From Planctomyces sp. (GTDB lineage: Bacteria; Planctomycetota; Planctomycetia; Planctomycetales; Planctomycetaceae), in assembly GCA_016795105.1 (NCBI GenBank), contig JAEUIH010000006.1:1-64000 (forward strand): 64,000 nucleotides of DNA, given 5' to 3'. Shown in pieces: positions 1-64,000 of the stretch. Position numbers and translations under genes: made by a program. How positions within the stretch are numbered: the stretch's first letter is position 1; every line of letters begins with the position of its first letter. The notes below the pieces were generated by a model that saw only the letters and a list, made by a program, of their open reading frames with translations, was not told where the DNA came from and ran no database searches.

Positions 1-242
1 CTCAGTCATGAACGACGCGGACGGCAGACGGAGTCTGCCTGCTACAGTAGCAGGCACTCTCCGAGTGCCGTCCGCCCACGAATGCTGGCCGAGTGCTACC
101 GGCAACTGACTGTTCGTGATTCCCTTGCATTCTTCGTCACTCGACACTCAGTCAGGAACGACGCGGACGGCAGACGGAGTCTGCCTGCTACAGTAGCAGG
201 CACTCTCCGAGTGCCGTCCGCCCGCGACTGCTGGCCGAGTGC
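1..242. repeat. Two direct copies of a 96-bp hairpin repeat
   Basis: Positions 1-96 and 147-242 are near-identical, with only a few mismatches over 96 bp and a 146-bp period. Inside each copy an imperfect palindrome is visible: GGACGGCA pairs with TGCCGTCC and TGCCTGCTA pairs with TAGCAGGCA around a tiny loop. This is the style of dispersed palindromic repeat found between genes in planctomycete genomes. The rest of 243-354 shows no gene. The window edge may cut off further copies. Confidence 0.85.
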
Positions 243-354
243 CGTTCGCGATCCATGGGTTAATGACAACCACAATCCACAATCAGAGGCTCGATGATCA
301 CGCGGCGGCTAAGCTTCCTATTTTAACAAAACGGTCCGTGGCACCTTTAATTGA

Positions 355-1566
355 TCAGCGGATGAGAAATGGCTTGCTGATGATTGAGTCGTAGGTGATT
401 TCGCTGGTTCCGCGGATGATGTGAGGTGATTCAAATGTTGCTGGTTGAACCATCAGCGATCGTTTCTTTGGCCCCCCGGACAGGTTAACGTGCAGGATGC
501 GGACGCCGACAAACTTGACGACTGTATAGGTCGCATTATTCCCGGGGCCGGAGACCTGTGTGAAGATTGGGATTGCTCGAGACTGTCCGATGATGCTCTG
601 CAGACTGTTTTCAATTCCCGCACTGATGCCTGGGTCACCGTTGAGTAACAGGGGGTCTTCTACACTGGCATGTAGTTCACCGTTGGGGAAGAAGCTCAGG
701 TCGTAAGAGTTGAGTCCACTGACGATCTGACGTTTCAGGTCCTGTGTGCTGTTGTTAGGAGAACCAATGTCAACAGTACCTCGATTTCCTGGAGGCAGCG
801 ATGTGTTGAGGTCAGGATAGATGTTGAGTTCCCGGATACCGTCAGATCCACTGTCGATTGCTGTTCCGCCTGCATAGCTGTAGTTGTCGGAGAAACCTGA
901 TGTGGATCCACCTGTGTTGGAGTTCACAAGTTTCTCCCATGTGCCAAGGTCGACGGCAATGGGCAGAATGCCGATCCATTCTCCCGCATTCTCCCGCATT
1001 TTGAATCCATCAGCTGCGACTACAGCAGCTACGGAAGATCGTTCCAGTTCATGTCCATCGACCCCCAGAACGCGGCCGAAGGTCATTGGCAGTTCAGTAT
1101 TTCGTTCCTTGATCTTTCGTGGGGTGACTTCAACCATATTGAAGGGGCCGTCGGAAGACCAGTCTTCAACCCAGCTGTTGGAACCTGCGCTCCAGGTTCT
1201 GGTGCCGAATCGAACATCCAGAGCGGGGTCAGCGTGAGTTGATGCAACATTTCCGGTTCTGAATCGGCTGATCATGTCCACAGCCGACTCTCTTGCTGCA
1301 TCCTCTCCTTCATCGTTCGAGATTTCTGCATCCGGGCCGATGGATCGAGCGTACTCGAGCATCGCAGCATGTGAAGCAGCGTCCGATGCATTCTGCAGCT
1401 GACCCTGAGTAACAGCGATCATCCCGTATTCGACTGTGAAAGCCGCGAATGCGAAGACGATCACGAGCATAAACGCCGCGAGGACGAGAATTCCTCCGGT
1501 TCGGTTCGACTGCCATTTCTGGCGACATTGAAGCAGTTTAGCCTGAATGAAGTTGATGCGTTTCAT
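355..1566 (-). CDS. TadG-like pilus-assembly / von Willebrand-less TadE/G family protein
   Basis: 403 residues. An N-terminal basic stretch is followed by one hydrophobic segment at about residues 24-46 that begins RTGGILVLAAF. This is the usual TadG/TadE-G signature, in which a pseudopilin-like helix sits just behind a Gly-containing prepilin-type site. A surface-exposed, Ser/Gly-rich domain follows, facing outward by analogy. AGGAAG lies 8 nt before the ATG. It is the last gene of a three-gene minus-strand cluster with a TadE-like gene. No Tad ATPase or CpaB gene is in the window, so a pilus role is inferred only from family membership. Planctomycetes carry many such scattered TadE/TadG genes. 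Confidence 0.75.
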   Translation of the reverse strand: MKRINFIQAKLLQCRQKWQSNRTGGILVLAAFMLVIVFAFAAFTVEYGMIAVTQGQLQNASDAASHAAMLEYARSIGPDAEISNDEGEDAARESAVDMISRFRTGNVASTHADPALDVRFGTRTWSAGSNSWVEDWSSDGPFNMVEVTPRKIKERNTELPMTFGRVLGVDGHELERSSVAAVVAADGFKMRENAGEWIGILPIAVDLGTWEKLVNSNTGGSTSGFSDNYSYAGGTAIDSGSDGIRELNIYPDLNTSLPPGNRGTVDIGSPNNSTQDLKRQIVSGLNSYDLSFFPNGELHASVEDPLLLNGDPGISAGIENSLQSIIGQSRAIPIFTQVSGPGNNATYTVVKFVGVRILHVNLSGGPKKRSLMVQPATFESPHIIRGTSEITYDSIISKPFLIR

Positions 1567-1625
1567 GAATTTGCTTCCTGAGATACGAGGCCAGCTCGCT
1601 GGGAGTTGAAGGAGGTGAACTGAAA

Positions 1626-2342
1626 CTACTGAATTGCAGCTGAGCCGTCGCTTGAGAAGTCGTCAATGTCGATCACGGACTCAGACGTTCGATAGCGTTC
1701 CGCAAAGCGAGTTTTTTCCTCAGTCTCCACATCTCCATTCGAGTAGTAATAGCGAACACGAGGCATACACATAGTGGCCACACGCTGCGCGCCCACGTTC
1801 ACGCTGCTGGCAGACGCAGAATGATCAGGCGTGTAATTGCTGAGCGACTTTCGATAGGACGCGATTTGTGCACGAGTCTCTGTTGATCCCGAGTCTCCCC
1901 ACGTTTTTGAGCGAATGTTTTTGATTCCAACCCATGTGTGCTCGCCACTGTGAAAGAGTGAAACGGTGTACTCAAGACGGTCGAAATCCCGATCCAGAGC
2001 AATTCCGTCTCTATATGTCTGGGATGCGATCACATTTTCGTCGTTGCGTGCCTGAACCTGAATACCGCCGGCATGGAACGACGGATAGGTCGAGTGATTC
2101 AGTTCAATCATGCCGTATAAGCCACTTTGTGATGACGCAAAGGCTATGACATTGTTGACCTGAGGACTCGCAGCGTCATCGTCGGTTTCTTCGATCAGCA
2201 CCATCCAGTCCTCTTCGACTCGAATCAGCGTACGCTCTTCCGCAAGTGCCGCAAAAGACGTAAGAAACGAAATGGCCAGGAACGCCGCAACGCTGCTTCG
2301 TCCGGTCTGTAGCCCCGGCGGCGTGAATGATCGCATTGACAT
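1626..2342 (-). CDS. Secreted protein of unknown function in Tad-like cluster
   Basis: 238 residues if it starts at the ATG at 2342, which has GGAG 8 nt upstream. The open frame extends to 2429, but that extension would put 29 residues in front of a clear signal peptide (MSMRSFTPPG, then a hydrophobic run ending near FAALAEE). I do not recognise the mature part. It is acidic, rich in beta-type alternation and has no Cys pair or repeat. It sits 67 bp after the TadE-like gene and 59 bp before the TadG-like gene in the same direction, so co-transcription and an envelope role are likely but inferred. Confidence 0.65.
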   Translation of the reverse strand: MSMRSFTPPGLQTGRSSVAAFLAISFLTSFAALAEERTLIRVEEDWMVLIEETDDDAASPQVNNVIAFASSQSGLYGMIELNHSTYPSFHAGGIQVQARNDENVIASQTYRDGIALDRDFDRLEYTVSLFHSGEHTWVGIKNIRSKTWGDSGSTETRAQIASYRKSLSNYTPDHSASASSVNVGAQRVATMCMPRVRYYYSNGDVETEEKTRFAERYRTSESVIDIDDFSSDGSAAIQ

Positions 2343-2409
2343 TTGAATGACTCCGATATGCAGAACAGGACTTCTGAATAACAACCTGACGACGAAAGTA
2401 TTAAGACAG

Positions 2410-2880
2410 TCACTCTCTTCGCATTGCACAAACTCCCCTCAGTGTTTTTCCATTCAGCCATTTGGCCAGTGAATAACTGATTGCTGAATGGGGGACAGAG
2501 ACCTTGACTGTAATCAGGTCCCTGGATTCCGCTTTGGTCAAATCCGTCTGGGCAGATGTCCCTGCTGATTCGCCCGATGAAATCGAGATGTCAACGGTTA
2601 CACTCTGCGATGAACATCCAACGGTGTTCACCACCTGCTGTCGGACTCGGTCTCGTACAGAGTCGGTCGTTGCTCCTTCGATGATGGCGTCGCGACAACC
2701 TTCGCGAGCGGCTGCGTTCAGAAGCTGTGCCACTGACATTGCTCGACCGAACTCAATGATCCCGAGCAGAATTGCAAGGAAGATGGGCAGGCAGACTGCC
2801 AGCTCGACCATCGCAGCCCCCAGACGGCCGCACTTTCGCTTTTGAATCGAAAGACGTCTTGTGTTTGAATTGCGTCTCAT
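2410..2880 (-). CDS. TadE-like pseudopilin family protein
   Basis: 156 residues from the ATG at 2880 (GGAGAG 7 nt upstream). The frame is open to 2985, but that extension has no ribosome site. A basic N-terminus is followed by GAAMVELAVCLPIFLAIL, the TadE signature with its Glu five residues after the Gly, and then one transmembrane helix at about residues 20-45. The periplasmic part contains two Cys residues and ends with a Trp-containing segment. It is first in a TadE / secreted unknown / TadG order on the minus strand. Membership in the TadE family is fairly clear; the structure it builds is unknown. Confidence 0.8.
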   Translation of the reverse strand: MRRNSNTRRLSIQKRKCGRLGAAMVELAVCLPIFLAILLGIIEFGRAMSVAQLLNAAAREGCRDAIIEGATTDSVRDRVRQQVVNTVGCSSQSVTVDISISSGESAGTSAQTDLTKAESRDLITVKVSVPHSAISYSLAKWLNGKTLRGVCAMRRE

Positions 2881-3227
2881 CCCGGCGCTCTCCGACGAAA
2901 AGTGGCCTCTGGTGTGACCACAATTAGGTTTGAAGGAACTTGAAACAGTGAACAATGCATCAACTTCAGGAAGATGCCGTCTCAAATTCTTTCGATGCGG
3001 GTATGCCTACCGGTCGTTCTGTTTTTTCTGATTGGTCGTGTCGGCGCGTTGATTCTGCAGATTGTGCGTGGCTCTTTGTCTTCATGACGATGATGCAGAA
3101 CGGCATCAATTACTTCGCTGCTTGATGATCAAGGGAAACAGCAGTCGCACTCAACGTTGCCTGAAGACAACAAATTCTGCGGGTAATCACCCGGTTCTGG
3201 ACTACCCATCCTGCGAAGTGAACAGGC
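2881..3227. other. Gene-free spacer upstream of TadE-like gene
   Basis: About 350 bp between the end of the large AsmA-like gene and the TadE-like start, both on the minus strand. No convincing gene, strong hairpin with a T-run, or RNA was seen. It probably holds the promoter of the Tad-like cluster. Confidence 0.5.
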
Positions 3228-6200
3228 CTACAGTTTGTCGAACAGCTTATTGAGCTGGCGATCGAGTTGGTTGTTGATCTTCTGCTCGATCTTCTGAGTG
3301 CCGAGGTTTTTCAGGAGAGCAGATGTGTCGGGTTGGGGGCTATCGATTGTTCCTCGTATTGGCACCTGCAGGCTGCGGGCCGTGGTTCCTTCCACAGTCT
3401 TTTCCAGCGGGATGTCCACGGTCAGCTGGAGAGCACGATTGAGTCCTACGGCTCCGCTGGTTCGAGTGCGGTATCCGGCGAGTTCAAGTGTCAGTCCCTG
3501 ATGAAGAACATAGCCCTGGCGGAGTTCTACCGGGATTTGTTGTGCCGGCATTGTGATTGAACGTACGACGGAGCTTCGATCTGAATTCTCTGCGCGTCTG
3601 ATGAGATCGAAGACTCCGAGAAGTTGTGTGAGTGAATTCCCTGGATCTGCCTGAGCTTTGTGAATTGTCACAAGGCCGTTGATCGTGGATCGTTCCGGAT
3701 TGAGAAACTGATAGTCGAATTGTTCGATTCTGGCGGAGACCGTTCCCTGTACGTGAGTGGCGTCGGCCATTAGTGGGACAAGATAGGCGAGCCATTCGCG
3801 ACAAAGTTCCTGCGTCAGGTCAACATTTTCAACGCGACTGCCAGTCCCAAGCTGAAGTTTCTCGGCCTGAATGTCGTATTGCGGCATGACGGAGAGTGTG
3901 CCTGAGTTGATTGAACACTGAACAGGCTCGGTACGAATGATCCCATCTGCCAGAGTTGCTTTGACTGACGCCGGACCAAGCTGCATACCCCACAGCTGGC
4001 CAGACTCCCATGTGATTCCGCCGGACGCTTTCAGAGGAGAGATCGCCAGTGATCCGGCAGACGAGACCGGGTAGATTCGAGTATCTGTGGACTTCTGTGT
4101 GACTGCAGATGGAGAGCCTGTAATGAGAAACTTTTCTCGGCCGCGTCCCCGCAGAAGTACAAATGAATCATCTGACAGAAGCCGACGACAGAGAATGTCC
4201 AGATCGTACTGAGTGTCTGCTTCGAGATTCAGTTCAATGTCCTGACCAATCGGATGAATGGATCCGCTGACAACGGCTGCAAGTCCAGGCAGCTGAATCG
4301 TACCTCGCTGAATCTGAAACAGGTTCCCATCTTCCGAAGCAGCAAGATTCATATCTACAAGAGCTTCATTGATCTGAAACGACGGAATCGCCATTCCAAA
4401 TGCTCGGCTGGAGATGGATCGGACTCGTGTCCCTGCCGTTTGCGCCACGGGAGCTGGCTGAATCAGAGCTCTGATATTGAGCAGTCGATTTGGATCGGCT
4501 GTCATGTCGATCTGGATTCCGGACTGATCTGCAAGCCACGTGGCTGAATGCCAGGGTGATATCAGAGTTTTCACGGCCGCCCCGGAACCCTCAATGTGCA
4601 CCTGTCCTTCCAGCATAGATGTCACGGGGCGCTGGTAATGAACCTCAAGTGTCGAGCTGCGTGCACGAAGTTCGCTGTTGGTCATACTCAGCCCGGTGAG
4701 CAGCAGTGAGTTTTCAGCAGGCAGAACTCTCGACTGGAACTGGACTCTATTCTTCAGGCCGATGGGCGGGAGGTTTACAAAGAGCTTCAGTTGTTGCCAG
4801 AGTCGATCGGGTTCGAACGTTCCGGATACGTCGAACGCAGAATCGGCGGGGATACAATCCAGCGTTGCGAAGTCGGCCGTCAGACGCGCCTGTCCGAGTC
4901 CGGCTTTTCCATTCTTCCACGGTCCGGCTGCGTCCAGCCGCACAACGGAGTCCCATGTGAGTGGTTGCTCGGCTCGAGTTGCTTCAATGCGATCATTCTG
5001 CAGACTTGCCTGCCATCGAAAGACGCCTTTTGATCCTTCGGACTCAACACCCGTGATCTGATCAATCTTGCCCGCAAACAGCAGATTTCCGGACTGAACT
5101 CTGACATCGTCCCGAAGGGCCAGTGTTTTTGGCAGCATGTCTGTCAGGCGAGCGATATTCACCTTTCCACGAACCTGAGCTGAACCGGATTCAGTTGGTT
5201 GAGCAGTCTCGGGCTGAAGTGTTGTCTTGTCAGCACCTGAATCTGTCGATCGGATTTCTCCTGCTCCCTCAAGCGTGCCGACATCAGAGGTGAGCTTCAG
5301 CTGGTTAAACAGAAGTCCGTCAGCGGCGAGCGCAAAAGCGCCGGAAGCCTGAGTCCTTCCGAGAGTCAGCCATTCATTCGATGCAAATGACGCATTACGG
5401 ATTCGAAGCTCGTGTCCATCGAGAAGAACTCTAACGACAAGCCCGTCCGTCAGATTGCGGGACGCCAGTTGTGCTTCCAGATCGCAGGAGACGATCCCGG
5501 AGGCAGACGTGCCCGGTGAAAGAGTCTGCAGCAGAGGATGTATCAGATTCAGATCAAAACTGCGGGCTCGGGCAATGACCGTCTGGTGACCAGGCGTGTC
5601 TTTATCGGGCATAATTCTCAGTTCAAGATTGACGGTCTGGTCAGGTTCCGAAGACGCAGAATTCTCTGCAGTGTCCGACGGGTTTACGGAGTCTGATTCC
5701 TGTGGAAGAGTGAATCCTTCAAGTGGCACGACCGGGAAGTCCGCCGTCAGTTCAGACAGGTCGGCCGCAATCCGAGTCGACTGGTTGCGGTTTTGCCTGT
5801 TGGCGCCTGTTTGCGAGTTTGCCAGAGTCTCTCGGTTGGTGGAAGTCTGTTTGTGGGCGCGGCGTTCTTCGAGCATTGCTGTGAGTTGAAGTTCGGGCAG
5901 GATGCTGTCCGGGTTCAGAGTCGACCAGACACAGTTGATGTTTCGAATGGCCGCAAGTGTTGCGGGAGAGTCGCCAATAGGTTGAGAGTGCAGAGTGACC
6001 TCACCCTGTTGAATTTCGATCCGAACAGGAAATGTGGAATCATCTGAAGATGTTGGTTCTGGAAATACCTTAGTGAGCGTTTCCTGGAGGTTTGAAGATC
6101 CATCGACTGCTTCAATATGGAGGTTTGGTTCGGAGACCACCAGAGTGATTCCGACTCCGCGACAGGCAACGATTTTCCAGAGCGGTTCTCGAGTGTAAAT

Positions 6201-6521
6201 TTTGGGGATGGTCGCCAGTGGGGTTGTCGAATCGAGAGATTCGCGGCTGAGGTCCCGAATCGCGACGCCGTGTACTTCGACGGGCGCCCACCAGTGCAGG
6301 CTGATTGTGCGAAACTGAACGGCGGAGGCGATGCGAGGCTGAATCGTTCGGAGAATGCCGGGTACAAAACCGAACAAGCCAAGGACCGAAGGCAGGCAGA
6401 CGATCACGATACAGAGCAGGAACAGAAAACGCGGAAGCCACCAGCGTCGCCGCCTGGGTTCACCAGGAGAGGGACTGGCTTCCAGAGCCTCGTTTCGTTC
6501 TGGGACGGGGACCTTAGCCAT
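3228..6521 (-). CDS. AsmA/TamB-like membrane-anchored protein
   Basis: 1097 residues. A short cytoplasmic Arg-rich N-terminus (RRRRWW) leads into one transmembrane helix at about residues 28-50. The rest is a very long periplasmic region of beta-strand-rich, Leu/Thr-rich sequence. The C-terminal 120 residues have an AsmA-like pattern (repeated GLTLELAGY, GAVGLNRALQ, VPIRGTIDSP segments). Known AsmA-like proteins act in the envelope, often in lipid transport between membranes; that role here is inference. The frame is open to a TTG at 6560, but the ATG at 6521 is the better start, though no strong Shine-Dalgarno precedes either. It is transcribed divergently from the PQQ-propeller unit. Confidence 0.7.
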   Translation of the reverse strand: MAKVPVPERNEALEASPSPGEPRRRRWWLPRFLFLLCIVIVCLPSVLGLFGFVPGILRTIQPRIASAVQFRTISLHWWAPVEVHGVAIRDLSRESLDSTTPLATIPKIYTREPLWKIVACRGVGITLVVSEPNLHIEAVDGSSNLQETLTKVFPEPTSSDDSTFPVRIEIQQGEVTLHSQPIGDSPATLAAIRNINCVWSTLNPDSILPELQLTAMLEERRAHKQTSTNRETLANSQTGANRQNRNQSTRIAADLSELTADFPVVPLEGFTLPQESDSVNPSDTAENSASSEPDQTVNLELRIMPDKDTPGHQTVIARARSFDLNLIHPLLQTLSPGTSASGIVSCDLEAQLASRNLTDGLVVRVLLDGHELRIRNASFASNEWLTLGRTQASGAFALAADGLLFNQLKLTSDVGTLEGAGEIRSTDSGADKTTLQPETAQPTESGSAQVRGKVNIARLTDMLPKTLALRDDVRVQSGNLLFAGKIDQITGVESEGSKGVFRWQASLQNDRIEATRAEQPLTWDSVVRLDAAGPWKNGKAGLGQARLTADFATLDCIPADSAFDVSGTFEPDRLWQQLKLFVNLPPIGLKNRVQFQSRVLPAENSLLLTGLSMTNSELRARSSTLEVHYQRPVTSMLEGQVHIEGSGAAVKTLISPWHSATWLADQSGIQIDMTADPNRLLNIRALIQPAPVAQTAGTRVRSISSRAFGMAIPSFQINEALVDMNLAASEDGNLFQIQRGTIQLPGLAAVVSGSIHPIGQDIELNLEADTQYDLDILCRRLLSDDSFVLLRGRGREKFLITGSPSAVTQKSTDTRIYPVSSAGSLAISPLKASGGITWESGQLWGMQLGPASVKATLADGIIRTEPVQCSINSGTLSVMPQYDIQAEKLQLGTGSRVENVDLTQELCREWLAYLVPLMADATHVQGTVSARIEQFDYQFLNPERSTINGLVTIHKAQADPGNSLTQLLGVFDLIRRAENSDRSSVVRSITMPAQQIPVELRQGYVLHQGLTLELAGYRTRTSGAVGLNRALQLTVDIPLEKTVEGTTARSLQVPIRGTIDSPQPDTSALLKNLGTQKIEQKINNQLDRQLNKLFDKL

Positions 6522-6679
6522 AACTACGACCAGGAATGTTCGAGAGAGGAACTGCCGCAATACGGTTTATCGGATCAAAAGCAGAGCCGTGGCCAGGTTG
6601 ATCGATAAAGGTGGTTCAGATTGCCCAATCGGATTGTTCGGCTAAAGTGCGGGCATTCAGAGTAGCGGGAACCTGTTCG

Positions 6680-8017
6680 ATGAAAGGTAAAACGATGGGA
6701 CGGACTCGGTTTTTCGACAGCACGATTTGCCGGATCACGGCCTTTGTCCTGGCAGGATTTCTGGTAAATCCTGTGACGGCCGGGAATAACGATTCACCAG
6801 ATGGCAGAGCCCTGGAGAGTGGAATCACAGTCGAATCAGGTGACTGGCCCTGGTGGCGAGGACCAGGTCGAAACGGAATTGCGGACAGTAAGCAGACCGT
6901 TCCGATTCGATGGAGCGAGACAGAAAACATTCTCTGGAAATCACGAGTGCCCGGAAGAGGCCATGGTTCGCCAATCATTGTAGGTCATCAGGTCGTCCTC
7001 GCGACTGCTGATGCAGACCGTCAGATTCAGTCGCTGATTTGCTTTGATCGAGCGAGTGGCAAACAGATGTGGGAGTCTGTGATTCATGAGGGCGGGTTGA
7101 CGACAAAGGGTAATGAAAAATCTTCTCTGGCTTCGGCGACACCGGCATTTGACGGGCAGCACTTTGTCATCAATTTTCTAAACAACGACGGGATCTGGGT
7201 GACTGCTGTTGATCGGGATGGGAAGAAGATTTGGCAGATTCGTCTATGTGATTACATCCTTCATCAGGGATTTGCTGCATCACCGGCCGTTTACCAGAAT
7301 CTGGTGCTTGTGGCGGCGGATCACAAAGGCAAGGGCGTGATGGCAGGACTTGATCGGAAGACCGGCGATGTCGTGTGGAAGCGAGAGCGGCCCGCATTAC
7401 CCAACTATCCGTCCCCTGTCGTGCTGCACGTAGCCGGCAAGGACCAGTTGATTATGCAGGGGTGCAATCTTGTTACGGGACTCGATCCGGTTTCTGGTGT
7501 TCAGTTCTGGGAGATCGAAGGGGCGACCGAAGAATGCGTCACATCAACAGTCACTGATGGGCTACGGATCTTTACTGGTGGAGGCTATCCAAAAAATCAT
7601 ATTGCGGCCGTTGTCGCGGATGGCTCCGGAAAGGTCGCCTGGGAAACGAACACTCGAAGCTACGTTCCATCAATGATCGTTCGCGATGGCTTCCTGTATA
7701 CGATCCTCGACAATGGGGTTGCGGTGTGTTCGCGGTGCGATACCGGAGAAGAGATCTGGAAAGAGCGTCTCAACGGTACATTCAGCAGTTCACTTGTATT
7801 GGCAGGTGAGTTGCTGTTTGCCACCAATGAAGATGGTAAGACCTGGGTGTTTAAAGCAACACCGGCTGGTTATGAGGAAGTCGCACAGAATCAGCTTGGG
7901 CACAATGTGTTTGGGACACCATCAATCTGTGGAGACCGAATTTATCATCGGGTGGCGATGATCGTTGACGGTGAGCGGCAGGAGTGGTTGTACTGCATTG
8001 GCGAAAGTGGCCGCTGA
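6680..8017 (+). CDS. Secreted PQQ-binding-like beta-propeller protein (BamB-like)
   Basis: 445 residues. A signal peptide (hydrophobic ITAFVLAGFLV) is followed by the WPWWRGPGRNG motif, which is common at the start of planctomycete PQQ-propeller proteins. About seven propeller blades follow, with Trp-docking elements such as LICFDRASGKQMWES, GLDRKTGDVVWK and VCSRCDTGEEIWKE. No catalytic dehydrogenase residues were identified, so it may be a structural or binding propeller rather than an enzyme. The start is ATG 6680 (GGGA about 9 nt upstream); ATG 6695 is a close alternative. Its stop overlaps the next start by one base (TGATG), so it is translationally coupled to the kinase gene. Confidence 0.8.
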   Translation: MKGKTMGRTRFFDSTICRITAFVLAGFLVNPVTAGNNDSPDGRALESGITVESGDWPWWRGPGRNGIADSKQTVPIRWSETENILWKSRVPGRGHGSPIIVGHQVVLATADADRQIQSLICFDRASGKQMWESVIHEGGLTTKGNEKSSLASATPAFDGQHFVINFLNNDGIWVTAVDRDGKKIWQIRLCDYILHQGFAASPAVYQNLVLVAADHKGKGVMAGLDRKTGDVVWKRERPALPNYPSPVVLHVAGKDQLIMQGCNLVTGLDPVSGVQFWEIEGATEECVTSTVTDGLRIFTGGGYPKNHIAAVVADGSGKVAWETNTRSYVPSMIVRDGFLYTILDNGVAVCSRCDTGEEIWKERLNGTFSSSLVLAGELLFATNEDGKTWVFKATPAGYEEVAQNQLGHNVFGTPSICGDRIYHRVAMIVDGERQEWLYCIGESGR

Positions 8018-9990
8018 TGTCGAACGACAGCGAAATCGATGCAGGAGATTCACTTGGGCCGATACCCAGTCTTCCGGGAGTGGGGGCTCCGGTCCGAGGA
8101 TCGATTTCGATCACCGATCTGCGTGTTGGCCAAATCATACTCGATTTTCAGATTCAGGAAGTTCTGGGCCGCGGTGCGTTTGGGACCGTCTATCTGGCAC
8201 TGCAGCTGTCGCTGAATCGATTTGTCGCATTAAAAGCGGGGCGTGATGTTGGGGCTGAAGGTCGAACCATGGCCCGGCTTCAGCATCCAAACATTGTGCA
8301 GGTGTTTGCTGAACAGGTTCTTCCGGATCAGCCAATCCGGCTGTTGTGCATGCAGTTTGTTCCGGGGCCGTCTTTGCAGAAAGTACTGGACGAGCTCATT
8401 GGCGCAGAGATCAATGTGGGCTGGAACGGTCACGAGTTGTTAAAGGTAATAGACCGGAATCTGCGAGGCCCAACGTTGCTCGATCTCCGCGAAGTCGATG
8501 ATCGGCGGCGACTCGAGGAACTGGGATTTCTGGAGTGTGTCTGTTTTATTGGAGCAGAGCTTGCGCATGGACTGCAGCACGCACATCGTCAGGGAGTGAT
8601 GCATCGAGACATCAAGCCTGCCAATATTCTGATGAATGCGTATGGTCGTCCATTGCTGGCAGACTTCAATCTTGCCGAGGACGTGCAGCCAACAGAGGGC
8701 GAAGCACAGGTGGTTGGAGGAACTCTGGCGTATATGGCGCCAGAGCACCTCGAGGCGTTTCAGAATGCAAAAAGATCAGATTGTCCGGAGGTGACCCCTC
8801 GAGCCGACGTCTACTCTTTGACGCTGTTGCTGGTACAGTTACTGACGGGGAGTATTCCGATGCCCACACGAGCGGCATCGAATCACCACGCTCACGATTC
8901 AGGTTCTGCTGAAGGACAAACTGAAGCAGATCGAAGCCTTGAGCGATTGATCGCCTTTCGTCGTCGTCCTCTGAGTGTTGAGGGGTGGATTCCGGAAGTC
9001 GATCGACAAAGGACACCTGCGGCGGTGAGTGCACTGACGGAAGTGCTTCTGCGGGGATCGCACCCCGAGGCTGATCGGAGAACTTCTGACGCGAAGATCC
9101 TTCGGGAAGAGTTGCTCGGGTGTCAGCGGCTTCTGTCGATTGAGCGCGGTGAAGATCGACAATCACTTCCTTTGAGGTTTGCTCGTCACCTCCCGCTGCT
9201 GGCCTTTGCAGTGCTCGCACTTGTTCCGCATGCAGTCGGCAGTTTTGTGAACATTTCCTACAATATGATGCGGGTTGGCGATCTTCCTTCAGGGTCTGAG
9301 TTTGCTCCAGTTGCGGCCGATACGGTTTCAAGAGCCGCCATTCTGAAGGCGCATGAGACCATTACAATGGGCTACAACGTACTGGTGTGGCCTTTTTGTG
9401 TTGTTCTGATTGTACTTGTGATTCGGGCGAATCTTCGGGCGATTCGGGGGCAACGGGAGCAGACAGAAGCTGAAGAGCGAAGTTCACGGAGGCGGCTGGT
9501 AAGGCTGCCATCATTGCTGGCCGTAGTAGCTGCCATTGGCTGGCTGCCTGGCCTGTTTGTGTTTCCAGCAGGGCTCTATCTGATGGCGGAAGTACAGCCT
9601 GTGGCTGCTCTGGCTCACTTTGGGACCAATCTGCTGATGTCCGGTTCCATCGCGCTGAGTTACTCATACGTTGGAGTTACATGGCTGGTTTTATATGTTC
9701 TGTATCCGAGGCAATGGAAATTTACAGCCGGACTGGTGCGGGATGATGCTCGCGCTGAAGTTCGACTACTGACAAGACCTCTGGCATGGTGTCGAACGAT
9801 GGCCGGACTTGTGCCATTGCTGTCAGCGGTCTTAATAATTGCGATTGGTCCTTCACAATTCTCTTCCAGTGAATATGCCGGGTTTCGTGTTCTGTTGACC
9901 CTGCTGATTTCACTGGGCATGCTTGGTTATCATGTGTCGAGCCGTCTGGTAGAACGACTTTATCAGCGAGGTCGGCAGTATTGGGTCTAG
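8017..9990 (+). CDS. Membrane Ser/Thr protein kinase (Hanks type) with DFN variant
   Basis: 657 residues. The kinase domain covers about residues 45-385. It has a glycine loop GRGAFG at 51-56, VALK with Lys73, HRDIKPAN with Asp198 and Asn203, and an APE loop in YMAPEH. The usual DFG is DFN (Asp216-Phe-Asn218); the metal-binding Asp is kept. A segment of about 50 residues is inserted before the catalytic loop. Residues from about 400 on contain roughly six hydrophobic helices, so the kinase is N-terminal and cytoplasmic with a multi-pass C-terminal membrane domain I do not recognise. The start ATG at 8017 overlaps the upstream stop. The longer frame from 7984 is rejected because it reads into the previous gene. 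Probably co-regulated with the two flanking redox-type genes; substrate unknown. Confidence 0.88.
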   Translation: MSNDSEIDAGDSLGPIPSLPGVGAPVRGSISITDLRVGQIILDFQIQEVLGRGAFGTVYLALQLSLNRFVALKAGRDVGAEGRTMARLQHPNIVQVFAEQVLPDQPIRLLCMQFVPGPSLQKVLDELIGAEINVGWNGHELLKVIDRNLRGPTLLDLREVDDRRRLEELGFLECVCFIGAELAHGLQHAHRQGVMHRDIKPANILMNAYGRPLLADFNLAEDVQPTEGEAQVVGGTLAYMAPEHLEAFQNAKRSDCPEVTPRADVYSLTLLLVQLLTGSIPMPTRAASNHHAHDSGSAEGQTEADRSLERLIAFRRRPLSVEGWIPEVDRQRTPAAVSALTEVLLRGSHPEADRRTSDAKILREELLGCQRLLSIERGEDRQSLPLRFARHLPLLAFAVLALVPHAVGSFVNISYNMMRVGDLPSGSEFAPVAADTVSRAAILKAHETITMGYNVLVWPFCVVLIVLVIRANLRAIRGQREQTEAEERSSRRRLVRLPSLLAVVAAIGWLPGLFVFPAGLYLMAEVQPVAALAHFGTNLLMSGSIALSYSYVGVTWLVLYVLYPRQWKFTAGLVRDDARAEVRLLTRPLAWCRTMAGLVPLLSAVLIIAIGPSQFSSSEYAGFRVLLTLLISLGMLGYHVSSRLVERLYQRGRQYWV

Positions 9991-10004
9991 ATCAGGAGTC
10001 CGCG

Positions 10005-13000
10005 ATGGCTGTTCAAATCCGGGGTGGGTTCTGCATCACTATTGTCGTCATGCTGATTCAGCTCAGTATTGATCAAACGTTCCTCAGGCATGTCATTGCG
10101 GAAGAGCCGTTACCGGCGCGACGAGCTGCCTGGACGACATCAACAATTTCAGGAACCCCGGATCCACCTCCTCCGTATCGAGTGGTTCCCGCATTTCCGG
10201 AACTGAAGTTCGAATCTCCTCTGGACCTGACGGTTGTCCCGGGGACAAATCTGTTGTGTGTCGCGGAGCAGGGCGGGAAGCTCTTCACGTTCGAAAATCA
10301 GGCGACAACGGCTTCGAAACAGCTGATGGCCGACCTAAAACTGGCCATTCCGGAGCTGACGGCGGTTTATGCCGTTACGTTTCATCCGCAGTTTGAGCAA
10401 AACGGTCGTGTCTATGTGTGTTATGTGAAGGCAAATGATCAGCCTGACGGGACATTCGTATCAGAGTTTAATACCGAGAACACCTCAGGTCTGCGTTTGG
10501 TTCCTGAAACAGAACGGGTGATCATTCGATGGTGGTCGGGCGGGCATAATGGTTGTTGCCTGAAGTTTGGTCCTGACGGGTTTCTCTATATATCCACAGG
10601 CGACGGAGGAGCTCCGTCACCTCCGGACCCGCTGATGGCAGGGCAGGACGTTTCAAATCTGTTGTCCAATATTCTGCGAATCGACGTCAATCAATACTCA
10701 CAGGACCGAGGATACTCGGTGCCCTCAGATAATCCATTCGTTGGAATGGAAGGAGTTCGTCCGGAAATCTGGGCATTTGGATTTCGCAATCCATGGCGAA
10801 TGAGCTTTGATCGTCAGCGTGGTGATTTATGGGTCGGTGATGTTGGGTGGCAGCGATGGGAAATGGTCTACCGCATCGAACGCGGTGGCAACTATGGATG
10901 GCCCATCATGGAAGGACCTCAACCAGCGGCCCCGGAAGTTCAACGAGGACCGGCCCCCATTCTTCCTCCGACGGTCAGCCATCCACATTCCGAAGCAGCC
11001 TCGATTACAGGAGGATTCGTCTATTATGGAACCGAGTTTCCTGAACTGACGGGCACTTACATCTATGGTGATTTTCAGTCAGGCAAAGTCTGGGGACTCA
11101 AGCACGATGGCAAGGCTGTTACCTGGCAGCAGGAGCTTGCACACACACCACTGCAGCTGGTTGGATTTGCGGAAGATCAGAGTGGCGAACTGTTGTTGAT
11201 CGATTATCAGAGATCACATCAGATCTTTCGCTTTGCAAAGAACTTAACGGAACGCAAATCCGGCGAATTTCCTCGACTGCTGAGCAGGACGGGACTGTTT
11301 CAGAATGTGAAGGACCAGGTGCCGGCGTCTGGTGTTCGCCCATATCAGATCAATGTGCAGCAATGGGCGGACCATGCAACATCGCAGCGATGGGTGGCCG
11401 TACCTGGAGACGAGCCCGTGCAGTTTGAAGCTCCGGATCGCTGGAAACTACCTGACGGTTCGGTATTGGTAAAGACGATCAGCATCGAGCTTGAGCGAGG
11501 AAAGCCCGAATCCGCCAGACGACTGGAAACTCAAGTCCTTCACCGGGAAGACGGAACGTGGAGGCCATATACCTATTTGTGGAATGAAGCACAGACCGAC
11601 GCTGAGTTGGTTCCGGTATCAGGGACGATGCGGGTGTTTGAAGTCCGAGATCCTGCTGTATCGGGAGGAGTAGAGGAAGTTCGCTGGCGCGTGTCCAGTC
11701 GAGGCGAATGTCAGATGTGCCACAACCCGTGGGTTGAGATGAAGACGACAACTAATGGAATACAATCGGCATCTCCCCTCGCGTTTTCCTTCGCGCAGCT
11801 GAATGTGGGCCCTCAGCTCCATGACGATTCTGAAAAGCAGGATAAAAACTCCGGGCAGCTGGATTCCCTTGTGAAGGAAGGCTGGATCGCGGGCATCTCC
11901 CCGGAGCTGTGCAGGACCGGTCCACGTTTTGCTGATCCATACACGCCGCAGGAAACCCTGACTCCCGGTGAAGACCTCAATGCAAGGGCCCGTGCATGGC
12001 TGCACGTTAACTGTTCTCATTGTCATCAGCCGCATGCTGGCGGGACTGCCCTGATTGAGCTGACTTCAGACGTTGAGCTGGAGAAGATGCAGCTCGTTGG
12101 AGCTCGTCCGGGACAGGGTTCGTTTGGCATCACGAACGCCGGATTGCTGGTACCCGGAAATCCTTATGCATCGGTTCTTCACTACAGGATCGCGAAGTCT
12201 GGTGGCGGACGCATGCCGCGGCTGGGGTCAGAGCTGACCGATCTTCGGGCAGTTCGGTTGATCCATGACTGGATTGAATCGATGCCGGAATCAGGTAACT
12301 CGAATCAGCGGCCTGCTGATCGGCCGGTGTTGTTGAACACTCTGAATTCTGCAGAGAAGGAACAGCGAACAGAGATTGTTCAGTCGTTGATGACCAATGT
12401 CGAAGATGCGCAGCGGCTGGTCCACTGGTTGATTCGTCACCCGGAGGCAGTTGCGGCGAGGACAACGATCGTTGAGGAAGCCGTGAAGCATCCGGTGCCT
12501 GAGGTGCGTGATCTGTTCGAAACGTGGTTTCCTCCGGAACGAAAACTAAAACGGCTCGGCTCAAATTTTGACCCGGCTCACTTGCTCGCCATACCTGGAG
12601 ACTCGGAACGTGGACGGCTGCTGTTTGAGAAGGACGCTGCTGTTGCATGCCGAACGTGTCATAAGGCTGGAAGTATCGGCGAAGATGTGGGACCGGATCT
12701 TCGATCCGTGGGTCGGAAGTACACTCGCGACGAGCTGCTGACTCACCTGATGGAGCCTTCTCGTTTCATCGACCCGAAATATGTGACTCATGTCGTTGAG
12801 CTGAAGAGTGGTCAGGTGGTGTCTGGTCTGTTGACGGAACAGACCGACACTGTGGTCGTGCTTCGAAATGCTCAGCAGAAACGCATTGAGATTCCGACAG
12901 AAGAGATCGAGACTCGAGTGACTCAGCAGAAGTCGCTGATGCCGGACCTGATTCTGCGAGACCTGACTGCGGAGCAGGCCTCCGACCTGATCGCCTGGCT

Positions 13001-13022
13001 GAGTACTTTGCGAGAACCGTGA
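10005..13022 (+). CDS. PQQ-dependent sugar dehydrogenase-like protein fused to cytochrome c domains
   Basis: 1005 residues with a signal peptide (to about residue 35). Residues about 55-420 form a six-bladed soluble aldose/glucose sugar dehydrogenase propeller, with HNGCCLKFGPDG, STGDGG and FGFRNPWRMSFD matching the family. A linker region of roughly 150 residues follows. Then come three CxxCH haem c sites: CQMCH at 569, CSHCH at 670 and CRTCH at 882, the last in a domain like the Pirellula/Verrucomicrobium haem-binding family. The arrangement suggests an exported enzyme that passes electrons from sugar oxidation to its own haems. GGAG lies 6 nt before the ATG, 14 bp after the kinase stop. 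Substrate and cofactor are not shown by the sequence. Confidence 0.85.
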   Translation: MAVQIRGGFCITIVVMLIQLSIDQTFLRHVIAEEPLPARRAAWTTSTISGTPDPPPPYRVVPAFPELKFESPLDLTVVPGTNLLCVAEQGGKLFTFENQATTASKQLMADLKLAIPELTAVYAVTFHPQFEQNGRVYVCYVKANDQPDGTFVSEFNTENTSGLRLVPETERVIIRWWSGGHNGCCLKFGPDGFLYISTGDGGAPSPPDPLMAGQDVSNLLSNILRIDVNQYSQDRGYSVPSDNPFVGMEGVRPEIWAFGFRNPWRMSFDRQRGDLWVGDVGWQRWEMVYRIERGGNYGWPIMEGPQPAAPEVQRGPAPILPPTVSHPHSEAASITGGFVYYGTEFPELTGTYIYGDFQSGKVWGLKHDGKAVTWQQELAHTPLQLVGFAEDQSGELLLIDYQRSHQIFRFAKNLTERKSGEFPRLLSRTGLFQNVKDQVPASGVRPYQINVQQWADHATSQRWVAVPGDEPVQFEAPDRWKLPDGSVLVKTISIELERGKPESARRLETQVLHREDGTWRPYTYLWNEAQTDAELVPVSGTMRVFEVRDPAVSGGVEEVRWRVSSRGECQMCHNPWVEMKTTTNGIQSASPLAFSFAQLNVGPQLHDDSEKQDKNSGQLDSLVKEGWIAGISPELCRTGPRFADPYTPQETLTPGEDLNARARAWLHVNCSHCHQPHAGGTALIELTSDVELEKMQLVGARPGQGSFGITNAGLLVPGNPYASVLHYRIAKSGGGRMPRLGSELTDLRAVRLIHDWIESMPESGNSNQRPADRPVLLNTLNSAEKEQRTEIVQSLMTNVEDAQRLVHWLIRHPEAVAARTTIVEEAVKHPVPEVRDLFETWFPPERKLKRLGSNFDPAHLLAIPGDSERGRLLFEKDAAVACRTCHKAGSIGEDVGPDLRSVGRKYTRDELLTHLMEPSRFIDPKYVTHVVELKSGQVVSGLLTEQTDTVVVLRNAQQKRIEIPTEEIETRVTQQKSLMPDLILRDLTAEQASDLIAWLSTLREP

Positions 13023-13607
13023 AGGGGATTGTGGGGCTGATGTTCGGGGGATTCGGGGAGGGTCTGTTGATGGCTTGGCTTGGCTGGTGGTGAGCGTTGG
13101 ATTGCGGAGCAATCCACGACGATGGGCAAATTGTGTCGAAGCCGACGCAACAAAAATCACGGGTGTCGAATCAGATTTTGAAAGAATTTGTCGCGGGGCA
13201 GATTGCTGTTGCGATTCTCGGTCGGAGTTGCCGGCGATGCCTCTGAAAACGCTGGGAAAATCGCGTTGGCCGTTTCAGTCTGGTGATCCGTGATCGATGT
13301 TCAGTGATGGGGTGCGTCCCCTGGAGGGAACCCGGTAATTGAGGTGGGAACATATGGAACGTCTCAATTCTGGCGGTTATTAGGATTATTTCGATTTTTC
13401 CCTGGACTTTGAGGTGTTTAGGGACGCGAAAATCACGAGTTTGTCGGACTGTGGCGGCGGAGCGTCGGGGAAACCCTGCGCGACGGGGCAATTTGGTCTG
13501 GCAGGAGAGGGTGTTTGCGTAAGCGGCCTTCACCAACTTTTAACCTTTCATCCCGGCTGTTGTGGTCTTGTCATTCATCCAGAGTTCTAGACTCCAGGGA
13601 CGCAGTA
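13023..13607. other. Long leader region before the giant gene
   Basis: About 585 bp with no gene I can support. The open frame of the giant gene reaches back to 13515, but its first good start is at 13608. G-rich runs follow the upstream stop, then a more mixed sequence. No terminator with a T-run was found after 13022 and no promoter stands out. Confidence 0.45.
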
Positions 13608-16600
13608 ATGCTGATTTCTTCGTGGCTCACATCTGTTCGCAATCGTCTGCAGTATCGAGTTCGAGTACCAAAGCGTCGCGCGAAGGAGAGCCGGCGATCG
13701 GTTCAGATGGAGGAGGTCCTTGAAACTCGTGCATTGCTCGCTGCTCCGACGTTGGTCACTGTGCGGCCGAATGTAGGTGCCTTCATTCAGGATGGTGATA
13801 CTCGCAACATTGCACCGCGAGAATTGACACTTCAGTTCAATCCTGGTCAGACGATCGACAATTCGAACAATCGGTTGTTTGTGAATTCCCCCGTGATTGT
13901 TGAGCGATCGGGACATGACGGCATTTTTGGTAACGGCAATGACGTGCCGGTTACGCTGGGGTATGTTGGGTTAGGAGCAACACCGGAAGACGTTGTGATT
14001 CGATTCGCGGAGAATCTTCCGGACGATTACTATCGGATTACGATCAAAGGAACTGGTGCGAATCCGTTGAGGAACACCAGTGGTGAGGCGCTTGGGAACG
14101 GGACGGACAAAGAGTTTCATCTTCGACTTGACCTGGCCGCGCAGGTCAAGGCCGTGGTTCCTCAGCCGATCACTCGACTTCCAAACGGAACTCTGCAGCA
14201 GGCAAGAAATCAGATCGTTGTATACTTCAACGAGGATACTCTGCAGACGACCTCCGCTCAGACTCCGGCGTTCTATCGTCTGATGAATACACGGAACACG
14301 GTTGAGAACACTGACGATTCGGTGCATCTCCCTGTTTCGGTTGTCTACAGCACAACAGAAAAGACGGCCACACTTACGTTCTCGTCTGACATCGATGCGC
14401 TTGCAGGAGCCGGCACATATCGACTTCGAATCGGAACCGACGAGACTCTGCCGATTGCCCCTTCGCGTACGACATATGTTGAGACGTTTCGAAGTGACTT
14501 TGGAACGGGTACCGGTACGGTTACGATTGATCCCATCACATCTGTCGACGGCAACCCGATTAGCCTGACGTTCCAGAGTGCCGATTTGAATTCCAACGGC
14601 GTCCCTCAGGTTTCAGTTTCCGGACGGAACATAACTGTGACGCTGGATGGTCCGGGCGGAAGCACCACCAACGCGACTCAGTTGTTCTGGGCCATCAATC
14701 TGCATCCTCAGGCAAGTCAGCTGGTCCGAGTGGCGCTGGATGGAGACATACTGGCAAACGTTGGTGCAACAACACTAACTCCATTCACAACGGTTTTGAG
14801 TGATCCCGGTTCCGCGGTGCGGACGACGACTGACCTCGGAACTCTTGGAAGTCAGGCTCAGGTGATCTCCGGGCAGATCCGAACGGTGGAGTATCCTTTT
14901 GATTTCCCGGGGAATTCGGATGAGCCTGGTCATCGAAACATTGATGTGACCCATGAGGCGCATCTGGATGGTTCACCTGACACGAATCCGCAGATCTCGA
15001 CCTTCTACTACAATTTTCAGCCTTACTATGGCTATTCGCAGCAGGGTGTTGCTCTGGCGAATCTGATTACGGAAAATCAGAAGCAGCGAGCTCGAGAGAT
15101 CTTTTCACTGTACTCCAATTACATGGGAGTTCAGTTTATCGAATCGGCGAGTCTGGGTTTCACAGTTGTGACCGGCGACATGCGAGCCATTGATCCGTCG
15201 CTGCCGACCGGAGCCGGATACTTGCTGGCGCAGTCGAGTCGAGCTCTGAACCTCGCGATTCTTGACAACGCTGAATCGTGGGACGACAGCTACGGTGGTT
15301 CGTGGTTCCGTACTGCGATGCACGAGATTGGATTCCTGCTTGGGTTTGGGCAGGCGACGGAACTGCCGGACCTGACCATCATGAGTGGCCATCAGGAAGG
15401 TGCGACCGGGAATCCTTCGATTCCGGTCTCCACGGCCGAGCCTGATTTTCCGGGCGACGCTGACATCGTGCATGGTCGAGTTCTCTATCGTCCTGAAAGC
15501 AAAGATATCGATCTCTATCGGTTTGAGCTTCCCGAGACCGGGTTGTTTACAGCGGAGACGATTGCAGAGCGACTTTCTGATTCAAGTCTGCTGGATACGA
15601 CTCTGCGACTGTACCGCCAGAAACAAGACGGAACACTTGAGCTGGTCTCACAGAACGATGACTATTTCAGCGAAGATTCTTTGATTCAGTTGACTTTGTC
15701 GGCTGGCGTCTACTTCGTGGGCGTCAGTGCGAGTGGCAATGATCAGTACAATCCCGCGATTGCTGACTCCGGGATCAATGGAACAACCCAGGGTGCATAT
15801 GACCTTCGAATTGCATTTCGTCCAAGTGCCGACAATGCAATCGTGGATAACTCGGGCATCCCACTTGACGGTGACCTCGATGGTGTTGCCGGTGGAGAGT
15901 TCAACTTCTGGTTCCGGGCTGTTCCGGCATCTGCTCAGCTGATTGTGGATCGAACCGCTCCAGGTGGTGGAACAGGAACGCTGTCAGCCCCGTTCAACGA
16001 GATTGATCTGGCTTTGGCTGCTGCCGGAGCAGGAACTGTTGTCCGAGTTGTTGGCAATGCGGGTGCGGACAATAACATCAATACTGTGGCCGACAACGTG
16101 GCCTATCAGGTTGGACTCGATGATGACGGTAACGTTCTTCGTGACGGGGCCAATCTGGAGATTCCTCGTGACGTGGTCGTGATGATCGACGCCGGGGCTG
16201 TCCTGAAATTCAATAACTCGTATGTCAGCGCCGGCAGTTCATCGCTTACGGTGGATCGCAGCGGCGGATCGCTGCAGGTTCTTGGAACACCGAAGACGTC
16301 TGTGACAATGACGTCATGGAAGAACGAATCCGTCGGACAGGATACGACAGCAACCCCCACAACACCTCAGCAGGGGAACTGGGGCGGTCTGATTTTTCAG
16401 CGTGACGTCGACAATGATGAAAGCCGGATCAATTATGAACGCGCCGGGATCTTCATGGACTATGTCTCTCATGCAGACATGAGCTATGGCGGGGGTAAGC
16501 TGATTGTTGAATCGATTCAGCAGATTGTGAATCCGGTCACTCTGATCGAGGCACGTCCCGGGGTTTACAACAACTTCATTACGCTCAGCGAAGACTCTGC

Positions 16601-19600
16601 GATCTCTGCCGATCCGGACAGTTTTGAAGAGTCAACATTCAATTCACCTGCATTTCAGGGTGTACCGTTCACAGCGGACTATGGACGCGTTGGGCCGGAT
16701 ATTTATGGCAATCGTCTGATCAATAACTCAACGAATGGACTCTTCGTTCGAATCCAGACGGCCCCGGGGGCACCGACAAAGAAAATGACGGTGACCGGCC
16801 GATTTGACGACACTGATATTGTCCATGTTGTGGCGCAGAATCTTGAAGTTCAGGGAACTCCCGGAGGGCCGTTCCTTGAAGTGGCGGCACCACCAGTACC
16901 GCTCGTTAAGCTGACTGCACTGTCCGGCGGAACTCTCACCGCCGGGACCTACAACTACAAGATTGTTTATCGTGATTCCAGTGGTAATCAGAGCCCTGCG
17001 TCTGCGGCGACACGCAGTCTGACGGTTGGTGGGTCAAATGGCCGAATTCTGCTGGAGAATCTTCCTCCGGCAACAGCGCCATTCAACAGCCGACTGATTT
17101 ATCGATCAGAGGCAGACGGGACGGGGCCTTATCAGCTGGTGGCAATCCTGAATGCATCTGTGACCAGCTACACGGACAATGGTTCAGCTCTGACAGGCTT
17201 CCTGAATGAATCGCTGATTGGTCGAAATCGAGCTCGGCTGGATGCAAGTCTGGTCATTGATCCGGAAATGATCATCAAGCTGGAAGGTGCCCGTATCGAA
17301 ACTGGTATGGGCGCACAGATCATTGCGGAAGGGGAAGCTGGTCGAGAGATTATCTTCACTTCACGCCTCGACGATCGTTACGGGGTTGGCGGGACGTTTG
17401 ACACGAATAACGATGACAATCTCGGCAATGGCGAGTCTCGAGGGGCTGCGGGCAATTGGGGTGGTATCTACCTTGGCAGTATCTCGTCTGGCAGTTTTGA
17501 TCGAGTGTTGATGACATTTGGCGGGGGAATGACACCGATCTCAGGATCGTTCCGTAACTTCAACGTCATCGAGGCTCATCAGGCAGACCTGAGATTGACA
17601 AACAGTGTTCTTGAGAACAACGCGAATGGTGTCGGGACTGGTGTTCAGGACAGCCGCTTCGGCAAGACAGCCAATGCTTCTGCCACTGTTTTTGTTCGAG
17701 GCGCTCAGCCGGTCATTCTGAACAATGTGATTCGGGACAACCTTGGAGCAGTCATTAACATCAATGCGAATGCTCTGACCTCAGACTTCGTTCAGGACAG
17801 CGGACGTTCCCGTGGTGCCATTAATCTGTTTGGGCAATATGGATTCAATCAGGGACCACTGGTCGATGGAAACCTGCTCGGACGCAATGACATCAATGGT
17901 ATGGTGATTCGCGGTGAGACTTTGACGACACAGAGTGTCTGGGATGACACCGATATCGTTCATGTGCTCCGAAGCGAAATTGTCGTACCGAACTTCCATA
18001 CGTATGGTGGTTTGCGACTGAACAGCGATCCGGATGCAAGTCTTGTCGTGAAGCTGGACAGCGGCGCTGGATTGACGGCCGGAGGTAAGCCTCTGGACAT
18101 TGTTGACCGAATCGGCGGAACACTTCAGATTGTGGGACAACCGTTCTTCCCGGTGATCCTGACATCATTGCGAGACGATTCTGTGGGAGCGGGTTTCGAT
18201 TTGTCGGGCCTGCCTCTGAAAGATACGACCCCGAACATCAGCACGGGGCCATCGCGAGGTGACTGGCGAAGTATCCGAATTGGTGAATTTGCAAATGATC
18301 GCAACGTTGAAGTTTACAACGAGCGCGAAGTTACGTCGGCAACAGCTCCTGGAACGAATTCCACGGCCGCTAAGGCGGAATTCCTTGGCGAGCTTGGAAC
18401 TCAGGATCTGCGACGAACCAACGCTAACGGAACCCATGAAATCGACAATACGGGCGATTCAACACTCCGGCTTGGTTTTGAAGTCCATGGTTACATCAAT
18501 TCACCGAATGACATTGACGTCTATAGCTTTACAGGTGAAGCCGGTGCGGAGGTATGGATTGATATCGATCGAACCACACACGGTTTTGACCCGGTTGTGG
18601 AGCTGATTTCTGCTGCGGGAGTAATTCTTGCTCAGTCCGACAATTCGCTGCACGAGATCAATGGCGATTACCCCGTTTTCAGATCGGGGCAGACGAACGC
18701 TCAGGTGCTCGACAAGTCGATATATTTAAGCGACGACATGTATACGACAAATCAGCGGGATGCTGGTTTTCGAGTGATTCTGCCGGGGGTGACAGGTTCA
18801 CGTGGCACTTATCAGGTTCGTGTTCGCAGCAGCAATATTGATTCTGAGAACACAGCGGCAAACCGCGGCGACCTGCAGAATTCTTCGAAACTCCAGAATG
18901 GTCTGACATCCGGCAATTACCAAATGCAGATTCGACTGCAGGAGCTGGATGAGGTTCCGGGAAGTACTGTTCGATACGCTGATATTCGATTTGCGACGAA
19001 TGGTATTGAGATTCTTGGACAGCCGGCACATTCACCGCTGGTTGGCGAGTACAGCGAAAACACGGCTGACTCCAATAACTCGGCAGGTGGTGCTGAGATT
19101 ATCGGTAACATCCTGAATACCGATCGAGCGGCAGTTGCCATTGCCGGCAGAATCACTGCGCCAACAGATGTGGACTTCTATCGGTTCAATGTCACCTACG
19201 ATGACATTCAGCAGATCAATGGAAATCCGGCTCTGAACATTAATCCCTACACGCCGACACCTCGGTATGTATCGGTTGTGTTCGATGTGGACTATGCGGA
19301 CGGCATGTCACGCGCGAATCTCCAGGCACATATCTTTGACGCGATCACAGGGCAGTTAATTCTGACGGCAAGAGACTCCAACATCTCTGACGATCGCTCG
19401 GGTCCGCTTGAAGGAGCGGATATGGACGATCTGAGCCGTGGCAGTGTGGGCGCACTGGATCCGTATATTGGTCCGTTCGAACTGCCCGAGGGAAGCTATT
19501 ATCTGGTTGTAGCGCCTCATGAAGTGATTCCGGCCGCCCTGAATCAGACGATGGTGGCCAATCCATTCTCAACCACAATTCGACTTGAGCCAATTACCTC

Positions 19601-22600
19601 GATTCGTCGAATCGCGGATGAGCATTTTGGTGGGTTTGGAACAGCTGAAGCGCCGCTGTACGACCTCTTCGATAATGAACAGGGACAGAACCTGACGACA
19701 TTCCACCTCGGTGACGTCAACTTGTTTGTGAACATTTCTGATGGTGGCTTCACCGACGTTTACATGGTCGACCCGTTTACGGGAGTTGCCGAAACATATC
19801 TGGGAGGATTTGGTCGGTCGACCGGTGATGCGGCAATGCGGGCAGACGGTGAATTGTTTGCTTACGGCTGGACGGGAGCAACGGATGGGGCTGCGAGCCG
19901 TTATCTTCGAATTGACACTGGGACAGCGGCGATCACTGACCTTGGTGATGATGGAATTCTGACCTTTCATCCTGACGGAAATACACCTCCTGCAGCGGTG
20001 AATTCGGATGTTGGTATTCAGGTGACCGCGATGACCTATTTTTCTCCGACGACGACAGGAGGTTTGTTTGTCGGACAGCGAGGTGATGGGACTCGAGGCG
20101 GGATCTTCCAGCAGAACATCCTGTACCAGTTCAATGCACGAACAGGTGCCGCCATTTCACAGGGACCTCTCAGGACAGGTAACAACCGCGATAATCCGCC
20201 TGCCGGAACTGATGTTGTGGAAGTGCTGGCGCTGGGCGGGAACTCGTTGGTTACCGGCCTTGCCTCAGATGGTGCACAGTTCTTTGCTGTGAATGAGGCA
20301 GGGCAATTGCTCGAAGTCACAGCGTTCGGTGCAATTCCTGTGAATACGATTCTGGATCCAAATGGGATCCCCGTTAACTTTCAGGGACTCTCGTTTGGCC
20401 CGGACGAAGTCGAGGGCGGTGCATTTGCATCGACGCTGTTCGGAATTGATAACCTGGGCGTAATGTACGCCTTTGATACGACTGGTGTCCTGCAGCCGAT
20501 TTTTGTCGACGGTCAGACATCGATCAATACAGGGCTGGTGGGGGCTGTTGGCCTGAGCTTTGGGACGCTGGACTATAATCTTTGGTCAACTACCGGTAAC
20601 CGAGGAACAGACGTCGGGCACGGTCTTCCAGCAACACCTGACGGGACTCGGCTTGATACTCCCGGCGGCGCCAGCCTGTACTTTGGAAATCTGAGAGGCG
20701 GTCCGACCGCGGGAAATAAAAATGATCTTGGTAATCTGGGAACGGTGAACGACATCAACTTCCCGGGTGGAGCGCATGGTTCGTTTATTACAAACGCCTT
20801 CAGTCTTGAGGGATATTCGAAGCAGGACAAGCCGGCTCTTTACTTCAACTACTTCATGGAGACAGACAGCCGGGACTACATTCCTGGTGTGCGGCCTATC
20901 ACAGATGCGTTGCGTGTCTATGTAGGAGATGGCACAACCTGGAATCTTGTGGCAACCAACGATTCGTATCGAGCTCCAGGTGCGATCAACGATGAGCAGG
21001 ACTTTGGCCCTTTTGGAACAGCCACACAGCATCCAACAACTCAACTGTTTCTCGACGTGGTTGAGCTTTATGACGAAAACGCGGCTCAGGGCTGGAGACA
21101 GGCTCGAATTGACCTTAGCAACATGGCCGGACTTTCCGATCTTCGTCTGCGATTCGAATTCTCCACCGCGGGTTCGATGAATGTTGGCGATATTACGACT
21201 GTCGGCGAAGAGTTTTACGCACGCAGCGGTTCGAAGTTGCGTGACGGGCAGTCATACATCTTTGAAGGTGTCAATCAGCATGAGCTCGATATGGGCTACA
21301 CGCTGGTGGCCGTGGGTGGGTCTCGAATTGCGGACGGCGAGACATTTACGATTCAGGGGGTCACCTTTGAGTTCAATAAGTCTGGTGGCGTAACAGGCAG
21401 CAACATTCCGGTTGTAATCACCAATGCGATGAGTGCTGAGACAGTTGCAGAGGTCATGGAAACTGCGATTGATGCAGCCGGCATTGCAGACGTGAAAACA
21501 TACCGGGACAGCAATCGAGTAAACTTCATGCTGGAACGGCCGCTGCTTCCGATCAGTACTGCGGTTACAGTGACACAGAGTCTCGGAGCATCCGTGATTC
21601 GCGAAGGTTCGCCAGGCGTTACTGCCGGAACAACTGCTGTTGTAATTCACTCAGGCATGACAAGTACACAAGTGGCGGAGGTGATGTCGCAAAGCTTCGC
21701 CGACCACCATCTTCCTGCCGGAACATACCGCGAAACAGAATTCAACAATGCACCGGATCCGCTTCTGGCGATGGACCTGGAAGCATTGTCGTGGACGAAC
21801 GCAGTTAACAATACAGTTACAGATTCTGCGACGATTCCTCACATTTCGGTGATTTCGACGTCGGATGCGTTTACCGGAACGGACTACTTCTTCTTTACGG
21901 TCCCAAATAACGGGACGCGTGTGATTGCGGATTTGGACGGTACTTCAGCAACATTCAACTCGGGCATGCGAATTGTTGATATTAATGGAGTTGTACTGTT
22001 CGAAAATCTGGACAGCGGAACGGCTGATGTTGCCAGCAATCATGGACTTGATCCATTCCTCGACGTTGTGCTCGACGCTGGAGACTACTTCATCCAGGTT
22101 GGCGTGCCGCGTGCCTACGGCGGAGCATCACCTGGTGAGCGATATACACTGCATCTTTCGGTGGAAGGGCATGCTGTTGAAGCGAATGGTCCAACAAATC
22201 CACTGGTCGTGGATCGCACTGTCATCAAAGGCAATGCTGATCTTGTCCGGATTATTGGTCACTATGTGAGCACCGCCGGGCCGATGGGATTGACGACATA
22301 CCTGCCAGGAGATGAATTCGGAGGATTCTTTGCCAGCCAGCCATCACTGAGAGGTACCGTCAATGATGTCGAAGGCATATACATCGACGATATCGTGATT
22401 GGCCTGGTCGAACGAGGTGAGATGGTCACCAACGCTCCGAACGGGTTGACGACATTCATCGCCAATCCGGAAGTGAATGATCCAAACAACCTGAATCCAT
22501 ATAACGATATCCTGACCGGAGAGTACGACGTCGAAATTCGTCGTGCATCCGACTATGCGGCTGGATCAGGTTCCCCGAATCCACAATTTACATCCTTCAA

Positions 22601-25600
22601 CAGCAATGATCGTCTGACAGAACAGCAGACGATGGTCGTTCCAAATGCAACTCAGTTGCATGACGGTCAGGCATTCACTCTCAGCGATGGAGTGAACTCA
22701 GTTGTCTTTGAATACGACGATGTAAACTCCGGTGACGGTGTCACATCGGGACGAGTGCAGATTCTGTTCGACCCGGCAGCTCCGGGAATTGCAGGAGACT
22801 TCACCGGTGAAACGGCCAGTGTGATCGCTGCCCGAATTCGTGATGCCATTAACTCTCCTGCGGTTCAGGGCATTTTGAATGTTCGCGCTTCACTCAGCGA
22901 CGGTGCTTCTACCAGCCTTGATGTGAGTGCAGACTCTCGCGTCAATGTCTATGGCAATGCGAAGTTCACGTTTGCCGATGGAATTCAGAATGAGACACCG
23001 GACGATCAGCCTGTTGGCATCGACGGACGGATTCGAGCGATTGGGAACTCACTTGGTTCGACAAGTCTGTTCCATTTCACGAATACATCTTCGTTGTTTG
23101 ACAACCAGACCGGGTTGCCGGAACTGATCACTCGGATCGTGATTCAGTTGCCCGCTGGACAGACATTTGACCGAAATCCACTCGATGGTGGCAACGGGTC
23201 CGGACCGGACATCAACCCGGCGTCCAGCCCGATTACTCCAACCTTTGGCTTTAATGACACGCTGGACGTGTTGACTGTGACGTTCCCGACCACAGGTTCC
23301 GGAACATTCTTCAGTGGGGAACAACTGATCTTTGGTGTGGACGTCGATAATCTGCGTGAAGCGATTCCGAACCTTGGTTCGATCATCAATGTGACGTTTT
23401 CAACAGGTCGAACTGTGAAAGCGGTATTCGTTGAAGATCGCAGCGCTGGAATGATTGGCAAGTTGCGGGAAGTCAGCGATGCGAACTCCGTATACACGAA
23501 TGGAGGCTACGGCGACCAGAACGTGGATCGCCAGCAGGGTCAGCTGATTATTCATTCGAACTTTGTTTCGGATTCCGCGCAGTGGGGTATTTTCGTTGAT
23601 GCGGGTGCTCGAACAGGCGGATCAAATCCGCCACTTGCCGGCATTCTGCCTCACCCTGGATCTGTTCGAAACCTGCGAGAAATTAATACCTCCCGACTCG
23701 TTCCTGGTGTTGTGATTTCAAACAACGTTGTGACATCGAATCTGACCGGAGGAATTCTGTTCAGCGGAGATGCAGCGGGCGGCGTGCTTGGAGCGGTGCC
23801 GGTTGGGTTGATTATGAACAACACGGTCGTCGGCAATCTGACAAGTGCCGGGATCCGAGTGGAACAGAATGCAAGCCCAACTCTCCTGAACAACATCATT
23901 GCAGACACAGCAACAGCGATCTTTGTGGATCCATCGTCCGAGGCTCTGGGTACCGTTGTCGGGAATACTCTTTACAGAGGCAACGGAGTCAACGCGAGCA
24001 CTGGATCAATCGGACTCGGCACGTTCCCGATTGTTGTGTTGTCGACGGATCCGGACTTCCAGTTGTTTGTTGATCAGGCAAATCGAAACTACTACCCGAT
24101 CCCTCTGTCCAGAGCGATCGACAGTTCACTCGACAGTCTGGATGACCGTGCCGCAATGATTACGGTCAGAGACCCACTCGGTATCGGCCTTTCAACAATC
24201 AAAGCGCCTTCACTGGATGTCTATGGCCAGGTTCGAGGCGACGATCCAGCAGTCGCTACACCAAGTGCTCAGGGGGCGAATGTCTTCAAAGATCGCGGTG
24301 CGATCGACCGAGTAGACTTCTTCCAGCCGACCGCCAGGTTGACCGGACCTCTGGATCAGGCAGCAAATGACCTCGAACCCACACTGAATAGTGTGCGATT
24401 GAACGATGGCGAGACTTTGCGGCAATTCGTGGTCACTCTCAGCGACTCCGGAATTGGAATTGATGATGCTCGAGTCAACGTCAGCGGAAATCAATTCAAA
24501 CTGTACCAGGACATCGGTTCCGGATTTGTTCAGCTTGCAGCAGGTGTGGACTATCAGTTTGTCTACAACTCGACCACGAACGAAGTCATCTTCCGAGCGA
24601 CCACAGAGTTTCCTCTGGAAGCCAGTTATCGCATTGAAGTGGACAACAGTCCTGCAACGGTCGATGGTGTGAATGGGATTGTGGACCTTGCCGGCAATTA
24701 TCTGGCCGCAAATGAAATTGACGGAACGACGAAGTTCCACATCTTCGTGACCGATGGCGAGAACGATCCACCAGTAAATATCGTTCCACCAGGGACCCAG
24801 ACCGTGCCTGAAGACGGATTGTTGTTCTTCACCTCGGCGAATTCGAATCGAATTGGTGTCAGCGACCCGGATGCACGTCTTGGGACGAATCGGCTGCGAG
24901 TGACATTGAGCGTCACGAATGGTTTGCTGAGGCTGAGTACGACAACGGGACTGACGTTCACGACTGGTGACGGGACTGACGATGCAGTCATGACATTTGA
25001 AGGTTCAATACCGGACTTGAATACAGCGTTGAGTAATCTTCGGTTTGCTCCGGCTGCTGATTATTTTGGACCGGCTGTGCTGACGATTACGACGGACGAC
25101 CTTGGACAGTTCAACGGTCCATCGTCTCCGGCAGAATCCGATACAGACACTGTGAATATTGACGTTCTTCCGGTCAACGATCGACCTACGTTTGCACTTG
25201 CCGGAGACCCGCCAGCTGTTGATGAAGATTCCGGCGATCAGATGGTCGTGAACTTCATGACGGGTCAGGTACCGGGACCAGCAAACGAATCCTCACAGAC
25301 ACTGACGACCGAAGTCCGAGTGATTTCCGTCACGGGGGCATGGACGACGACGACGTTCTTTGCTTCCGGTGGATTGCCAGCAATTGATCCGGTAAGCGGT
25401 ACGCTGACCTACCGGGCAGCAGACCATGTAAACGGAACGGCACTCGTTGAGGTTATTGTTCGCGACAGCCTCGGGCTTGCGTCACTCAATCCAGAAACGT
25501 TCGAGATTATTGTGACGGCTGTGAACGATGAGCCAGAGTTTACTCCAAACCCCTCAGTACTGCCTCTCGTCTTCATTGAAGATGCCGGGCTGACGACGGT

Positions 25601-28600
25601 GAACCTGATTTCGTCGTTCTCTGAAGGCCCTGCAGGTGCTCTGGATGAACCGCCGCTTCAGAAACCGACATGGATTTTGAGTTCTCCGGTGAGAACTTCC
25701 GGGAATGTCGTATTCTCAACCTTTGAGATTCTGGACGATGGTACTTTCCGGTTTGAGACTTTGGCGGACACCGCAGGGACGGCAGCGTTTACCCTGCGGC
25801 TCGAAGATGATGGTTCCAATACATCACCGAATGATAACACATCGGCGACGGTGAATTTCAAAATCACGATCACTCAGGTGAACGATGCACCGGTTGCAGT
25901 TACCGGGCCATACGTGATCGACGAAGGAGATTCGCTGCTGCTGAATGCATCGGCATCGTTCGATGTGGATGAGTTCTTTGGCGACATTCTTACCTACGAA
26001 TGGGACCTGAACGGCGACGGGACCTTTGAAACCAGTTCAGGCACGTCGGACACTCTGACTCGTACCTGGGCCCAGCTGACTGCCGCCGGTATTGTGGCAC
26101 CATCCGTCTACAATACTCGATTGAGGGTCACAGACTCTGCGCTCGTTTCGCATACTGTGACAACGACACTCACCACATTGATTGTTGACTATGGGGATGC
26201 CCCAAACAGCTATGGTACGCGTAAGACGAGCAACGGGGCAGCTCACACGATTACAGGTCCGCTGTATCTCGGTGCCACAGTTGATAAAGAACTCAGCGGC
26301 ACGCCAACAGCGGGAGCAACCGGAGACGGCGCGGATGAAGATGGGGTGACCTTCCCATCAACACTTGAAGTTTCATCAACGCTGAATTTGCCGTCATTCG
26401 TCAATGTCGTGTCCTCTGCAGTTGGAAAGCTGGATGCGTGGATCGACCTGAATAACGACGGCGTGTTCAATCACCCGAGCGAACATCTCGGTGGCGGAAC
26501 AAGTATCAACGTGGTTGCTGGTGTGAATCGCGTGGACTTTGTCCTGCCGGCCGGAACGACAACAGGCAATCGTCTGATGCGATTCCGAGTCAGTACCGCG
26601 GGTGGTCTGGCACCGACGGGGCGTGCGAGTGACGGTGAAGTTGAAGACTATGTCGTGAATGTCATTCCGCTGCAGACAGCTGTCAAACCGACCGTTCTGA
26701 AGCCGGTTGACTTCAACCTCGCAGACGGGTTGATGGCGGTGACCAGCGATTTGACACCATTGGTTGAATGGTCATTCCACTCAGCGAACTACTTCCACAA
26801 CATCGAAGTGAAGAACGCCGGGAATGTTACCGTATTTTCGAAGTCCGGAGAGACAGCGACATCGGTGAATGTGACTCCACAGCTGCTTCCCGGTGTGTAC
26901 ACGGTCTCTGTTGTCGGTGTGAATCGAGCACTTCAGCCATCGGCTGCGGCAACCTACACATTTGAAGTTCTGCCGATATCGGTGACGTCTCCGACCGGTG
27001 TACTTCTGACTCATCGGCCTACAGTGACATGGAATGAGATTCGGGGCAGTAAGTCATATACAATTGAAATTGAATCGGTCGTATCTGGCCAGCCTGTTCA
27101 CACTGGCACTGTCGTCGTTGCGTCGGTCGCACCTCCAAATACTCCGACGAGTTACGAGGTACCTGTCGACCTGCCCCTTGGTCAGTACCGTGTTCGGGTT
27201 CGAGCAACAGATGCAGCGGATCTTGCTGGTGACTGGAGTGCCTATTCCGCATTCCAGGTACGCGCTTCAACGACGATCACGGCACCAGTTTCCGGACCAA
27301 ATCTGCGTCCAACGGTTGTCTGGAATGCTGTTCCAGGTGCACTGACGTATGACATCCAGGTTGATGACGTCACGGACAACGTGCGTCCGTTGTATCGAGC
27401 GTCCGGATTGACGGGAACCAGCTGGACTCCACCGGCAGACCTGCGGCTCGGCGAATATGTGGTCTGGGTGCGAGCATTTAACGGTACGGGAGACAGCAGT
27501 GTCTGGAGTAACGGCCGAACGTTCCTTGTAACTCCCAGGCCAACGATCATTACTCCGAATGCAAATGAGCGACTTCCGGATTCGACACCAACATTCGGGT
27601 GGAATGCCATTGCGGACGCGGATCGATATGAACTGATTGTTCGAAAGGACTTTGGTGATCGTGCGATTGTGATCAACCAGTCCGGTATCCGAACGACATC
27701 GTTCACGCAGCCTGCAAATCTGCCGCTTGGACCTTATAAGTACACGGTGCGGGCAATCAATGATCCAGCCAATGCAGTCGCTTTCACTCCGGTCTTCTCG
27801 TTGTACAGCGATGAAATCAGCTTCTCGATCACAACGCCTCCGACAATTACAGCGCCTCAGAGTACAACCTTCAGTCACTTCCCGCTGATTCAGTGGTCGA
27901 ATCCACTGGGCAGTGAGAAGAGCGATGTCTGGGTTGAACAGGAGGGAGTTGGTGGTGAGTTGTATTATGTTCTGGCAGAAGGAGTTTCCGGAACACAGTA
28001 TACTCCGACCCGGCAGTTCGGAATCGGAACCTACAAAGTACGTGTTCGAACGTATTCGAACACCGATAATCCGGCAACTGTAGGTGTCGATGAACGGGTG
28101 CCAACAGAGTGGAGCGTACCAAAGACATTCCGAGTGGCGACGCCGCCGGTGATTCTCGGTCCGGTCGGTCGAGTTGCTGACGCAACACCAACGCTGACAT
28201 GGCAGAGTGTTCCGGGTGGGCAGACCTATGAAGTTGCAGTGAACAGCACTTCAATTCCGGCAGCGGATGTTGTCCGTGTCGCCGGGTTGAATTCGCTGAG
28301 CTATACAGTTCCGAATGATCTGCCGATCGGACGGTACAAGTTCTGGGTTCGCGCGAAAAATGCGTTTGGTGTATTCAGCAACTGGAGTGCCGTGACTGAC
28401 TTTGAAATTGTGGCTGCTCCGGTTCTTGCAGGTCCACCGTCCTCAACGTTTGTGACGACTCCTTCGTTCACATGGAACAGCCTCGCGATGGTTGTGAAGA
28501 GCAAACCAGCGGGAGCGAGTTCTTATGAGTTCAGACTGGATGACGTCACGAACCAGGTCGCTGACAAAGTACGTGTGGCCGGATTGACGGCGACAAACTA

Positions 28601-29444
28601 CACGGTTGGCACGGCACTGTCTCAGGGTCTGTACCGAGCCTATGTTCGAGCATTCACACCAGGAGCAAGTGCGGCGGATCCGACAGACGATACACTGACG
28701 GACTGGAGCCTTCCAGTCGAGTTCTTCGTCGGCGGACGACCTGTTGTGAACGCAATTGGCACAATCACCAGCCAGACGCCGACGATTACGTGGCAGCCGG
28801 TTCAGGGTGCCTCAGGGTATGAAATCTTCATCGCTGCTGCTGCAACGCCAAATGTGCCTGTCATTAACGTCTCAGGCATTGGTGCAACCGCTTACACGGT
28901 ATCGACTCCTTTAGCGAAAGGTGATTACCGCGTCTGGGTTCGAGCAATCAACGCAACGACCGGTGGACTGAGCCCGTGGAGCATCTCGGTTAACATGAAG
29001 ATTGTTGATCGCGATGCCGGAACTCCGGAAGATGCAGCCGATCAGGCTGTCCTGGTTGCAGTGACGGGTGCTTACGAACTTGAAGCCCTGACAACTACCA
29101 CAACCATTGGCATGATTCAGTCTCTGTTGCCGGAGACGGAATCCGTGAAGGGTGATGAAACAGCGACTGATGTACCAGTTGCTGAGCTTCAGGCGCCCGT
29201 GATCGCGGAGAATGTCTCGGAGAAGGATTCCGTGTTGTCTGTGTGGGATGAACAGCTGTGGTGGGACGAACCAGTGGGTGGGGTGGTTGCTGAGGAAGTT
29301 GTACCTCCGGCAGTGCCATCTGTATCTGAACAATCAGCAGAACGAAACTCAGAGTCGAAGACAGACTCTGCGGGAGTCGGTATGCTGGCTGCACTCATGG
29401 CGTTGACACCACGTGCACTGCGACGACGACGTCGTCAGAAGTAG
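13608..29444 (+). CDS. Giant secreted multidomain protein with LEPR-like N-terminus
   Basis: 5278 residues; ATG at 13608 with AGGGA upstream. Residues 34-46 (MEEVLETRALLAA) match the LEPR-XLL signature of giant planctomycete surface proteins. In order: two Ig-like domains; a matrixin-like region about 440-600 whose zinc site is broken (HEIGFLLGFGQ at 572-582); a pre-peptidase-C-type domain (about 617-720); beta-helix blocks (about 780-1430, again near 3360-3460); two more pre-peptidase-C-like domains (about 1585-1980); a propeller-like block (about 2030-2315); cadherin-like domains (about 3720-4090); a PKD-like domain (about 4092-4194); a GEVED domain (about 4195-4355); and eight fibronectin-III-like repeats (about 4361-5135). 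The last 25 residues are a short hydrophobic segment plus RRRRRQK, like a C-terminal sorting tail. It is likely an exported adhesin or surface-layer protein. No frameshift is seen over 15.8 kb. Confidence 0.88.
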   Translation: MLISSWLTSVRNRLQYRVRVPKRRAKESRRSVQMEEVLETRALLAAPTLVTVRPNVGAFIQDGDTRNIAPRELTLQFNPGQTIDNSNNRLFVNSPVIVERSGHDGIFGNGNDVPVTLGYVGLGATPEDVVIRFAENLPDDYYRITIKGTGANPLRNTSGEALGNGTDKEFHLRLDLAAQVKAVVPQPITRLPNGTLQQARNQIVVYFNEDTLQTTSAQTPAFYRLMNTRNTVENTDDSVHLPVSVVYSTTEKTATLTFSSDIDALAGAGTYRLRIGTDETLPIAPSRTTYVETFRSDFGTGTGTVTIDPITSVDGNPISLTFQSADLNSNGVPQVSVSGRNITVTLDGPGGSTTNATQLFWAINLHPQASQLVRVALDGDILANVGATTLTPFTTVLSDPGSAVRTTTDLGTLGSQAQVISGQIRTVEYPFDFPGNSDEPGHRNIDVTHEAHLDGSPDTNPQISTFYYNFQPYYGYSQQGVALANLITENQKQRAREIFSLYSNYMGVQFIESASLGFTVVTGDMRAIDPSLPTGAGYLLAQSSRALNLAILDNAESWDDSYGGSWFRTAMHEIGFLLGFGQATELPDLTIMSGHQEGATGNPSIPVSTAEPDFPGDADIVHGRVLYRPESKDIDLYRFELPETGLFTAETIAERLSDSSLLDTTLRLYRQKQDGTLELVSQNDDYFSEDSLIQLTLSAGVYFVGVSASGNDQYNPAIADSGINGTTQGAYDLRIAFRPSADNAIVDNSGIPLDGDLDGVAGGEFNFWFRAVPASAQLIVDRTAPGGGTGTLSAPFNEIDLALAAAGAGTVVRVVGNAGADNNINTVADNVAYQVGLDDDGNVLRDGANLEIPRDVVVMIDAGAVLKFNNSYVSAGSSSLTVDRSGGSLQVLGTPKTSVTMTSWKNESVGQDTTATPTTPQQGNWGGLIFQRDVDNDESRINYERAGIFMDYVSHADMSYGGGKLIVESIQQIVNPVTLIEARPGVYNNFITLSEDSAISADPDSFEESTFNSPAFQGVPFTADYGRVGPDIYGNRLINNSTNGLFVRIQTAPGAPTKKMTVTGRFDDTDIVHVVAQNLEVQGTPGGPFLEVAAPPVPLVKLTALSGGTLTAGTYNYKIVYRDSSGNQSPASAATRSLTVGGSNGRILLENLPPATAPFNSRLIYRSEADGTGPYQLVAILNASVTSYTDNGSALTGFLNESLIGRNRARLDASLVIDPEMIIKLEGARIETGMGAQIIAEGEAGREIIFTSRLDDRYGVGGTFDTNNDDNLGNGESRGAAGNWGGIYLGSISSGSFDRVLMTFGGGMTPISGSFRNFNVIEAHQADLRLTNSVLENNANGVGTGVQDSRFGKTANASATVFVRGAQPVILNNVIRDNLGAVININANALTSDFVQDSGRSRGAINLFGQYGFNQGPLVDGNLLGRNDINGMVIRGETLTTQSVWDDTDIVHVLRSEIVVPNFHTYGGLRLNSDPDASLVVKLDSGAGLTAGGKPLDIVDRIGGTLQIVGQPFFPVILTSLRDDSVGAGFDLSGLPLKDTTPNISTGPSRGDWRSIRIGEFANDRNVEVYNEREVTSATAPGTNSTAAKAEFLGELGTQDLRRTNANGTHEIDNTGDSTLRLGFEVHGYINSPNDIDVYSFTGEAGAEVWIDIDRTTHGFDPVVELISAAGVILAQSDNSLHEINGDYPVFRSGQTNAQVLDKSIYLSDDMYTTNQRDAGFRVILPGVTGSRGTYQVRVRSSNIDSENTAANRGDLQNSSKLQNGLTSGNYQMQIRLQELDEVPGSTVRYADIRFATNGIEILGQPAHSPLVGEYSENTADSNNSAGGAEIIGNILNTDRAAVAIAGRITAPTDVDFYRFNVTYDDIQQINGNPALNINPYTPTPRYVSVVFDVDYADGMSRANLQAHIFDAITGQLILTARDSNISDDRSGPLEGADMDDLSRGSVGALDPYIGPFELPEGSYYLVVAPHEVIPAALNQTMVANPFSTTIRLEPITSIRRIADEHFGGFGTAEAPLYDLFDNEQGQNLTTFHLGDVNLFVNISDGGFTDVYMVDPFTGVAETYLGGFGRSTGDAAMRADGELFAYGWTGATDGAASRYLRIDTGTAAITDLGDDGILTFHPDGNTPPAAVNSDVGIQVTAMTYFSPTTTGGLFVGQRGDGTRGGIFQQNILYQFNARTGAAISQGPLRTGNNRDNPPAGTDVVEVLALGGNSLVTGLASDGAQFFAVNEAGQLLEVTAFGAIPVNTILDPNGIPVNFQGLSFGPDEVEGGAFASTLFGIDNLGVMYAFDTTGVLQPIFVDGQTSINTGLVGAVGLSFGTLDYNLWSTTGNRGTDVGHGLPATPDGTRLDTPGGASLYFGNLRGGPTAGNKNDLGNLGTVNDINFPGGAHGSFITNAFSLEGYSKQDKPALYFNYFMETDSRDYIPGVRPITDALRVYVGDGTTWNLVATNDSYRAPGAINDEQDFGPFGTATQHPTTQLFLDVVELYDENAAQGWRQARIDLSNMAGLSDLRLRFEFSTAGSMNVGDITTVGEEFYARSGSKLRDGQSYIFEGVNQHELDMGYTLVAVGGSRIADGETFTIQGVTFEFNKSGGVTGSNIPVVITNAMSAETVAEVMETAIDAAGIADVKTYRDSNRVNFMLERPLLPISTAVTVTQSLGASVIREGSPGVTAGTTAVVIHSGMTSTQVAEVMSQSFADHHLPAGTYRETEFNNAPDPLLAMDLEALSWTNAVNNTVTDSATIPHISVISTSDAFTGTDYFFFTVPNNGTRVIADLDGTSATFNSGMRIVDINGVVLFENLDSGTADVASNHGLDPFLDVVLDAGDYFIQVGVPRAYGGASPGERYTLHLSVEGHAVEANGPTNPLVVDRTVIKGNADLVRIIGHYVSTAGPMGLTTYLPGDEFGGFFASQPSLRGTVNDVEGIYIDDIVIGLVERGEMVTNAPNGLTTFIANPEVNDPNNLNPYNDILTGEYDVEIRRASDYAAGSGSPNPQFTSFNSNDRLTEQQTMVVPNATQLHDGQAFTLSDGVNSVVFEYDDVNSGDGVTSGRVQILFDPAAPGIAGDFTGETASVIAARIRDAINSPAVQGILNVRASLSDGASTSLDVSADSRVNVYGNAKFTFADGIQNETPDDQPVGIDGRIRAIGNSLGSTSLFHFTNTSSLFDNQTGLPELITRIVIQLPAGQTFDRNPLDGGNGSGPDINPASSPITPTFGFNDTLDVLTVTFPTTGSGTFFSGEQLIFGVDVDNLREAIPNLGSIINVTFSTGRTVKAVFVEDRSAGMIGKLREVSDANSVYTNGGYGDQNVDRQQGQLIIHSNFVSDSAQWGIFVDAGARTGGSNPPLAGILPHPGSVRNLREINTSRLVPGVVISNNVVTSNLTGGILFSGDAAGGVLGAVPVGLIMNNTVVGNLTSAGIRVEQNASPTLLNNIIADTATAIFVDPSSEALGTVVGNTLYRGNGVNASTGSIGLGTFPIVVLSTDPDFQLFVDQANRNYYPIPLSRAIDSSLDSLDDRAAMITVRDPLGIGLSTIKAPSLDVYGQVRGDDPAVATPSAQGANVFKDRGAIDRVDFFQPTARLTGPLDQAANDLEPTLNSVRLNDGETLRQFVVTLSDSGIGIDDARVNVSGNQFKLYQDIGSGFVQLAAGVDYQFVYNSTTNEVIFRATTEFPLEASYRIEVDNSPATVDGVNGIVDLAGNYLAANEIDGTTKFHIFVTDGENDPPVNIVPPGTQTVPEDGLLFFTSANSNRIGVSDPDARLGTNRLRVTLSVTNGLLRLSTTTGLTFTTGDGTDDAVMTFEGSIPDLNTALSNLRFAPAADYFGPAVLTITTDDLGQFNGPSSPAESDTDTVNIDVLPVNDRPTFALAGDPPAVDEDSGDQMVVNFMTGQVPGPANESSQTLTTEVRVISVTGAWTTTTFFASGGLPAIDPVSGTLTYRAADHVNGTALVEVIVRDSLGLASLNPETFEIIVTAVNDEPEFTPNPSVLPLVFIEDAGLTTVNLISSFSEGPAGALDEPPLQKPTWILSSPVRTSGNVVFSTFEILDDGTFRFETLADTAGTAAFTLRLEDDGSNTSPNDNTSATVNFKITITQVNDAPVAVTGPYVIDEGDSLLLNASASFDVDEFFGDILTYEWDLNGDGTFETSSGTSDTLTRTWAQLTAAGIVAPSVYNTRLRVTDSALVSHTVTTTLTTLIVDYGDAPNSYGTRKTSNGAAHTITGPLYLGATVDKELSGTPTAGATGDGADEDGVTFPSTLEVSSTLNLPSFVNVVSSAVGKLDAWIDLNNDGVFNHPSEHLGGGTSINVVAGVNRVDFVLPAGTTTGNRLMRFRVSTAGGLAPTGRASDGEVEDYVVNVIPLQTAVKPTVLKPVDFNLADGLMAVTSDLTPLVEWSFHSANYFHNIEVKNAGNVTVFSKSGETATSVNVTPQLLPGVYTVSVVGVNRALQPSAAATYTFEVLPISVTSPTGVLLTHRPTVTWNEIRGSKSYTIEIESVVSGQPVHTGTVVVASVAPPNTPTSYEVPVDLPLGQYRVRVRATDAADLAGDWSAYSAFQVRASTTITAPVSGPNLRPTVVWNAVPGALTYDIQVDDVTDNVRPLYRASGLTGTSWTPPADLRLGEYVVWVRAFNGTGDSSVWSNGRTFLVTPRPTIITPNANERLPDSTPTFGWNAIADADRYELIVRKDFGDRAIVINQSGIRTTSFTQPANLPLGPYKYTVRAINDPANAVAFTPVFSLYSDEISFSITTPPTITAPQSTTFSHFPLIQWSNPLGSEKSDVWVEQEGVGGELYYVLAEGVSGTQYTPTRQFGIGTYKVRVRTYSNTDNPATVGVDERVPTEWSVPKTFRVATPPVILGPVGRVADATPTLTWQSVPGGQTYEVAVNSTSIPAADVVRVAGLNSLSYTVPNDLPIGRYKFWVRAKNAFGVFSNWSAVTDFEIVAAPVLAGPPSSTFVTTPSFTWNSLAMVVKSKPAGASSYEFRLDDVTNQVADKVRVAGLTATNYTVGTALSQGLYRAYVRAFTPGASAADPTDDTLTDWSLPVEFFVGGRPVVNAIGTITSQTPTITWQPVQGASGYEIFIAAAATPNVPVINVSGIGATAYTVSTPLAKGDYRVWVRAINATTGGLSPWSISVNMKIVDRDAGTPEDAADQAVLVAVTGAYELEALTTTTTIGMIQSLLPETESVKGDETATDVPVAELQAPVIAENVSEKDSVLSVWDEQLWWDEPVGGVVAEEVVPPAVPSVSEQSAERNSESKTDSAGVGMLAALMALTPRALRRRRRQK

Positions 29445-29523
29445 TGTGACTCACTGATGCGTTCTCCGGCGGAATCGGGCAATTCCCGGCTCCGTCGGAA
29501 GTTCAGTGGAATCAGACACCTCA

Positions 29524-29553
29524 GGCGGAGTTCTTCGGAACTCCGCCTTTTCT
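29524..29553 (+). terminator. Rho-independent terminator after the giant gene
   Basis: A perfect 10-bp stem (GGCGGAGTTC / GAACTCCGCC) closed by a TTCG tetraloop is followed at once by TTTTCT. It lies 80 nt after the stop of the giant gene and upstream of purU, so it separates the two transcripts. Confidence 0.92.
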
Positions 29554-29640
29554 GTTGAGATTCCTGCTGGCGTTCATCGCCCGAATTTCCGAAAACACGA
29601 TTAATGTGGTTGAGTTGTTTACTGAAAGGCTGAGACAGTC

Positions 29641-30510
29641 ATGCAGGTGACCATTACGGCTGTAGGTCCGGACAATCGAGGACTTGCAGATCCGATCGTG
29701 CATTATGTGACCGGGGCAGGGGCGAACATCTTTGAAATTCAGATGTACGACCATGATTCTGAGCAACTATTCGCAATGATGATGCGGATTGACTGGCCCG
29801 CGGACAGCCAGCCGGTGAGCGTCCTCCGCGCGCACATGGCTCAGATCGGGAATCTCCGAGGGCTTCAGATTCGTGTGTGGTCGAGGGATGAATACAAACG
29901 TCCTCCGAGACTCTGCATTTGTACAACCTATCGATCTGAACCTCCGACGGCAGTGCTGCGAGCAATCCACTCAGGGGTGCTCAAAGCCGAAGCCGCCTAT
30001 ATGGTTGGGAATCGAAATGCGTGTCGGAAAGTCGCTGAAGAATTCAATGTTCCATTTCTGAATATTGCCGACAAGGACGGCAATCCGGACTATTCGAAAC
30101 TTGAAGACGTCATCGACCAACACGAAATTGATTACGTCGTGCTGGCGCGATACATGAGAGTCCTGCCGGCAGAAATCTGCTGGAAATTTGCCGGTGGAAG
30201 GATCATTAACCTACACCACGGACTCCTTCCGCCGTTTCCCGGATTTCACCCGTACGAAGACGCATTCCAGCATCATATGCTGTGCTACGGAGCAACCGTT
30301 CACTACATCGTTCCCGAGTTGGATGCCGGGAACCAGATTATTTTTCAGGGCACATTCAGCGTGCTGCCAGGGACCTCACTCCCTGCCATCAAAGCTCAGG
30401 GAGAAAGCGAACATGAGCCCAGATGTCTGGTTGAAGGCATGCGGAGGGTGATTGATCGCGAAGTCGAAATGCACTTCCACCGAGTCATCCGACGAAGCCA
30501 CAGAGCCTAG
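29641..30510 (+). CDS. purU: Formyltetrahydrofolate deformylase-like protein
   Basis: 289 residues. The N-terminal ACT domain is at about 1-80 (TITAVGPDNRGLADPIV). The C-terminal formyltransferase fold is at about 90-280, with VLARYMRVLPAEI, INLHHGLLPPFPG and GATVHYIVPELDAG. The family's Asn-His-Asp catalytic set can be placed at Asn190, His192 and Asp228. PurU releases formate from 10-formyl-tetrahydrofolate and so balances the one-carbon pool for purine synthesis. Two signature positions differ from classical PurU: HHSFLP is HHGLLP, and the DEGPII stretch reads DAGNQII. It may therefore be a planctomycete subfamily with shifted specificity. Standalone gene behind a terminator. Confidence 0.82.
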   Translation: MQVTITAVGPDNRGLADPIVHYVTGAGANIFEIQMYDHDSEQLFAMMMRIDWPADSQPVSVLRAHMAQIGNLRGLQIRVWSRDEYKRPPRLCICTTYRSEPPTAVLRAIHSGVLKAEAAYMVGNRNACRKVAEEFNVPFLNIADKDGNPDYSKLEDVIDQHEIDYVVLARYMRVLPAEICWKFAGGRIINLHHGLLPPFPGFHPYEDAFQHHMLCYGATVHYIVPELDAGNQIIFQGTFSVLPGTSLPAIKAQGESEHEPRCLVEGMRRVIDREVEMHFHRVIRRSHRA

Positions 30511-30687
30511 CTGGGTCGTGAAAATACAACGTTTCGGTGATTTTTAGACCTCCTGCGCCCTGATTCGGAGAGAATTCTGAAACGGACATCACTTTCCGGG
30601 AACTTCATCAGGCTTATGATTCTCTAAGTCCAAAGTGATACTTCCTCGGACCACTCCCCTTGTCAGCCCACCTGATACTGAACATTT

Positions 30688-31611
30688 ATGCAGTATCCCG
30701 AATTCAATGTGAACGAGAATTCTCAGAAGCTCCAGCATGCACTGGAGCTGTGCTCGGTTGCGCGTGACGGGGAGTTGACTCCAGATGAGTCGGTGGAACT
30801 GGAACGGTTTCGGGTTGAGTTTCCGGAGCAGATGAGTTTGTTTGAGGCCGAGATGGTTCGGCTGTCCGGCATTCTGGAATCGGCTCCTGTGGTGGCAAAG
30901 CGAACGATGGTCGGGGAGTCGATCATCGCCGCTGTGCGTGTCGAAATGTCGCCGATTGTTCAGAGAATTCCGGAAGCAGGGCGGGATCTTCGCCGGGGCT
31001 GGAGTCACCAGATCGTTGCATTCATAAGTTTGGCAGCGATGGTGTTGGTCGTCGCGTCATTGGCGAACTGGCATGAAGTGGTACCGACGGATCCTGGTAT
31101 TGGCACTCGAGAATCGATCGCACAGACCGGTGTTCAGCCGCAGGGCTGGAGTGTGGTGGTGGTTGCTGCAAGAGCTGGTAATCGCGAAAAGGTATTGGGA
31201 CGTTTGAAGGAGTTTGTTGAGCATCAGAGAATTCCATCGCGGGAGTCTGCCACCGATCGCATTGAGCCGGTTGATGAGGACTCTGAGAGGATCGTGCTGG
31301 AAGGGGACCGTGCGACATCGGAGCAGTTTGTTTCCGAGCTGCGAGATGCGGAGTTGATTGAAGTGCCTTCGTGGGATCCTGAGGCAGTGGGAACGATGAC
31401 TCGTGAGCAGCTCATCGCAGCTGTACGGCGATCGCAGCAAACTCCAACACTTTCGGAGAGGCATTTCGGGGTTATTCGAGTTGATTTACCTGATTCGAAC
31501 GAGCCTGTGATTGTTCGCTCAGACGACGCTGTTCAGTACTGTCTTGTCGTACTGGAGTTCAATAAATCGGACGGATCAGGGCCCGGCGAATCCGTGCAGC
31601 ACGTGTTTTGA
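30688..31611 (+). CDS. Single-pass membrane protein, anti-sigma-like architecture
   Basis: 307 residues. A cytoplasmic N-terminal region of about 105 residues begins with a helical, acidic segment (ALELCSVARDGELTPDE) like planctomycete anti-sigma or zinc-finger-less receiver domains. One transmembrane helix follows at about 108-126 (IVAFISLAAMVLVVASLAN), then a periplasmic region of about 180 residues. No sigma factor gene is adjacent and no zinc-binding HxxxCxxC is present, so an anti-sigma role is only a guess. It precedes a secreted unknown and an exported cyclophilin on the same strand. Confidence 0.6.
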   Translation: MQYPEFNVNENSQKLQHALELCSVARDGELTPDESVELERFRVEFPEQMSLFEAEMVRLSGILESAPVVAKRTMVGESIIAAVRVEMSPIVQRIPEAGRDLRRGWSHQIVAFISLAAMVLVVASLANWHEVVPTDPGIGTRESIAQTGVQPQGWSVVVVAARAGNREKVLGRLKEFVEHQRIPSRESATDRIEPVDEDSERIVLEGDRATSEQFVSELRDAELIEVPSWDPEAVGTMTREQLIAAVRRSQQTPTLSERHFGVIRVDLPDSNEPVIVRSDDAVQYCLVVLEFNKSDGSGPGESVQHVF

Positions 31612-31739
31612 CGTTGCCTAAACGCGACAAACCGGTTTGACCGCTGTTTGACCGCAAAAATCGGGCATGTTGACACGGATCGGAAAATCTCAGGTTTTGG
31701 CTTCTGGATTTTCCGCGAGTAGGCCGCCAGAATGACAGC

Positions 31740-33356
31740 ATGGCAAGCTTCCCTCCACCGTTGAAGTCACGAGCCTCAGGCTCATGGGTCCTCAACATCA
31801 CGTTGTGGCCTGTGATGTTTTGGTTTGCGACTGGTTCTGCGGGAGTATCGGGTTTCGGTCAAACAGCGAATGCCGAAGAGCTTCAGATTCCGTTAAGTGT
31901 TCCCGCAAGCGTTTCCGGAGACAATCGAGAGAGGCCGGTTGTTGGACTGGTCATCCGGTCGAAACTTCTGGAGAAAGTTGTTGCAGAGGAACGTCGGGAA
32001 ACGAAGCCGATACGCAAGATCATTCTTGGTTCACAAGTGACTGGAACTCAGTCAACAATCACAAGGGTGACAGGCAAAGTCCTTACGGATTCTCAGCGAC
32101 TAAGACTCGAGCTTCGCAACATCGGAACGGTATCCAGCACCACAGAGGGACTCAACCCACAGGCTCGTGTTGAAAGCACTGGATCTCATTCGTTTGATGT
32201 GATTAAGCCTGTGTACTTTGATGGTGCGGAGTGGTTGACTCAACGATGCTATGGCACAGTGCGTGCGCAGCAAACGCCTGTTCTTGTACGCAGTTCAGCA
32301 AGTGGTGCTCCGCTGATTGGTCCGGCGGCCGATCAGATTGCATGGCAGGAAGTCATCCGGAGAGGTCCGCAGATTGATCAGGCTGTTGCCGAGGATCTCG
32401 CAAACGATGTGTTGCCGGAGATTGATGTTCAGACTGACACGGAGCTGACAACTTTGAACGAACAGTGGAGGCTGCTGCGGAGAACCGTCAGATCGAGTTT
32501 CCCGGATGTTGAGTTGCGATGGCAGGTTCGATCATCAGAAGAACTGATCGTGCTGGTTGGGATCGCTCAGGATACTTCAGGTGCAGAAGTGAACGCCGGC
32601 GCATTGGCAGAGTCGCTGCTGAGTGGTACACCGACTCTGAGGGACGGTGAAGACGTTGCAGTCTACTTCTCGGATAAAGCTGCCGGCTATCTGGTGAATC
32701 GTATCGCACCGCGAGGAAAGATTAGCGACAGTGTGATCGACGAAGTGCTGGCAGAGTTTGAGAATGCTGAATCTGCTGACACGCCAGGGCAAGCGGGAAT
32801 GATCGCTTCGCTGCTGGCGGTGAAGGAACGGTTTGAAACAACAACAGAATCTCCGGCCGCCGTGTATTCACTCGAGCTGGCCGAACAGTCTCCATTTGAG
32901 TTTCAGTTTGAATCCGGGCGGATTCGAATGATTACGACGATGCAGGTTCATCCACGATTTGGGCTGCCGAGCGGGTGGTTCCGGACATTGTCAGAGTATC
33001 AGGGTGCAACAATCGATGAATCCATGTGGACTGTCAGAAACACGGCGGTTCGTACAGAGGCTCAGGACGCGTTCACAGCTCTGAAGATCCCGGTTGACGA
33101 ACTGTCAGCTCAGGGGGAAGTCTCCTCAGCAGAACCTCCGCAGGAAGATAGTTCAACGGCAGCGTCACCGTTGCCGGCTGTGTCACCGTGGCAGACATTG
33201 ATTGAAACAACAACAAAGAGCCTGTTAAGCCGGATACCCGAGCCGCGAATTCCGCGAACACTTGAACTTCCGGGATTGAACGACAAACTTCCGGCTGCTC
33301 GTATTCATCGCATTCAATGTGAAGATGGCTGGATGCGACTGTCCCTGACCTTTTAG
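31740..33356 (+). CDS. Secreted protein of unknown function
   Basis: 538 residues with an N-terminal hydrophobic stretch (LWPVMFWFATGSAGV) and a plausible cleavage near TANAEE. I do not recognise a family. The mature part is soluble, has a single Cys and alternates helical and beta-type segments. A Ser/Pro/Ala-rich linker lies near residues 460-490, before a C-terminal conserved-looking block. Its stop is 20 bp before the cyclophilin start, so the two are probably co-transcribed. The Shine-Dalgarno is weak at the ATG used here, and a start a few codons inside is possible. Confidence 0.6.
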   Translation: MASFPPPLKSRASGSWVLNITLWPVMFWFATGSAGVSGFGQTANAEELQIPLSVPASVSGDNRERPVVGLVIRSKLLEKVVAEERRETKPIRKIILGSQVTGTQSTITRVTGKVLTDSQRLRLELRNIGTVSSTTEGLNPQARVESTGSHSFDVIKPVYFDGAEWLTQRCYGTVRAQQTPVLVRSSASGAPLIGPAADQIAWQEVIRRGPQIDQAVAEDLANDVLPEIDVQTDTELTTLNEQWRLLRRTVRSSFPDVELRWQVRSSEELIVLVGIAQDTSGAEVNAGALAESLLSGTPTLRDGEDVAVYFSDKAAGYLVNRIAPRGKISDSVIDEVLAEFENAESADTPGQAGMIASLLAVKERFETTTESPAAVYSLELAEQSPFEFQFESGRIRMITTMQVHPRFGLPSGWFRTLSEYQGATIDESMWTVRNTAVRTEAQDAFTALKIPVDELSAQGEVSSAEPPQEDSSTAASPLPAVSPWQTLIETTTKSLLSRIPEPRIPRTLELPGLNDKLPAARIHRIQCEDGWMRLSLTF

Positions 33357-33376
33357 GATGACCTCAGGAATTTCTT

Positions 33377-34006
33377 ATGCTTCGACGTACGGTATTGACG
33401 GTGTTTGCAGTGGCACTCCTGCTGCCAACCGCATTGACTCAGGAGACCGAAACGGAATCCACAAAGGCTGCAGAGAAGGCGCCAGACAAATTTCGAGTAC
33501 TTTTCGAAACAACTCGTGGCAAGTTCACCATTGAGGTTGAACGAGAGTTGGCTCCAAACGGCACAGACAGGTTTCATGAACTGGTGAAATCGGGTTACTA
33601 CAACGATTGTGGTTTCTTTCGCGTCGTACCGGGATTTGTCGTGCAGTTTGGCCTGAACGGGGACCCGAAAGTCACAGCCAAGTGGAAAGACTCGACCATC
33701 AAGGATGATAAGGTAGCAACTTCCAATAAACGTGGAACGATCACGTTTGCCATGAGGGGCGATGATACCCGCACAACTCAGTTGTTTATCAACTATGCTG
33801 ACAATGACAGGCTTGACGCGTTAAAATTTGCACCCTTTGGTCGTGTCGTGGAAGGCATGGATGTGGTCGACGCGATTTACTCGGGTTACGGCCAGTCGCC
33901 GAATCAGAGTGAGATCACGGATCTTGGAAATGAATATCTCAAGAAAGAGTTTCCAAAGATGGACTTCATTACCAAAGCAACGATCGTGGAACAACCCGCA
34001 CCGTGA
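33377..34006 (+). CDS. Exported cyclophilin-type peptidyl-prolyl isomerase
   Basis: 209 residues. A signal peptide (LTVFAVALLLPTALTQ) is followed by a Glu/Lys-rich linker and a compact bacterial cyclophilin domain at about 40-200. Recognisable blocks are TTRGKFTIEVERELAP, GYYNDCGFFRVVPGFVVQFG, RGTITFAMRGDDTRTTQLFINY and FAPFGRVVEGMDVV. The catalytic Arg is in FFRVVPGF and the Gln of the active site is in VQFG. It probably assists folding in the periplasm. AGGAA lies 7 nt before the ATG. Bacterial cyclophilins of this short form lack the extra loops of eukaryotic ones. Confidence 0.88.
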   Translation: MLRRTVLTVFAVALLLPTALTQETETESTKAAEKAPDKFRVLFETTRGKFTIEVERELAPNGTDRFHELVKSGYYNDCGFFRVVPGFVVQFGLNGDPKVTAKWKDSTIKDDKVATSNKRGTITFAMRGDDTRTTQLFINYADNDRLDALKFAPFGRVVEGMDVVDAIYSGYGQSPNQSEITDLGNEYLKKEFPKMDFITKATIVEQPAP

Positions 34007-34102
34007 GGCGGCTGGAGAGGATTCAGGCTGAGAACCTGTTCTCCATTGCTGCACATGATGAACGGTGAGATCTTTGTCTGAACATGAATAGCAGATCGTC
34101 GC

Positions 34103-34449
34103 GAATGGCTGCAGGAGAATGGTCGAGTCCTGCATTCTTCTGCCCTCATTCTCTTGCCATACGAGAATACTTAGGGGCTGTGTTCGCGGTTTTGTGTTCG
34201 AATCGAAGGCAGGGCTGGCAATTTAACCACGAAAGACACGAACCACACGAAAGAATCGCAGGGGCAAGAGTTCGATCTATGGCAAAAGAATGGGGGCAGG
34301 AGAATGGTCGAGTCCTGCATTCTTCTGCCCCCATTCTCTTGCCATACGAGAGCACTTGGGGGCTGTGTTCGCGGTTTTGCGTTCGAATCGCAGGCAGGGT
34401 TGGCAGTTTAACCACGAAAGACACGAACCACACGAAAGAATCGCAGGGA
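34103..34449. repeat. Tandem pair of 162-bp repeats
   Basis: 34103-34264 and 34288-34449 are direct copies with about 90 percent identity by eye and a 185-bp period. Each ends with the motif ACCACGAAAGACACGAACC. That phrase and its complement recur at 34517-34550, so a long imperfect inverted repeat spans this spacer. Nothing in 34007-34658 reads as a real gene. Confidence 0.85.
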
Positions 34450-34450
34450 G

Positions 34451-34588
34451 GGGCTGGCGTTCTTGACCACGGAATACGCGGAAGAGACGGAAGAACCGCA
34501 GAAGTGTTCGAGTTTGTTTTTTCGTGTGGTTCGTGTCTTTTGTGGTTACCAATCACGCTGGCTACACGCTGCATGAAGTCGGAATCAG
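34451..34588. repeat. Dispersed repeat, copy A (copy B at 56895)
   Basis: About 138 bp, beginning GGGCTGGCGTT and containing ACGCGGAAGAGACGGAAGAA, TTTTTTCGTGTGG and AATCACGCTGGCTAC. The same series of phrases occurs at 56895-57023, 22 kb away, with scattered mismatches. It has no coding content that I can support and no transposase, so it looks like a non-autonomous intergenic repeat. Confidence 0.8.
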
Positions 34589-34658
34589 CGCACTTCAGGT
34601 CTCGCTCCGCAAAACGCCACCTCGGCCTCTGCGTCTCCCGTGAATCACACCACTGTCG

Positions 34659-36014
34659 TTACGTGAACAGCTTTTGAACAGGTTGACCGTGATCGGTGAT
34701 GGGCACGGGCCGGTCACCGTCAAAGAGCTCCTTCCTGGGATCGATATTGAGGGCTGCATAGATTGTGGCATGCAGGTCGGGAACCGACACGGGTTCATCG
34801 ACCACTGTTCGTCCGAAATCATCTGTTGTCCCAACGACAGATCCTCCTTTGAGTCCGCCACCAATCAGTGGCACTGAAAACGCCTTGCTTTGATGACCTC
34901 GGCCGCCGCCTCCATCGAACTCCGGAGGTCTGCCGAATTCTGTTGCGACAACGACAAGTGTGGAGTCAAGCAGTTTTCTGTGTTCGAGGTCATCAATCAG
35001 TGCAGCGAGCGCCTGATCGAGTTGCCCGATCAGGAGATGTTGATTCAGTTGCCCATCGTTGTGAGTATCCCAGCCTGTTCCATTGATGAAGTTCAGATTA
35101 AAGCTGACCTCAACGAAACGAACACCGCTTTCTACCAGGCGTCGAGCGAGCAGGCATCGCTGTCCGAATTCATTCCCGTATTCGTTGCGGAGGTCCGGGT
35201 TTTCGGACTTGAGGTCGAAGACACCAGCGAACTCAGGTCCTGCCAAATGCTGACCAGTCAGACCGGCATCAATGTAGTCTTCGACTGTCCGAAAGCCGCT
35301 GAACTGACGGCGGTAACGGGTTCTCATACCGGACAGCAGCTTTTCCCGGCGTTCCAGACGTTCTGGAGTGACATCGTTCGGGCGTCGAAGACCTGCAGGT
35401 CCGCTCTCGGTATCGATCAGGTAGATGTAGTTGTGACGTGCGCCCAGAAAACCGGGGCCTCGTGTTGCACTGGGATAACCCATCACAACATAAGCCGGAA
35501 TATTTCCATTGCGGGTCCCGAGTTCATGTGAAACGACAGAGCCGATTGATGGATAGACGGTTGTGCCTGTCGGAGCTCGTCCGGAGTGCATGCGGTTGGT
35601 TGCGGCTGCATGTTCATCAATCACATCATGATTCACAGAGCGTATCAGAGCTCCTCGATCAAGGCGTTGTGCCATTTTTCCGAGATGCTCGCAGACCTGT
35701 ACACCGGGGATTGCAGTGTCGATTGCCGGATAAGCCGATCCGGGTTTTTTGCTGCCTTGCGCTGGATCGCCCATGACTTTGGGATCCCACGTATCGATTT
35801 GACAGGCCCCGCCGCCAAGCCAGATGAAGATACAGCTGGTGGCCTTGCCGACGGGATGACGGTGATTGGCAGAGTCTGTCTGCGCGGTGTCCCGCACAGC
35901 GTCCTGCAAATGAGCGAGGAGAGTATTTCCGGAGGCCAGAGCTGCATAGGCGGCCGAAGTGTTTTGAAGGAGCTGTCGGCGATTGAAAAGGCTGTGGTTC
36001 ATAGCAGTTCCCAT
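34659..36014 (-). CDS. DUF1501 family protein (sulfatase-like fold)
   Basis: 451 residues. FNRRQLLQ near the N-terminus is a twin-arginine-type or DUF1501-style leader, followed by an Ala-rich segment. The core has the DUF1501 hallmarks SCIFIWLGGGACQIDTWDPK, HSGRAPTGTTVYPSIGS, NGTGWDTHNDGQ, VVVATEFGRPPEF and GRGHQSKAFSVPLIGGG. The family is abundant in planctomycetes, resembles alkaline-phosphatase/sulfatase folds and is nearly always paired with a DUF1549/DUF1553 gene, as here (9 bp downstream of it). Biochemical role unknown. ATG at 36014 is used; an inner ATG at 36002 with GGGA in front is equally possible. Confidence 0.88.
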   Translation of the reverse strand: MGTAMNHSLFNRRQLLQNTSAAYAALASGNTLLAHLQDAVRDTAQTDSANHRHPVGKATSCIFIWLGGGACQIDTWDPKVMGDPAQGSKKPGSAYPAIDTAIPGVQVCEHLGKMAQRLDRGALIRSVNHDVIDEHAAATNRMHSGRAPTGTTVYPSIGSVVSHELGTRNGNIPAYVVMGYPSATRGPGFLGARHNYIYLIDTESGPAGLRRPNDVTPERLERREKLLSGMRTRYRRQFSGFRTVEDYIDAGLTGQHLAGPEFAGVFDLKSENPDLRNEYGNEFGQRCLLARRLVESGVRFVEVSFNLNFINGTGWDTHNDGQLNQHLLIGQLDQALAALIDDLEHRKLLDSTLVVVATEFGRPPEFDGGGGRGHQSKAFSVPLIGGGLKGGSVVGTTDDFGRTVVDEPVSVPDLHATIYAALNIDPRKELFDGDRPVPITDHGQPVQKLFT

Positions 36015-36023
36015 GGTGCAGGT

Positions 36024-39000
36024 TCACGGAACGAAGACGAATTCGGGACTATTCATCAGAACCCAGACAACATCTTCTGCCCGAATTCTCCAGTCAGAAT
36101 TCAGACGCACAGACGGAGCATCGCCCTCGCGTGCAGCGAGTTCCAGTTCCTGTTTAATGCGAGTGGCTTCAGAGTTGAGATGATTCGACCAGCTGACCTG
36201 ATTTCGACGCACGACAGGCTGCGCGGGAACGATGGCACCCGGGATGAGGCGTTGGTCGAATCCCGGAGTCACAGCCTCTGTAAACATCCGCAGTTCGTCC
36301 TGATCCGGCGTCCTCGTCAGAATCTGCAGGAACAGGTTTTCAATGAATTCCTCTGTTGATGGAGCCTGAACGGCGAGCTCCGTGAGACTACCGCCATCAT
36401 TCAGCTGCGTCAGTCGATGGGCCGCAGTTCCGTTTGCGAGAGTGAGTGGCTGAAGGACGGTAGCATCCTGATTGCGCTGCGACAGGGAGGACGGACGAGA
36501 ATCTCGCCATCCGTAAACGATCAGCAGGTCATAAATCGTCTGAGCGACTGGCAGGGCAAGTGCAGGGCGATCGCGTTCATTGGACAGTGAGCAGAACTGC
36601 CAGGCGCGGGTGGGGACTCCGAGGTTGAGGAACGACGAATCCGGTCGACGGCCTTCGGGATCGAGCGTCAGCATTTCCGCGTCGAACGTTTTTCCTGCGG
36701 CAAGATAAAGAGAATCGACGATCTGCTCCGCCGTCATTCTTCGAGCAGGAAGTGCTCCGAAAGCTTCCACAAGAGGAGACTCGTCATGAGCGGTTTCCCT
36801 TTGCCATGCTCGCGTATTCAGGATCAAGGCGGCAGTTTTGCGCAGGTTGTACCCGTCTGCAATGTGCTGACGAGCAAGAGCAGTCAGCAGTGCTGGAGAG
36901 GATTGAGGACCTTCGTCCCAACGGTCAGCAGACGGCATGAGGCCGCGGCCGAACAGGCGTTCCCAGAGGCGATTCACAATGACTTCAGCAAATCGTGACT
37001 GAGTTGGATGTGTCAGACGAAGTGCCAGCAGTTCCCGAGCATCGGCAGGATTCTGAATGAGTTGAGGGGCAGGGGCGTGAGGCTGCGGTGAATCGGGATG
37101 ATTTATCGCAAATGGCCATACCGGAGCAATGGAAGTCCCTGGTTCGAGGCTGACAGTGATCAGCTTCGAGCGTTCACCGTCTGGACCTGGCGGTACGGTA
37201 CTGCCCGGCGGCAGCTTCATCGGACTGCGATTCAGCATCGCGGCCATCGAGAAGAGTTGTTGTTGCGAGTAAGCGTTGACTGGGGAGTCGTGACATCGCG
37301 CACACTTCATGTCACGTGCGTTAAATGCTGCTGCAAGAACCAGCGCTCGCTCAGCAAGCGGAGCATCATTCTGGGTGGCCATGCCGAATCCTGCAGGGCC
37401 TCCTCCAAGTCGACTGCCCTTCATCATGACAAGCTCCGTGGCAAACCGGTCCATCGGCTTGTTGTCAAGAAACGAGTCATGGATCCACCAGCGAAATGGA
37501 CCGGAGTTATTGAGTTCGGGTTTCAGGATTCCCGGATTCTCAGCAAGGACATCCTGCCAGTACGGAACCCAGTGATCGGCCCATCGTTCATCGTTGAGAA
37601 AGCGACTGACAGCATCGCTGCGCCGCGATGATTCAGGCAGAGACATGAACCAGCGGATTTCGTCAATGCTCGGGATGACCCCCGTGGTATTCAAAGCGAG
37701 TCTTTTGAGAAATGTCAGATCATCGACTGTTTTCAGTGGCTCCAGTGATCGTGACTTCAGTTCTGCCTCAATCCACTGGTCGATCGCAATGGATGTTAGT
37801 TCGGGAGAAGTGGACGCCGGTTCGGGAGAAGCTTGAGAAAGTCCGATGAGTGCACGGGCGGCCTTATGTCGTTGATTCCAGAATTCGGCGACATTGATGT
37901 CCTGTCGTTGTCGTTCGGCCTGTTCAAGTGATTTGCGGTGACGAGCATCCTTTTCTGAAAACAATCTCCACGATCGTTCATCCATACCGAACACCGCGGA
38001 GCCGGCAATACCGGCAGGGGTTTCAGAATCCGAAGCTTCGGAGAGAAAACCGGGTAAGGTCTGTTCGGCGGATAGAAGATAAAAGGCCGTCTGCGGTGTT
38101 CCCCATGCGACCAAAGTTTCGCTGGCCTCCACCCGCATGTTTCGTCCGCCGATAACGGCTTCGAACTGAATCAAGTGTTCGCCAGGTGTGAGGCTCACAG
38201 GAACAACAGTTTCCTGATCGCCGGCAGGCACCGGGTGCATATGTTCGTAGAGAGGCTCCGGGGCCGGAGGAACTTCCTCATGACCATCCGATGCATACGA
38301 AGCCTGCTGGAGTTCGGCAACGATTTGGCCGTCAATTGACAGTCTCGCATGGGAGCGAGCCCGAATCAGCATCTGTGTTTCCAGAGCGGCTGTTGTGATT
38401 CGTAATCGCATTCGCAGTATGGAAGGGTTGGTCCGATCGCCAATGATCCCACCGGGCAGGTACTTTCGCGGGAGTGCGGTAACAGCCGCAGTCTGTTGCT
38501 CCCATTGAGAGGTGATGCGAGTTCCGTCCGAATTCCAGGGTTCATTCAGGCGAACAGATTCTCGGATGTCAACGACGACTGTCTCTCCGGGAAGTTCGTG
38601 ATCTGCAATTTCCGTCAGTGAAGCGGAAGGTCGCGTTGAATGAAAGCGTTCCTGAATTTCGCGATCCGTCAGAGGTCTTCGGAAGACAGCGATCTCGTCC
38701 ACCATTCCTCGGAATGAGTTGCCAGGATTGCCGCCCATGGAAGAGCCGATCCACAGCTGATCATTGTCAACGACCGGGGCATTCGAAAAAGTCTTCGCGC
38801 CCATGTCCCATGAACCACCACTGGGAACACCGTCAACCCAGGCTTTGGGTGGCTGAGTACTTCCGAATTCGAAACTGACTGCGATGTGATGCCAGAGTCC
38901 ATCTGCTTCGAATCCAAGGTCGCTTGTCCACCGGTGGAACTCCCCGTGTTCTCCAGCAGAGCGAAACAGAAAGCCTGGGTATGCCTGTCCGGAATTGCCG

Positions 39001-39467
39001 CGCAGTCGGAGAGCATAATTCTGATTCTCCGGAGCCACTCCGGAGTTTGAAGTCCTGCCTTTGCCAATGACGTAGACCTGTTGATCGTCCCCGATCGATT
39101 CCGGCAGGACCCATGCTTCGATGGAGATGCTGTCTCCGGAGTGAAAGTCGAGAGGACTTTGATCTCCGGGATCATCAAATGCGATCCAGGACTTTCCATC
39201 CAGTTGCAATGCCGGATTTACGGTTGGAAAGAGTGGAAATTCCGGGAATGCCGGCCCACCACCAGAGCGTATTTCCGGAAGCCCATTCAGGACTGGTTCC
39301 GACAGCAGTCCGATATCAGGTTTGTTGTTGCCTGATGTGAAGTTCCAGAAGAATTCCGGAGCCGCGACACAGACGCACTGATGATAAGGGTGGTCGTTTG
39401 CGGCCGGTAAGTTCGAAGCCAGGAGCCAGAAGAGGATCATCGCCAGAGCTGAATACCAACGAGACAT
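36024..39467 (-). CDS. LamG / DUF1549 / DUF1553 (PSD1-type) secreted protein
   Basis: 1147 residues. The signal peptide is at 1-22 (LAMILFWLLASNLPA). A LamG/concanavalin-like domain lies at about 80-280 (SISIEAWVLPES, GLWHHIAVSFEFG, FRGMVDEIAVFRRPLTD). A jelly-roll-like stretch follows, then DUF1549 from about 575 (IDQWIEAELKSRSLEPL) and DUF1553 towards the C-terminus (RFAEVIVNRLWERLFGRGL, RMTAEQIVDSLYLAAGK). One CxxCH (CARCH, about residue 730) could bind haem c. AGAGGA lies 9 nt before the ATG. It forms a pair with the DUF1501 gene. These planctomycete pairs are thought to act on complex polysaccharides; that is inference. Confidence 0.88.
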   Translation of the reverse strand: MSRWYSALAMILFWLLASNLPAANDHPYHQCVCVAAPEFFWNFTSGNNKPDIGLLSEPVLNGLPEIRSGGGPAFPEFPLFPTVNPALQLDGKSWIAFDDPGDQSPLDFHSGDSISIEAWVLPESIGDDQQVYVIGKGRTSNSGVAPENQNYALRLRGNSGQAYPGFLFRSAGEHGEFHRWTSDLGFEADGLWHHIAVSFEFGSTQPPKAWVDGVPSGGSWDMGAKTFSNAPVVDNDQLWIGSSMGGNPGNSFRGMVDEIAVFRRPLTDREIQERFHSTRPSASLTEIADHELPGETVVVDIRESVRLNEPWNSDGTRITSQWEQQTAAVTALPRKYLPGGIIGDRTNPSILRMRLRITTAALETQMLIRARSHARLSIDGQIVAELQQASYASDGHEEVPPAPEPLYEHMHPVPAGDQETVVPVSLTPGEHLIQFEAVIGGRNMRVEASETLVAWGTPQTAFYLLSAEQTLPGFLSEASDSETPAGIAGSAVFGMDERSWRLFSEKDARHRKSLEQAERQRQDINVAEFWNQRHKAARALIGLSQASPEPASTSPELTSIAIDQWIEAELKSRSLEPLKTVDDLTFLKRLALNTTGVIPSIDEIRWFMSLPESSRRSDAVSRFLNDERWADHWVPYWQDVLAENPGILKPELNNSGPFRWWIHDSFLDNKPMDRFATELVMMKGSRLGGGPAGFGMATQNDAPLAERALVLAAAFNARDMKCARCHDSPVNAYSQQQLFSMAAMLNRSPMKLPPGSTVPPGPDGERSKLITVSLEPGTSIAPVWPFAINHPDSPQPHAPAPQLIQNPADARELLALRLTHPTQSRFAEVIVNRLWERLFGRGLMPSADRWDEGPQSSPALLTALARQHIADGYNLRKTAALILNTRAWQRETAHDESPLVEAFGALPARRMTAEQIVDSLYLAAGKTFDAEMLTLDPEGRRPDSSFLNLGVPTRAWQFCSLSNERDRPALALPVAQTIYDLLIVYGWRDSRPSSLSQRNQDATVLQPLTLANGTAAHRLTQLNDGGSLTELAVQAPSTEEFIENLFLQILTRTPDQDELRMFTEAVTPGFDQRLIPGAIVPAQPVVRRNQVSWSNHLNSEATRIKQELELAAREGDAPSVRLNSDWRIRAEDVVWVLMNSPEFVFVP

Positions 39468-39515
39468 TGGTGAGATCCTCTGTAACAGTCAGGTTTCTAA
39501 ACGCCGGGTTGTCAG

Positions 39516-40730
39516 TCATTCATCATGGCGAAGCTCTGCAATTTCTTCAACGGTTCCCCGGATTTCACCGTCTGTTAAACGGACTCGGATGGATTGCCCG
39601 GTTTGCAAACTTCGAATGGATCGAATGACGGTTCCGTCAGTAGATCGGGTGAGCGAATAACCGCGGGCAAGTACGTTGAGAGGGCTGAGTGCCTGAAGAG
39701 AGGCTGCTGTCGCTGCTACTGACTGGCGTTTTTGGTCGATCAGCTGGCGGATCGCTCGTTGAGATCGATCGGCGAGTTCGTCGCACAGTTGGCGCTGGTC
39801 ATCAACCATGGACATAGGTCGCTGGAAGACGGTGCGTGATTCCCAGTTATGCAGTCGAAGGCGAGCACGGTCGATTCGGCTGGCGAGCATCTGTTTCATT
39901 CGCAGCGCGAGATGGCTCAGGCTGTGTTTGAAATCATCGATGGATGGAACAACCAGTTCGCCGGCTTCACTCGGCGTCAGGGCTCTCCTGTCAGCCACAA
40001 GGTCCGCGATCGAAACATCAATCTCGTGACCGACAGCACTGATCACCGGAACTTTGCAGGCAGCAATTGCTCGTGCGACAACTTCTTCGTTGAAACACCA
40101 CAGATCTTCCAGACTCCCGCCGCCTCGTCCTGCGATCACAACTTCGACATCCGGGATGAGATGGACTCTTCGAAGGGCCTGAGCAATTTCTGCGGCGGCT
40201 CCCTCGCCCTGCACACGTACCGGGACAACGACAAGCCGGATCGACGGCCAGCGCCGAGTGATGACCTGGATCATGTCGCGGACAGCGGCACCGGTTGGGC
40301 TTGTGATCAGTGCTATTCGTTTTGGTATGCGAGGGATGGGGCGTTTTCGAGACTCATCAAACAGCCCTTCGCCGGCCAGTTTGTCTCTCAGTTGTCTGAA
40401 CGCCAGCTCAAGTTCTCCAATCCCCTGGGGCGTCAGTCGATTCACGATGAACTGACATGTGCCTCGAGGAACGTAGACCTGCAGATTGCCGGTTGCCAGA
40501 ACCTGCATTCCGTCTTTGGGCTGAAACTTAAGTCTTGCTGCGGTGGTCTTCCAGATCACGGCACTGATTTCTGATGATTCATCCTTCAGCGTCAGATAGA
40601 AGTGCCCGGTCGGAGACTTTCGGCAATTAGAAATCTCTGCCTCCACACAACAGGGCGGCAGCGCAGTCTCCACAACTTCTTTGAAGGCGGTAACAAGCTC
40701 AGTGACTGAAATGATTGGCAGATCGTTCAT
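39516..40730 (-). CDS. xseA: Exodeoxyribonuclease VII large subunit
   Basis: 404 residues from the ATG at 40730 (MNDLPIISVTELV). The open frame extends to 40784, but the extension carries no family similarity. The N-terminal OB-fold is at about 5-100 (VEAEISNCRKSPTGHFYLTLKD). The catalytic domain follows (RIALITSPTGAAVRDMI, VVIAGRGGGSLEDLWCFNEE, VISAVGHEIDVSIADLVADRRALTPSEA), then a helical coiled region and a short C-terminal domain (LARGYSLTR). It degrades single-stranded DNA together with the small subunit XseB; no xseB is adjacent. Its stop lies 49 bp before the PSD1-type gene, same strand. Confidence 0.93.
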   Translation of the reverse strand: MNDLPIISVTELVTAFKEVVETALPPCCVEAEISNCRKSPTGHFYLTLKDESSEISAVIWKTTAARLKFQPKDGMQVLATGNLQVYVPRGTCQFIVNRLTPQGIGELELAFRQLRDKLAGEGLFDESRKRPIPRIPKRIALITSPTGAAVRDMIQVITRRWPSIRLVVVPVRVQGEGAAAEIAQALRRVHLIPDVEVVIAGRGGGSLEDLWCFNEEVVARAIAACKVPVISAVGHEIDVSIADLVADRRALTPSEAGELVVPSIDDFKHSLSHLALRMKQMLASRIDRARLRLHNWESRTVFQRPMSMVDDQRQLCDELADRSQRAIRQLIDQKRQSVAATAASLQALSPLNVLARGYSLTRSTDGTVIRSIRSLQTGQSIRVRLTDGEIRGTVEEIAELRHDE

Positions 40731-40926
40731 GCGGTGTAGTCTGGCCAAAACTGTTCGCTGTGGCAACCGCATTCCGCCACCCACAGTAGGACGATTGTCC
40801 TCAATCGTTCAAACCCTGTCGCATAAGTCCCCACCCATCCTTCGGATGACAAACGGAAGAGACGCCAGTAAACTCTGTCCCCTCAATATTGAGTACCGTG
40901 AACCATACTGCAGACTGGAACGAGCC

Positions 40927-41931
40927 GTGTCTGAAGACATCGTCATCAAAGAACCACCTGTATTATTTGAAGAGACCCAGAAAATTGTCACGCAGCTGGT
41001 GGATCTGCTAAAGGCACCGGTGCTGACTTACTGGAGCGGTTCACGTGGAAGTGTCTGCAACAATGACGTGAACGGGTTCTATGAGTTGCTTGAGACGATT
41101 GGACGTCAGGAGACGATCTATCTGTTCATCAAGAGTGATGGTGGGAATCCTAAGGCATCTCTGAGGATTGCGAATCTGATTCGGCGATATGCAAAGCGGC
41201 TGGTCACACTGGTTCCACTGCAGTGTGCCTCAGCAGCAACGATGCTGACTCTGGCTTCAGATGAAATTCTGATGGGGCCGATGGCTTATCTGACCGCCGT
41301 TGATACTTCACTGACCCACGACCTGTCACCTGTCGACCGTGACAATGACCGAGTCAGCGTGAGCCTCGATGAGTTGACTCGGGTTGTCCGGCTCTGGCAG
41401 GGGCAGTCAAAGCGTGAAGATGATGTAAACCCATACCAGCATCTGTTTCAATATGTCCATCCGCTGGTCATCGGGGCTGTAGATCGTGCAGAATCGCTGT
41501 CCATTATGCTGTGTGAGGAGCTGCTTTCGTACCACATCGAGGATCGAGGCAAGATCCGTCAGATCGCAGATACGCTGAACTCCAAGTATCCCTCTCACGG
41601 ATATCCGATTCTGGTCGATGAGGCCCGCAGAATCGGACTGAACGTGGGAGAAATGACTCACGACGTCAATGAAATGCTGTTGAAACTCAATCTTCTGTAC
41701 TCTGAAATGGGCCAGAAGGCGACGACCGACTTCAGTGAAATTCGATCCCACTCCAACGAGATTCTGAACATCCTTGAGACTTCCGGGAAGCAGATTTACT
41801 ACCAGAATGACAAGGACTGGTTCTATCGAAGTGAAGAGCGTCGATGGATCACTCTGAACGACAACAGCAGCTGGAGAAAGCTTGAGAAGATCGGGGAAGA
41901 AACGCGAAAGTCAATTCTCCACATTGCCTGA
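40927..41931 (+). CDS. SDH-family Clp-fold serine protease-like protein
   Basis: 334 residues from a GTG at 40927 (GGAAC 7 nt upstream). An ATG at 40846 would add 27 residues without a ribosome site. The Clp/crotonase-like core has IYLFIKSDGGNPKASLRI, LVPLQCASAATMLTLASDEILMGP and AYLTAVDTSLTHDLSP, matching the SDH (serine dehydrogenase proteinase-like) family. The Ser in CASAATM is the likely nucleophile. It is soluble, with no signal peptide. A long C-terminal helical part includes IEDRGKIRQIADTLNSK. Divergent from xseA. Substrate unknown; the family name comes from a thermophile protease, so activity here is inferred. Confidence 0.72.
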   Translation: MSEDIVIKEPPVLFEETQKIVTQLVDLLKAPVLTYWSGSRGSVCNNDVNGFYELLETIGRQETIYLFIKSDGGNPKASLRIANLIRRYAKRLVTLVPLQCASAATMLTLASDEILMGPMAYLTAVDTSLTHDLSPVDRDNDRVSVSLDELTRVVRLWQGQSKREDDVNPYQHLFQYVHPLVIGAVDRAESLSIMLCEELLSYHIEDRGKIRQIADTLNSKYPSHGYPILVDEARRIGLNVGEMTHDVNEMLLKLNLLYSEMGQKATTDFSEIRSHSNEILNILETSGKQIYYQNDKDWFYRSEERRWITLNDNSSWRKLEKIGEETRKSILHIA

Positions 41932-41957
41932 TTTCGACGAGTCTTCCCCGGAGCAGT

Positions 41958-42968
41958 TCACTTGTCTTCTTTGTTTTTCTTCCTGTCACCACCATCGGCT
42001 CCTTTGCCGCCCCCCGCCAATTTGTTCCAGAACTTCTTCAGGAAACCTCCGGAGCCATTTCCGTCGGGATTTGAAGGGTCCTTCGGATTCTCCGGCAGTT
42101 CGCAATCGTTTGCCAACTCTGTGCCTGGGAATGCCCAGTAGACCCACCGACTGCCATCTTCTTCCTCGCTCTCAAGAAAGATACATGAACCTTCAGGGAC
42201 TGAAGAATCCATCTGGAGCGGTTGGCGAGGTTCGAACCTGTTTCCATCATTGTCGGGTTCGCCGGAGTTGTCATCGCGATACGCACCTCGTTCACTGGAT
42301 TGGGCTGACGGAATGTTCGTGATGGAGACAGTTTGACTGGTCTTCCCGTATTGCGAAAGTTCCCGTTGAGCATCGGAAGGCTTTTTGTCTGACCGGCGAG
42401 AGCGGCTGCTGGATGAGTTTCCGCCTCCACTCGAGGAATCTCCGGAGGTTCCACCGTCGCCAGTGGAATCGGAATCCGGATTATTTTCAGATTCCTTACC
42501 GCCGCCTTTTCCTTCGTTTTTCACGCCGTTCAGGCAATCGTTATCGACGATCGTCCGTGAGTCTGTGAGGTTGCCCTTCTTGTCGAAACGCTGTGCGACA
42601 CCAATCACGCATTTATAGGCTGGAAGGAAGTTGACCAATTGATCAACAGTCTTATCGGGAAGCCCGCCGGCAGGGTCATTCATGGGAGCCTGAGAGCCCG
42701 ATTCTGTCGGGACCCGGACATCGTACTTTGTGCGGGCAGCGAGAGCCTGAAGCACGGGGAATTGTCGCGACGCCGGGTGGCGTTGGCCCATCTGAACTCG
42801 GTCCCCCGCAAAAGGCTTCAGAGCCGTCTGCGTGTCTCGGGAAAGGACTCTGTGGGAATCGTTCGCCTTCAATGCGACTCGAGTCCTCCGTAGAGGGCGG
42901 TCGGCACCAAAAGCGTCGGCATGAATCAGCGAAAGCAGCAAGAGGGTGACAATTGTCTGAGTTTTCAT
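41958..42968 (-). CDS. Secreted low-complexity Ser/Gly-rich protein
   Basis: 336 residues from the ATG at 42968 (GGAGAA 8 nt upstream; signal peptide TIVTLLLLSLIHADAFG). The frame is open to 43187, but that stretch is the intergenic region and the end of the methyltransferase gene. The middle (about 160-230) is Ser/Gly/Asp/Asn-rich and disordered (SGDSSSGGGNSSSSRSRRS). Four Cys residues occur as two pairs around it, and the C-terminus is Gly/Lys-rich and charged. No family recognised. Its stop lies 26 bp from the end of the SDH-type gene on the other strand (convergent). Confidence 0.6.
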   Translation of the reverse strand: MKTQTIVTLLLLSLIHADAFGADRPLRRTRVALKANDSHRVLSRDTQTALKPFAGDRVQMGQRHPASRQFPVLQALAARTKYDVRVPTESGSQAPMNDPAGGLPDKTVDQLVNFLPAYKCVIGVAQRFDKKGNLTDSRTIVDNDCLNGVKNEGKGGGKESENNPDSDSTGDGGTSGDSSSGGGNSSSSRSRRSDKKPSDAQRELSQYGKTSQTVSITNIPSAQSSERGAYRDDNSGEPDNDGNRFEPRQPLQMDSSVPEGSCIFLESEEEDGSRWVYWAFPGTELANDCELPENPKDPSNPDGNGSGGFLKKFWNKLAGGGKGADGGDRKKNKEDK

Positions 42969-43068
42969 GTTCGATTCTCCAGCATTCAGGTTTGAGTTGT
43001 TGCGTTGTTTACAGAACTCATGTACCTGGCTGAGGACGAACTGTTTCAGTGATTTCTGAAGATTCAAT

Positions 43069-44970
43069 TCATGACGCTTCAATCGCAAGAGGCGAATCGG
43101 TAAGCGACGTGCTGTCCATTGTTGAATGCGAGGCCCCAAAGTTGAAGCGTGAGTGCAGTTTTGAGGCGATGCAGCTGCACCATGCATGAGCGCCGGGTGT
43201 TCGGGTATCTGCCGGGAAGAACTGAATTCTGAGCGAAGAGACCTTTAGTCCGCTTTCGTTAGCAAGGAACTGACACAGAGTCGAGAGCGAGCCGCATTGA
43301 CGAAGTGAGTCAAAGAACCCCGCGAGGTCAGACGATTCACCGACGTAGAGTGTTTGCTTCGGAGTGCTGATGATAAAGACACCGGATCCTGAGGGGATTT
43401 TTTCGGGCTCGAGATTCTCGAGGGGGCTCGATGGACCCAGTTTGGATGGTACCGAAAGTACGGATCCACGCACACGAGCCACAGCGGACCGTTGCAATAG
43501 AGAAAGCGCTGCCCAGCGATAGTGAAATACAGGATGTTCGGGAACGATTGCCGCAGCGATCCGATCAAACTCAGCAGTGAGTGCAGGATCACAAAGCACT
43601 TCGAGCAGTGATTCGGCACGTTCGTCTTCGATCAGTTTCATCCATGCCAGTTCGCAGGCGAACAGAAATGGTGCACAGTCTTCGAGAGTGGGAGTCTGCT
43701 CGGCCCGGTACTCCAGATGAGCGTGCTTTCCTTCCTGGCGACGTCTCAAAAGTGTCACGTTCCATGTTCGGGGATCGCCTGGGAGAGACCTGCGTCGGCA
43801 GGCATCGGCGAATTTCTGATTGTATTCAGGATGCACGATGAGTACATCTTCACAGATTCCATCATGAACTTCTTCGAACGCATTTGAAACGCCGGCCGCC
43901 ATCTGTTCTTTGAGCTGATCGATGGAAATCTGTTCAATAGCATCCTCGTCAAACAATGACGCCTGAAGCGTGGTCGACTTGCTGCGTTTTTTTTGTCCCG
44001 AGGCCTGCTTCTGGCGTGAATCGGTAGTGCGAGGCGCCGACATCGTGGGTTCAGCGGAGCCCACCAGTGGATCACCGACGCGGACTGCGGCCAAACGCTC
44101 TGAACCAGCCTTCGAATATTCTTCTGAAAGTTCGAAGCCAATACACCGGCGATTCAGTTTGCGGGCAACGACCAGAGTGGAAGCGCTGCCGGCGAAGGGA
44201 TCCATCACGATGTCATCAGGATTAGAACAGGTTCGGACAATTCGTCCGAGCAGCTGTTCAGGCATCTGACAGCCGTGAAATCCTGCGCGTTCGGTGAACG
44301 TTCCGGCAACACGAGGAAAGTACCAGACGTCTTCGGAGCTCTGGAAACGGGACTGAAGATCCTGTGGTCGAAGGCTGAAAGTCTGTGACGAATCCGGTCG
44401 AGGCGGAGTCGCGAGACGAAGGTTGTCATTGATGTGCGTTTGGAGTTCAGCCGGAAGCTGAGGCGGTATCAACCATGTGTCGTCCGGAAGCCTGCCTTTT
44501 CCATCGGCCCTCTTGTCGTTGTAGACAAGTTGCCTTGCGGAAGGTACTCGGTTGGATGGATCGTCATTGCGAAATGTGAAGTCCTCATGGTCTTTGACGA
44601 AGTGAAACAGGTGAGTATGAGAACGAGTGAATTTTCGGGAACAGTTGACTCCGAATGTGTAGTACCAGACGACCCAGCTACGGCAGTGGAAACCAGCCTT
44701 CAGGCTCTCCACTTTCAGTTCAGCAGCGAAATCGTCCCCGATCGCCAGCCAGAATGTGCCGTTTGGTTTAAGCGCCTGCCAGACCGCCCTGATCCACTCG
44801 GACGACCATCGGAGATATTCGTCTGCCGCCAGCCGATCATCGTAGACATCGTATTTGTAGCCGATGTTGAATGGTGGATCGGCGAAGACCAGGTCTATCG
44901 ATCCCTCCGGAAGGGAACGCATTCCTGCAATACAGTCGCCGTTGTGGATTTTCTGAAGCAAATGGTCCAT
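43069..44970 (-). CDS. Beta-class DNA methyltransferase with GIY-YIG-like C-terminal domain
   Basis: 633 residues. Motif IV DPPF is at 31-34 near the N-terminus and the SAM-binding motif DPFAGS is at 257-262, followed by CIGFELSEEY. The order IV, target recognition, I defines the beta class (N6-adenine or N4-cytosine methylation, as in CcrM). The opening GDCIAGMRSLPEGSIDLVFA is CcrM-like. After about residue 300 a basic linker and a long extra region follow. Residues about 528-610 read GVFIISTP then YVGESSDL, the layout of a GIY-YIG domain, but the conserved Arg after YIG is Phe. No restriction endonuclease or specificity gene is adjacent, so it is probably an orphan or regulatory methyltransferase; the specificity is unknown. 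Confidence 0.85.
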   Translation of the reverse strand: MDHLLQKIHNGDCIAGMRSLPEGSIDLVFADPPFNIGYKYDVYDDRLAADEYLRWSSEWIRAVWQALKPNGTFWLAIGDDFAAELKVESLKAGFHCRSWVVWYYTFGVNCSRKFTRSHTHLFHFVKDHEDFTFRNDDPSNRVPSARQLVYNDKRADGKGRLPDDTWLIPPQLPAELQTHINDNLRLATPPRPDSSQTFSLRPQDLQSRFQSSEDVWYFPRVAGTFTERAGFHGCQMPEQLLGRIVRTCSNPDDIVMDPFAGSASTLVVARKLNRRCIGFELSEEYSKAGSERLAAVRVGDPLVGSAEPTMSAPRTTDSRQKQASGQKKRSKSTTLQASLFDEDAIEQISIDQLKEQMAAGVSNAFEEVHDGICEDVLIVHPEYNQKFADACRRRSLPGDPRTWNVTLLRRRQEGKHAHLEYRAEQTPTLEDCAPFLFACELAWMKLIEDERAESLLEVLCDPALTAEFDRIAAAIVPEHPVFHYRWAALSLLQRSAVARVRGSVLSVPSKLGPSSPLENLEPEKIPSGSGVFIISTPKQTLYVGESSDLAGFFDSLRQCGSLSTLCQFLANESGLKVSSLRIQFFPADTRTPGAHAWCSCIASKLHSRFNFGASHSTMDSTSLTDSPLAIEAS

Positions 44971-45045
44971 AGTGCTTTGGTCAGCATTGGGTCGGAGTGT
45001 AAAACGCGGAATTGTAGAAGTTCGACAATCAAAGGGAATTCATTC

Positions 45046-46023
45046 GTGCCGGGACCTCCTTCGTCAACGGGATCTTCATCGCCAGCAAGTGGAACAACGC
45101 CGGAATCCGTCGATACCTCGACGCTGCTTACGTGGCTTCAGCTGATCCGGCTACCGACTGTGTTTACTGCTCTGACGAATATTCTGTGTGGATATTTTGT
45201 ATCACAGGAAGGCAGTCTGAGAGAGATTGTGGCGAGGCCGGAATTCTGGTTGCTGTTGTTGTCGTCGACGGGACTGTATCTGGGCGGGATGGTCTGGAAC
45301 GACATTTTTGATGCCGGTCTGGACGCTGTTGAGCGCCCTGAGCGACCGATTCCATCGGGGAGAATCAGCCGGAGATCTGCTCAGGTGCTGGGCGGTATTC
45401 TGATGGTGGGCGGGTTGGCTGCGGCTGCCATGGTGGGAATGAGCTCGTTTGTGATTGCGATAGCAATCACCGTTCTGGTTGTGCTTTATGATGCAGTTTT
45501 GAAGTCTACGGCGTGTGGACCTTTGGGGATGGCTGGATGTCGTTTTTTAAATATCCTGCTTGGAGCCAGTGCCGGGAACATTCTTTCCGAAGTCTTTTCC
45601 GGTCCTCAACTGCTGATTGCCTGCGGGCTGGGCGTTTATATTCTTGGTGTGACGTGGTTCGCCAGGAATGAGGCTGGAACGAGTCATCGGGGAGCCTTGA
45701 TAGCAGCCGCACTGGTTGCAGTCGGGGGGCTGTCGATTCCGTTGGCGGGGTTGCTAATGGCAGATCCGGTCCCCGGAGGGATACAGGGAGCGTTGATCGC
45801 TTATGGGCTGATCATTGTTCATCTGCTGCTGCGAGCTGCACTTGCTGTACAGGATCCGAAACCACGCAACGTGCAGAGAATGGTGGGACTGTTCCTCTTG
45901 ACCGTCATCTTTATTGATGCGGTCTCCGCCTTTGCCTGGACCGGGGATTCGCAGAAAGCCACTGTGATCGTGATGTTGGTACTGCCAGCCAGATTACTTC
46001 GTCGCGTGGTGCCGATGACTTAG
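45046..46023 (+). CDS. UbiA-family prenyltransferase
   Basis: 325 residues from the GTG at 45046 (GGGAA 7 nt upstream). The frame is open back to 44434, but that part is a shadow of the methyltransferase gene. The first Asp-rich motif is NDIFDAGLD at 85-93, with Asn85, Asp86, Asp89 and Asp93. About eight to nine transmembrane helices follow. The family transfers isoprenyl groups to aromatic or lipid acceptors. The spread of motifs resembles EboC-like UbiA proteins, but no other ebo gene is nearby. Divergent from the methyltransferase; the last 30 bp overlap the end of pdxA. Confidence 0.85.
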   Translation: MPGPPSSTGSSSPASGTTPESVDTSTLLTWLQLIRLPTVFTALTNILCGYFVSQEGSLREIVARPEFWLLLLSSTGLYLGGMVWNDIFDAGLDAVERPERPIPSGRISRRSAQVLGGILMVGGLAAAAMVGMSSFVIAIAITVLVVLYDAVLKSTACGPLGMAGCRFLNILLGASAGNILSEVFSGPQLLIACGLGVYILGVTWFARNEAGTSHRGALIAAALVAVGGLSIPLAGLLMADPVPGGIQGALIAYGLIIVHLLLRAALAVQDPKPRNVQRMVGLFLLTVIFIDAVSAFAWTGDSQKATVIVMLVLPARLLRRVVPMT

Positions 46024-47235
46024 TGCAAGGATCGTCGCCATTCGAATGGACTCCATCATGCCCGAAGGATCGGCGGGAGTTGCTGCATTCCATGCTCGGT
46101 CAAAAGCCGTTCCATGGGTTGGACTGGTGCGGACGATTGGAAGTCCAAGTGTAATGTTTACGGCTGCATCGAATCCGATCAGTTTGACAGGGATGTGTCC
46201 CTGATCGTGGTACATGGCGACAACTCCATCAAACTCGCCAAGAACAGCGCGTCTGATAAGTGTGTCCACCGGAAGTGGTCCCGCGGCGTTGCAGTTTGCT
46301 GCTTTCGCACGTTCAACAGCGGGGCGGATGAGTCGAGCTTCTTCATCGCCGAACAGACCGTTTTCGCCACCGTGAGGATTGAGTGCTGCTACTCCGATTG
46401 CACGTCTCTGGCAGCCGATGGACTTCAGGAAGTGATCAAGGAGTACGATTTTTTCCTGAATGTTGTCGACGCTGAGCAGCTTGGGGACAGACGCGATTGA
46501 AGTATGCAATGTGACGTGGGCGATGCTGAGTCCATGTTCCTGGTTTGTTACTGATGTAACCGGAAAAGAAGTTGCAGCATCGGGGTTCGCGGGTGCTGAA
46601 GAATTCGCGGGAGCTGACGAAGATGTCTGTTGAATCAGCTGGCGGAGTGGCAGGAGGCGAGCCGCGGGAAGGTGGAGCATCATTGCGAACTGGGGGACCC
46701 CGCATTGATCTGCCAGGATCTCTGTGTGACCCGGGAAATCATGGCCGGCGAGGTGAAGAGATTCTTTATTGAGTGGAGCCGTACAGATCGCATCCACGAG
46801 GCCGGACCGAGCGAGAGAGATTGCTGACGAGAGGCACTTGAACGCAGCATCGCCAGCGGCCGCGCTCACCTTACATGGGGGCGCATTGAGAACCGATGGA
46901 TCTGTAGGGTCCCAACAGTGCCATATGTTTGTTGAGCATGAACCAGCGTTTGTTGAGGATAAAGTTGTCAGGAGTTTCCGAAGATCATCGATTGAGCGAG
47001 GGAGTGACGACAGCGGTTGGAACTCCAGATTGAGTCCGGCCAGCGTGGCAGCCCGATGGTAAATCTGGGGAGGACCGATGAGTAGAACGGGGGATGAAAG
47101 CGGGGACGAGAGAGGGGAGAGAGGGGACATCCTGGCCGCGAGCGAGCGAGCGATGACTTCAGGACCAATTCCGGCAACATCCCCTGGAGTGAGGGCGACG
47201 ATGGGTGGTTTGCAGGGTTTGGGTGATTCTGTCAT
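45994..47235 (-). CDS. pdxA: 4-hydroxythreonine-4-phosphate dehydrogenase
   Basis: 413 residues versus about 330 for E. coli PdxA. Core motifs are ALTPGDVAGIGPEV at the N-terminus, FPGHTEILAD, HVTLHTSI, NPHGGENGLFGDEE and MYHDQGHIPVK. They carry the three metal-ligand His residues of the family. The excess length comes mainly from a Ser/Ala/Pro-rich insert (about residues 205-235, with a duplicated SSAPAN) and a Ser/Pro/Leu run near residue 40. It acts in the DXP-dependent pyridoxal phosphate pathway, oxidising 4-phosphohydroxy-L-threonine. Its 3' end overlaps the UbiA gene by 30 bp, tail to tail. Confidence 0.93.
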   Translation of the reverse strand: MTESPKPCKPPIVALTPGDVAGIGPEVIARSLAARMSPLSPLSSPLSSPVLLIGPPQIYHRAATLAGLNLEFQPLSSLPRSIDDLRKLLTTLSSTNAGSCSTNIWHCWDPTDPSVLNAPPCKVSAAAGDAAFKCLSSAISLARSGLVDAICTAPLNKESLHLAGHDFPGHTEILADQCGVPQFAMMLHLPAARLLPLRQLIQQTSSSAPANSSAPANPDAATSFPVTSVTNQEHGLSIAHVTLHTSIASVPKLLSVDNIQEKIVLLDHFLKSIGCQRRAIGVAALNPHGGENGLFGDEEARLIRPAVERAKAANCNAAGPLPVDTLIRRAVLGEFDGVVAMYHDQGHIPVKLIGFDAAVNITLGLPIVRTSPTHGTAFDRAWNAATPADPSGMMESIRMATILALSHRHHATK

Positions 47236-48092
47236 TTGGGGGTCCGAAGCAGAAAAAGTGGATGAACAAAGCGTTTGTACAGGAAGCCAACTGGTTTTCC
47301 GAATGGAGTATTGTGGCGTGAGATTCGAGAAGTCGAAAATGGGATGAGAAAATCAGTGGAAACGGAAAATAAGTCTGGAGTCAGGTGTTGAGTGCTGTCA
47401 CTGTTTCGCTTTCTCAGAGCGGAGGGGGATCCTTGAACACAGCGATCCCGCCCAATGAGTCTCAAGGGCCAGAGATTCTCGGAGAAAAAGAGCCGAAAAT
47501 CTGGAGCCGAGTTGCTCCTTCCCAGGGGAAACGACTGGCGCTCGCTTGCGAGAGCTGGGGGAAACATCCGAGAAGGGGCACTCATTCCGAGCGGATTGCA
47601 TCAGCGAGAGTCTGTCAAGCGCGAGAACCCGCAAAACATGAGAGGCGGGAGAACGGCGGTCAGGAAAGATTTGCCGAATGCGTGAACGGCGTTGATCGCG
47701 GGAACCTGAAACGTTGTTCCTGCAAGAAGTTACGACGACCTGCATTCAGGATCGGAAAAGTGTTGAACTTCTTGACCTCGATCGTTATGCGGATAGAATT
47801 GCCCGACGCCAAACAAGGGTACAGGAAGAACTCTCCGGGCGTTGCATTTTGAGTATCTGTTTGCATGCGACAAGAATCGTGGCAGCAGTTTCAGGATGCG
47901 GACGTGAGAAGTTGATCAGTAGTTGCAGGCAAGATTACTCCTGCTGATCCGCAAGCACCTGACAGGCAAGTTGCTTTAGGGCAAAAGTCTGACAGGGAAG
48001 AACCTGTTTGATGATCTGGTGGATGTTGGGATTCACCGCCAAGACTGAGTGTTGCAAGACCGAGAGTTGATTTTGGCGGTGAGGAGTCAGTT
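47236..48092. other. 857-bp spacer between pdxA and dnaG, no gene recognised
   Basis: Divergent spacer between pdxA (minus) and dnaG (plus). Open frames in it (for example 47385-47852) look random: no ribosome sites, high Arg/Ser content and no family resemblance. Several short inverted repeats are visible (for example GGATC on either side of TTGAACACAGC near 47430). I could not match RNase P, tmRNA, 6S or a riboswitch by eye. It probably holds promoters for both neighbours, but its length is more than that needs. Confidence 0.4.
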
Positions 48093-50075
48093 GTGTCGCA
48101 CGGGTTTGAATCCGAATTTAAGGAGCTCGTGCGGGCCAACACCAACCTGGTGGACCTGGTGTCCGAGACAATTTCACTGAAACCGTTACGAGCGGGTTCA
48201 GACTATGTGGGATTGTGTCCGTTTCACGATGATCGAAATCCGTCTCTGCATGTTTATCCGGAGCGTAGTTCCTATCGCTGTTGGGTATGTGAAGCAGGTG
48301 GAGACTGTTTTCGATGGGTGATGGAGATTGAGAAGGTCAGTTTTCCTGAGGCAGTAGAATCACTGGCTCGTCGAGCGAATCTGGAGATTCCGAAGCTTTC
48401 AGGACAGAGTGGCCGTGGAATGCAGGATCGTAAGGATCGAGGAGATTCTTACGAAGTTCTGGAGTGGGCAACCAGTCTGATGCAGCAGTCACTGCGAATG
48501 GGTCAGGCAGGCGCAAACGCTCGAAGTTATGTGGAACAGCGAAAGCTGACAGACGAGACAGTTCGAGGATTCCGGCTGGGATACCATCCGGAAGACTGGA
48601 ACTGGTTTTTGAATCGGTCGGAAGGCCGCTTCAATGCTCAACAGTTGCTTCTGGCAGGTTTGATCGGGGAACGATCTTCCGGTCAGGGGTACTACGACAA
48701 TCTTGTGGGTCGACTGGTGTTTCCGATCCGGGACGAACGCGGCAGAGTTGTTGCGTTTGGTGGACGAGTGTTGCCGGGTGGAAACATTGAGAGCGACGCG
48801 AAATACTGGAATAGTCGTGAAAGTGGGATCTTTCACAAAAGCCGGATGCTATATGCGTTTGATCAGGCTCGCGAAGCAATTCGAAGCAGCAAGACGGCGA
48901 TCGTTGTGGAAGGTTATATGGACTGCATTGCCTGCCATCAGGCGGGAGTGCGGAATGTCGTTGCGACTCTTGGAACGGCATTAACAGAAGAACACGTCAG
49001 GTTCCTGCGACGATTTGTTGAGAAAGTTGTGCTGACGTATGACGCGGATGAAGCCGGTCAGAGGGCAGCAGAGCGATCGATTCAGCGTTTTATGGCTCAG
49101 GAAGTGGATCTGCGGATTCTTTCGCTCCCAAACGGGAAAGACCCTGCGGATTTTCTTGAGTTGAGACCTGGAAGTGACTTACTGGAGCTGGCAAAAGCGG
49201 CTCCAGAGGCGTGGGAATATAAGTTGCAGTCGCTGATTCGTCGAATCAGTCTGGATTCCGTCAATGGACGCCAGCAGATTTTGAATCAGATGATGGAGTT
49301 TTTGGCAGCAGCTCCGGGATTAACGGGTTCGGTACGGGAAGAATTGGTAATTCGAAGTGTTTGTCAGCGACTCCAGGTGGACGAACGCCTGGCACGACGA
49401 GTGCTTTCAGAATTGCGAAGTAAGGCTGCTCAGCAAAAGAAATTTCAGCTGAACCAGCTAAGCAGTGAAACCCAGCCGAATCGATCGTCCCGGAGTGATG
49501 CGGAAAATCAACGGTCCGGAATGCCGATCGCTCCCAGAGAATTGGAGCCGCCGAGCAGTTCAGAGCGCAGAGTGGAACTCGCAGAACAAGAGCTGTTGGA
49601 AATCATTCTGACAGTTCCTGAAATCATAGATTTTATCCGTCATCGGCTTGGAGCGGATGATTTTGAGAATGAACGGTATCGGCGACTGCTGGCACTGTGC
49701 ATTGATATCAGGAAGGAAGACGGAGACCTCCCTGAGCTGGATCGACTCATCGCAGCTGCAGACTCAGATTCGGATCTTCTGAGTTTGATCAATGCGATGC
49801 TGGATTCAGCAGAAGAGAAGGGAATCATCCAAATCATGAACCAGGAGAGTGGTGTTCATGGGGAGGAAAACAGCGGCTGGAACACTTTGCATCTGACAAA
49901 GGTCCTGACGCCACTGCTGGAACGGCGAGAAAAACGAAAACACCTTTTGTCGAAACAACTCATGGCTCAGACCGAAGCGTCTCCGAGCGAACTGAACAGC
50001 GATCAAAAGGACGCCCTGAGGCAGATAGCCAGTTTCCGTAAAAATCAAATGGGTCACCCTACAAAACTGAAGTGA
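48093..50075 (+). CDS. dnaG: DNA primase
   Basis: 660 residues from a GTG at 48093, with GAGGAG 7-8 nt upstream. CHC2 zinc ribbon: Cys42-x2-His45 and Cys63-x2-Cys66 (CPFHDDRNPS, YRCWVCEAGGD). The DnaG N-terminal catalytic core is at about 110-260 and the Toprim domain at about 265-350 (VVEGYMDCIACHQAGV, VLTYDADEAGQRAAERSI). A C-terminal helicase-interaction region ends in DALRQIASFRKNQMG. It makes RNA primers for chromosome replication. rpoD follows 21 bp later, a common bacterial dnaG-rpoD pairing; rpsU is absent. Confidence 0.95.
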   Translation: MSHGFESEFKELVRANTNLVDLVSETISLKPLRAGSDYVGLCPFHDDRNPSLHVYPERSSYRCWVCEAGGDCFRWVMEIEKVSFPEAVESLARRANLEIPKLSGQSGRGMQDRKDRGDSYEVLEWATSLMQQSLRMGQAGANARSYVEQRKLTDETVRGFRLGYHPEDWNWFLNRSEGRFNAQQLLLAGLIGERSSGQGYYDNLVGRLVFPIRDERGRVVAFGGRVLPGGNIESDAKYWNSRESGIFHKSRMLYAFDQAREAIRSSKTAIVVEGYMDCIACHQAGVRNVVATLGTALTEEHVRFLRRFVEKVVLTYDADEAGQRAAERSIQRFMAQEVDLRILSLPNGKDPADFLELRPGSDLLELAKAAPEAWEYKLQSLIRRISLDSVNGRQQILNQMMEFLAAAPGLTGSVREELVIRSVCQRLQVDERLARRVLSELRSKAAQQKKFQLNQLSSETQPNRSSRSDAENQRSGMPIAPRELEPPSSSERRVELAEQELLEIILTVPEIIDFIRHRLGADDFENERYRRLLALCIDIRKEDGDLPELDRLIAAADSDSDLLSLINAMLDSAEEKGIIQIMNQESGVHGEENSGWNTLHLTKVLTPLLERREKRKHLLSKQLMAQTEASPSELNSDQKDALRQIASFRKNQMGHPTKLK

Positions 50076-50096
50076 ACTCCACAGGAGCAATGGCTC

Positions 50097-51737
50097 ATGT
50101 ATCGTCTTGACGAAGGATTGCGAACGCTGATCGAAACCGGAATGAAGCAGGGACACCTGACGTTCTATCAGGTGAACTCGTTTCTGCCCGATGAAGCCAC
50201 CGATCCGCTGCAGCTTGATAATCTGATTATGTGCCTGGAGGAAATGGACCTCCAGCTGGTACCCGATCCGGACGTTGAAGAAACGCAGGATCCCGTTACC
50301 CGCAAAAAACGCAGACCGGAAATCCGTCTGGAAGACAACGGACGCGGAACGGAAGATCCGATTCGCATGTACCTGTCTCAGATGGGTGAGATTCCTCTTC
50401 TGACACGCGAAGAAGAAATCTTCCTCGCCAAGCAGATCGAAGTGACTCGACGACGGTTCCGCAGATCACTGCTGAACACGGAGTTTGCACTCAACTTCTG
50501 CTATGACATGCTGGTTCGAGTGCACCGTGGAGAACTGCCTTTTGACAGGACAATTAAGGTCTCAATGACTGAGAGCCTTGAGAAAGAGCAGATCCTGGGT
50601 CGTATGCCATTCAATCTGGCGACAATCGATTCGATTCGTCGTCGGGATGCGGCGGACTACGAGAAGCTTCGTCAGCAGCAGACTTCAGACGCTGATCGTG
50701 CGGCCATTGAACAGCAACTCACTGTTCGACGTCGTCGCTGCATCACGCTGCTCGAAGAACTGAGCCTGCGTACTCAGCGACTTCAGCCCTGCATGAAGCG
50801 TCTGGAACAAATCTCCATCCGCATGGTCGAGCTTCAGGAACAGATTCGCAATCTCAAGGATCTGTCATCCGCCGAAGACGAAACTCGAGTCATGCAGAAA
50901 GAGCTGGATGACCTCATTCACCTCACCAAAGAGTCTCCCGACTCTCTGGCTGAGAAGATGGACATCATTCTTCAGCGTCATGCTGAATATGAGAAGGCGA
51001 TGCGGGATCTGTCCGGAGGAAACCTCCGCCTGGTGGTTTCTATCGCCAAGAAGTATCGAAATCGCGGCCTGACTTTCCTCGACCTGATTCAGGAAGGGAA
51101 CACCGGGCTGATGCGAGCTGTGGACAAGTACGAATATCGCCGAGGTTACAAGTTCTCGACATATGCAACATGGTGGATTCGACAGGCAATTACTCGAGCA
51201 ATCGCCGATCAGGCTCGCACCATTCGAATTCCTGTTCATATGATCGAGACCATGACGAAGCTGCGTGCTGCGGCCCGCGATCTACTTCAGGAGCTTGGAC
51301 GCGAACCCACCGTCGAAGAAATGGCTGAAGTTGCCGGCATACCAATGGATGAAGCTCGTCGAGTTATGAGGATTTCTCGTCAGCCCATCAGCCTTGATAA
51401 GCCGATTGGTGAAAGCGACGACAACAGCTTCGGGGAATTCATCGAAGACCGAGGCAACGACAGTCCGGTCAGCAACGCCGCATCAGAAATGCTCAAAGAC
51501 AAGATCGACAGTGTTCTCAAGACGCTGACGTATCGAGAACGAGAGATCATTAAGCTGCGATATGGTCTGGGTGACGGCTATACCTACACACTCGAAGAAG
51601 TTGGTCGGATTTTCAAAGTAACCCGCGAACGCGTTCGTCAGATTGAGGCGAAAGCTGTTCGCAAACTTCAGCATCCGGTCCGCAGTCGACAACTTCAGGG
51701 GTTCCTCGAAGGTCTCGCTGCTGTCGCCGGCCACTGA
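50097..51737 (+). CDS. rpoD: Primary RNA polymerase sigma factor
   Basis: 546 residues. A short region 1.1-like N-terminus is followed by region 1.2 ([21 protein letters not shown]) and a non-conserved helical stretch of about 200 residues. Region 2 carries [33 protein letters not shown] and [17 protein letters not shown]. Region 3 and region 4 follow, with [18 protein letters not shown] and [18 protein letters not shown]. It is the housekeeping sigma-70. It is preceded by AGGAG and probably co-transcribed with dnaG. The insert size and non-conserved region fit primary sigma factors rather than the shorter alternative sigmas. Confidence 0.95.
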
Positions 51738-51762
51738 TTTCTCTCGGGTAACGTAATCTGTG

Positions 51763-51797
51763 CTCCTCTCCCCCGCCGAGGGGAGAGGAGTTTTTTT
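51763..51797 (+). terminator. Terminator after rpoD, overlapping next gene's ribosome site
   Basis: A perfect 11-bp stem (CTCCTCTCCCC / GGGGAGAGGAG, loop CGCCGA) is followed by seven T's. The T-run ends one base before the ATG at 51798. GAGGAG in the 3' arm is the only Shine-Dalgarno of the next gene, at 7-nt spacing. The hairpin would therefore both stop rpoD transcription and hide the next ribosome site. Confidence 0.9.
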
Positions 51798-52721
51798 ATG
51801 CGCCTGTGTGGTCTGTGTCTTCGAAGTTCGTTCCTGATTTTGGTCTCTGTTGTATGGACCGGACTTCTCAGCTTCGGAGCTGAATCCTCAGGCGATGACT
51901 CGGCTCGTGAACAGTTCCCCAGCGGTCAGGATGACTGGCGATTTGTCAGCAATGACCGATGCAGAGTCGGGATTCGACTGTCGTCGGGTGGCGGGATCGG
52001 CTGGATTTCAAAGGCAGATTCCGACGAAAATCTGATCGATCATCATGACCGGGGACGACTCATCCAGCAGTCGTATTACGGAATCGAGGATGGATCGTTC
52101 TGGAACAAAGAACCCTGGCGATGGAATCCGGTGCAGGGCGGTGACTGGCATGGTAAGTCAGCCGAAGTCATCAATGTTCGTGAGGAACCACACACACTGT
52201 TTGTTGCCACACGTCCGATGCATTGGGCGTCCGGAAAGTCGCTTGATGACTGCCGGATGGAACAAACGATTTCGATCGTGGAAGACGTCATCCACATTCA
52301 GTATCGATTCAGCTATCAGGGTACGGTCAGTCATCCTGTTGTGGACCAGGAACTGCCGGCTTTCTTTGTGAAGTCCTCTCTGAAGAATCTGGTGATCTAT
52401 GAAGGTCATCACCCATGGACAGATGCCATGCTCAGCCGCAAAGTCCCCGGCTGGCCGAATCAATACGCAGAAATCCCGGAACGCTGGGCAGCGTACGTGG
52501 ATGATCAGGGACAGGGTATCGGATGTTTCGTACCAGTGGCCGATCGTCTGACCTTCTATCGATTCGGTGCAGATGAAAAATCAGCAGGAGCCTGTTCCTA
52601 TTTTGCTCCCCTGAAACAGTTTGCCGTGACACCCGGACTCGACTGGAAATACGATGCCTACATCACAATGGGAACCACCGAAGAGATCCGCCAACGATTC
52701 CATCGAATCAAAAAAATGTAG
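51798..52721 (+). CDS. Secreted protein of unknown function, lyase/hydrolase-like beta-sandwich
   Basis: 307 residues with a signal peptide (SFLILVSVVWTGLLSFG). The body has NLIDHHDRGRLIQQSYYG, which resembles a phrase seen in bacterial secreted beta-rich carbohydrate-active or Fn3-type proteins. It is followed by WRWNPVQGGDWHGK and several Trp-rich strands. No catalytic motif assigned. The translation start depends on GAGGAG inside the terminator hairpin of rpoD, so expression may come from terminator readthrough or a refolded transcript. Confidence 0.6.
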   Translation: MRLCGLCLRSSFLILVSVVWTGLLSFGAESSGDDSAREQFPSGQDDWRFVSNDRCRVGIRLSSGGGIGWISKADSDENLIDHHDRGRLIQQSYYGIEDGSFWNKEPWRWNPVQGGDWHGKSAEVINVREEPHTLFVATRPMHWASGKSLDDCRMEQTISIVEDVIHIQYRFSYQGTVSHPVVDQELPAFFVKSSLKNLVIYEGHHPWTDAMLSRKVPGWPNQYAEIPERWAAYVDDQGQGIGCFVPVADRLTFYRFGADEKSAGACSYFAPLKQFAVTPGLDWKYDAYITMGTTEEIRQRFHRIKKM

Positions 52722-52845
52722 GATGGGCATTCCTGCCCGTCACCAAACGTGCCCGTCTCGAGTGCCGTGTCCTTCCGCCAAGCCTGCCTGACAGGATTTT
52801 CGTTCGACGCGACGGTGGTTGGTTTCCTGAATTAGGAGATCAACG

Positions 52846-53031
52846 TTGGCAGGGACTCGGATTCCATCGCGGCTGTGGTCGCCGGCCGTGACACTTGGTG
52901 AAACGCACGGTGTCAGTCGCACAGCTTCCGTTTTGAAGCTTGATCACAGTGCATTGAAACAACGAATGACGGCAAAAGACTCTGAGTCCCGGACCTCGAC
53001 ACTAAATCCCGCCGCCTCCGTCAGACCGTGA
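52846..53031 (+). pseudogene. IS66-type accessory protein remnant (TnpA/Orf1-like)
   Basis: Reads from a TTG with AGGAG 8 nt upstream. RIPSRLWSPAVTLGETHGVSRTASVLKLDHSALKQRM has the helix-turn-helix pattern of IS66-family first ORFs (position-wise match to the typical RIP..LW..AV.LA..HGVSR). Only the first 61 residues remain; the usual C-terminal half is missing. Its stop overlaps the start of the next remnant (GTGA). The spacer 52722-52845 contains only a small hairpin (GGGCA/TGCCC). Confidence 0.6.
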
Positions 53032-53285
53032 AAAAGCTGGCCTTGATCTGTTCGGGAAAACTGTGTTCGATTCACGTTCGATGGATCGAACGGATGGCAC
53101 GGAGAGCCAGTCGAATCATGTCGCGCAAAGCTACTGAGATTATCGAAGTGGATGTTTCGGGACACTTTTACGAGAAGTCACTCGGTGTTCTGATTCGCTT
53201 CTTTGGGCGAGCTCCGGTGCACGCAATTGTTTATCGCATACAGAAGTTACGCTGCCACCTCTGCGGAAAATTATTTACGCTTTGA
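53028..53285 (+). pseudogene. IS66-type transposase fragment
   Basis: 85 residues. The part GHFYEKSLGVLIRFFG then APVHAIVYRIQKLRCHLCG matches the N-terminal zinc-ribbon region of IS66 transposases (the usual form is close to LRCNLCGEVFTA). The catalytic DDE part is absent; a stop follows directly after CGKLFTL. It starts by translational coupling with the previous fragment. The two together look like a decayed IS66 insertion. Confidence 0.6.
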
Positions 53286-53447
53286 GTATGACCAGACTTC
53301 CGGGAACAAACCATTTCAATGATTCCGAGACGCACAGAGACTGAAGTCAGACCCCTGTTGCCCTGCAAACCCCTGTTGTCTGCAAACCCCTCTGGCCCTG
53401 TGCCAGTGGTGAATCGGTTTGTAAACTAGAACAAAAAACAACTCTCT

Positions 53448-53492
53448 CCCCTCACCTGATCGGATCGCGCAGCGATCCGATCAGGTGAGGGG
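53448..53492. repeat. Perfect 21-bp inverted repeat
   Basis: Arms 53448-53468 and 53472-53492 are exact complements (starting CCCCTCACCTG) around a 3-nt GCA loop. No T-run follows on the plus strand. On the minus strand an AGAGAGTTGTTTTTTG sequence follows, so a minus-strand terminator is possible but atypical. It may equally be an end of a mobile element or a recombination site. It lies between IS66 remnants and an RHS fragment. Confidence 0.8.
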
Positions 53493-53559
53493 ACCACGGT
53501 CTGGATCGACACATTCCGCTGCGAGTGGATTCCAATGGAAACGTGCCGTGCGATTTTAC

Positions 53560-53768
53560 CCGGTACGGGTTACACAACACAGCCTGGGGTCGCTGCAGAG
53601 CGGCGCACCCCATGGTGCCAGGGCGGAGAAGCCGAACCCAGACGGGGTTCAACAATGAGCCAGGGGCGACGTTGCGCGTGATGTGGAACCCCGTCAGGGT
53701 TCAATCGCGATTGTGCGTGTTTCCTGGGGTGCGATGTTGAGACGGCGACCCCGTTTGGCGTCAATCGC
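53560..53768. repeat. Planctomycete-style CCCCGT/GGGGTT repeat block
   Basis: A string of short imperfect palindromic phrases: CTGGGGTCGCTG..GCGGCGCACCCCATGG, ACCCAGACGGGGTTCAACA, GGAACCCCGTCAGGGTTCAATCG and CGACCCCGTTTGGCGTCAATCG. Similar phrases are recurring intergenic repeats in planctomycete genomes. I see no open frame that deserves a gene call here. Confidence 0.6.
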
Positions 53769-53770
53769 AG

Positions 53771-54253
53771 GTGACACCCAGCGACATTCTGTGGCTGCTG
53801 CAGTATCATCAGAATACCGTAACCGATGTCGCCACCATGGCCGGTAGCGGGAACAACACCGCCACCCTGAAAAATCATCTCGTGTACAACGCATTCGGGA
53901 CGATCACGTCACAGACCAATTCCCAATACCAGCCCCTGCAGACCTACACCGGCCAGATTCAGGGTTCAGCCACCGGACTGCTATACTACGACGCTCGCTG
54001 GTATGACCCGAATGTTGCTTTCACTTTTGGAGTTTTTAAGAAATTCTCCGACGACAAGGCAAAGACGGAAATCGCCTCTGGAATGTCGAAGGCTGACAGA
54101 TTCATTTCTATCACCGACACTGAATTGGAGGAGCTTGTTGATGCGTATTTCTTTGCGAGCCATTACTCAGTGGAGACGTTGCCGCCTCAGGAGAATTGCA
54201 GCCCTGTTGGCTGTAATTGTCGTAACTTACGTCAGTACGTTTACTCTGCTTAG
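53771..54253 (+). pseudogene. RHS-core fragment 1 with short in-frame tail
   Basis: 160 residues, no start of its own. DILWLLQYHQNTVTDVATM and HLVYNAFGTITSQTN and YYDARWYDP are the end of an RHS-repeat core. The RHS usually continues with GRF after RWYDP; here it changes abruptly to an unrelated 80-residue tail (AFTFGVFKKFSDDKAKTEI...). The rest of the RHS protein is missing. It overlaps the next gene by 113 bp in another frame. Homologous DNA 53831-53953 matches 55799-55921. Confidence 0.65.
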
Positions 54254-54497
54254 AAAGGGCACCGACGCAGGCGGATACCCGCTCTTGTACATCTTCAGTA
54301 CTGAGGCAAGCAAAAATGATTTTCTAGCGAATTTCTATCGGCCTCTCATCTGGATCACTGGTGCGAGATTGACTTCTTCGGTGGACGATATCGCAGAGGT
54401 TGATGATTTCCCTGTGAGTAGGTATCCAGTTTATGTCCGCAGCAACCATCCTTTTTGGGGCCGGTTGAGGGACCTTCACAAGATGATGGAGGAGTAG
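54141..54497 (+). CDS. Small membrane protein after RHS fragment 1
   Basis: 118 residues from an ATG with GGAGG 9 nt upstream. A basic N-terminus (RRCRLRRI) is followed by one transmembrane helix at about 22-38 (AALLAVIVVTYVSTFTLL) and a soluble domain with GGYPLLYIFSTEASK and WITGARLTSSVDD. No family recognised. By position (just behind an RHS tail, overlapping it in another frame) it could be an immunity or cargo protein. That is inference. Confidence 0.5.
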   Translation: MRISLRAITQWRRCRLRRIAALLAVIVVTYVSTFTLLRKGTDAGGYPLLYIFSTEASKNDFLANFYRPLIWITGARLTSSVDDIAEVDDFPVSRYPVYVRSNHPFWGRLRDLHKMMEE

Positions 54498-54661
54498 TTC
54501 GCCTGGGTTCGAGCGCATTCGTAAAATGCGCCGTTGGTATGGGTGTTAAGATTATCGCAGACCAAACAGCAGTCGTGACGATCCAGGCAGGATTCAGGGT
54601 GTTATTTATTCCGACGGCATCGAAGTCTTTACGGACGATCAACGTGGAGAGTGATGTGCTT

Positions 54662-55174
54662 CTAAAGCGGATCGAGTTTCAGCTTGCGAATCTCGTGCAT
54701 GGGCAGGAAGAGATGCCGTGAATCGTCCAAAAGGGGACGAAACCCGAATTTGAAATAGAAGTTCATTGCAGCATCGTCGAGAGCATCGACTTCCACGGCC
54801 CGAATGCCCACTTGCTCGGAAATCTGCAACGACCGTCGCAGGGCATCCACTAAAAGCAAAGCTCCCAGTCCCTGGCCTTGTACGCTTTGATCAACGGCCA
54901 GCCGTCCAATCAACACCACGGGCACGTCGAGGCGAGGCAGGCCTTTGGACTCAGCGGCCGGTAGTGCGTCGTAGACAACCCGATGGGTGGAAATTGCGTA
55001 GTACCCGACGACAAGCACCGCTTCCGGACGGGTAGCAACAAACGTGCGGGAGAGATCACGGCGGTCGAACTGACTGGCTCGATCCTTGAGCCACTCATTG
55101 AGCATAGGCTGACCACAATCGAAGGCCAGGCGGTCGTGGTCCTTGTCCAGTCGGCGAATCGTCCAGTCCGCCAT
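54662..55174 (-). CDS. GNAT acetyltransferase toxin (TacT-type)
   Basis: 170 residues. The GNAT fold carries VLIGRLAVDQSVQGQGLG, with the QGQGLG acetyl-CoA loop, and AMNFYFKFGF near the C-terminus with the usual Tyr. This is the pattern of TacT/AtaT-like toxins that acetylate aminoacyl-tRNA and stop translation. Its ATG (55174) overlaps the stop of the upstream antitoxin by one base (TGATG). A TTG at 55177 is less likely. Target tRNA unknown. Confidence 0.85.
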   Translation of the reverse strand: MADWTIRRLDKDHDRLAFDCGQPMLNEWLKDRASQFDRRDLSRTFVATRPEAVLVVGYYAISTHRVVYDALPAAESKGLPRLDVPVVLIGRLAVDQSVQGQGLGALLLVDALRRSLQISEQVGIRAVEVDALDDAAMNFYFKFGFRPLLDDSRHLFLPMHEIRKLKLDPL

Positions 55175-55452
55175 CAACCGACCTGTTTCTTGTACCGTTT
55201 GGCTGCCTTCACGAGCGCATCATTTGGCTTGCTCGACTCATCGTCCAGCATAGTCGCAAACACTTGTCTGTCCCGCTCACTGAGTCGAGTGACGTGCTGG
55301 TCGTGAAGAACCTTGCGAGCCGCCTGAACCAGGGTGGAAATGGCAAAGTCGCTAATCGACTGTCCCATCTCGGCAGCAGCATCCTCAATCGTCTTCTTTA
55401 AGTCACTGCTTAAACGGAAGTTGATCCGGGCATCACTGTTGGACGTCGCCAT
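55174..55452 (-). CDS. DUF1778 ribbon-helix-helix antitoxin (TacA-type)
   Basis: 92 residues from the ATG at 55452 (GGAAAG about 9 nt upstream). The frame is open to 55503, but the extension lies in the operator. N-terminal RHH DNA-binding domain: ARINFRLSSDLKKTIEDAAAEMGQSISDFA. A C-terminal helical part follows (NDALVKAAKRY), expected to wrap the toxin. It is translationally coupled with the GNAT gene; antitoxin-first order is typical. Autoregulation through the adjacent palindrome is likely. Confidence 0.85.
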   Translation of the reverse strand: MATSNSDARINFRLSSDLKKTIEDAAAEMGQSISDFAISTLVQAARKVLHDQHVTRLSERDRQVFATMLDDESSKPNDALVKAAKRYKKQVG

Positions 55453-55472
55453 AAAAGGGCTTTCCATATTTG

Positions 55473-55512
55473 TGTGGCAATTTGACGTTAAAGTGTATGT
55501 CAAATTGCCACA
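55473..55512. promoter_or_regulatory. Palindromic operator of the TacA/TacT-type pair
   Basis: TGTGGCAATTTGAC (55473-55486) and GTCAAATTGCCACA (55499-55512) are exact 14-bp inverted arms with a 12-bp spacer. The palindrome sits 21 bp upstream of the antitoxin start and contains TTGACA on the minus strand. RHH antitoxins bind such sites as oligomers. Conditional cooperativity is inferred. Confidence 0.85.
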
Positions 55513-55798
55513 TCAGACAAGTCGGATTTTCAGCCACCTTTTCGGATTGTTCTTTCCCGGTTCAGGCATTCGTCCCGATGCCATAGCAAGGCTGTTGGTC
55601 AGAGGACTCCAACCGCCACTTCCCGGAACCGCCGTCTCCGGCACTGAATTACGGTTTCACGCAAGGCACCAAAGAATTCCACACATCGATCCGTTCGGAT
55701 GAACAGACTTCGGTCTGGATCGGCGGATCGTGCGGGGAGCGAAGAAATCGAACGCTAAGGGGCAATCGCAGCAGCGCGTTCCCGCGTCGGAGACACGG

Positions 55799-55921
55799 GC
55801 CACCATGTCCAGCAACGGGCACAGCACCGCCACGCTGGTGAATCATCTCGAGTACAACGCATTCGGGGCGATCACATCACAAACGAATTCCGCGTACCAG
55901 CCCCTGCAGACCTTCACCGGC
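55799..55921 (+). pseudogene. RHS-core fragment 2
   Basis: 123 bp in register with 53831-53953 (same length, mismatches only). Encodes TLVNHLEYNAFGAITSQTN and YQPLQTFTG, then becomes unrelated (LHEYTTLA, stop). The surrounding DNA 55513-55798 and 55922-56077 shows no gene. With fragment 1 it is the second orphan RHS tail of the area. It is cut earlier than fragment 1, just before the RWYDP region. Confidence 0.65.
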
Positions 55922-56077
55922 CCTCTTCATGAGTACACCACACTTGCCTGATTCGTCTCCACTTGTCATGCTCATTTTCAGCGGCCACAACTCTAGTCAC
56001 ACTCAACCGCAACTAATTCTATAGATTTAAGTAGATTCAATACGCGAGGTCATTCTTAAAGTGCAGAGGATTAGATC

Positions 56078-56812
56078 ATGCAGTTTGCAGGCCGACTTGT
56101 GGCTTTGGTATTGCTATATCTTTCCGGGGAACACGCAGTTGGTGGTGAATTCTTGTATGGCTGGGGCACTGAGATGGAGGAGCTATGCTCAGTTCCGGAA
56201 ACCTCGCCACTGTCACAGTCAATCCCCGATTGTCGGTTATCCATTCACTTCAGATGGAATCAGCTTTGGTTCGGTTTGCCGTTCTGGATTTCAGACACAG
56301 GCTACGTGGTCAAAGTGGTCTATCCAGAGCAGGCTCCGGAATTCCTCATTCTGAATGAACAAAACCCGGAAGCCCTGGCGGCACTCGCCGGCGTTTCGCC
56401 CGACGTCCTGACGCGTCCGTTTTTTTCCCGGTTTCCATTCGGGTATGTTTTCGCAGTGGGCGGTCTCATCGTCGCAAAAATGCTGTCCGGTCCGTCCCCG
56501 AGGAAGAGGTACTTGCGAGTCATTTCGGATCAGCGATATCTGGATGCACTGAGATTGATCGTCCACCGTCAACTGGATTTCATCAGCAAAGAAACAGGCC
56601 GCACGGAAAACTCCACGACCGAAGCCGACGCCCCAGAACCTGCCGTTGTAAAGAACAACCTTGAAGAATGGTACGCTGAAGCAATCCAGTGGCTGATCGC
56701 CCGTGGCATCTCAGAAAATGTGGCTCATCGAAATCTCCAGTTCCTGATGGAATACCTTGACAAGCACCCACACGATGCCCCGCCGCTCCTCACGAACACC
56801 ACCACGAAATGA
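56078..56812 (+). CDS. Membrane/secreted protein of unknown function after RHS fragment 2
   Basis: 244 residues; GAGG 8 nt upstream of the ATG. The N-terminal hydrophobic segment (LVALVLLYLSGEHAVGG) is a signal peptide or anchor. A possible second helix lies at about 127-145 (GYVFAVGGLIVAKML). A charged C-terminal helical part follows (EEWYAEAIQWLIARGIS). No family recognised. It sits about 155 bp behind an orphan RHS tail, the same context as the gene at 54141, so it is a candidate RHS cargo or immunity gene. Confidence 0.55.
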   Translation: MQFAGRLVALVLLYLSGEHAVGGEFLYGWGTEMEELCSVPETSPLSQSIPDCRLSIHFRWNQLWFGLPFWISDTGYVVKVVYPEQAPEFLILNEQNPEALAALAGVSPDVLTRPFFSRFPFGYVFAVGGLIVAKMLSGPSPRKRYLRVISDQRYLDALRLIVHRQLDFISKETGRTENSTTEADAPEPAVVKNNLEEWYAEAIQWLIARGISENVAHRNLQFLMEYLDKHPHDAPPLLTNTTTK

Positions 56813-56894
56813 CCCAGCGCGGCTTCGCTTCGCTCAGCCGCAACCAAGTTCAGTCGAGGGTATCGAGCAGTTGGTTGAATTCGAATCGCAGGCA

Positions 56895-57023
56895 GGGCTG
56901 GCGTTTTGACCACGGAAGACGCGGAAGAGACGGAAGAATCGCAGAAGTGCTCCGTTGTGCCTTTTTCGTGTATTTCGTGGTTACCTATCACGCTGGCTAC
57001 GCGCTGGACGCAGTCGGTATCAA
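56895..57023. repeat. Dispersed repeat, copy B
   Basis: Matches 34451-34588 phrase by phrase (GGGCTGGCG, ACGCGGAAGAGACGGAAGAA, TTTTTCGTGTA, ATCACGCTGGCTACGCGCTG). It lies in the spacer 56813-57143 between an RHS-associated gene and the SMP-30 gene. Nothing else was seen in that spacer. Confidence 0.8.
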
Positions 57024-57143
57024 CTCACTGCAATCCTTGCTGCCTTATCTGTCAATGGAATCGCCAAGAACTTTTTGATTCCGAATCCGGAGTAAATCGA
57101 TCAGAGTCCGAACGAGAAATTCGCGATCTACAAAACTACATGT

Positions 57144-58127
57144 TTATTTTCCAGGGGTTTTGGTCTGGATGCTCCAGAGAGTTCCACCGGCGGTTACAAA
57201 CAGAGTGCGGGAATCATCGCCTCCGAAAGCGCAGTTCGTCGTTTCGTCACGCGGGATGGGAGCAACTTCGAGCAGCTCACCGTCGGGTGAAAACACATAG
57301 ATGCCCGCAGATGGGGGATCGGCGGTTTCGAAGGGAGGGTTGGGAAGATTGATCCCTGCAGCCACATAGAGTCGTCCTTTCGAATCCAGTTTCATACCGT
57401 CAGGGCCACGAGTCGTCTTCCAGTCATAGATCAGTTTTCTGGAATCGAGGTTCACGGAGCCGTCTTCCTTCAGTTCGAACTGCCAGAGTTTTCGAGCCCC
57501 GCCTTCGGTGTTATTGTTGTTGTCGGCGACGAACAGGAAGCGATCATCCGATGTGATCACGAGGCCATTCGGGCGATCGACTTCGTGAGAGATGACTCTG
57601 GTGACTCGGCCGTCAGGATAAATGCAGTAGACGCCTTCGATTGGTCGGCCGTCTTCATCCAGCATTTCCATCGTTGAACGATCGCCGTATTGTGGATCGG
57701 AGAAGTAGATGCGATCTTTTGAGTCCATGGCGAGGTCATTTGGCTGATTGAACTTCTTTCCGCTGAATGTTTCTGCCAGGACGTGAGTTTTCCCGTCGGC
57801 ATCGATTCGGGTGACTCGACGACGTACAGGTTCGCAGACGATCAGCCGTTCCTCGCGGTCAAACATGAGTCCATTCGAACCAGCATTGCTGAGGTAGACG
57901 GAAGTCTGACCATCCCGCGAACGCAAGTTGATATTCCCTTCACCGCTGGTGAGAAGTCCGAGTTTGGGGTTCCATGCCGGTCCTTCGCCGGCCCCGGTCT
58001 CCTGAAGCATGACAGGCTTCGATTCAAAAACAGAATCCTGGCAGAACGCTGTCTGCTGAGAGACGAGTAGAGGAATGCAGTACAGCAGTGAGCAAAGACT
58101 GACGAGAGCGGTGCGCTGGAGAAACAT
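57144..58127 (-). CDS. SMP-30/gluconolactonase/LRE family secreted protein
   Basis: 327 residues with a signal peptide (TALVSLCSLLYCIPLLVSQQTAF). Six-bladed propeller blocks: GAGEGPAWNP with the first metal-ligand Glu, FNQPNDLAMDSKDRIYFSD with the Asn, and TTRGPDGMKLDSKGRLYVA with the Asp. The family hydrolyses lactones of sugar acids with a divalent metal. Exported; substrate unknown. Its stop is near the dispersed repeat. The neighbour upstream (POP/bioB) is separated from it by a terminator. Confidence 0.85.
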   Translation of the reverse strand: MFLQRTALVSLCSLLYCIPLLVSQQTAFCQDSVFESKPVMLQETGAGEGPAWNPKLGLLTSGEGNINLRSRDGQTSVYLSNAGSNGLMFDREERLIVCEPVRRRVTRIDADGKTHVLAETFSGKKFNQPNDLAMDSKDRIYFSDPQYGDRSTMEMLDEDGRPIEGVYCIYPDGRVTRVISHEVDRPNGLVITSDDRFLFVADNNNNTEGGARKLWQFELKEDGSVNLDSRKLIYDWKTTRGPDGMKLDSKGRLYVAAGINLPNPPFETADPPSAGIYVFSPDGELLEVAPIPRDETTNCAFGGDDSRTLFVTAGGTLWSIQTKTPGK

Positions 58128-58196
58128 GGTCTAATCTCTGTTCAATGGAGAATTGTTGATTGCCCGCCTGGAGGACAATTTTTGATCCGAGTACAC

Positions 58197-58234
58197 AAAA
58201 AATTGCCGAGTGAAGCGATTGGCTTCACTCGGCA
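58197..58234 (-). terminator. Rho-independent terminator of bioB/prolyl oligopeptidase unit
   Basis: On the minus strand, TGCCGAGTGAAGC (58234-58222) pairs exactly with GCTTCACTCGGCA (58216-58204) around a 5-nt loop, then A and six T's follow. It lies 33 nt after the prolyl oligopeptidase stop. It is the best terminator on the minus strand in this window. Confidence 0.92.
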
Positions 58235-58266
58235 GTCAGTGTTTTATGAGATCGACGCAGAAGACG

Positions 58267-60426
58267 CTATTCTGCGATGGACGGGGCGAAGTTGAGTGTC
58301 TTCACCAGGAATGCCCATTGATCAGCGGCTTCTTCGATGATCTTGGCTGTTGGTTTTCCAGCACCGTGACCGGCACGAGTTTCGATACGGATCAAAGTGG
58401 GGGCATTTCCGGACTGGCTAGCCTGCAGCTGGGCTGCAAACTTAAAGCTGTGTCCGGGAACAACGCGGTCGTCGGTATCGGCGGTTGTGACCAGTGTTGC
58501 CGGATACTGAATGCCGCCTTTGAGATTATGGTAGGGTGAATACTTCAGGAGTGCCTGAAACTCTTCTGCGTTATTGTCTGCACTTCCGTAGTCGTCGACC
58601 CAGAATCGGCCGGCTGTAAATTTATGAAAGCGGAGCATGTCCATGACACCGACGGCAGGCAGGCAGGCACCATAGAGGTCAGGTCGCTGAGCCATACAGG
58701 CGCCGACGAGCAATCCGCCGTTGCTGCCACCCTGAATCGCCAGTTTCTTTGGAGAAGTATACTTTTCCGCGATCAGCCATTCAGCCGCTGCAATAAAGTC
58801 GTCAAATACGTTCTGCTTGTTCAGCTTGGTGCCCGCCTTGTGCCAGGGTTCGCCATATTCACCACCGCCGCGCAGATTGGCCACGGCAAGAACGCCCCCC
58901 ATTTCCATCCATGCAAGTCGACTCACACTGAAGGAAGGCGTGATGGAAATATTAAATCCGCCGTAGCCATACAACAGGGCAGGGTTTGTTCCGTCAAGAT
59001 TCAGACCTTTCTTGTGGCAAATGAACATGGGAACGCGAGTTCCGTCTTTGCTGGTGTAGAAGATCTGCTTTGTTTCATAGTCGCCCGGATTGAACTTCAC
59101 TTCTGCCTGACGGACCAGTTTGCTTTCACCGGTGATCATGTTGTATTTGTAGGTTGAGGGCGGCAAAGCGAAGCTGCTGAATGAATAGAAGGTCTCGGTG
59201 TCTTTCCGTCGACCATCAAATCCACCGGCAGATCCAATCCCTGGAAACTCAACCTCGCGAACAAACGCTCCATCCATTGCGTGCAGCCGAACTTGTGTTC
59301 TGGCATCCTTGAGGTATTCGCAGACAAACATGTTGCCTACGATGCCAACACTCTCAAGTGCATTCTCAGTCTGAGGGATTACTTCCTTCCAGAACTCTTT
59401 CTGAGGCTTTCGAAGATCAATCGCGATGACTCTTCGCCGAGGAGCATTGACATTTGTCTTGAAGTAGAGCAGTGGTCCATCACTGTCGATGAAAGAGTAC
59501 TCATGGTCGAAGTTGTCGATCAGCTCCCATGGAAGTCCGTATGGTTCCATCAGGTCCTTGACAATGATTCGGTAGCGGTCATCTGTTCCAACCCACGCGG
59601 TCAGGATCAGGTAGTGACCGTCTTCGGAAACAGACGTCTGGAATCCCCATTCGGGATGATCAGGGCGTTCGTAGACCAGAACGTCTGAAGACTGTGGTGT
59701 ACCGACGCGGTGGTAGTAGACCTTCATGTTGAGATTCAGCGACTGAAAGGCGGCACCGGCTTCCGGCTCTTTGTATCGAGCATAGAAGAAGCCTTTGCTG
59801 TCGGGCGTCCATTCGGCGGCACTGAATTTGATCCACTTCAGTTCATCATCCAGAATTTTCCCTGTCGCGACTTCCATGATTCGCCAGGTATTCCAGTCGG
59901 AGCCTGCATCCTGAATACCATAGGCCACATATCGTCCGTCGTCGCTGAATGCAGTGCCCGAAAGAGCGATGGTGCCGTCTTTGGACCACGAGTTGGGGTC
60001 GAGCAGAATTCGGGGTTCGCTTTCGAGGGTTTCCTGAGTCCAGAGGACATTCTGATTCTGGAGGCCATCGTTTCTTGAAAAGTAATAACGGCCGCCTCGC
60101 TTAAAGGGAGGGCTGATCTTTTCGTAGTTCCAGAGTGCCGTCATCCGTTTTTCGATGGCATCTCGCTGAGGGATCGACTTCAGGAAGCCGAAGGTGAGTT
60201 TATTCTGTTCTTCGACCCACGCTGCCACATCTTTCGACTCGCGGACGTCATCTTCCAGCCAGCGATACGGGTCTTCGACTTTTGTGCCGTGGAATTCATC
60301 GACCTGATCAACGGTCTTTGTCTGAGGGTACACGATGTTCTTTTCCTGTGCAGTAACCTGTGAGCAGGAGCTCAACAGGATGGTCATCCCTGCAAGTACA
60401 AACTGAAGAGAGAAAAATCGTATCAT
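58267..60426 (-). CDS. Prolyl oligopeptidase family serine peptidase (S9A), lipoprotein
   Basis: 719 residues. The lipoprotein signal ends in LLSSCSQ (Cys at about 21). An N-terminal propeller covers about 50-450. The catalytic alpha/beta-hydrolase carries GGSNGGLLVG with Ser568, TADTDDRVVPGHSFK with Asp652 and ETRAGHGAG with His687, so the triad is complete. The family cleaves Pro-containing oligopeptides. Its start overlaps the bioB stop (ATGA), with AGGAA 8 nt upstream inside bioB. An envelope-anchored peptidase coupled to biotin synthase is an odd pairing of functions. Confidence 0.92.
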   Translation of the reverse strand: MIRFFSLQFVLAGMTILLSSCSQVTAQEKNIVYPQTKTVDQVDEFHGTKVEDPYRWLEDDVRESKDVAAWVEEQNKLTFGFLKSIPQRDAIEKRMTALWNYEKISPPFKRGGRYYFSRNDGLQNQNVLWTQETLESEPRILLDPNSWSKDGTIALSGTAFSDDGRYVAYGIQDAGSDWNTWRIMEVATGKILDDELKWIKFSAAEWTPDSKGFFYARYKEPEAGAAFQSLNLNMKVYYHRVGTPQSSDVLVYERPDHPEWGFQTSVSEDGHYLILTAWVGTDDRYRIIVKDLMEPYGLPWELIDNFDHEYSFIDSDGPLLYFKTNVNAPRRRVIAIDLRKPQKEFWKEVIPQTENALESVGIVGNMFVCEYLKDARTQVRLHAMDGAFVREVEFPGIGSAGGFDGRRKDTETFYSFSSFALPPSTYKYNMITGESKLVRQAEVKFNPGDYETKQIFYTSKDGTRVPMFICHKKGLNLDGTNPALLYGYGGFNISITPSFSVSRLAWMEMGGVLAVANLRGGGEYGEPWHKAGTKLNKQNVFDDFIAAAEWLIAEKYTSPKKLAIQGGSNGGLLVGACMAQRPDLYGACLPAVGVMDMLRFHKFTAGRFWVDDYGSADNNAEEFQALLKYSPYHNLKGGIQYPATLVTTADTDDRVVPGHSFKFAAQLQASQSGNAPTLIRIETRAGHGAGKPTAKIIEEAADQWAFLVKTLNFAPSIAE

Positions 60427-61487
60427 CGTTTCAATTCCTGTTTGGCTTGATTCCAGAATTCGATGAGTTTTTGAGCGTCGTAGTCGCCGGCTGTGACTTC
60501 AAAGCCGAGGTCCTGAATCATTTTGAAGTCTTCCTCAGCCTTCTGCCCTGGTGTTGTCAGATAGTCGCTGACAAACATGGAGTTTGCGGCGTAGAGTCCC
60601 ATCGCCTGCATTGAGCGGAGGTTCACTTCCCGCCCACCCGCGATTCGAAGTTCTGTTCGCGGGTTTGTCAGACGAAACATCGACAACACCTTCAGACAGA
60701 ACCGCGGATGCAGATGATCGAGATTCTGGAACGGAGTGCCTTCAATCGACGTCAGGAAGTTAATCGGAATTGACTCAACCTGAAGCTCTGACAGCTTGAG
60801 GGCAACATCAACCACGTCTTCCAGAGTTTCACCCATCCCCACAATCATCCCAGCGCACAGTTCCAGTCCGGCGTCGCGGCAGACATTCAGAGTCTGAAGC
60901 CGATCGCGAAACGTGTGTGTCGTGCAGATCTGTTCGTGGAATCGTTCACTGGTATTCAGATTGTGGTTGACTCGATCCACGCCGGCAGCTTTAAGACGCA
61001 GTGCCTGATCGGGTTCAAGCAGCCCGAGGCAACAGCAGATGTGCAGGCCATATCTGTCTTTGATCTGACGAACAACGCCAGCCACATGATCAACTTCGCG
61101 GTCGGTTGGACCTCGTCCACTGGCGACGATGCAATACGTGCGGGCTTTGCTTTCGGCTGCAAGCCGGGCACCCTCGAGTAATCGTTCGGCATTCAAAAAC
61201 GCATAACGCTCAATGGGTGCGTCTGAAACTTTGGACTGCGAACAGTACGAACAGTCCTCCGGACAAAGTCCGCTCTTGGCGTTCTTGAGGTAGTAAAGCT
61301 GGACGGAGTTCCCGAAGTATTGAAGACGAACTCGATATGCAGCGTCCAGGATTGAAAGGACTTCCCGGTCGGGAGCCGTGAGGATATTGAGGGCCTCTGA
61401 TCGTGTAATCGACTCCCCCTGAAGGACCGCTTCTGCCATTTCCTGCCAGGTCCGACTGACCGGCAATGTTGCAGCGTCCGCACTCAT
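60423..61487 (-). CDS. bioB: Biotin synthase
   Basis: 354 residues. Radical-SAM core with CPEDCSYCSQ (Cys75, Cys79, Cys82) binding the 4Fe-4S cluster. Further on come GLHICCCLGLL, VDRVNHNLNTS, GMIVGMGE and RTELRIAGGRE, whose Arg is a 2Fe-2S ligand in known BioB. It inserts sulfur into dethiobiotin. No bioA, bioD or bioF gene is in the window. It is the first gene of a two-gene unit; its stop overlaps the next start. Confidence 0.95.
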   Translation of the reverse strand: MSADAATLPVSRTWQEMAEAVLQGESITRSEALNILTAPDREVLSILDAAYRVRLQYFGNSVQLYYLKNAKSGLCPEDCSYCSQSKVSDAPIERYAFLNAERLLEGARLAAESKARTYCIVASGRGPTDREVDHVAGVVRQIKDRYGLHICCCLGLLEPDQALRLKAAGVDRVNHNLNTSERFHEQICTTHTFRDRLQTLNVCRDAGLELCAGMIVGMGETLEDVVDVALKLSELQVESIPINFLTSIEGTPFQNLDHLHPRFCLKVLSMFRLTNPRTELRIAGGREVNLRSMQAMGLYAANSMFVSDYLTTPGQKAEEDFKMIQDLGFEVTAGDYDAQKLIEFWNQAKQELKR

Positions 61488-61621
61488 GACCTTTGATCTC
61501 CCACCATCTCTTGAATCACTTCAACTCGTAACTGCAGTGCGTGTGAACTTTGGTTCAGTCCGTCACGCGCCTGAACATGAGCCGCGAAGTCTATCGCGTG
61601 GAGTCTCCGTGAAACAACTAC

Positions 61622-61666
61622 ACCCCGCATTTTCCCCGGATGATGGAGTCACGGGGGATGCGGGGT
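61622..61666. repeat. Hairpin in the VKOR-bioB spacer
   Basis: ACCCCGCAT (61622-61630) and ATGCGGGGT (61658-61666) are exact complements, with inner CCCC/GGGG pairing. It is 72 nt behind the stop of the minus-strand VKOR gene. It has no clear T-run on either strand, so it may be a weak terminator. No gene was seen in 61488-61738. Confidence 0.6.
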
Positions 61667-61738
61667 GCGAAATGTTGTGGTGGCGGTACCCGGATCGTGG
61701 GGGGAATATGCCAAAAAGCAGATGTCGAAGGACGTGTT

Positions 61739-63355
61739 TTAGTTGAGTTCTCGTTCGATGATGCTGATCAGGGTTGTCCCACTACCAACTTCCCCGGAAA
61801 GGGTTGATTTCGGGAACAGCAGTTTTGGTACAGAACCACCCCCGGAGAGTTTGTAAAGGTCGCCGTGCTTTTTGAGGAACTGCCCGGAGACTTTCTTATC
61901 AAGTTCTTTTTGCAGGGCTTCGGCTCCGACCAGAGACTCTGCGTGCTTTTTGGCTTCAGAGACTGTTCGGTTTCGGTTTGCGCCGAACAGCCAATCGTGG
62001 TAGCTGTGGAATTTTTCGCGATCAAGTCTCCAAATGGCGATGGAGAGTCGTGCCAGTTCGCAGGAATCCCCATGGGGAACCATTTTGGAGGTGGCGGATT
62101 CACTGCATGAGCCGTGGACTGAAACCGGCAGTGCGATGACCGCGAGGTCGTCACCATACTTCTTGAAGGCTTCGCTGACAGCCTTGTGGGTGTTTCGGCA
62201 GTGAGGACAGGTGTAGTCAAACATCTCCACGAAGACATATTTAGCGTCTGGCTTCCCCAGCAGTGGCCAGCGGGCAGGATCGAGTTTGAATTTGCCGGAG
62301 ACACTGATCATTCGTGGTTCGGGTTTCGGGGCTTCCGGCTTTGGCTCTTCGGCCTGTTCCTGTTCCTGCGACTTGGCAGCCGGCTGAGTCTCGTCACCAG
62401 CCTGAGTCTCTGAGTTACCGGATTCCTGACTGATCAGTTGTGCCATTCCCCAGAAGCGAGGAGGGACAATCAGCATGAGGTTTGAAGCAACGCCGTGCGT
62501 CTCAGTCTGAGACTGATCAACGGGCTGAGAGTCTGCGGCATCGGCCGAATCTGAAGGCACAGTCGATTCGCCATCCTCATCCGGGGCATCGAAGACTTCC
62601 ATTGATGAGTCTTCCATCGGAGCATCAAACAGTTCATCGGCCGCGGCGACTCCCGTACCAGAAGGGCTGTCGTTGCTTACCGGATCGTGTCGTTCAATGA
62701 TGAACGTCTTTTGTTCGGGCTGAAGGTATTGTCCTGAGATCAGAATCGCGAGGCCAGTACAGGCGAGCGGCACCATGCGGCTCAGGTGGCCAAATCCATG
62801 AGGCTGACGAAAGATGACGATTCCAGCGAGGAACAGGCCACAGGTGTGCGCCGCGAGGCAATACATACAAAGGTGACCAAGTGCAAACACCTGAATACCA
62901 ATGAACCAGAGTGCAGCCAGACCTGCGGAGAGGCCTCCGGCAGTGACGACTTTCCAGCCATTGGAAAGCAGTCTTTCAGGAGTGCCCGGACGAAAAAACG
63001 CGAGCACAGCCAGAAGGCTGGCGTACAGGCCGAATGCTGGAACGCTGACAGGGATGCCAAACCATTTCGACCACGAGCTGGTGAGAACATGGCCACAGTC
63101 AAAAACCTGCCCCCCGCCGCATCCGTAGACTTCGGACGCCTGAAAGGCAGTCCAGGCCAGGTATCCTGAGACAGACAGGGCGACGAGGCAGAGAAGTCTC
63201 ATCGTCCATAGGAGTCTGCCTGACGGCAGAAGCTGTGACAGGGTTGTGCCTGGGGGCAGAGGCTGTGACTGCGTCTTGCCAGGAAAAGGGATCGAGACAT
63301 CCGAATGTTCGGATGACAGGTCGGGATCTGAGTGACCGGCAGCAGAAAATGACAT
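61739..63355 (-). CDS. Vitamin K epoxide reductase-like protein fused to DsbA-like thioredoxin domain
   Basis: 538 residues from the ATG at 63355 (GGAG about 10 nt upstream). The frame is open to 63397. A cytoplasmic N-terminal tail is followed by five or so helices of a VKOR domain at about 50-215. The loop Cys pair is Cys79/Cys87 and the active CxxC is CMYC at 163-166. A long Asp/Glu/Pro/Gln-rich linker (about 225-360) follows. The C-terminal thioredoxin-fold has FDYTCPHC with active Cys at 383 and 386, and further Cys in HGSCSES. It probably forms disulfides in exported proteins: VKOR reoxidises the attached DsbA-like domain with quinone as acceptor. Confidence 0.88.
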   Translation of the reverse strand: MSFSAAGHSDPDLSSEHSDVSIPFPGKTQSQPLPPGTTLSQLLPSGRLLWTMRLLCLVALSVSGYLAWTAFQASEVYGCGGGQVFDCGHVLTSSWSKWFGIPVSVPAFGLYASLLAVLAFFRPGTPERLLSNGWKVVTAGGLSAGLAALWFIGIQVFALGHLCMYCLAAHTCGLFLAGIVIFRQPHGFGHLSRMVPLACTGLAILISGQYLQPEQKTFIIERHDPVSNDSPSGTGVAAADELFDAPMEDSSMEVFDAPDEDGESTVPSDSADAADSQPVDQSQTETHGVASNLMLIVPPRFWGMAQLISQESGNSETQAGDETQPAAKSQEQEQAEEPKPEAPKPEPRMISVSGKFKLDPARWPLLGKPDAKYVFVEMFDYTCPHCRNTHKAVSEAFKKYGDDLAVIALPVSVHGSCSESATSKMVPHGDSCELARLSIAIWRLDREKFHSYHDWLFGANRNRTVSEAKKHAESLVGAEALQKELDKKVSGQFLKKHGDLYKLSGGGSVPKLLFPKSTLSGEVGSGTTLISIIERELN

Positions 63356-63690
63356 GAGGGGGCTCTCCGTGCGGCATCCCCCCGTTCCCGAACACATCCG
63401 GTGTCACGTGCGATTTGTGGCAAAAAATACAACGTTGGTCGCGCGGAAGAGGGGAACCGCCTTCATGTCAAAATACATCCTGAATGGAAAGGTCTATCGG
63501 AAGAAATTCGTCCGGAAAGCAAAAAAAACGTGAAACCGAAGGGCGTAAGTCATGACTTGCGCAGGCTCTTCAATCCTCACCTGTAACACTCGGCGAATTT
63601 GCAGGTTCTGGAATTCGATGCCCGGCAGGGCCGGAAATTCGGGAATGAAAACAAGTCACGGCACGCCAGCTAAACGCCGAAAAACATGTC

Positions 63691-63719
63691 TGGACAATAC
63701 TTGTCCAAACGACTATAAC
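63691..63719 (+). promoter_or_regulatory. Sigma-70 promoter with overlapping palindromic operator
   Basis: -35 TGGACA (63691-63696), exactly 17 bp spacer, -10 TATAAC (63714-63719); each box is five of six from consensus. TGGACAA (63691-63697) and TTGTCCA (63701-63707) form a perfect inverted repeat with a 3-nt spacer, near-extended to 10-bp arms. This is the style of TetR-family operators. It drives the FAD oxidoreductase about 55 nt downstream. The rest of 63356-63690 shows no gene. Confidence 0.75.
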
Positions 63720-63774
63720 GGTTTGTGGGGGAAATGGTGGGGTTCGAAGTCCGTAGTTCTGGAGCGAGGAAAAC

Positions 63775-64000
63775 ATGATCACGAAAGCCCCGGCTGAAAA
63801 AATAGGGTCTGAATATGACGTAATTGTGATGGGCGGTGGTCCGGCGGGCAGCACCTGTGCAACCTTGCTGGCTCAGAAGGGCCACAAAGTCGTACTCTTT
63901 GAACGAGACCACTTTCCCCGATTTCACATTGGGGAATCGCTGATTCCTCATACCTGGCACATTATGAATCGCCTGGGGTTACTGGACTGGATGCGTGAGG
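63775..64000 (+). CDS. FAD-dependent oxidoreductase, halogenase/geranylgeranyl-reductase-like (partial)
   Basis: 75 codons, cut off by the window end. ATG with AGGA 6 nt upstream. YDVIVMGGGPAGSTCATLLA is the GxGxxG FAD-binding Rossmann motif, followed by VVLFERDHFP and FHIGESLIPHTW. GESLxP after a FPRFHIG stretch is typical of flavin-dependent tryptophan-halogenase-like and geranylgeranyl-reductase-like proteins. Which one cannot be decided without the C-terminal part. It starts 420 bp from the VKOR gene, divergent, under a strong regulated-looking promoter. Confidence 0.85.
   Translation, partial: MITKAPAEKIGSEYDVIVMGGGPAGSTCATLLAQKGHKVVLFERDHFPRFHIGESLIPHTWHIMNRLGLLDWMRE

Follow-up and report, generated by a model that had tools for sequence, protein, structure and literature searches.

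The methyltransferase gene and its surroundings

The window, by which we mean the whole stretch of 64,000 nucleotides that was analysed, belongs to an 8.9-Mb planctomycete genome (contig C358) and carries the gene dissected in Table 1. An earlier note on this DNA had described the open reading frame at 43069-44970 as encoding 633 aa on the minus strand, and this was found to be so. Behind the methyltransferase half lies a C-terminal tail of approximately 270 residues consisting of two parts, a helical one followed by a GIY-YIG one. Genes around the reading frame are DUF1501/DUF1553-like, xseA, UbiA, pdxA, dnaG and sigma-factor-like genes, named partly from Pfam and for the remainder from reading the translations. 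We found no convincing conserved neighbours of the methylase gene, the largest clusters being shadow reading frames over the gene itself. Elsewhere in the window, positions 13515-29444 (+) hold a reading frame of 5309 aa, which is very large for a bacterial protein, and the product of positions 40681-41931 (+) has a serine protease domain of the ClpP-like SDH type (PF01972, 7.6e-12).

Table 1 Features of the methyltransferase gene in the window.
Feature	Position	Strand	Basis
Entire gene (633 aa), with beta-class methyltransferase, duplicated helical and degenerate GIY-YIG domains	43069..44970	-	Open reading frame; alignment of 68 homologues sharing this architecture
Methyltransferase domain, residues 1-300	44071..44970	-	Pfam N6_N4_Mtase; CcrM structure match
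Catalytic motif IV DPPF, residues 31-34	44869..44880	-	FADPPFNI in 95/101 homologues; D31, P32 and P33 invariant
Target-recognition region, residues 128-239	44254..44589	-	Common to tailed and tail-less homologues; model and alignment
AdoMet motif I (DPFAGS), residues 255-266	44173..44208	-	Homologue alignments
Helical domain, residues 342-505	43456..43947	-	Two similar four-helix units (approximately 342-412 and 429-503); model
Degenerate GIY-YIG domain, residues 522-613	43132..43407	-	Fused-tail profile against UvrC; model secondary structure; fold of standalone homologue
GVF...YVG half-motifs, residues 530-532 and 542-544 (GIY Tyr to Phe)	43339..43383	-	Module alignment
F552 at the GIY-YIG Arg position	43315..43317	-	Arg kept by 17/17 unfused homologues and by 61/67 of the other fused ones
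C598 at the metal-binding Glu position (UvrC E76)	43177..43179	-	Glu in 16/17 unfused and 0/67 other fused homologues

The methyltransferase half

Residues 25-288 match Pfam N6_N4_Mtase (PF01555) at 2.4e-46, with 158.9 bits against a cut-off of 26.7, and motif IV, present as FADPPFNI at residues 29-36, lies N-terminal to motif I, which is the beta-class order and agrees with the class assigned in the earlier note. The solved structure closest to the full-length model is CcrM (6pbd; Z 24.6, rmsd 3.2, 221 aligned residues), and M.MboIIA is also among the closest structures. The description of the protein as CcrM-like therefore holds for the nearest structure but not for the NCBIfam CcrM equivalog, whose cut-off is missed with 103.3 against 830 bits. 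CcrM shares with the methylase analysed here the beta-class fold with DPP(Y/F) followed by motif I, an accessory C-terminal part behind the methylase, and an orphan, core-type distribution. In CcrM the C-terminal part is a domain that binds DNA nonspecifically (PMC6787082); it differs from the present tail in being short and unrelated to a nuclease. Since motifs IV and I are near-invariant over 101 homologues, the methylase is predicted to be active; it is probably a functional DNA methyltransferase, and its family membership makes the N6 position of adenine the likely target.

The methylase half (residues 1-300) would recognise and methylate its site by means of its own target-recognition region, in which residues from approximately 172 to 200 form a variable insert of low model confidence. 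This region is nearly letter-for-letter the same in 14 tail-less homologues as in the tailed ones, both sharing the consensus RVPSARQLVY...RANPkGRLPDDTWI and EDTWYFPRVAGTFKERaGFHGCQMPEQ. Because the tail-less homologues keep the region, the choice of methylation site probably does not lie with the tail, and the alignments thus argue against the tail as the setter of methylation specificity. Of the two roles that the earlier note had offered for the fusion, target binding in the sense of site choice is thereby disfavoured, while a repurposed restriction-like fusion gains support from the findings below.

A duplicated helical domain followed by a GIY-YIG fold

The helical domain is modelled with pLDDT above 90 over most of its length, and its two units align with each other at an hhalign E value of 1.1e-7, in keeping with a duplicated domain. 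Neither a Pfam family nor a PDB sequence matched it. A winged-helix or HTH identity for the units was dropped, as fold matches reached a Z of only 5.8 or less, and weak matches such as that to DUF2719 (0.05-0.1) were taken as chance.

For the last part of the tail the earlier note had pointed to a GVF..YVGESSDL segment near residues 530-550, and the alignment places GVF at 530-532 and YVGESSDL at 542-549 of the product. As a single sequence the window tail matched nothing in Pfam, NCBIfam or PADLOC scans, so the HMM search proposed in that note was empty in its simple form and the motif reading had outdone the domain search; the identity of the tail came only from profiles of its relatives. 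A profile built from 38 fused tails alone found UvrC at 1.1e-9 across the whole GIY-YIG domain, with weaker matches to T4 endonuclease II, I-TevI and Slx1, and the tail profile matched standalone GIY-YIG homologues at an E value of 1.3e-15. Pfam GIY-YIG was matched by 31 of the 38 fused tails at E values up to 1, the best being 2.1e-7. UvrC, whose N-terminal GIY-YIG is by sequence profile the closest solved domain, differs from the tail, which has none of the UvrC domains beyond GIY-YIG and has lost the Glu.

The structural models agree with the profiles. The window tail is modelled at a pLDDT of approximately 95 with the canonical strand-strand-helix-helix-strand-helix order, and the model of a standalone homologue (pLDDT 90) matches I-TevI (Z 10.4, rmsd 1.8, 82 residues), UvrC (Z 9.9) and R.Eco29kI (Z 7.7), the next unrelated fold following at 5.8. 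The direct fold values of 9.9-10.4 belong to this standalone homologue and not to the window tail itself, the fold search with the full-length model having a match list filled by methylases. The resemblance of the tail to GIY-YIG is beyond chance, and the tail is a member of that superfamily by fold, as the earlier note had proposed for the C-terminal region; the outcome that would have refuted the note, a structure prediction lacking this fold, did not arise.

Loss of the catalytic residues

Active-site residues were tallied over 85 module sequences in a register taken from alignment to UvrC. Both the central Arg and the metal-binding Glu of an active nuclease are absent from the window tail, which has Phe for the GIY Tyr, F552 for Arg, Leu for His and C598 for Glu, and which has lost more of these residues than most fused relatives have. 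At the metal site the 67 fused relatives carry Gln (52), Lys (7), Arg (4), Ala (2), Val (1) or Tyr (1). They have mostly kept the GIY Tyr (59), the YIG Tyr (60), the Arg (61) and the Asn (65), while the His four residues past the Arg is found in 9 of 67 fused sequences compared with 17 of 17 unfused ones. It is clear from this tally that the lesion common to the family is the loss of the catalytic Glu and that the change of Arg to Phe is local to the window. Judged from the alignment, a uniform loss of Glu with Tyr, Arg and Asn kept does not look like general decay.

The earlier note had based the inactive look of the domain on the Phe in place of the Arg. F552 is real, but it is not a family trait, and we dropped the Arg loss as main evidence of inactivity. 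Moreover, R.Hpy188I relatives relocate the GIY-YIG Arg (PMC2630997), which makes the Arg alone weak evidence. The inactive look itself is upheld on other grounds, namely the absence of the catalytic Glu from 67 of 67 fused relatives. In R.Eco29kI the E142A mutation abolishes cleavage with robust DNA binding (Kd 45 vs 16 nM), H108F abolishes cleavage with poor DNA binding, and R104A leaves approximately 2% of cleavage (PMC1952068). Together with these mutant data the residue losses lead us to predict that the fused domains do not cut. By the same analogy the loss of Glu would permit DNA binding by the fused tail, and the loss of His would weaken it. The inactive R.Eco29kI E142Q has been crystallised to study DNA binding (PDB 3mx4); the common change of Glu to Gln in the fused tails is the same substitution, so that the idea of binding without cutting is directly testable.

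It is very improbable, in our judgment, that the nuclease is still active through a relocated acidic residue, which would make the protein a single-chain restriction-modification enzyme. Relocation has the precedent of the Arg in the R.Hpy188I relatives, and a functional one-chain fusion of GIY-YIG nuclease and methylase (Eco29kI) has been built in the laboratory (PMC3039593). The third helix of the fused tails has no conserved acidic residue, however, 63 of the 67 fused relatives carry Gln, Lys or Arg at the metal site, and the window protein has no acidic residue nearby.

An intact paralogue downstream in some relatives

The tail module occurs in four settings. It is fused to the methylase at 75 full-length loci of the genome collection, and at 11 of these 75 it is found a second time as a separate gene of approximately 252 aa directly downstream of the fused methylase; counted over loci with at least 900 nt of downstream sequence, the partner is present at 10 of 67. 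The partner is a GIY-YIG nuclease whose homology with the tail spans the full length of the tail, the helical part included. One such partner lies at L042 5815-6570 and has its catalytic Glu at E237. At nine of the ten junctions read, the methylase stop and the partner start overlap (ATGA, TAATG or TGATG), the tenth being the L116 locus, where the partner start is unclear. R, H, E and N are intact in all ten aligned partners, and all ten match Pfam GIY-YIG; PADLOC, NCBIfam and PHROGs returned generic GIY-YIG matches only. Neither this intact paralogue next door in relatives nor the duplicated helical domain had been noticed in the earlier note.

In the third setting the module follows an N-terminal hydrophobic stretch that resembles a signal peptide when judged by eye (L143:2204-3190(-), L144:1973-2911(+), L145:2601-3614(-), L146:1608-2639(-) and L147:4395-5417(+)). 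These planctomycete proteins share the helical domain, have their catalytic residues intact and are possibly exported nucleases. In the fourth setting it stands behind a HicB-type domain (L141:1574-2701(+) and L142:1232-2383(+)) with the active site partly lost. Immediately upstream of both HicB-type fusions is a small reading frame; a D12 adenine methylase (PF02086) follows the fusion at L141 and an N-6 DNA methylase (PF02384) lies near that at L142. The UvrC/Cho matches L136, L138 and L139 of the phylum search were set aside as ordinary.

Searching the window genome with the standalone nuclease returned only the reading frame at 43069-44970 and one weak match (E 0.055), a query of this kind finding homologues of the standalone nuclease and not unrelated endonucleases. 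By this query the cognate endonuclease of a Type II restriction-modification system is missing from the window genome, and the methylase is, as the earlier note had it, an orphan.

These findings bear on a Type II-like restriction-modification origin of the pair, which, where the partner persists, would also be its present function, the nuclease cutting unmethylated sites and the dead tail serving as a scaffold or as one half of a heterodimer. We regard this as rather unlikely. The overlapping genes, the intact active sites of the partners and the co-inheritance of partner and fused tail described below speak for it, as do the known GIY-YIG restriction enzymes R.Eco29kI (PMC1952068) and R.DraR1 (PMC10855626). 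The last two resemble the present family in pairing a GIY-YIG nuclease with a methylase and in the catalytic set Y, Y, R, H, E, N; they differ in that their R and M genes are separate and share no module, the nuclease is active and the added domains are others. Against such a system, nearly the whole class has the methylase, which persists where the partner is absent, as typical mobile restriction systems do not, and the partner had no match in plasmid or phage collections at an E value of 1e-3. The proposal is inapplicable to the window genome, where the partner was not found. One relative lies on a contig labelled viral, and the neighbours read there included no clear phage genes.

Distribution and descent

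Genomes of 53 of 59 relatives gave a match, and in 52 of them the methylase is present, the match in G017 being a tail-type nuclease only. In a wider sample of the phylum the methylase was found in most members of this family and class and in scattered genomes elsewhere. Among cultured species, Thalassoglobus neptunius KOR42 and Rhodopirellula rubra carry the tailed gene. One genome (G126) has a tail-less and a tailed copy, at C1:291209-292000 and C1:5971776-5973284. The fused tails form one clade apart from the partners (SH-aLRT 98) in a quick tree with a weak root and many weak inner branches. Over 10 loci and uncorrected for phylogeny, the distances between partners correlate with those between fused tails (Mantel r 0.87, p 1e-4) and, less closely, with those between methylases (r 0.50, p 0.011); the former correlation fits co-inheritance. 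On the methylase tree the partner is scattered, with 10 changes for 11 rows. An old operon from which the nuclease was repeatedly lost would fit the distance correlations, and independent gains of the partner may be an alternative to repeated loss.

The nearest kin of the window methylase are L004, which is tailed, then four homologues with truncated tails and then a tail-less one, with supports of 72-99. In the Fuerstiella-type homologues L098, L103, L106 and L119 (and L019) the tail ends shortly past the first helices, and tblastn at E 1 found no downstream remnant of the missing part in the truncated homologues. The window protein and L004 are 74% identical in the methylase and 45% and 30% identical in the two parts of the tail. 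Given the divergence of the methylase, that of the window tail is mildly above average (ranks 12 and 13 of 68). In view of the truncated nearest kin, the extra residue losses and the low tail identity to L004, the window tail may be a relic that is decaying in this clade.

Going further, the tail could be a passenger, a dead nuclease remnant that is functionless in the window lineage, drifting and near to loss. The truncated tails of the four nearest methylase relatives and the absence of a tail from another point that way, as does the loss of the GIY Tyr, Arg, His and Glu positions together in the window protein; more generally, the existence of tail-less relatives shows the tail to be dispensable, which counts against a functional one. 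The very confident model of the tail, its only mildly elevated divergence and the family-wide conservation of Y, R and N alongside the uniform loss of E argue the other way, and we consider this outcome unlikely.

Discussion

The reading that we favour, and hold to be reasonably probable, is that of an active N6-adenine methyltransferase conserved across Planctomycetia with a pseudo-nuclease DNA-binding tail, the remnant of a methylase-nuclease operon. The tail would be a whole nuclease copy, duplicated helical domain and GIY-YIG alike, whose metal-binding Glu was lost when the fusion formed or earlier, and most likely it holds DNA or a nuclease partner beside the methylase without cutting. 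The likely ancestor was a two-gene operon of a methylase with the dead nuclease copy followed by the intact nuclease, whose gene would later have been lost in most lineages, the window genome included, leaving an orphan methylase.

Methyltransferases fused to, or in operons with, Slx1-like GIY-YIG domains have been described by Dunin-Horkawicz 2006 (PMC1564403), and the authors suggest a restriction-modification-like operon for such pairs. As here, the methyltransferase is N-terminal to the GIY-YIG domain and sister cases are adjacent genes; the cases covered in the available part of that paper differ in having COG4123 (NPPY) or SPOUT methylases, an Slx1-like nuclease and no helical double domain, and a dead fused copy with an intact standalone paralogue is not among them. 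In a partial coverage of the literature no published case emerged in which a dead GIY-YIG domain is fused to a beta-class methylase beside an intact paralogue, and a search on planctomycete GIY-YIG/methylase fusions and methylomes returned nothing specific.

Dcm with Vsr and Dam with MutH follow a logic comparable to nicking or repair guided by methylation. A similar arrangement here would be a methylase carrying a dead full-length copy of its partner nuclease, the heterodimer of pseudo-nuclease and nuclease nicking or repairing according to methylation state, and most planctomycetes having later kept nothing but the methylase half; we think this doubtful.

On the favoured reading of a conserved methylase with a pseudo-nuclease tail, a near-universal methyltransferase of Planctomycetia appears to carry a pseudo-nuclease in many lineages. 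The family would then be a natural case in which a restriction-type nuclease became a component of a housekeeping methylase, some species still having the intact paralogue alongside.
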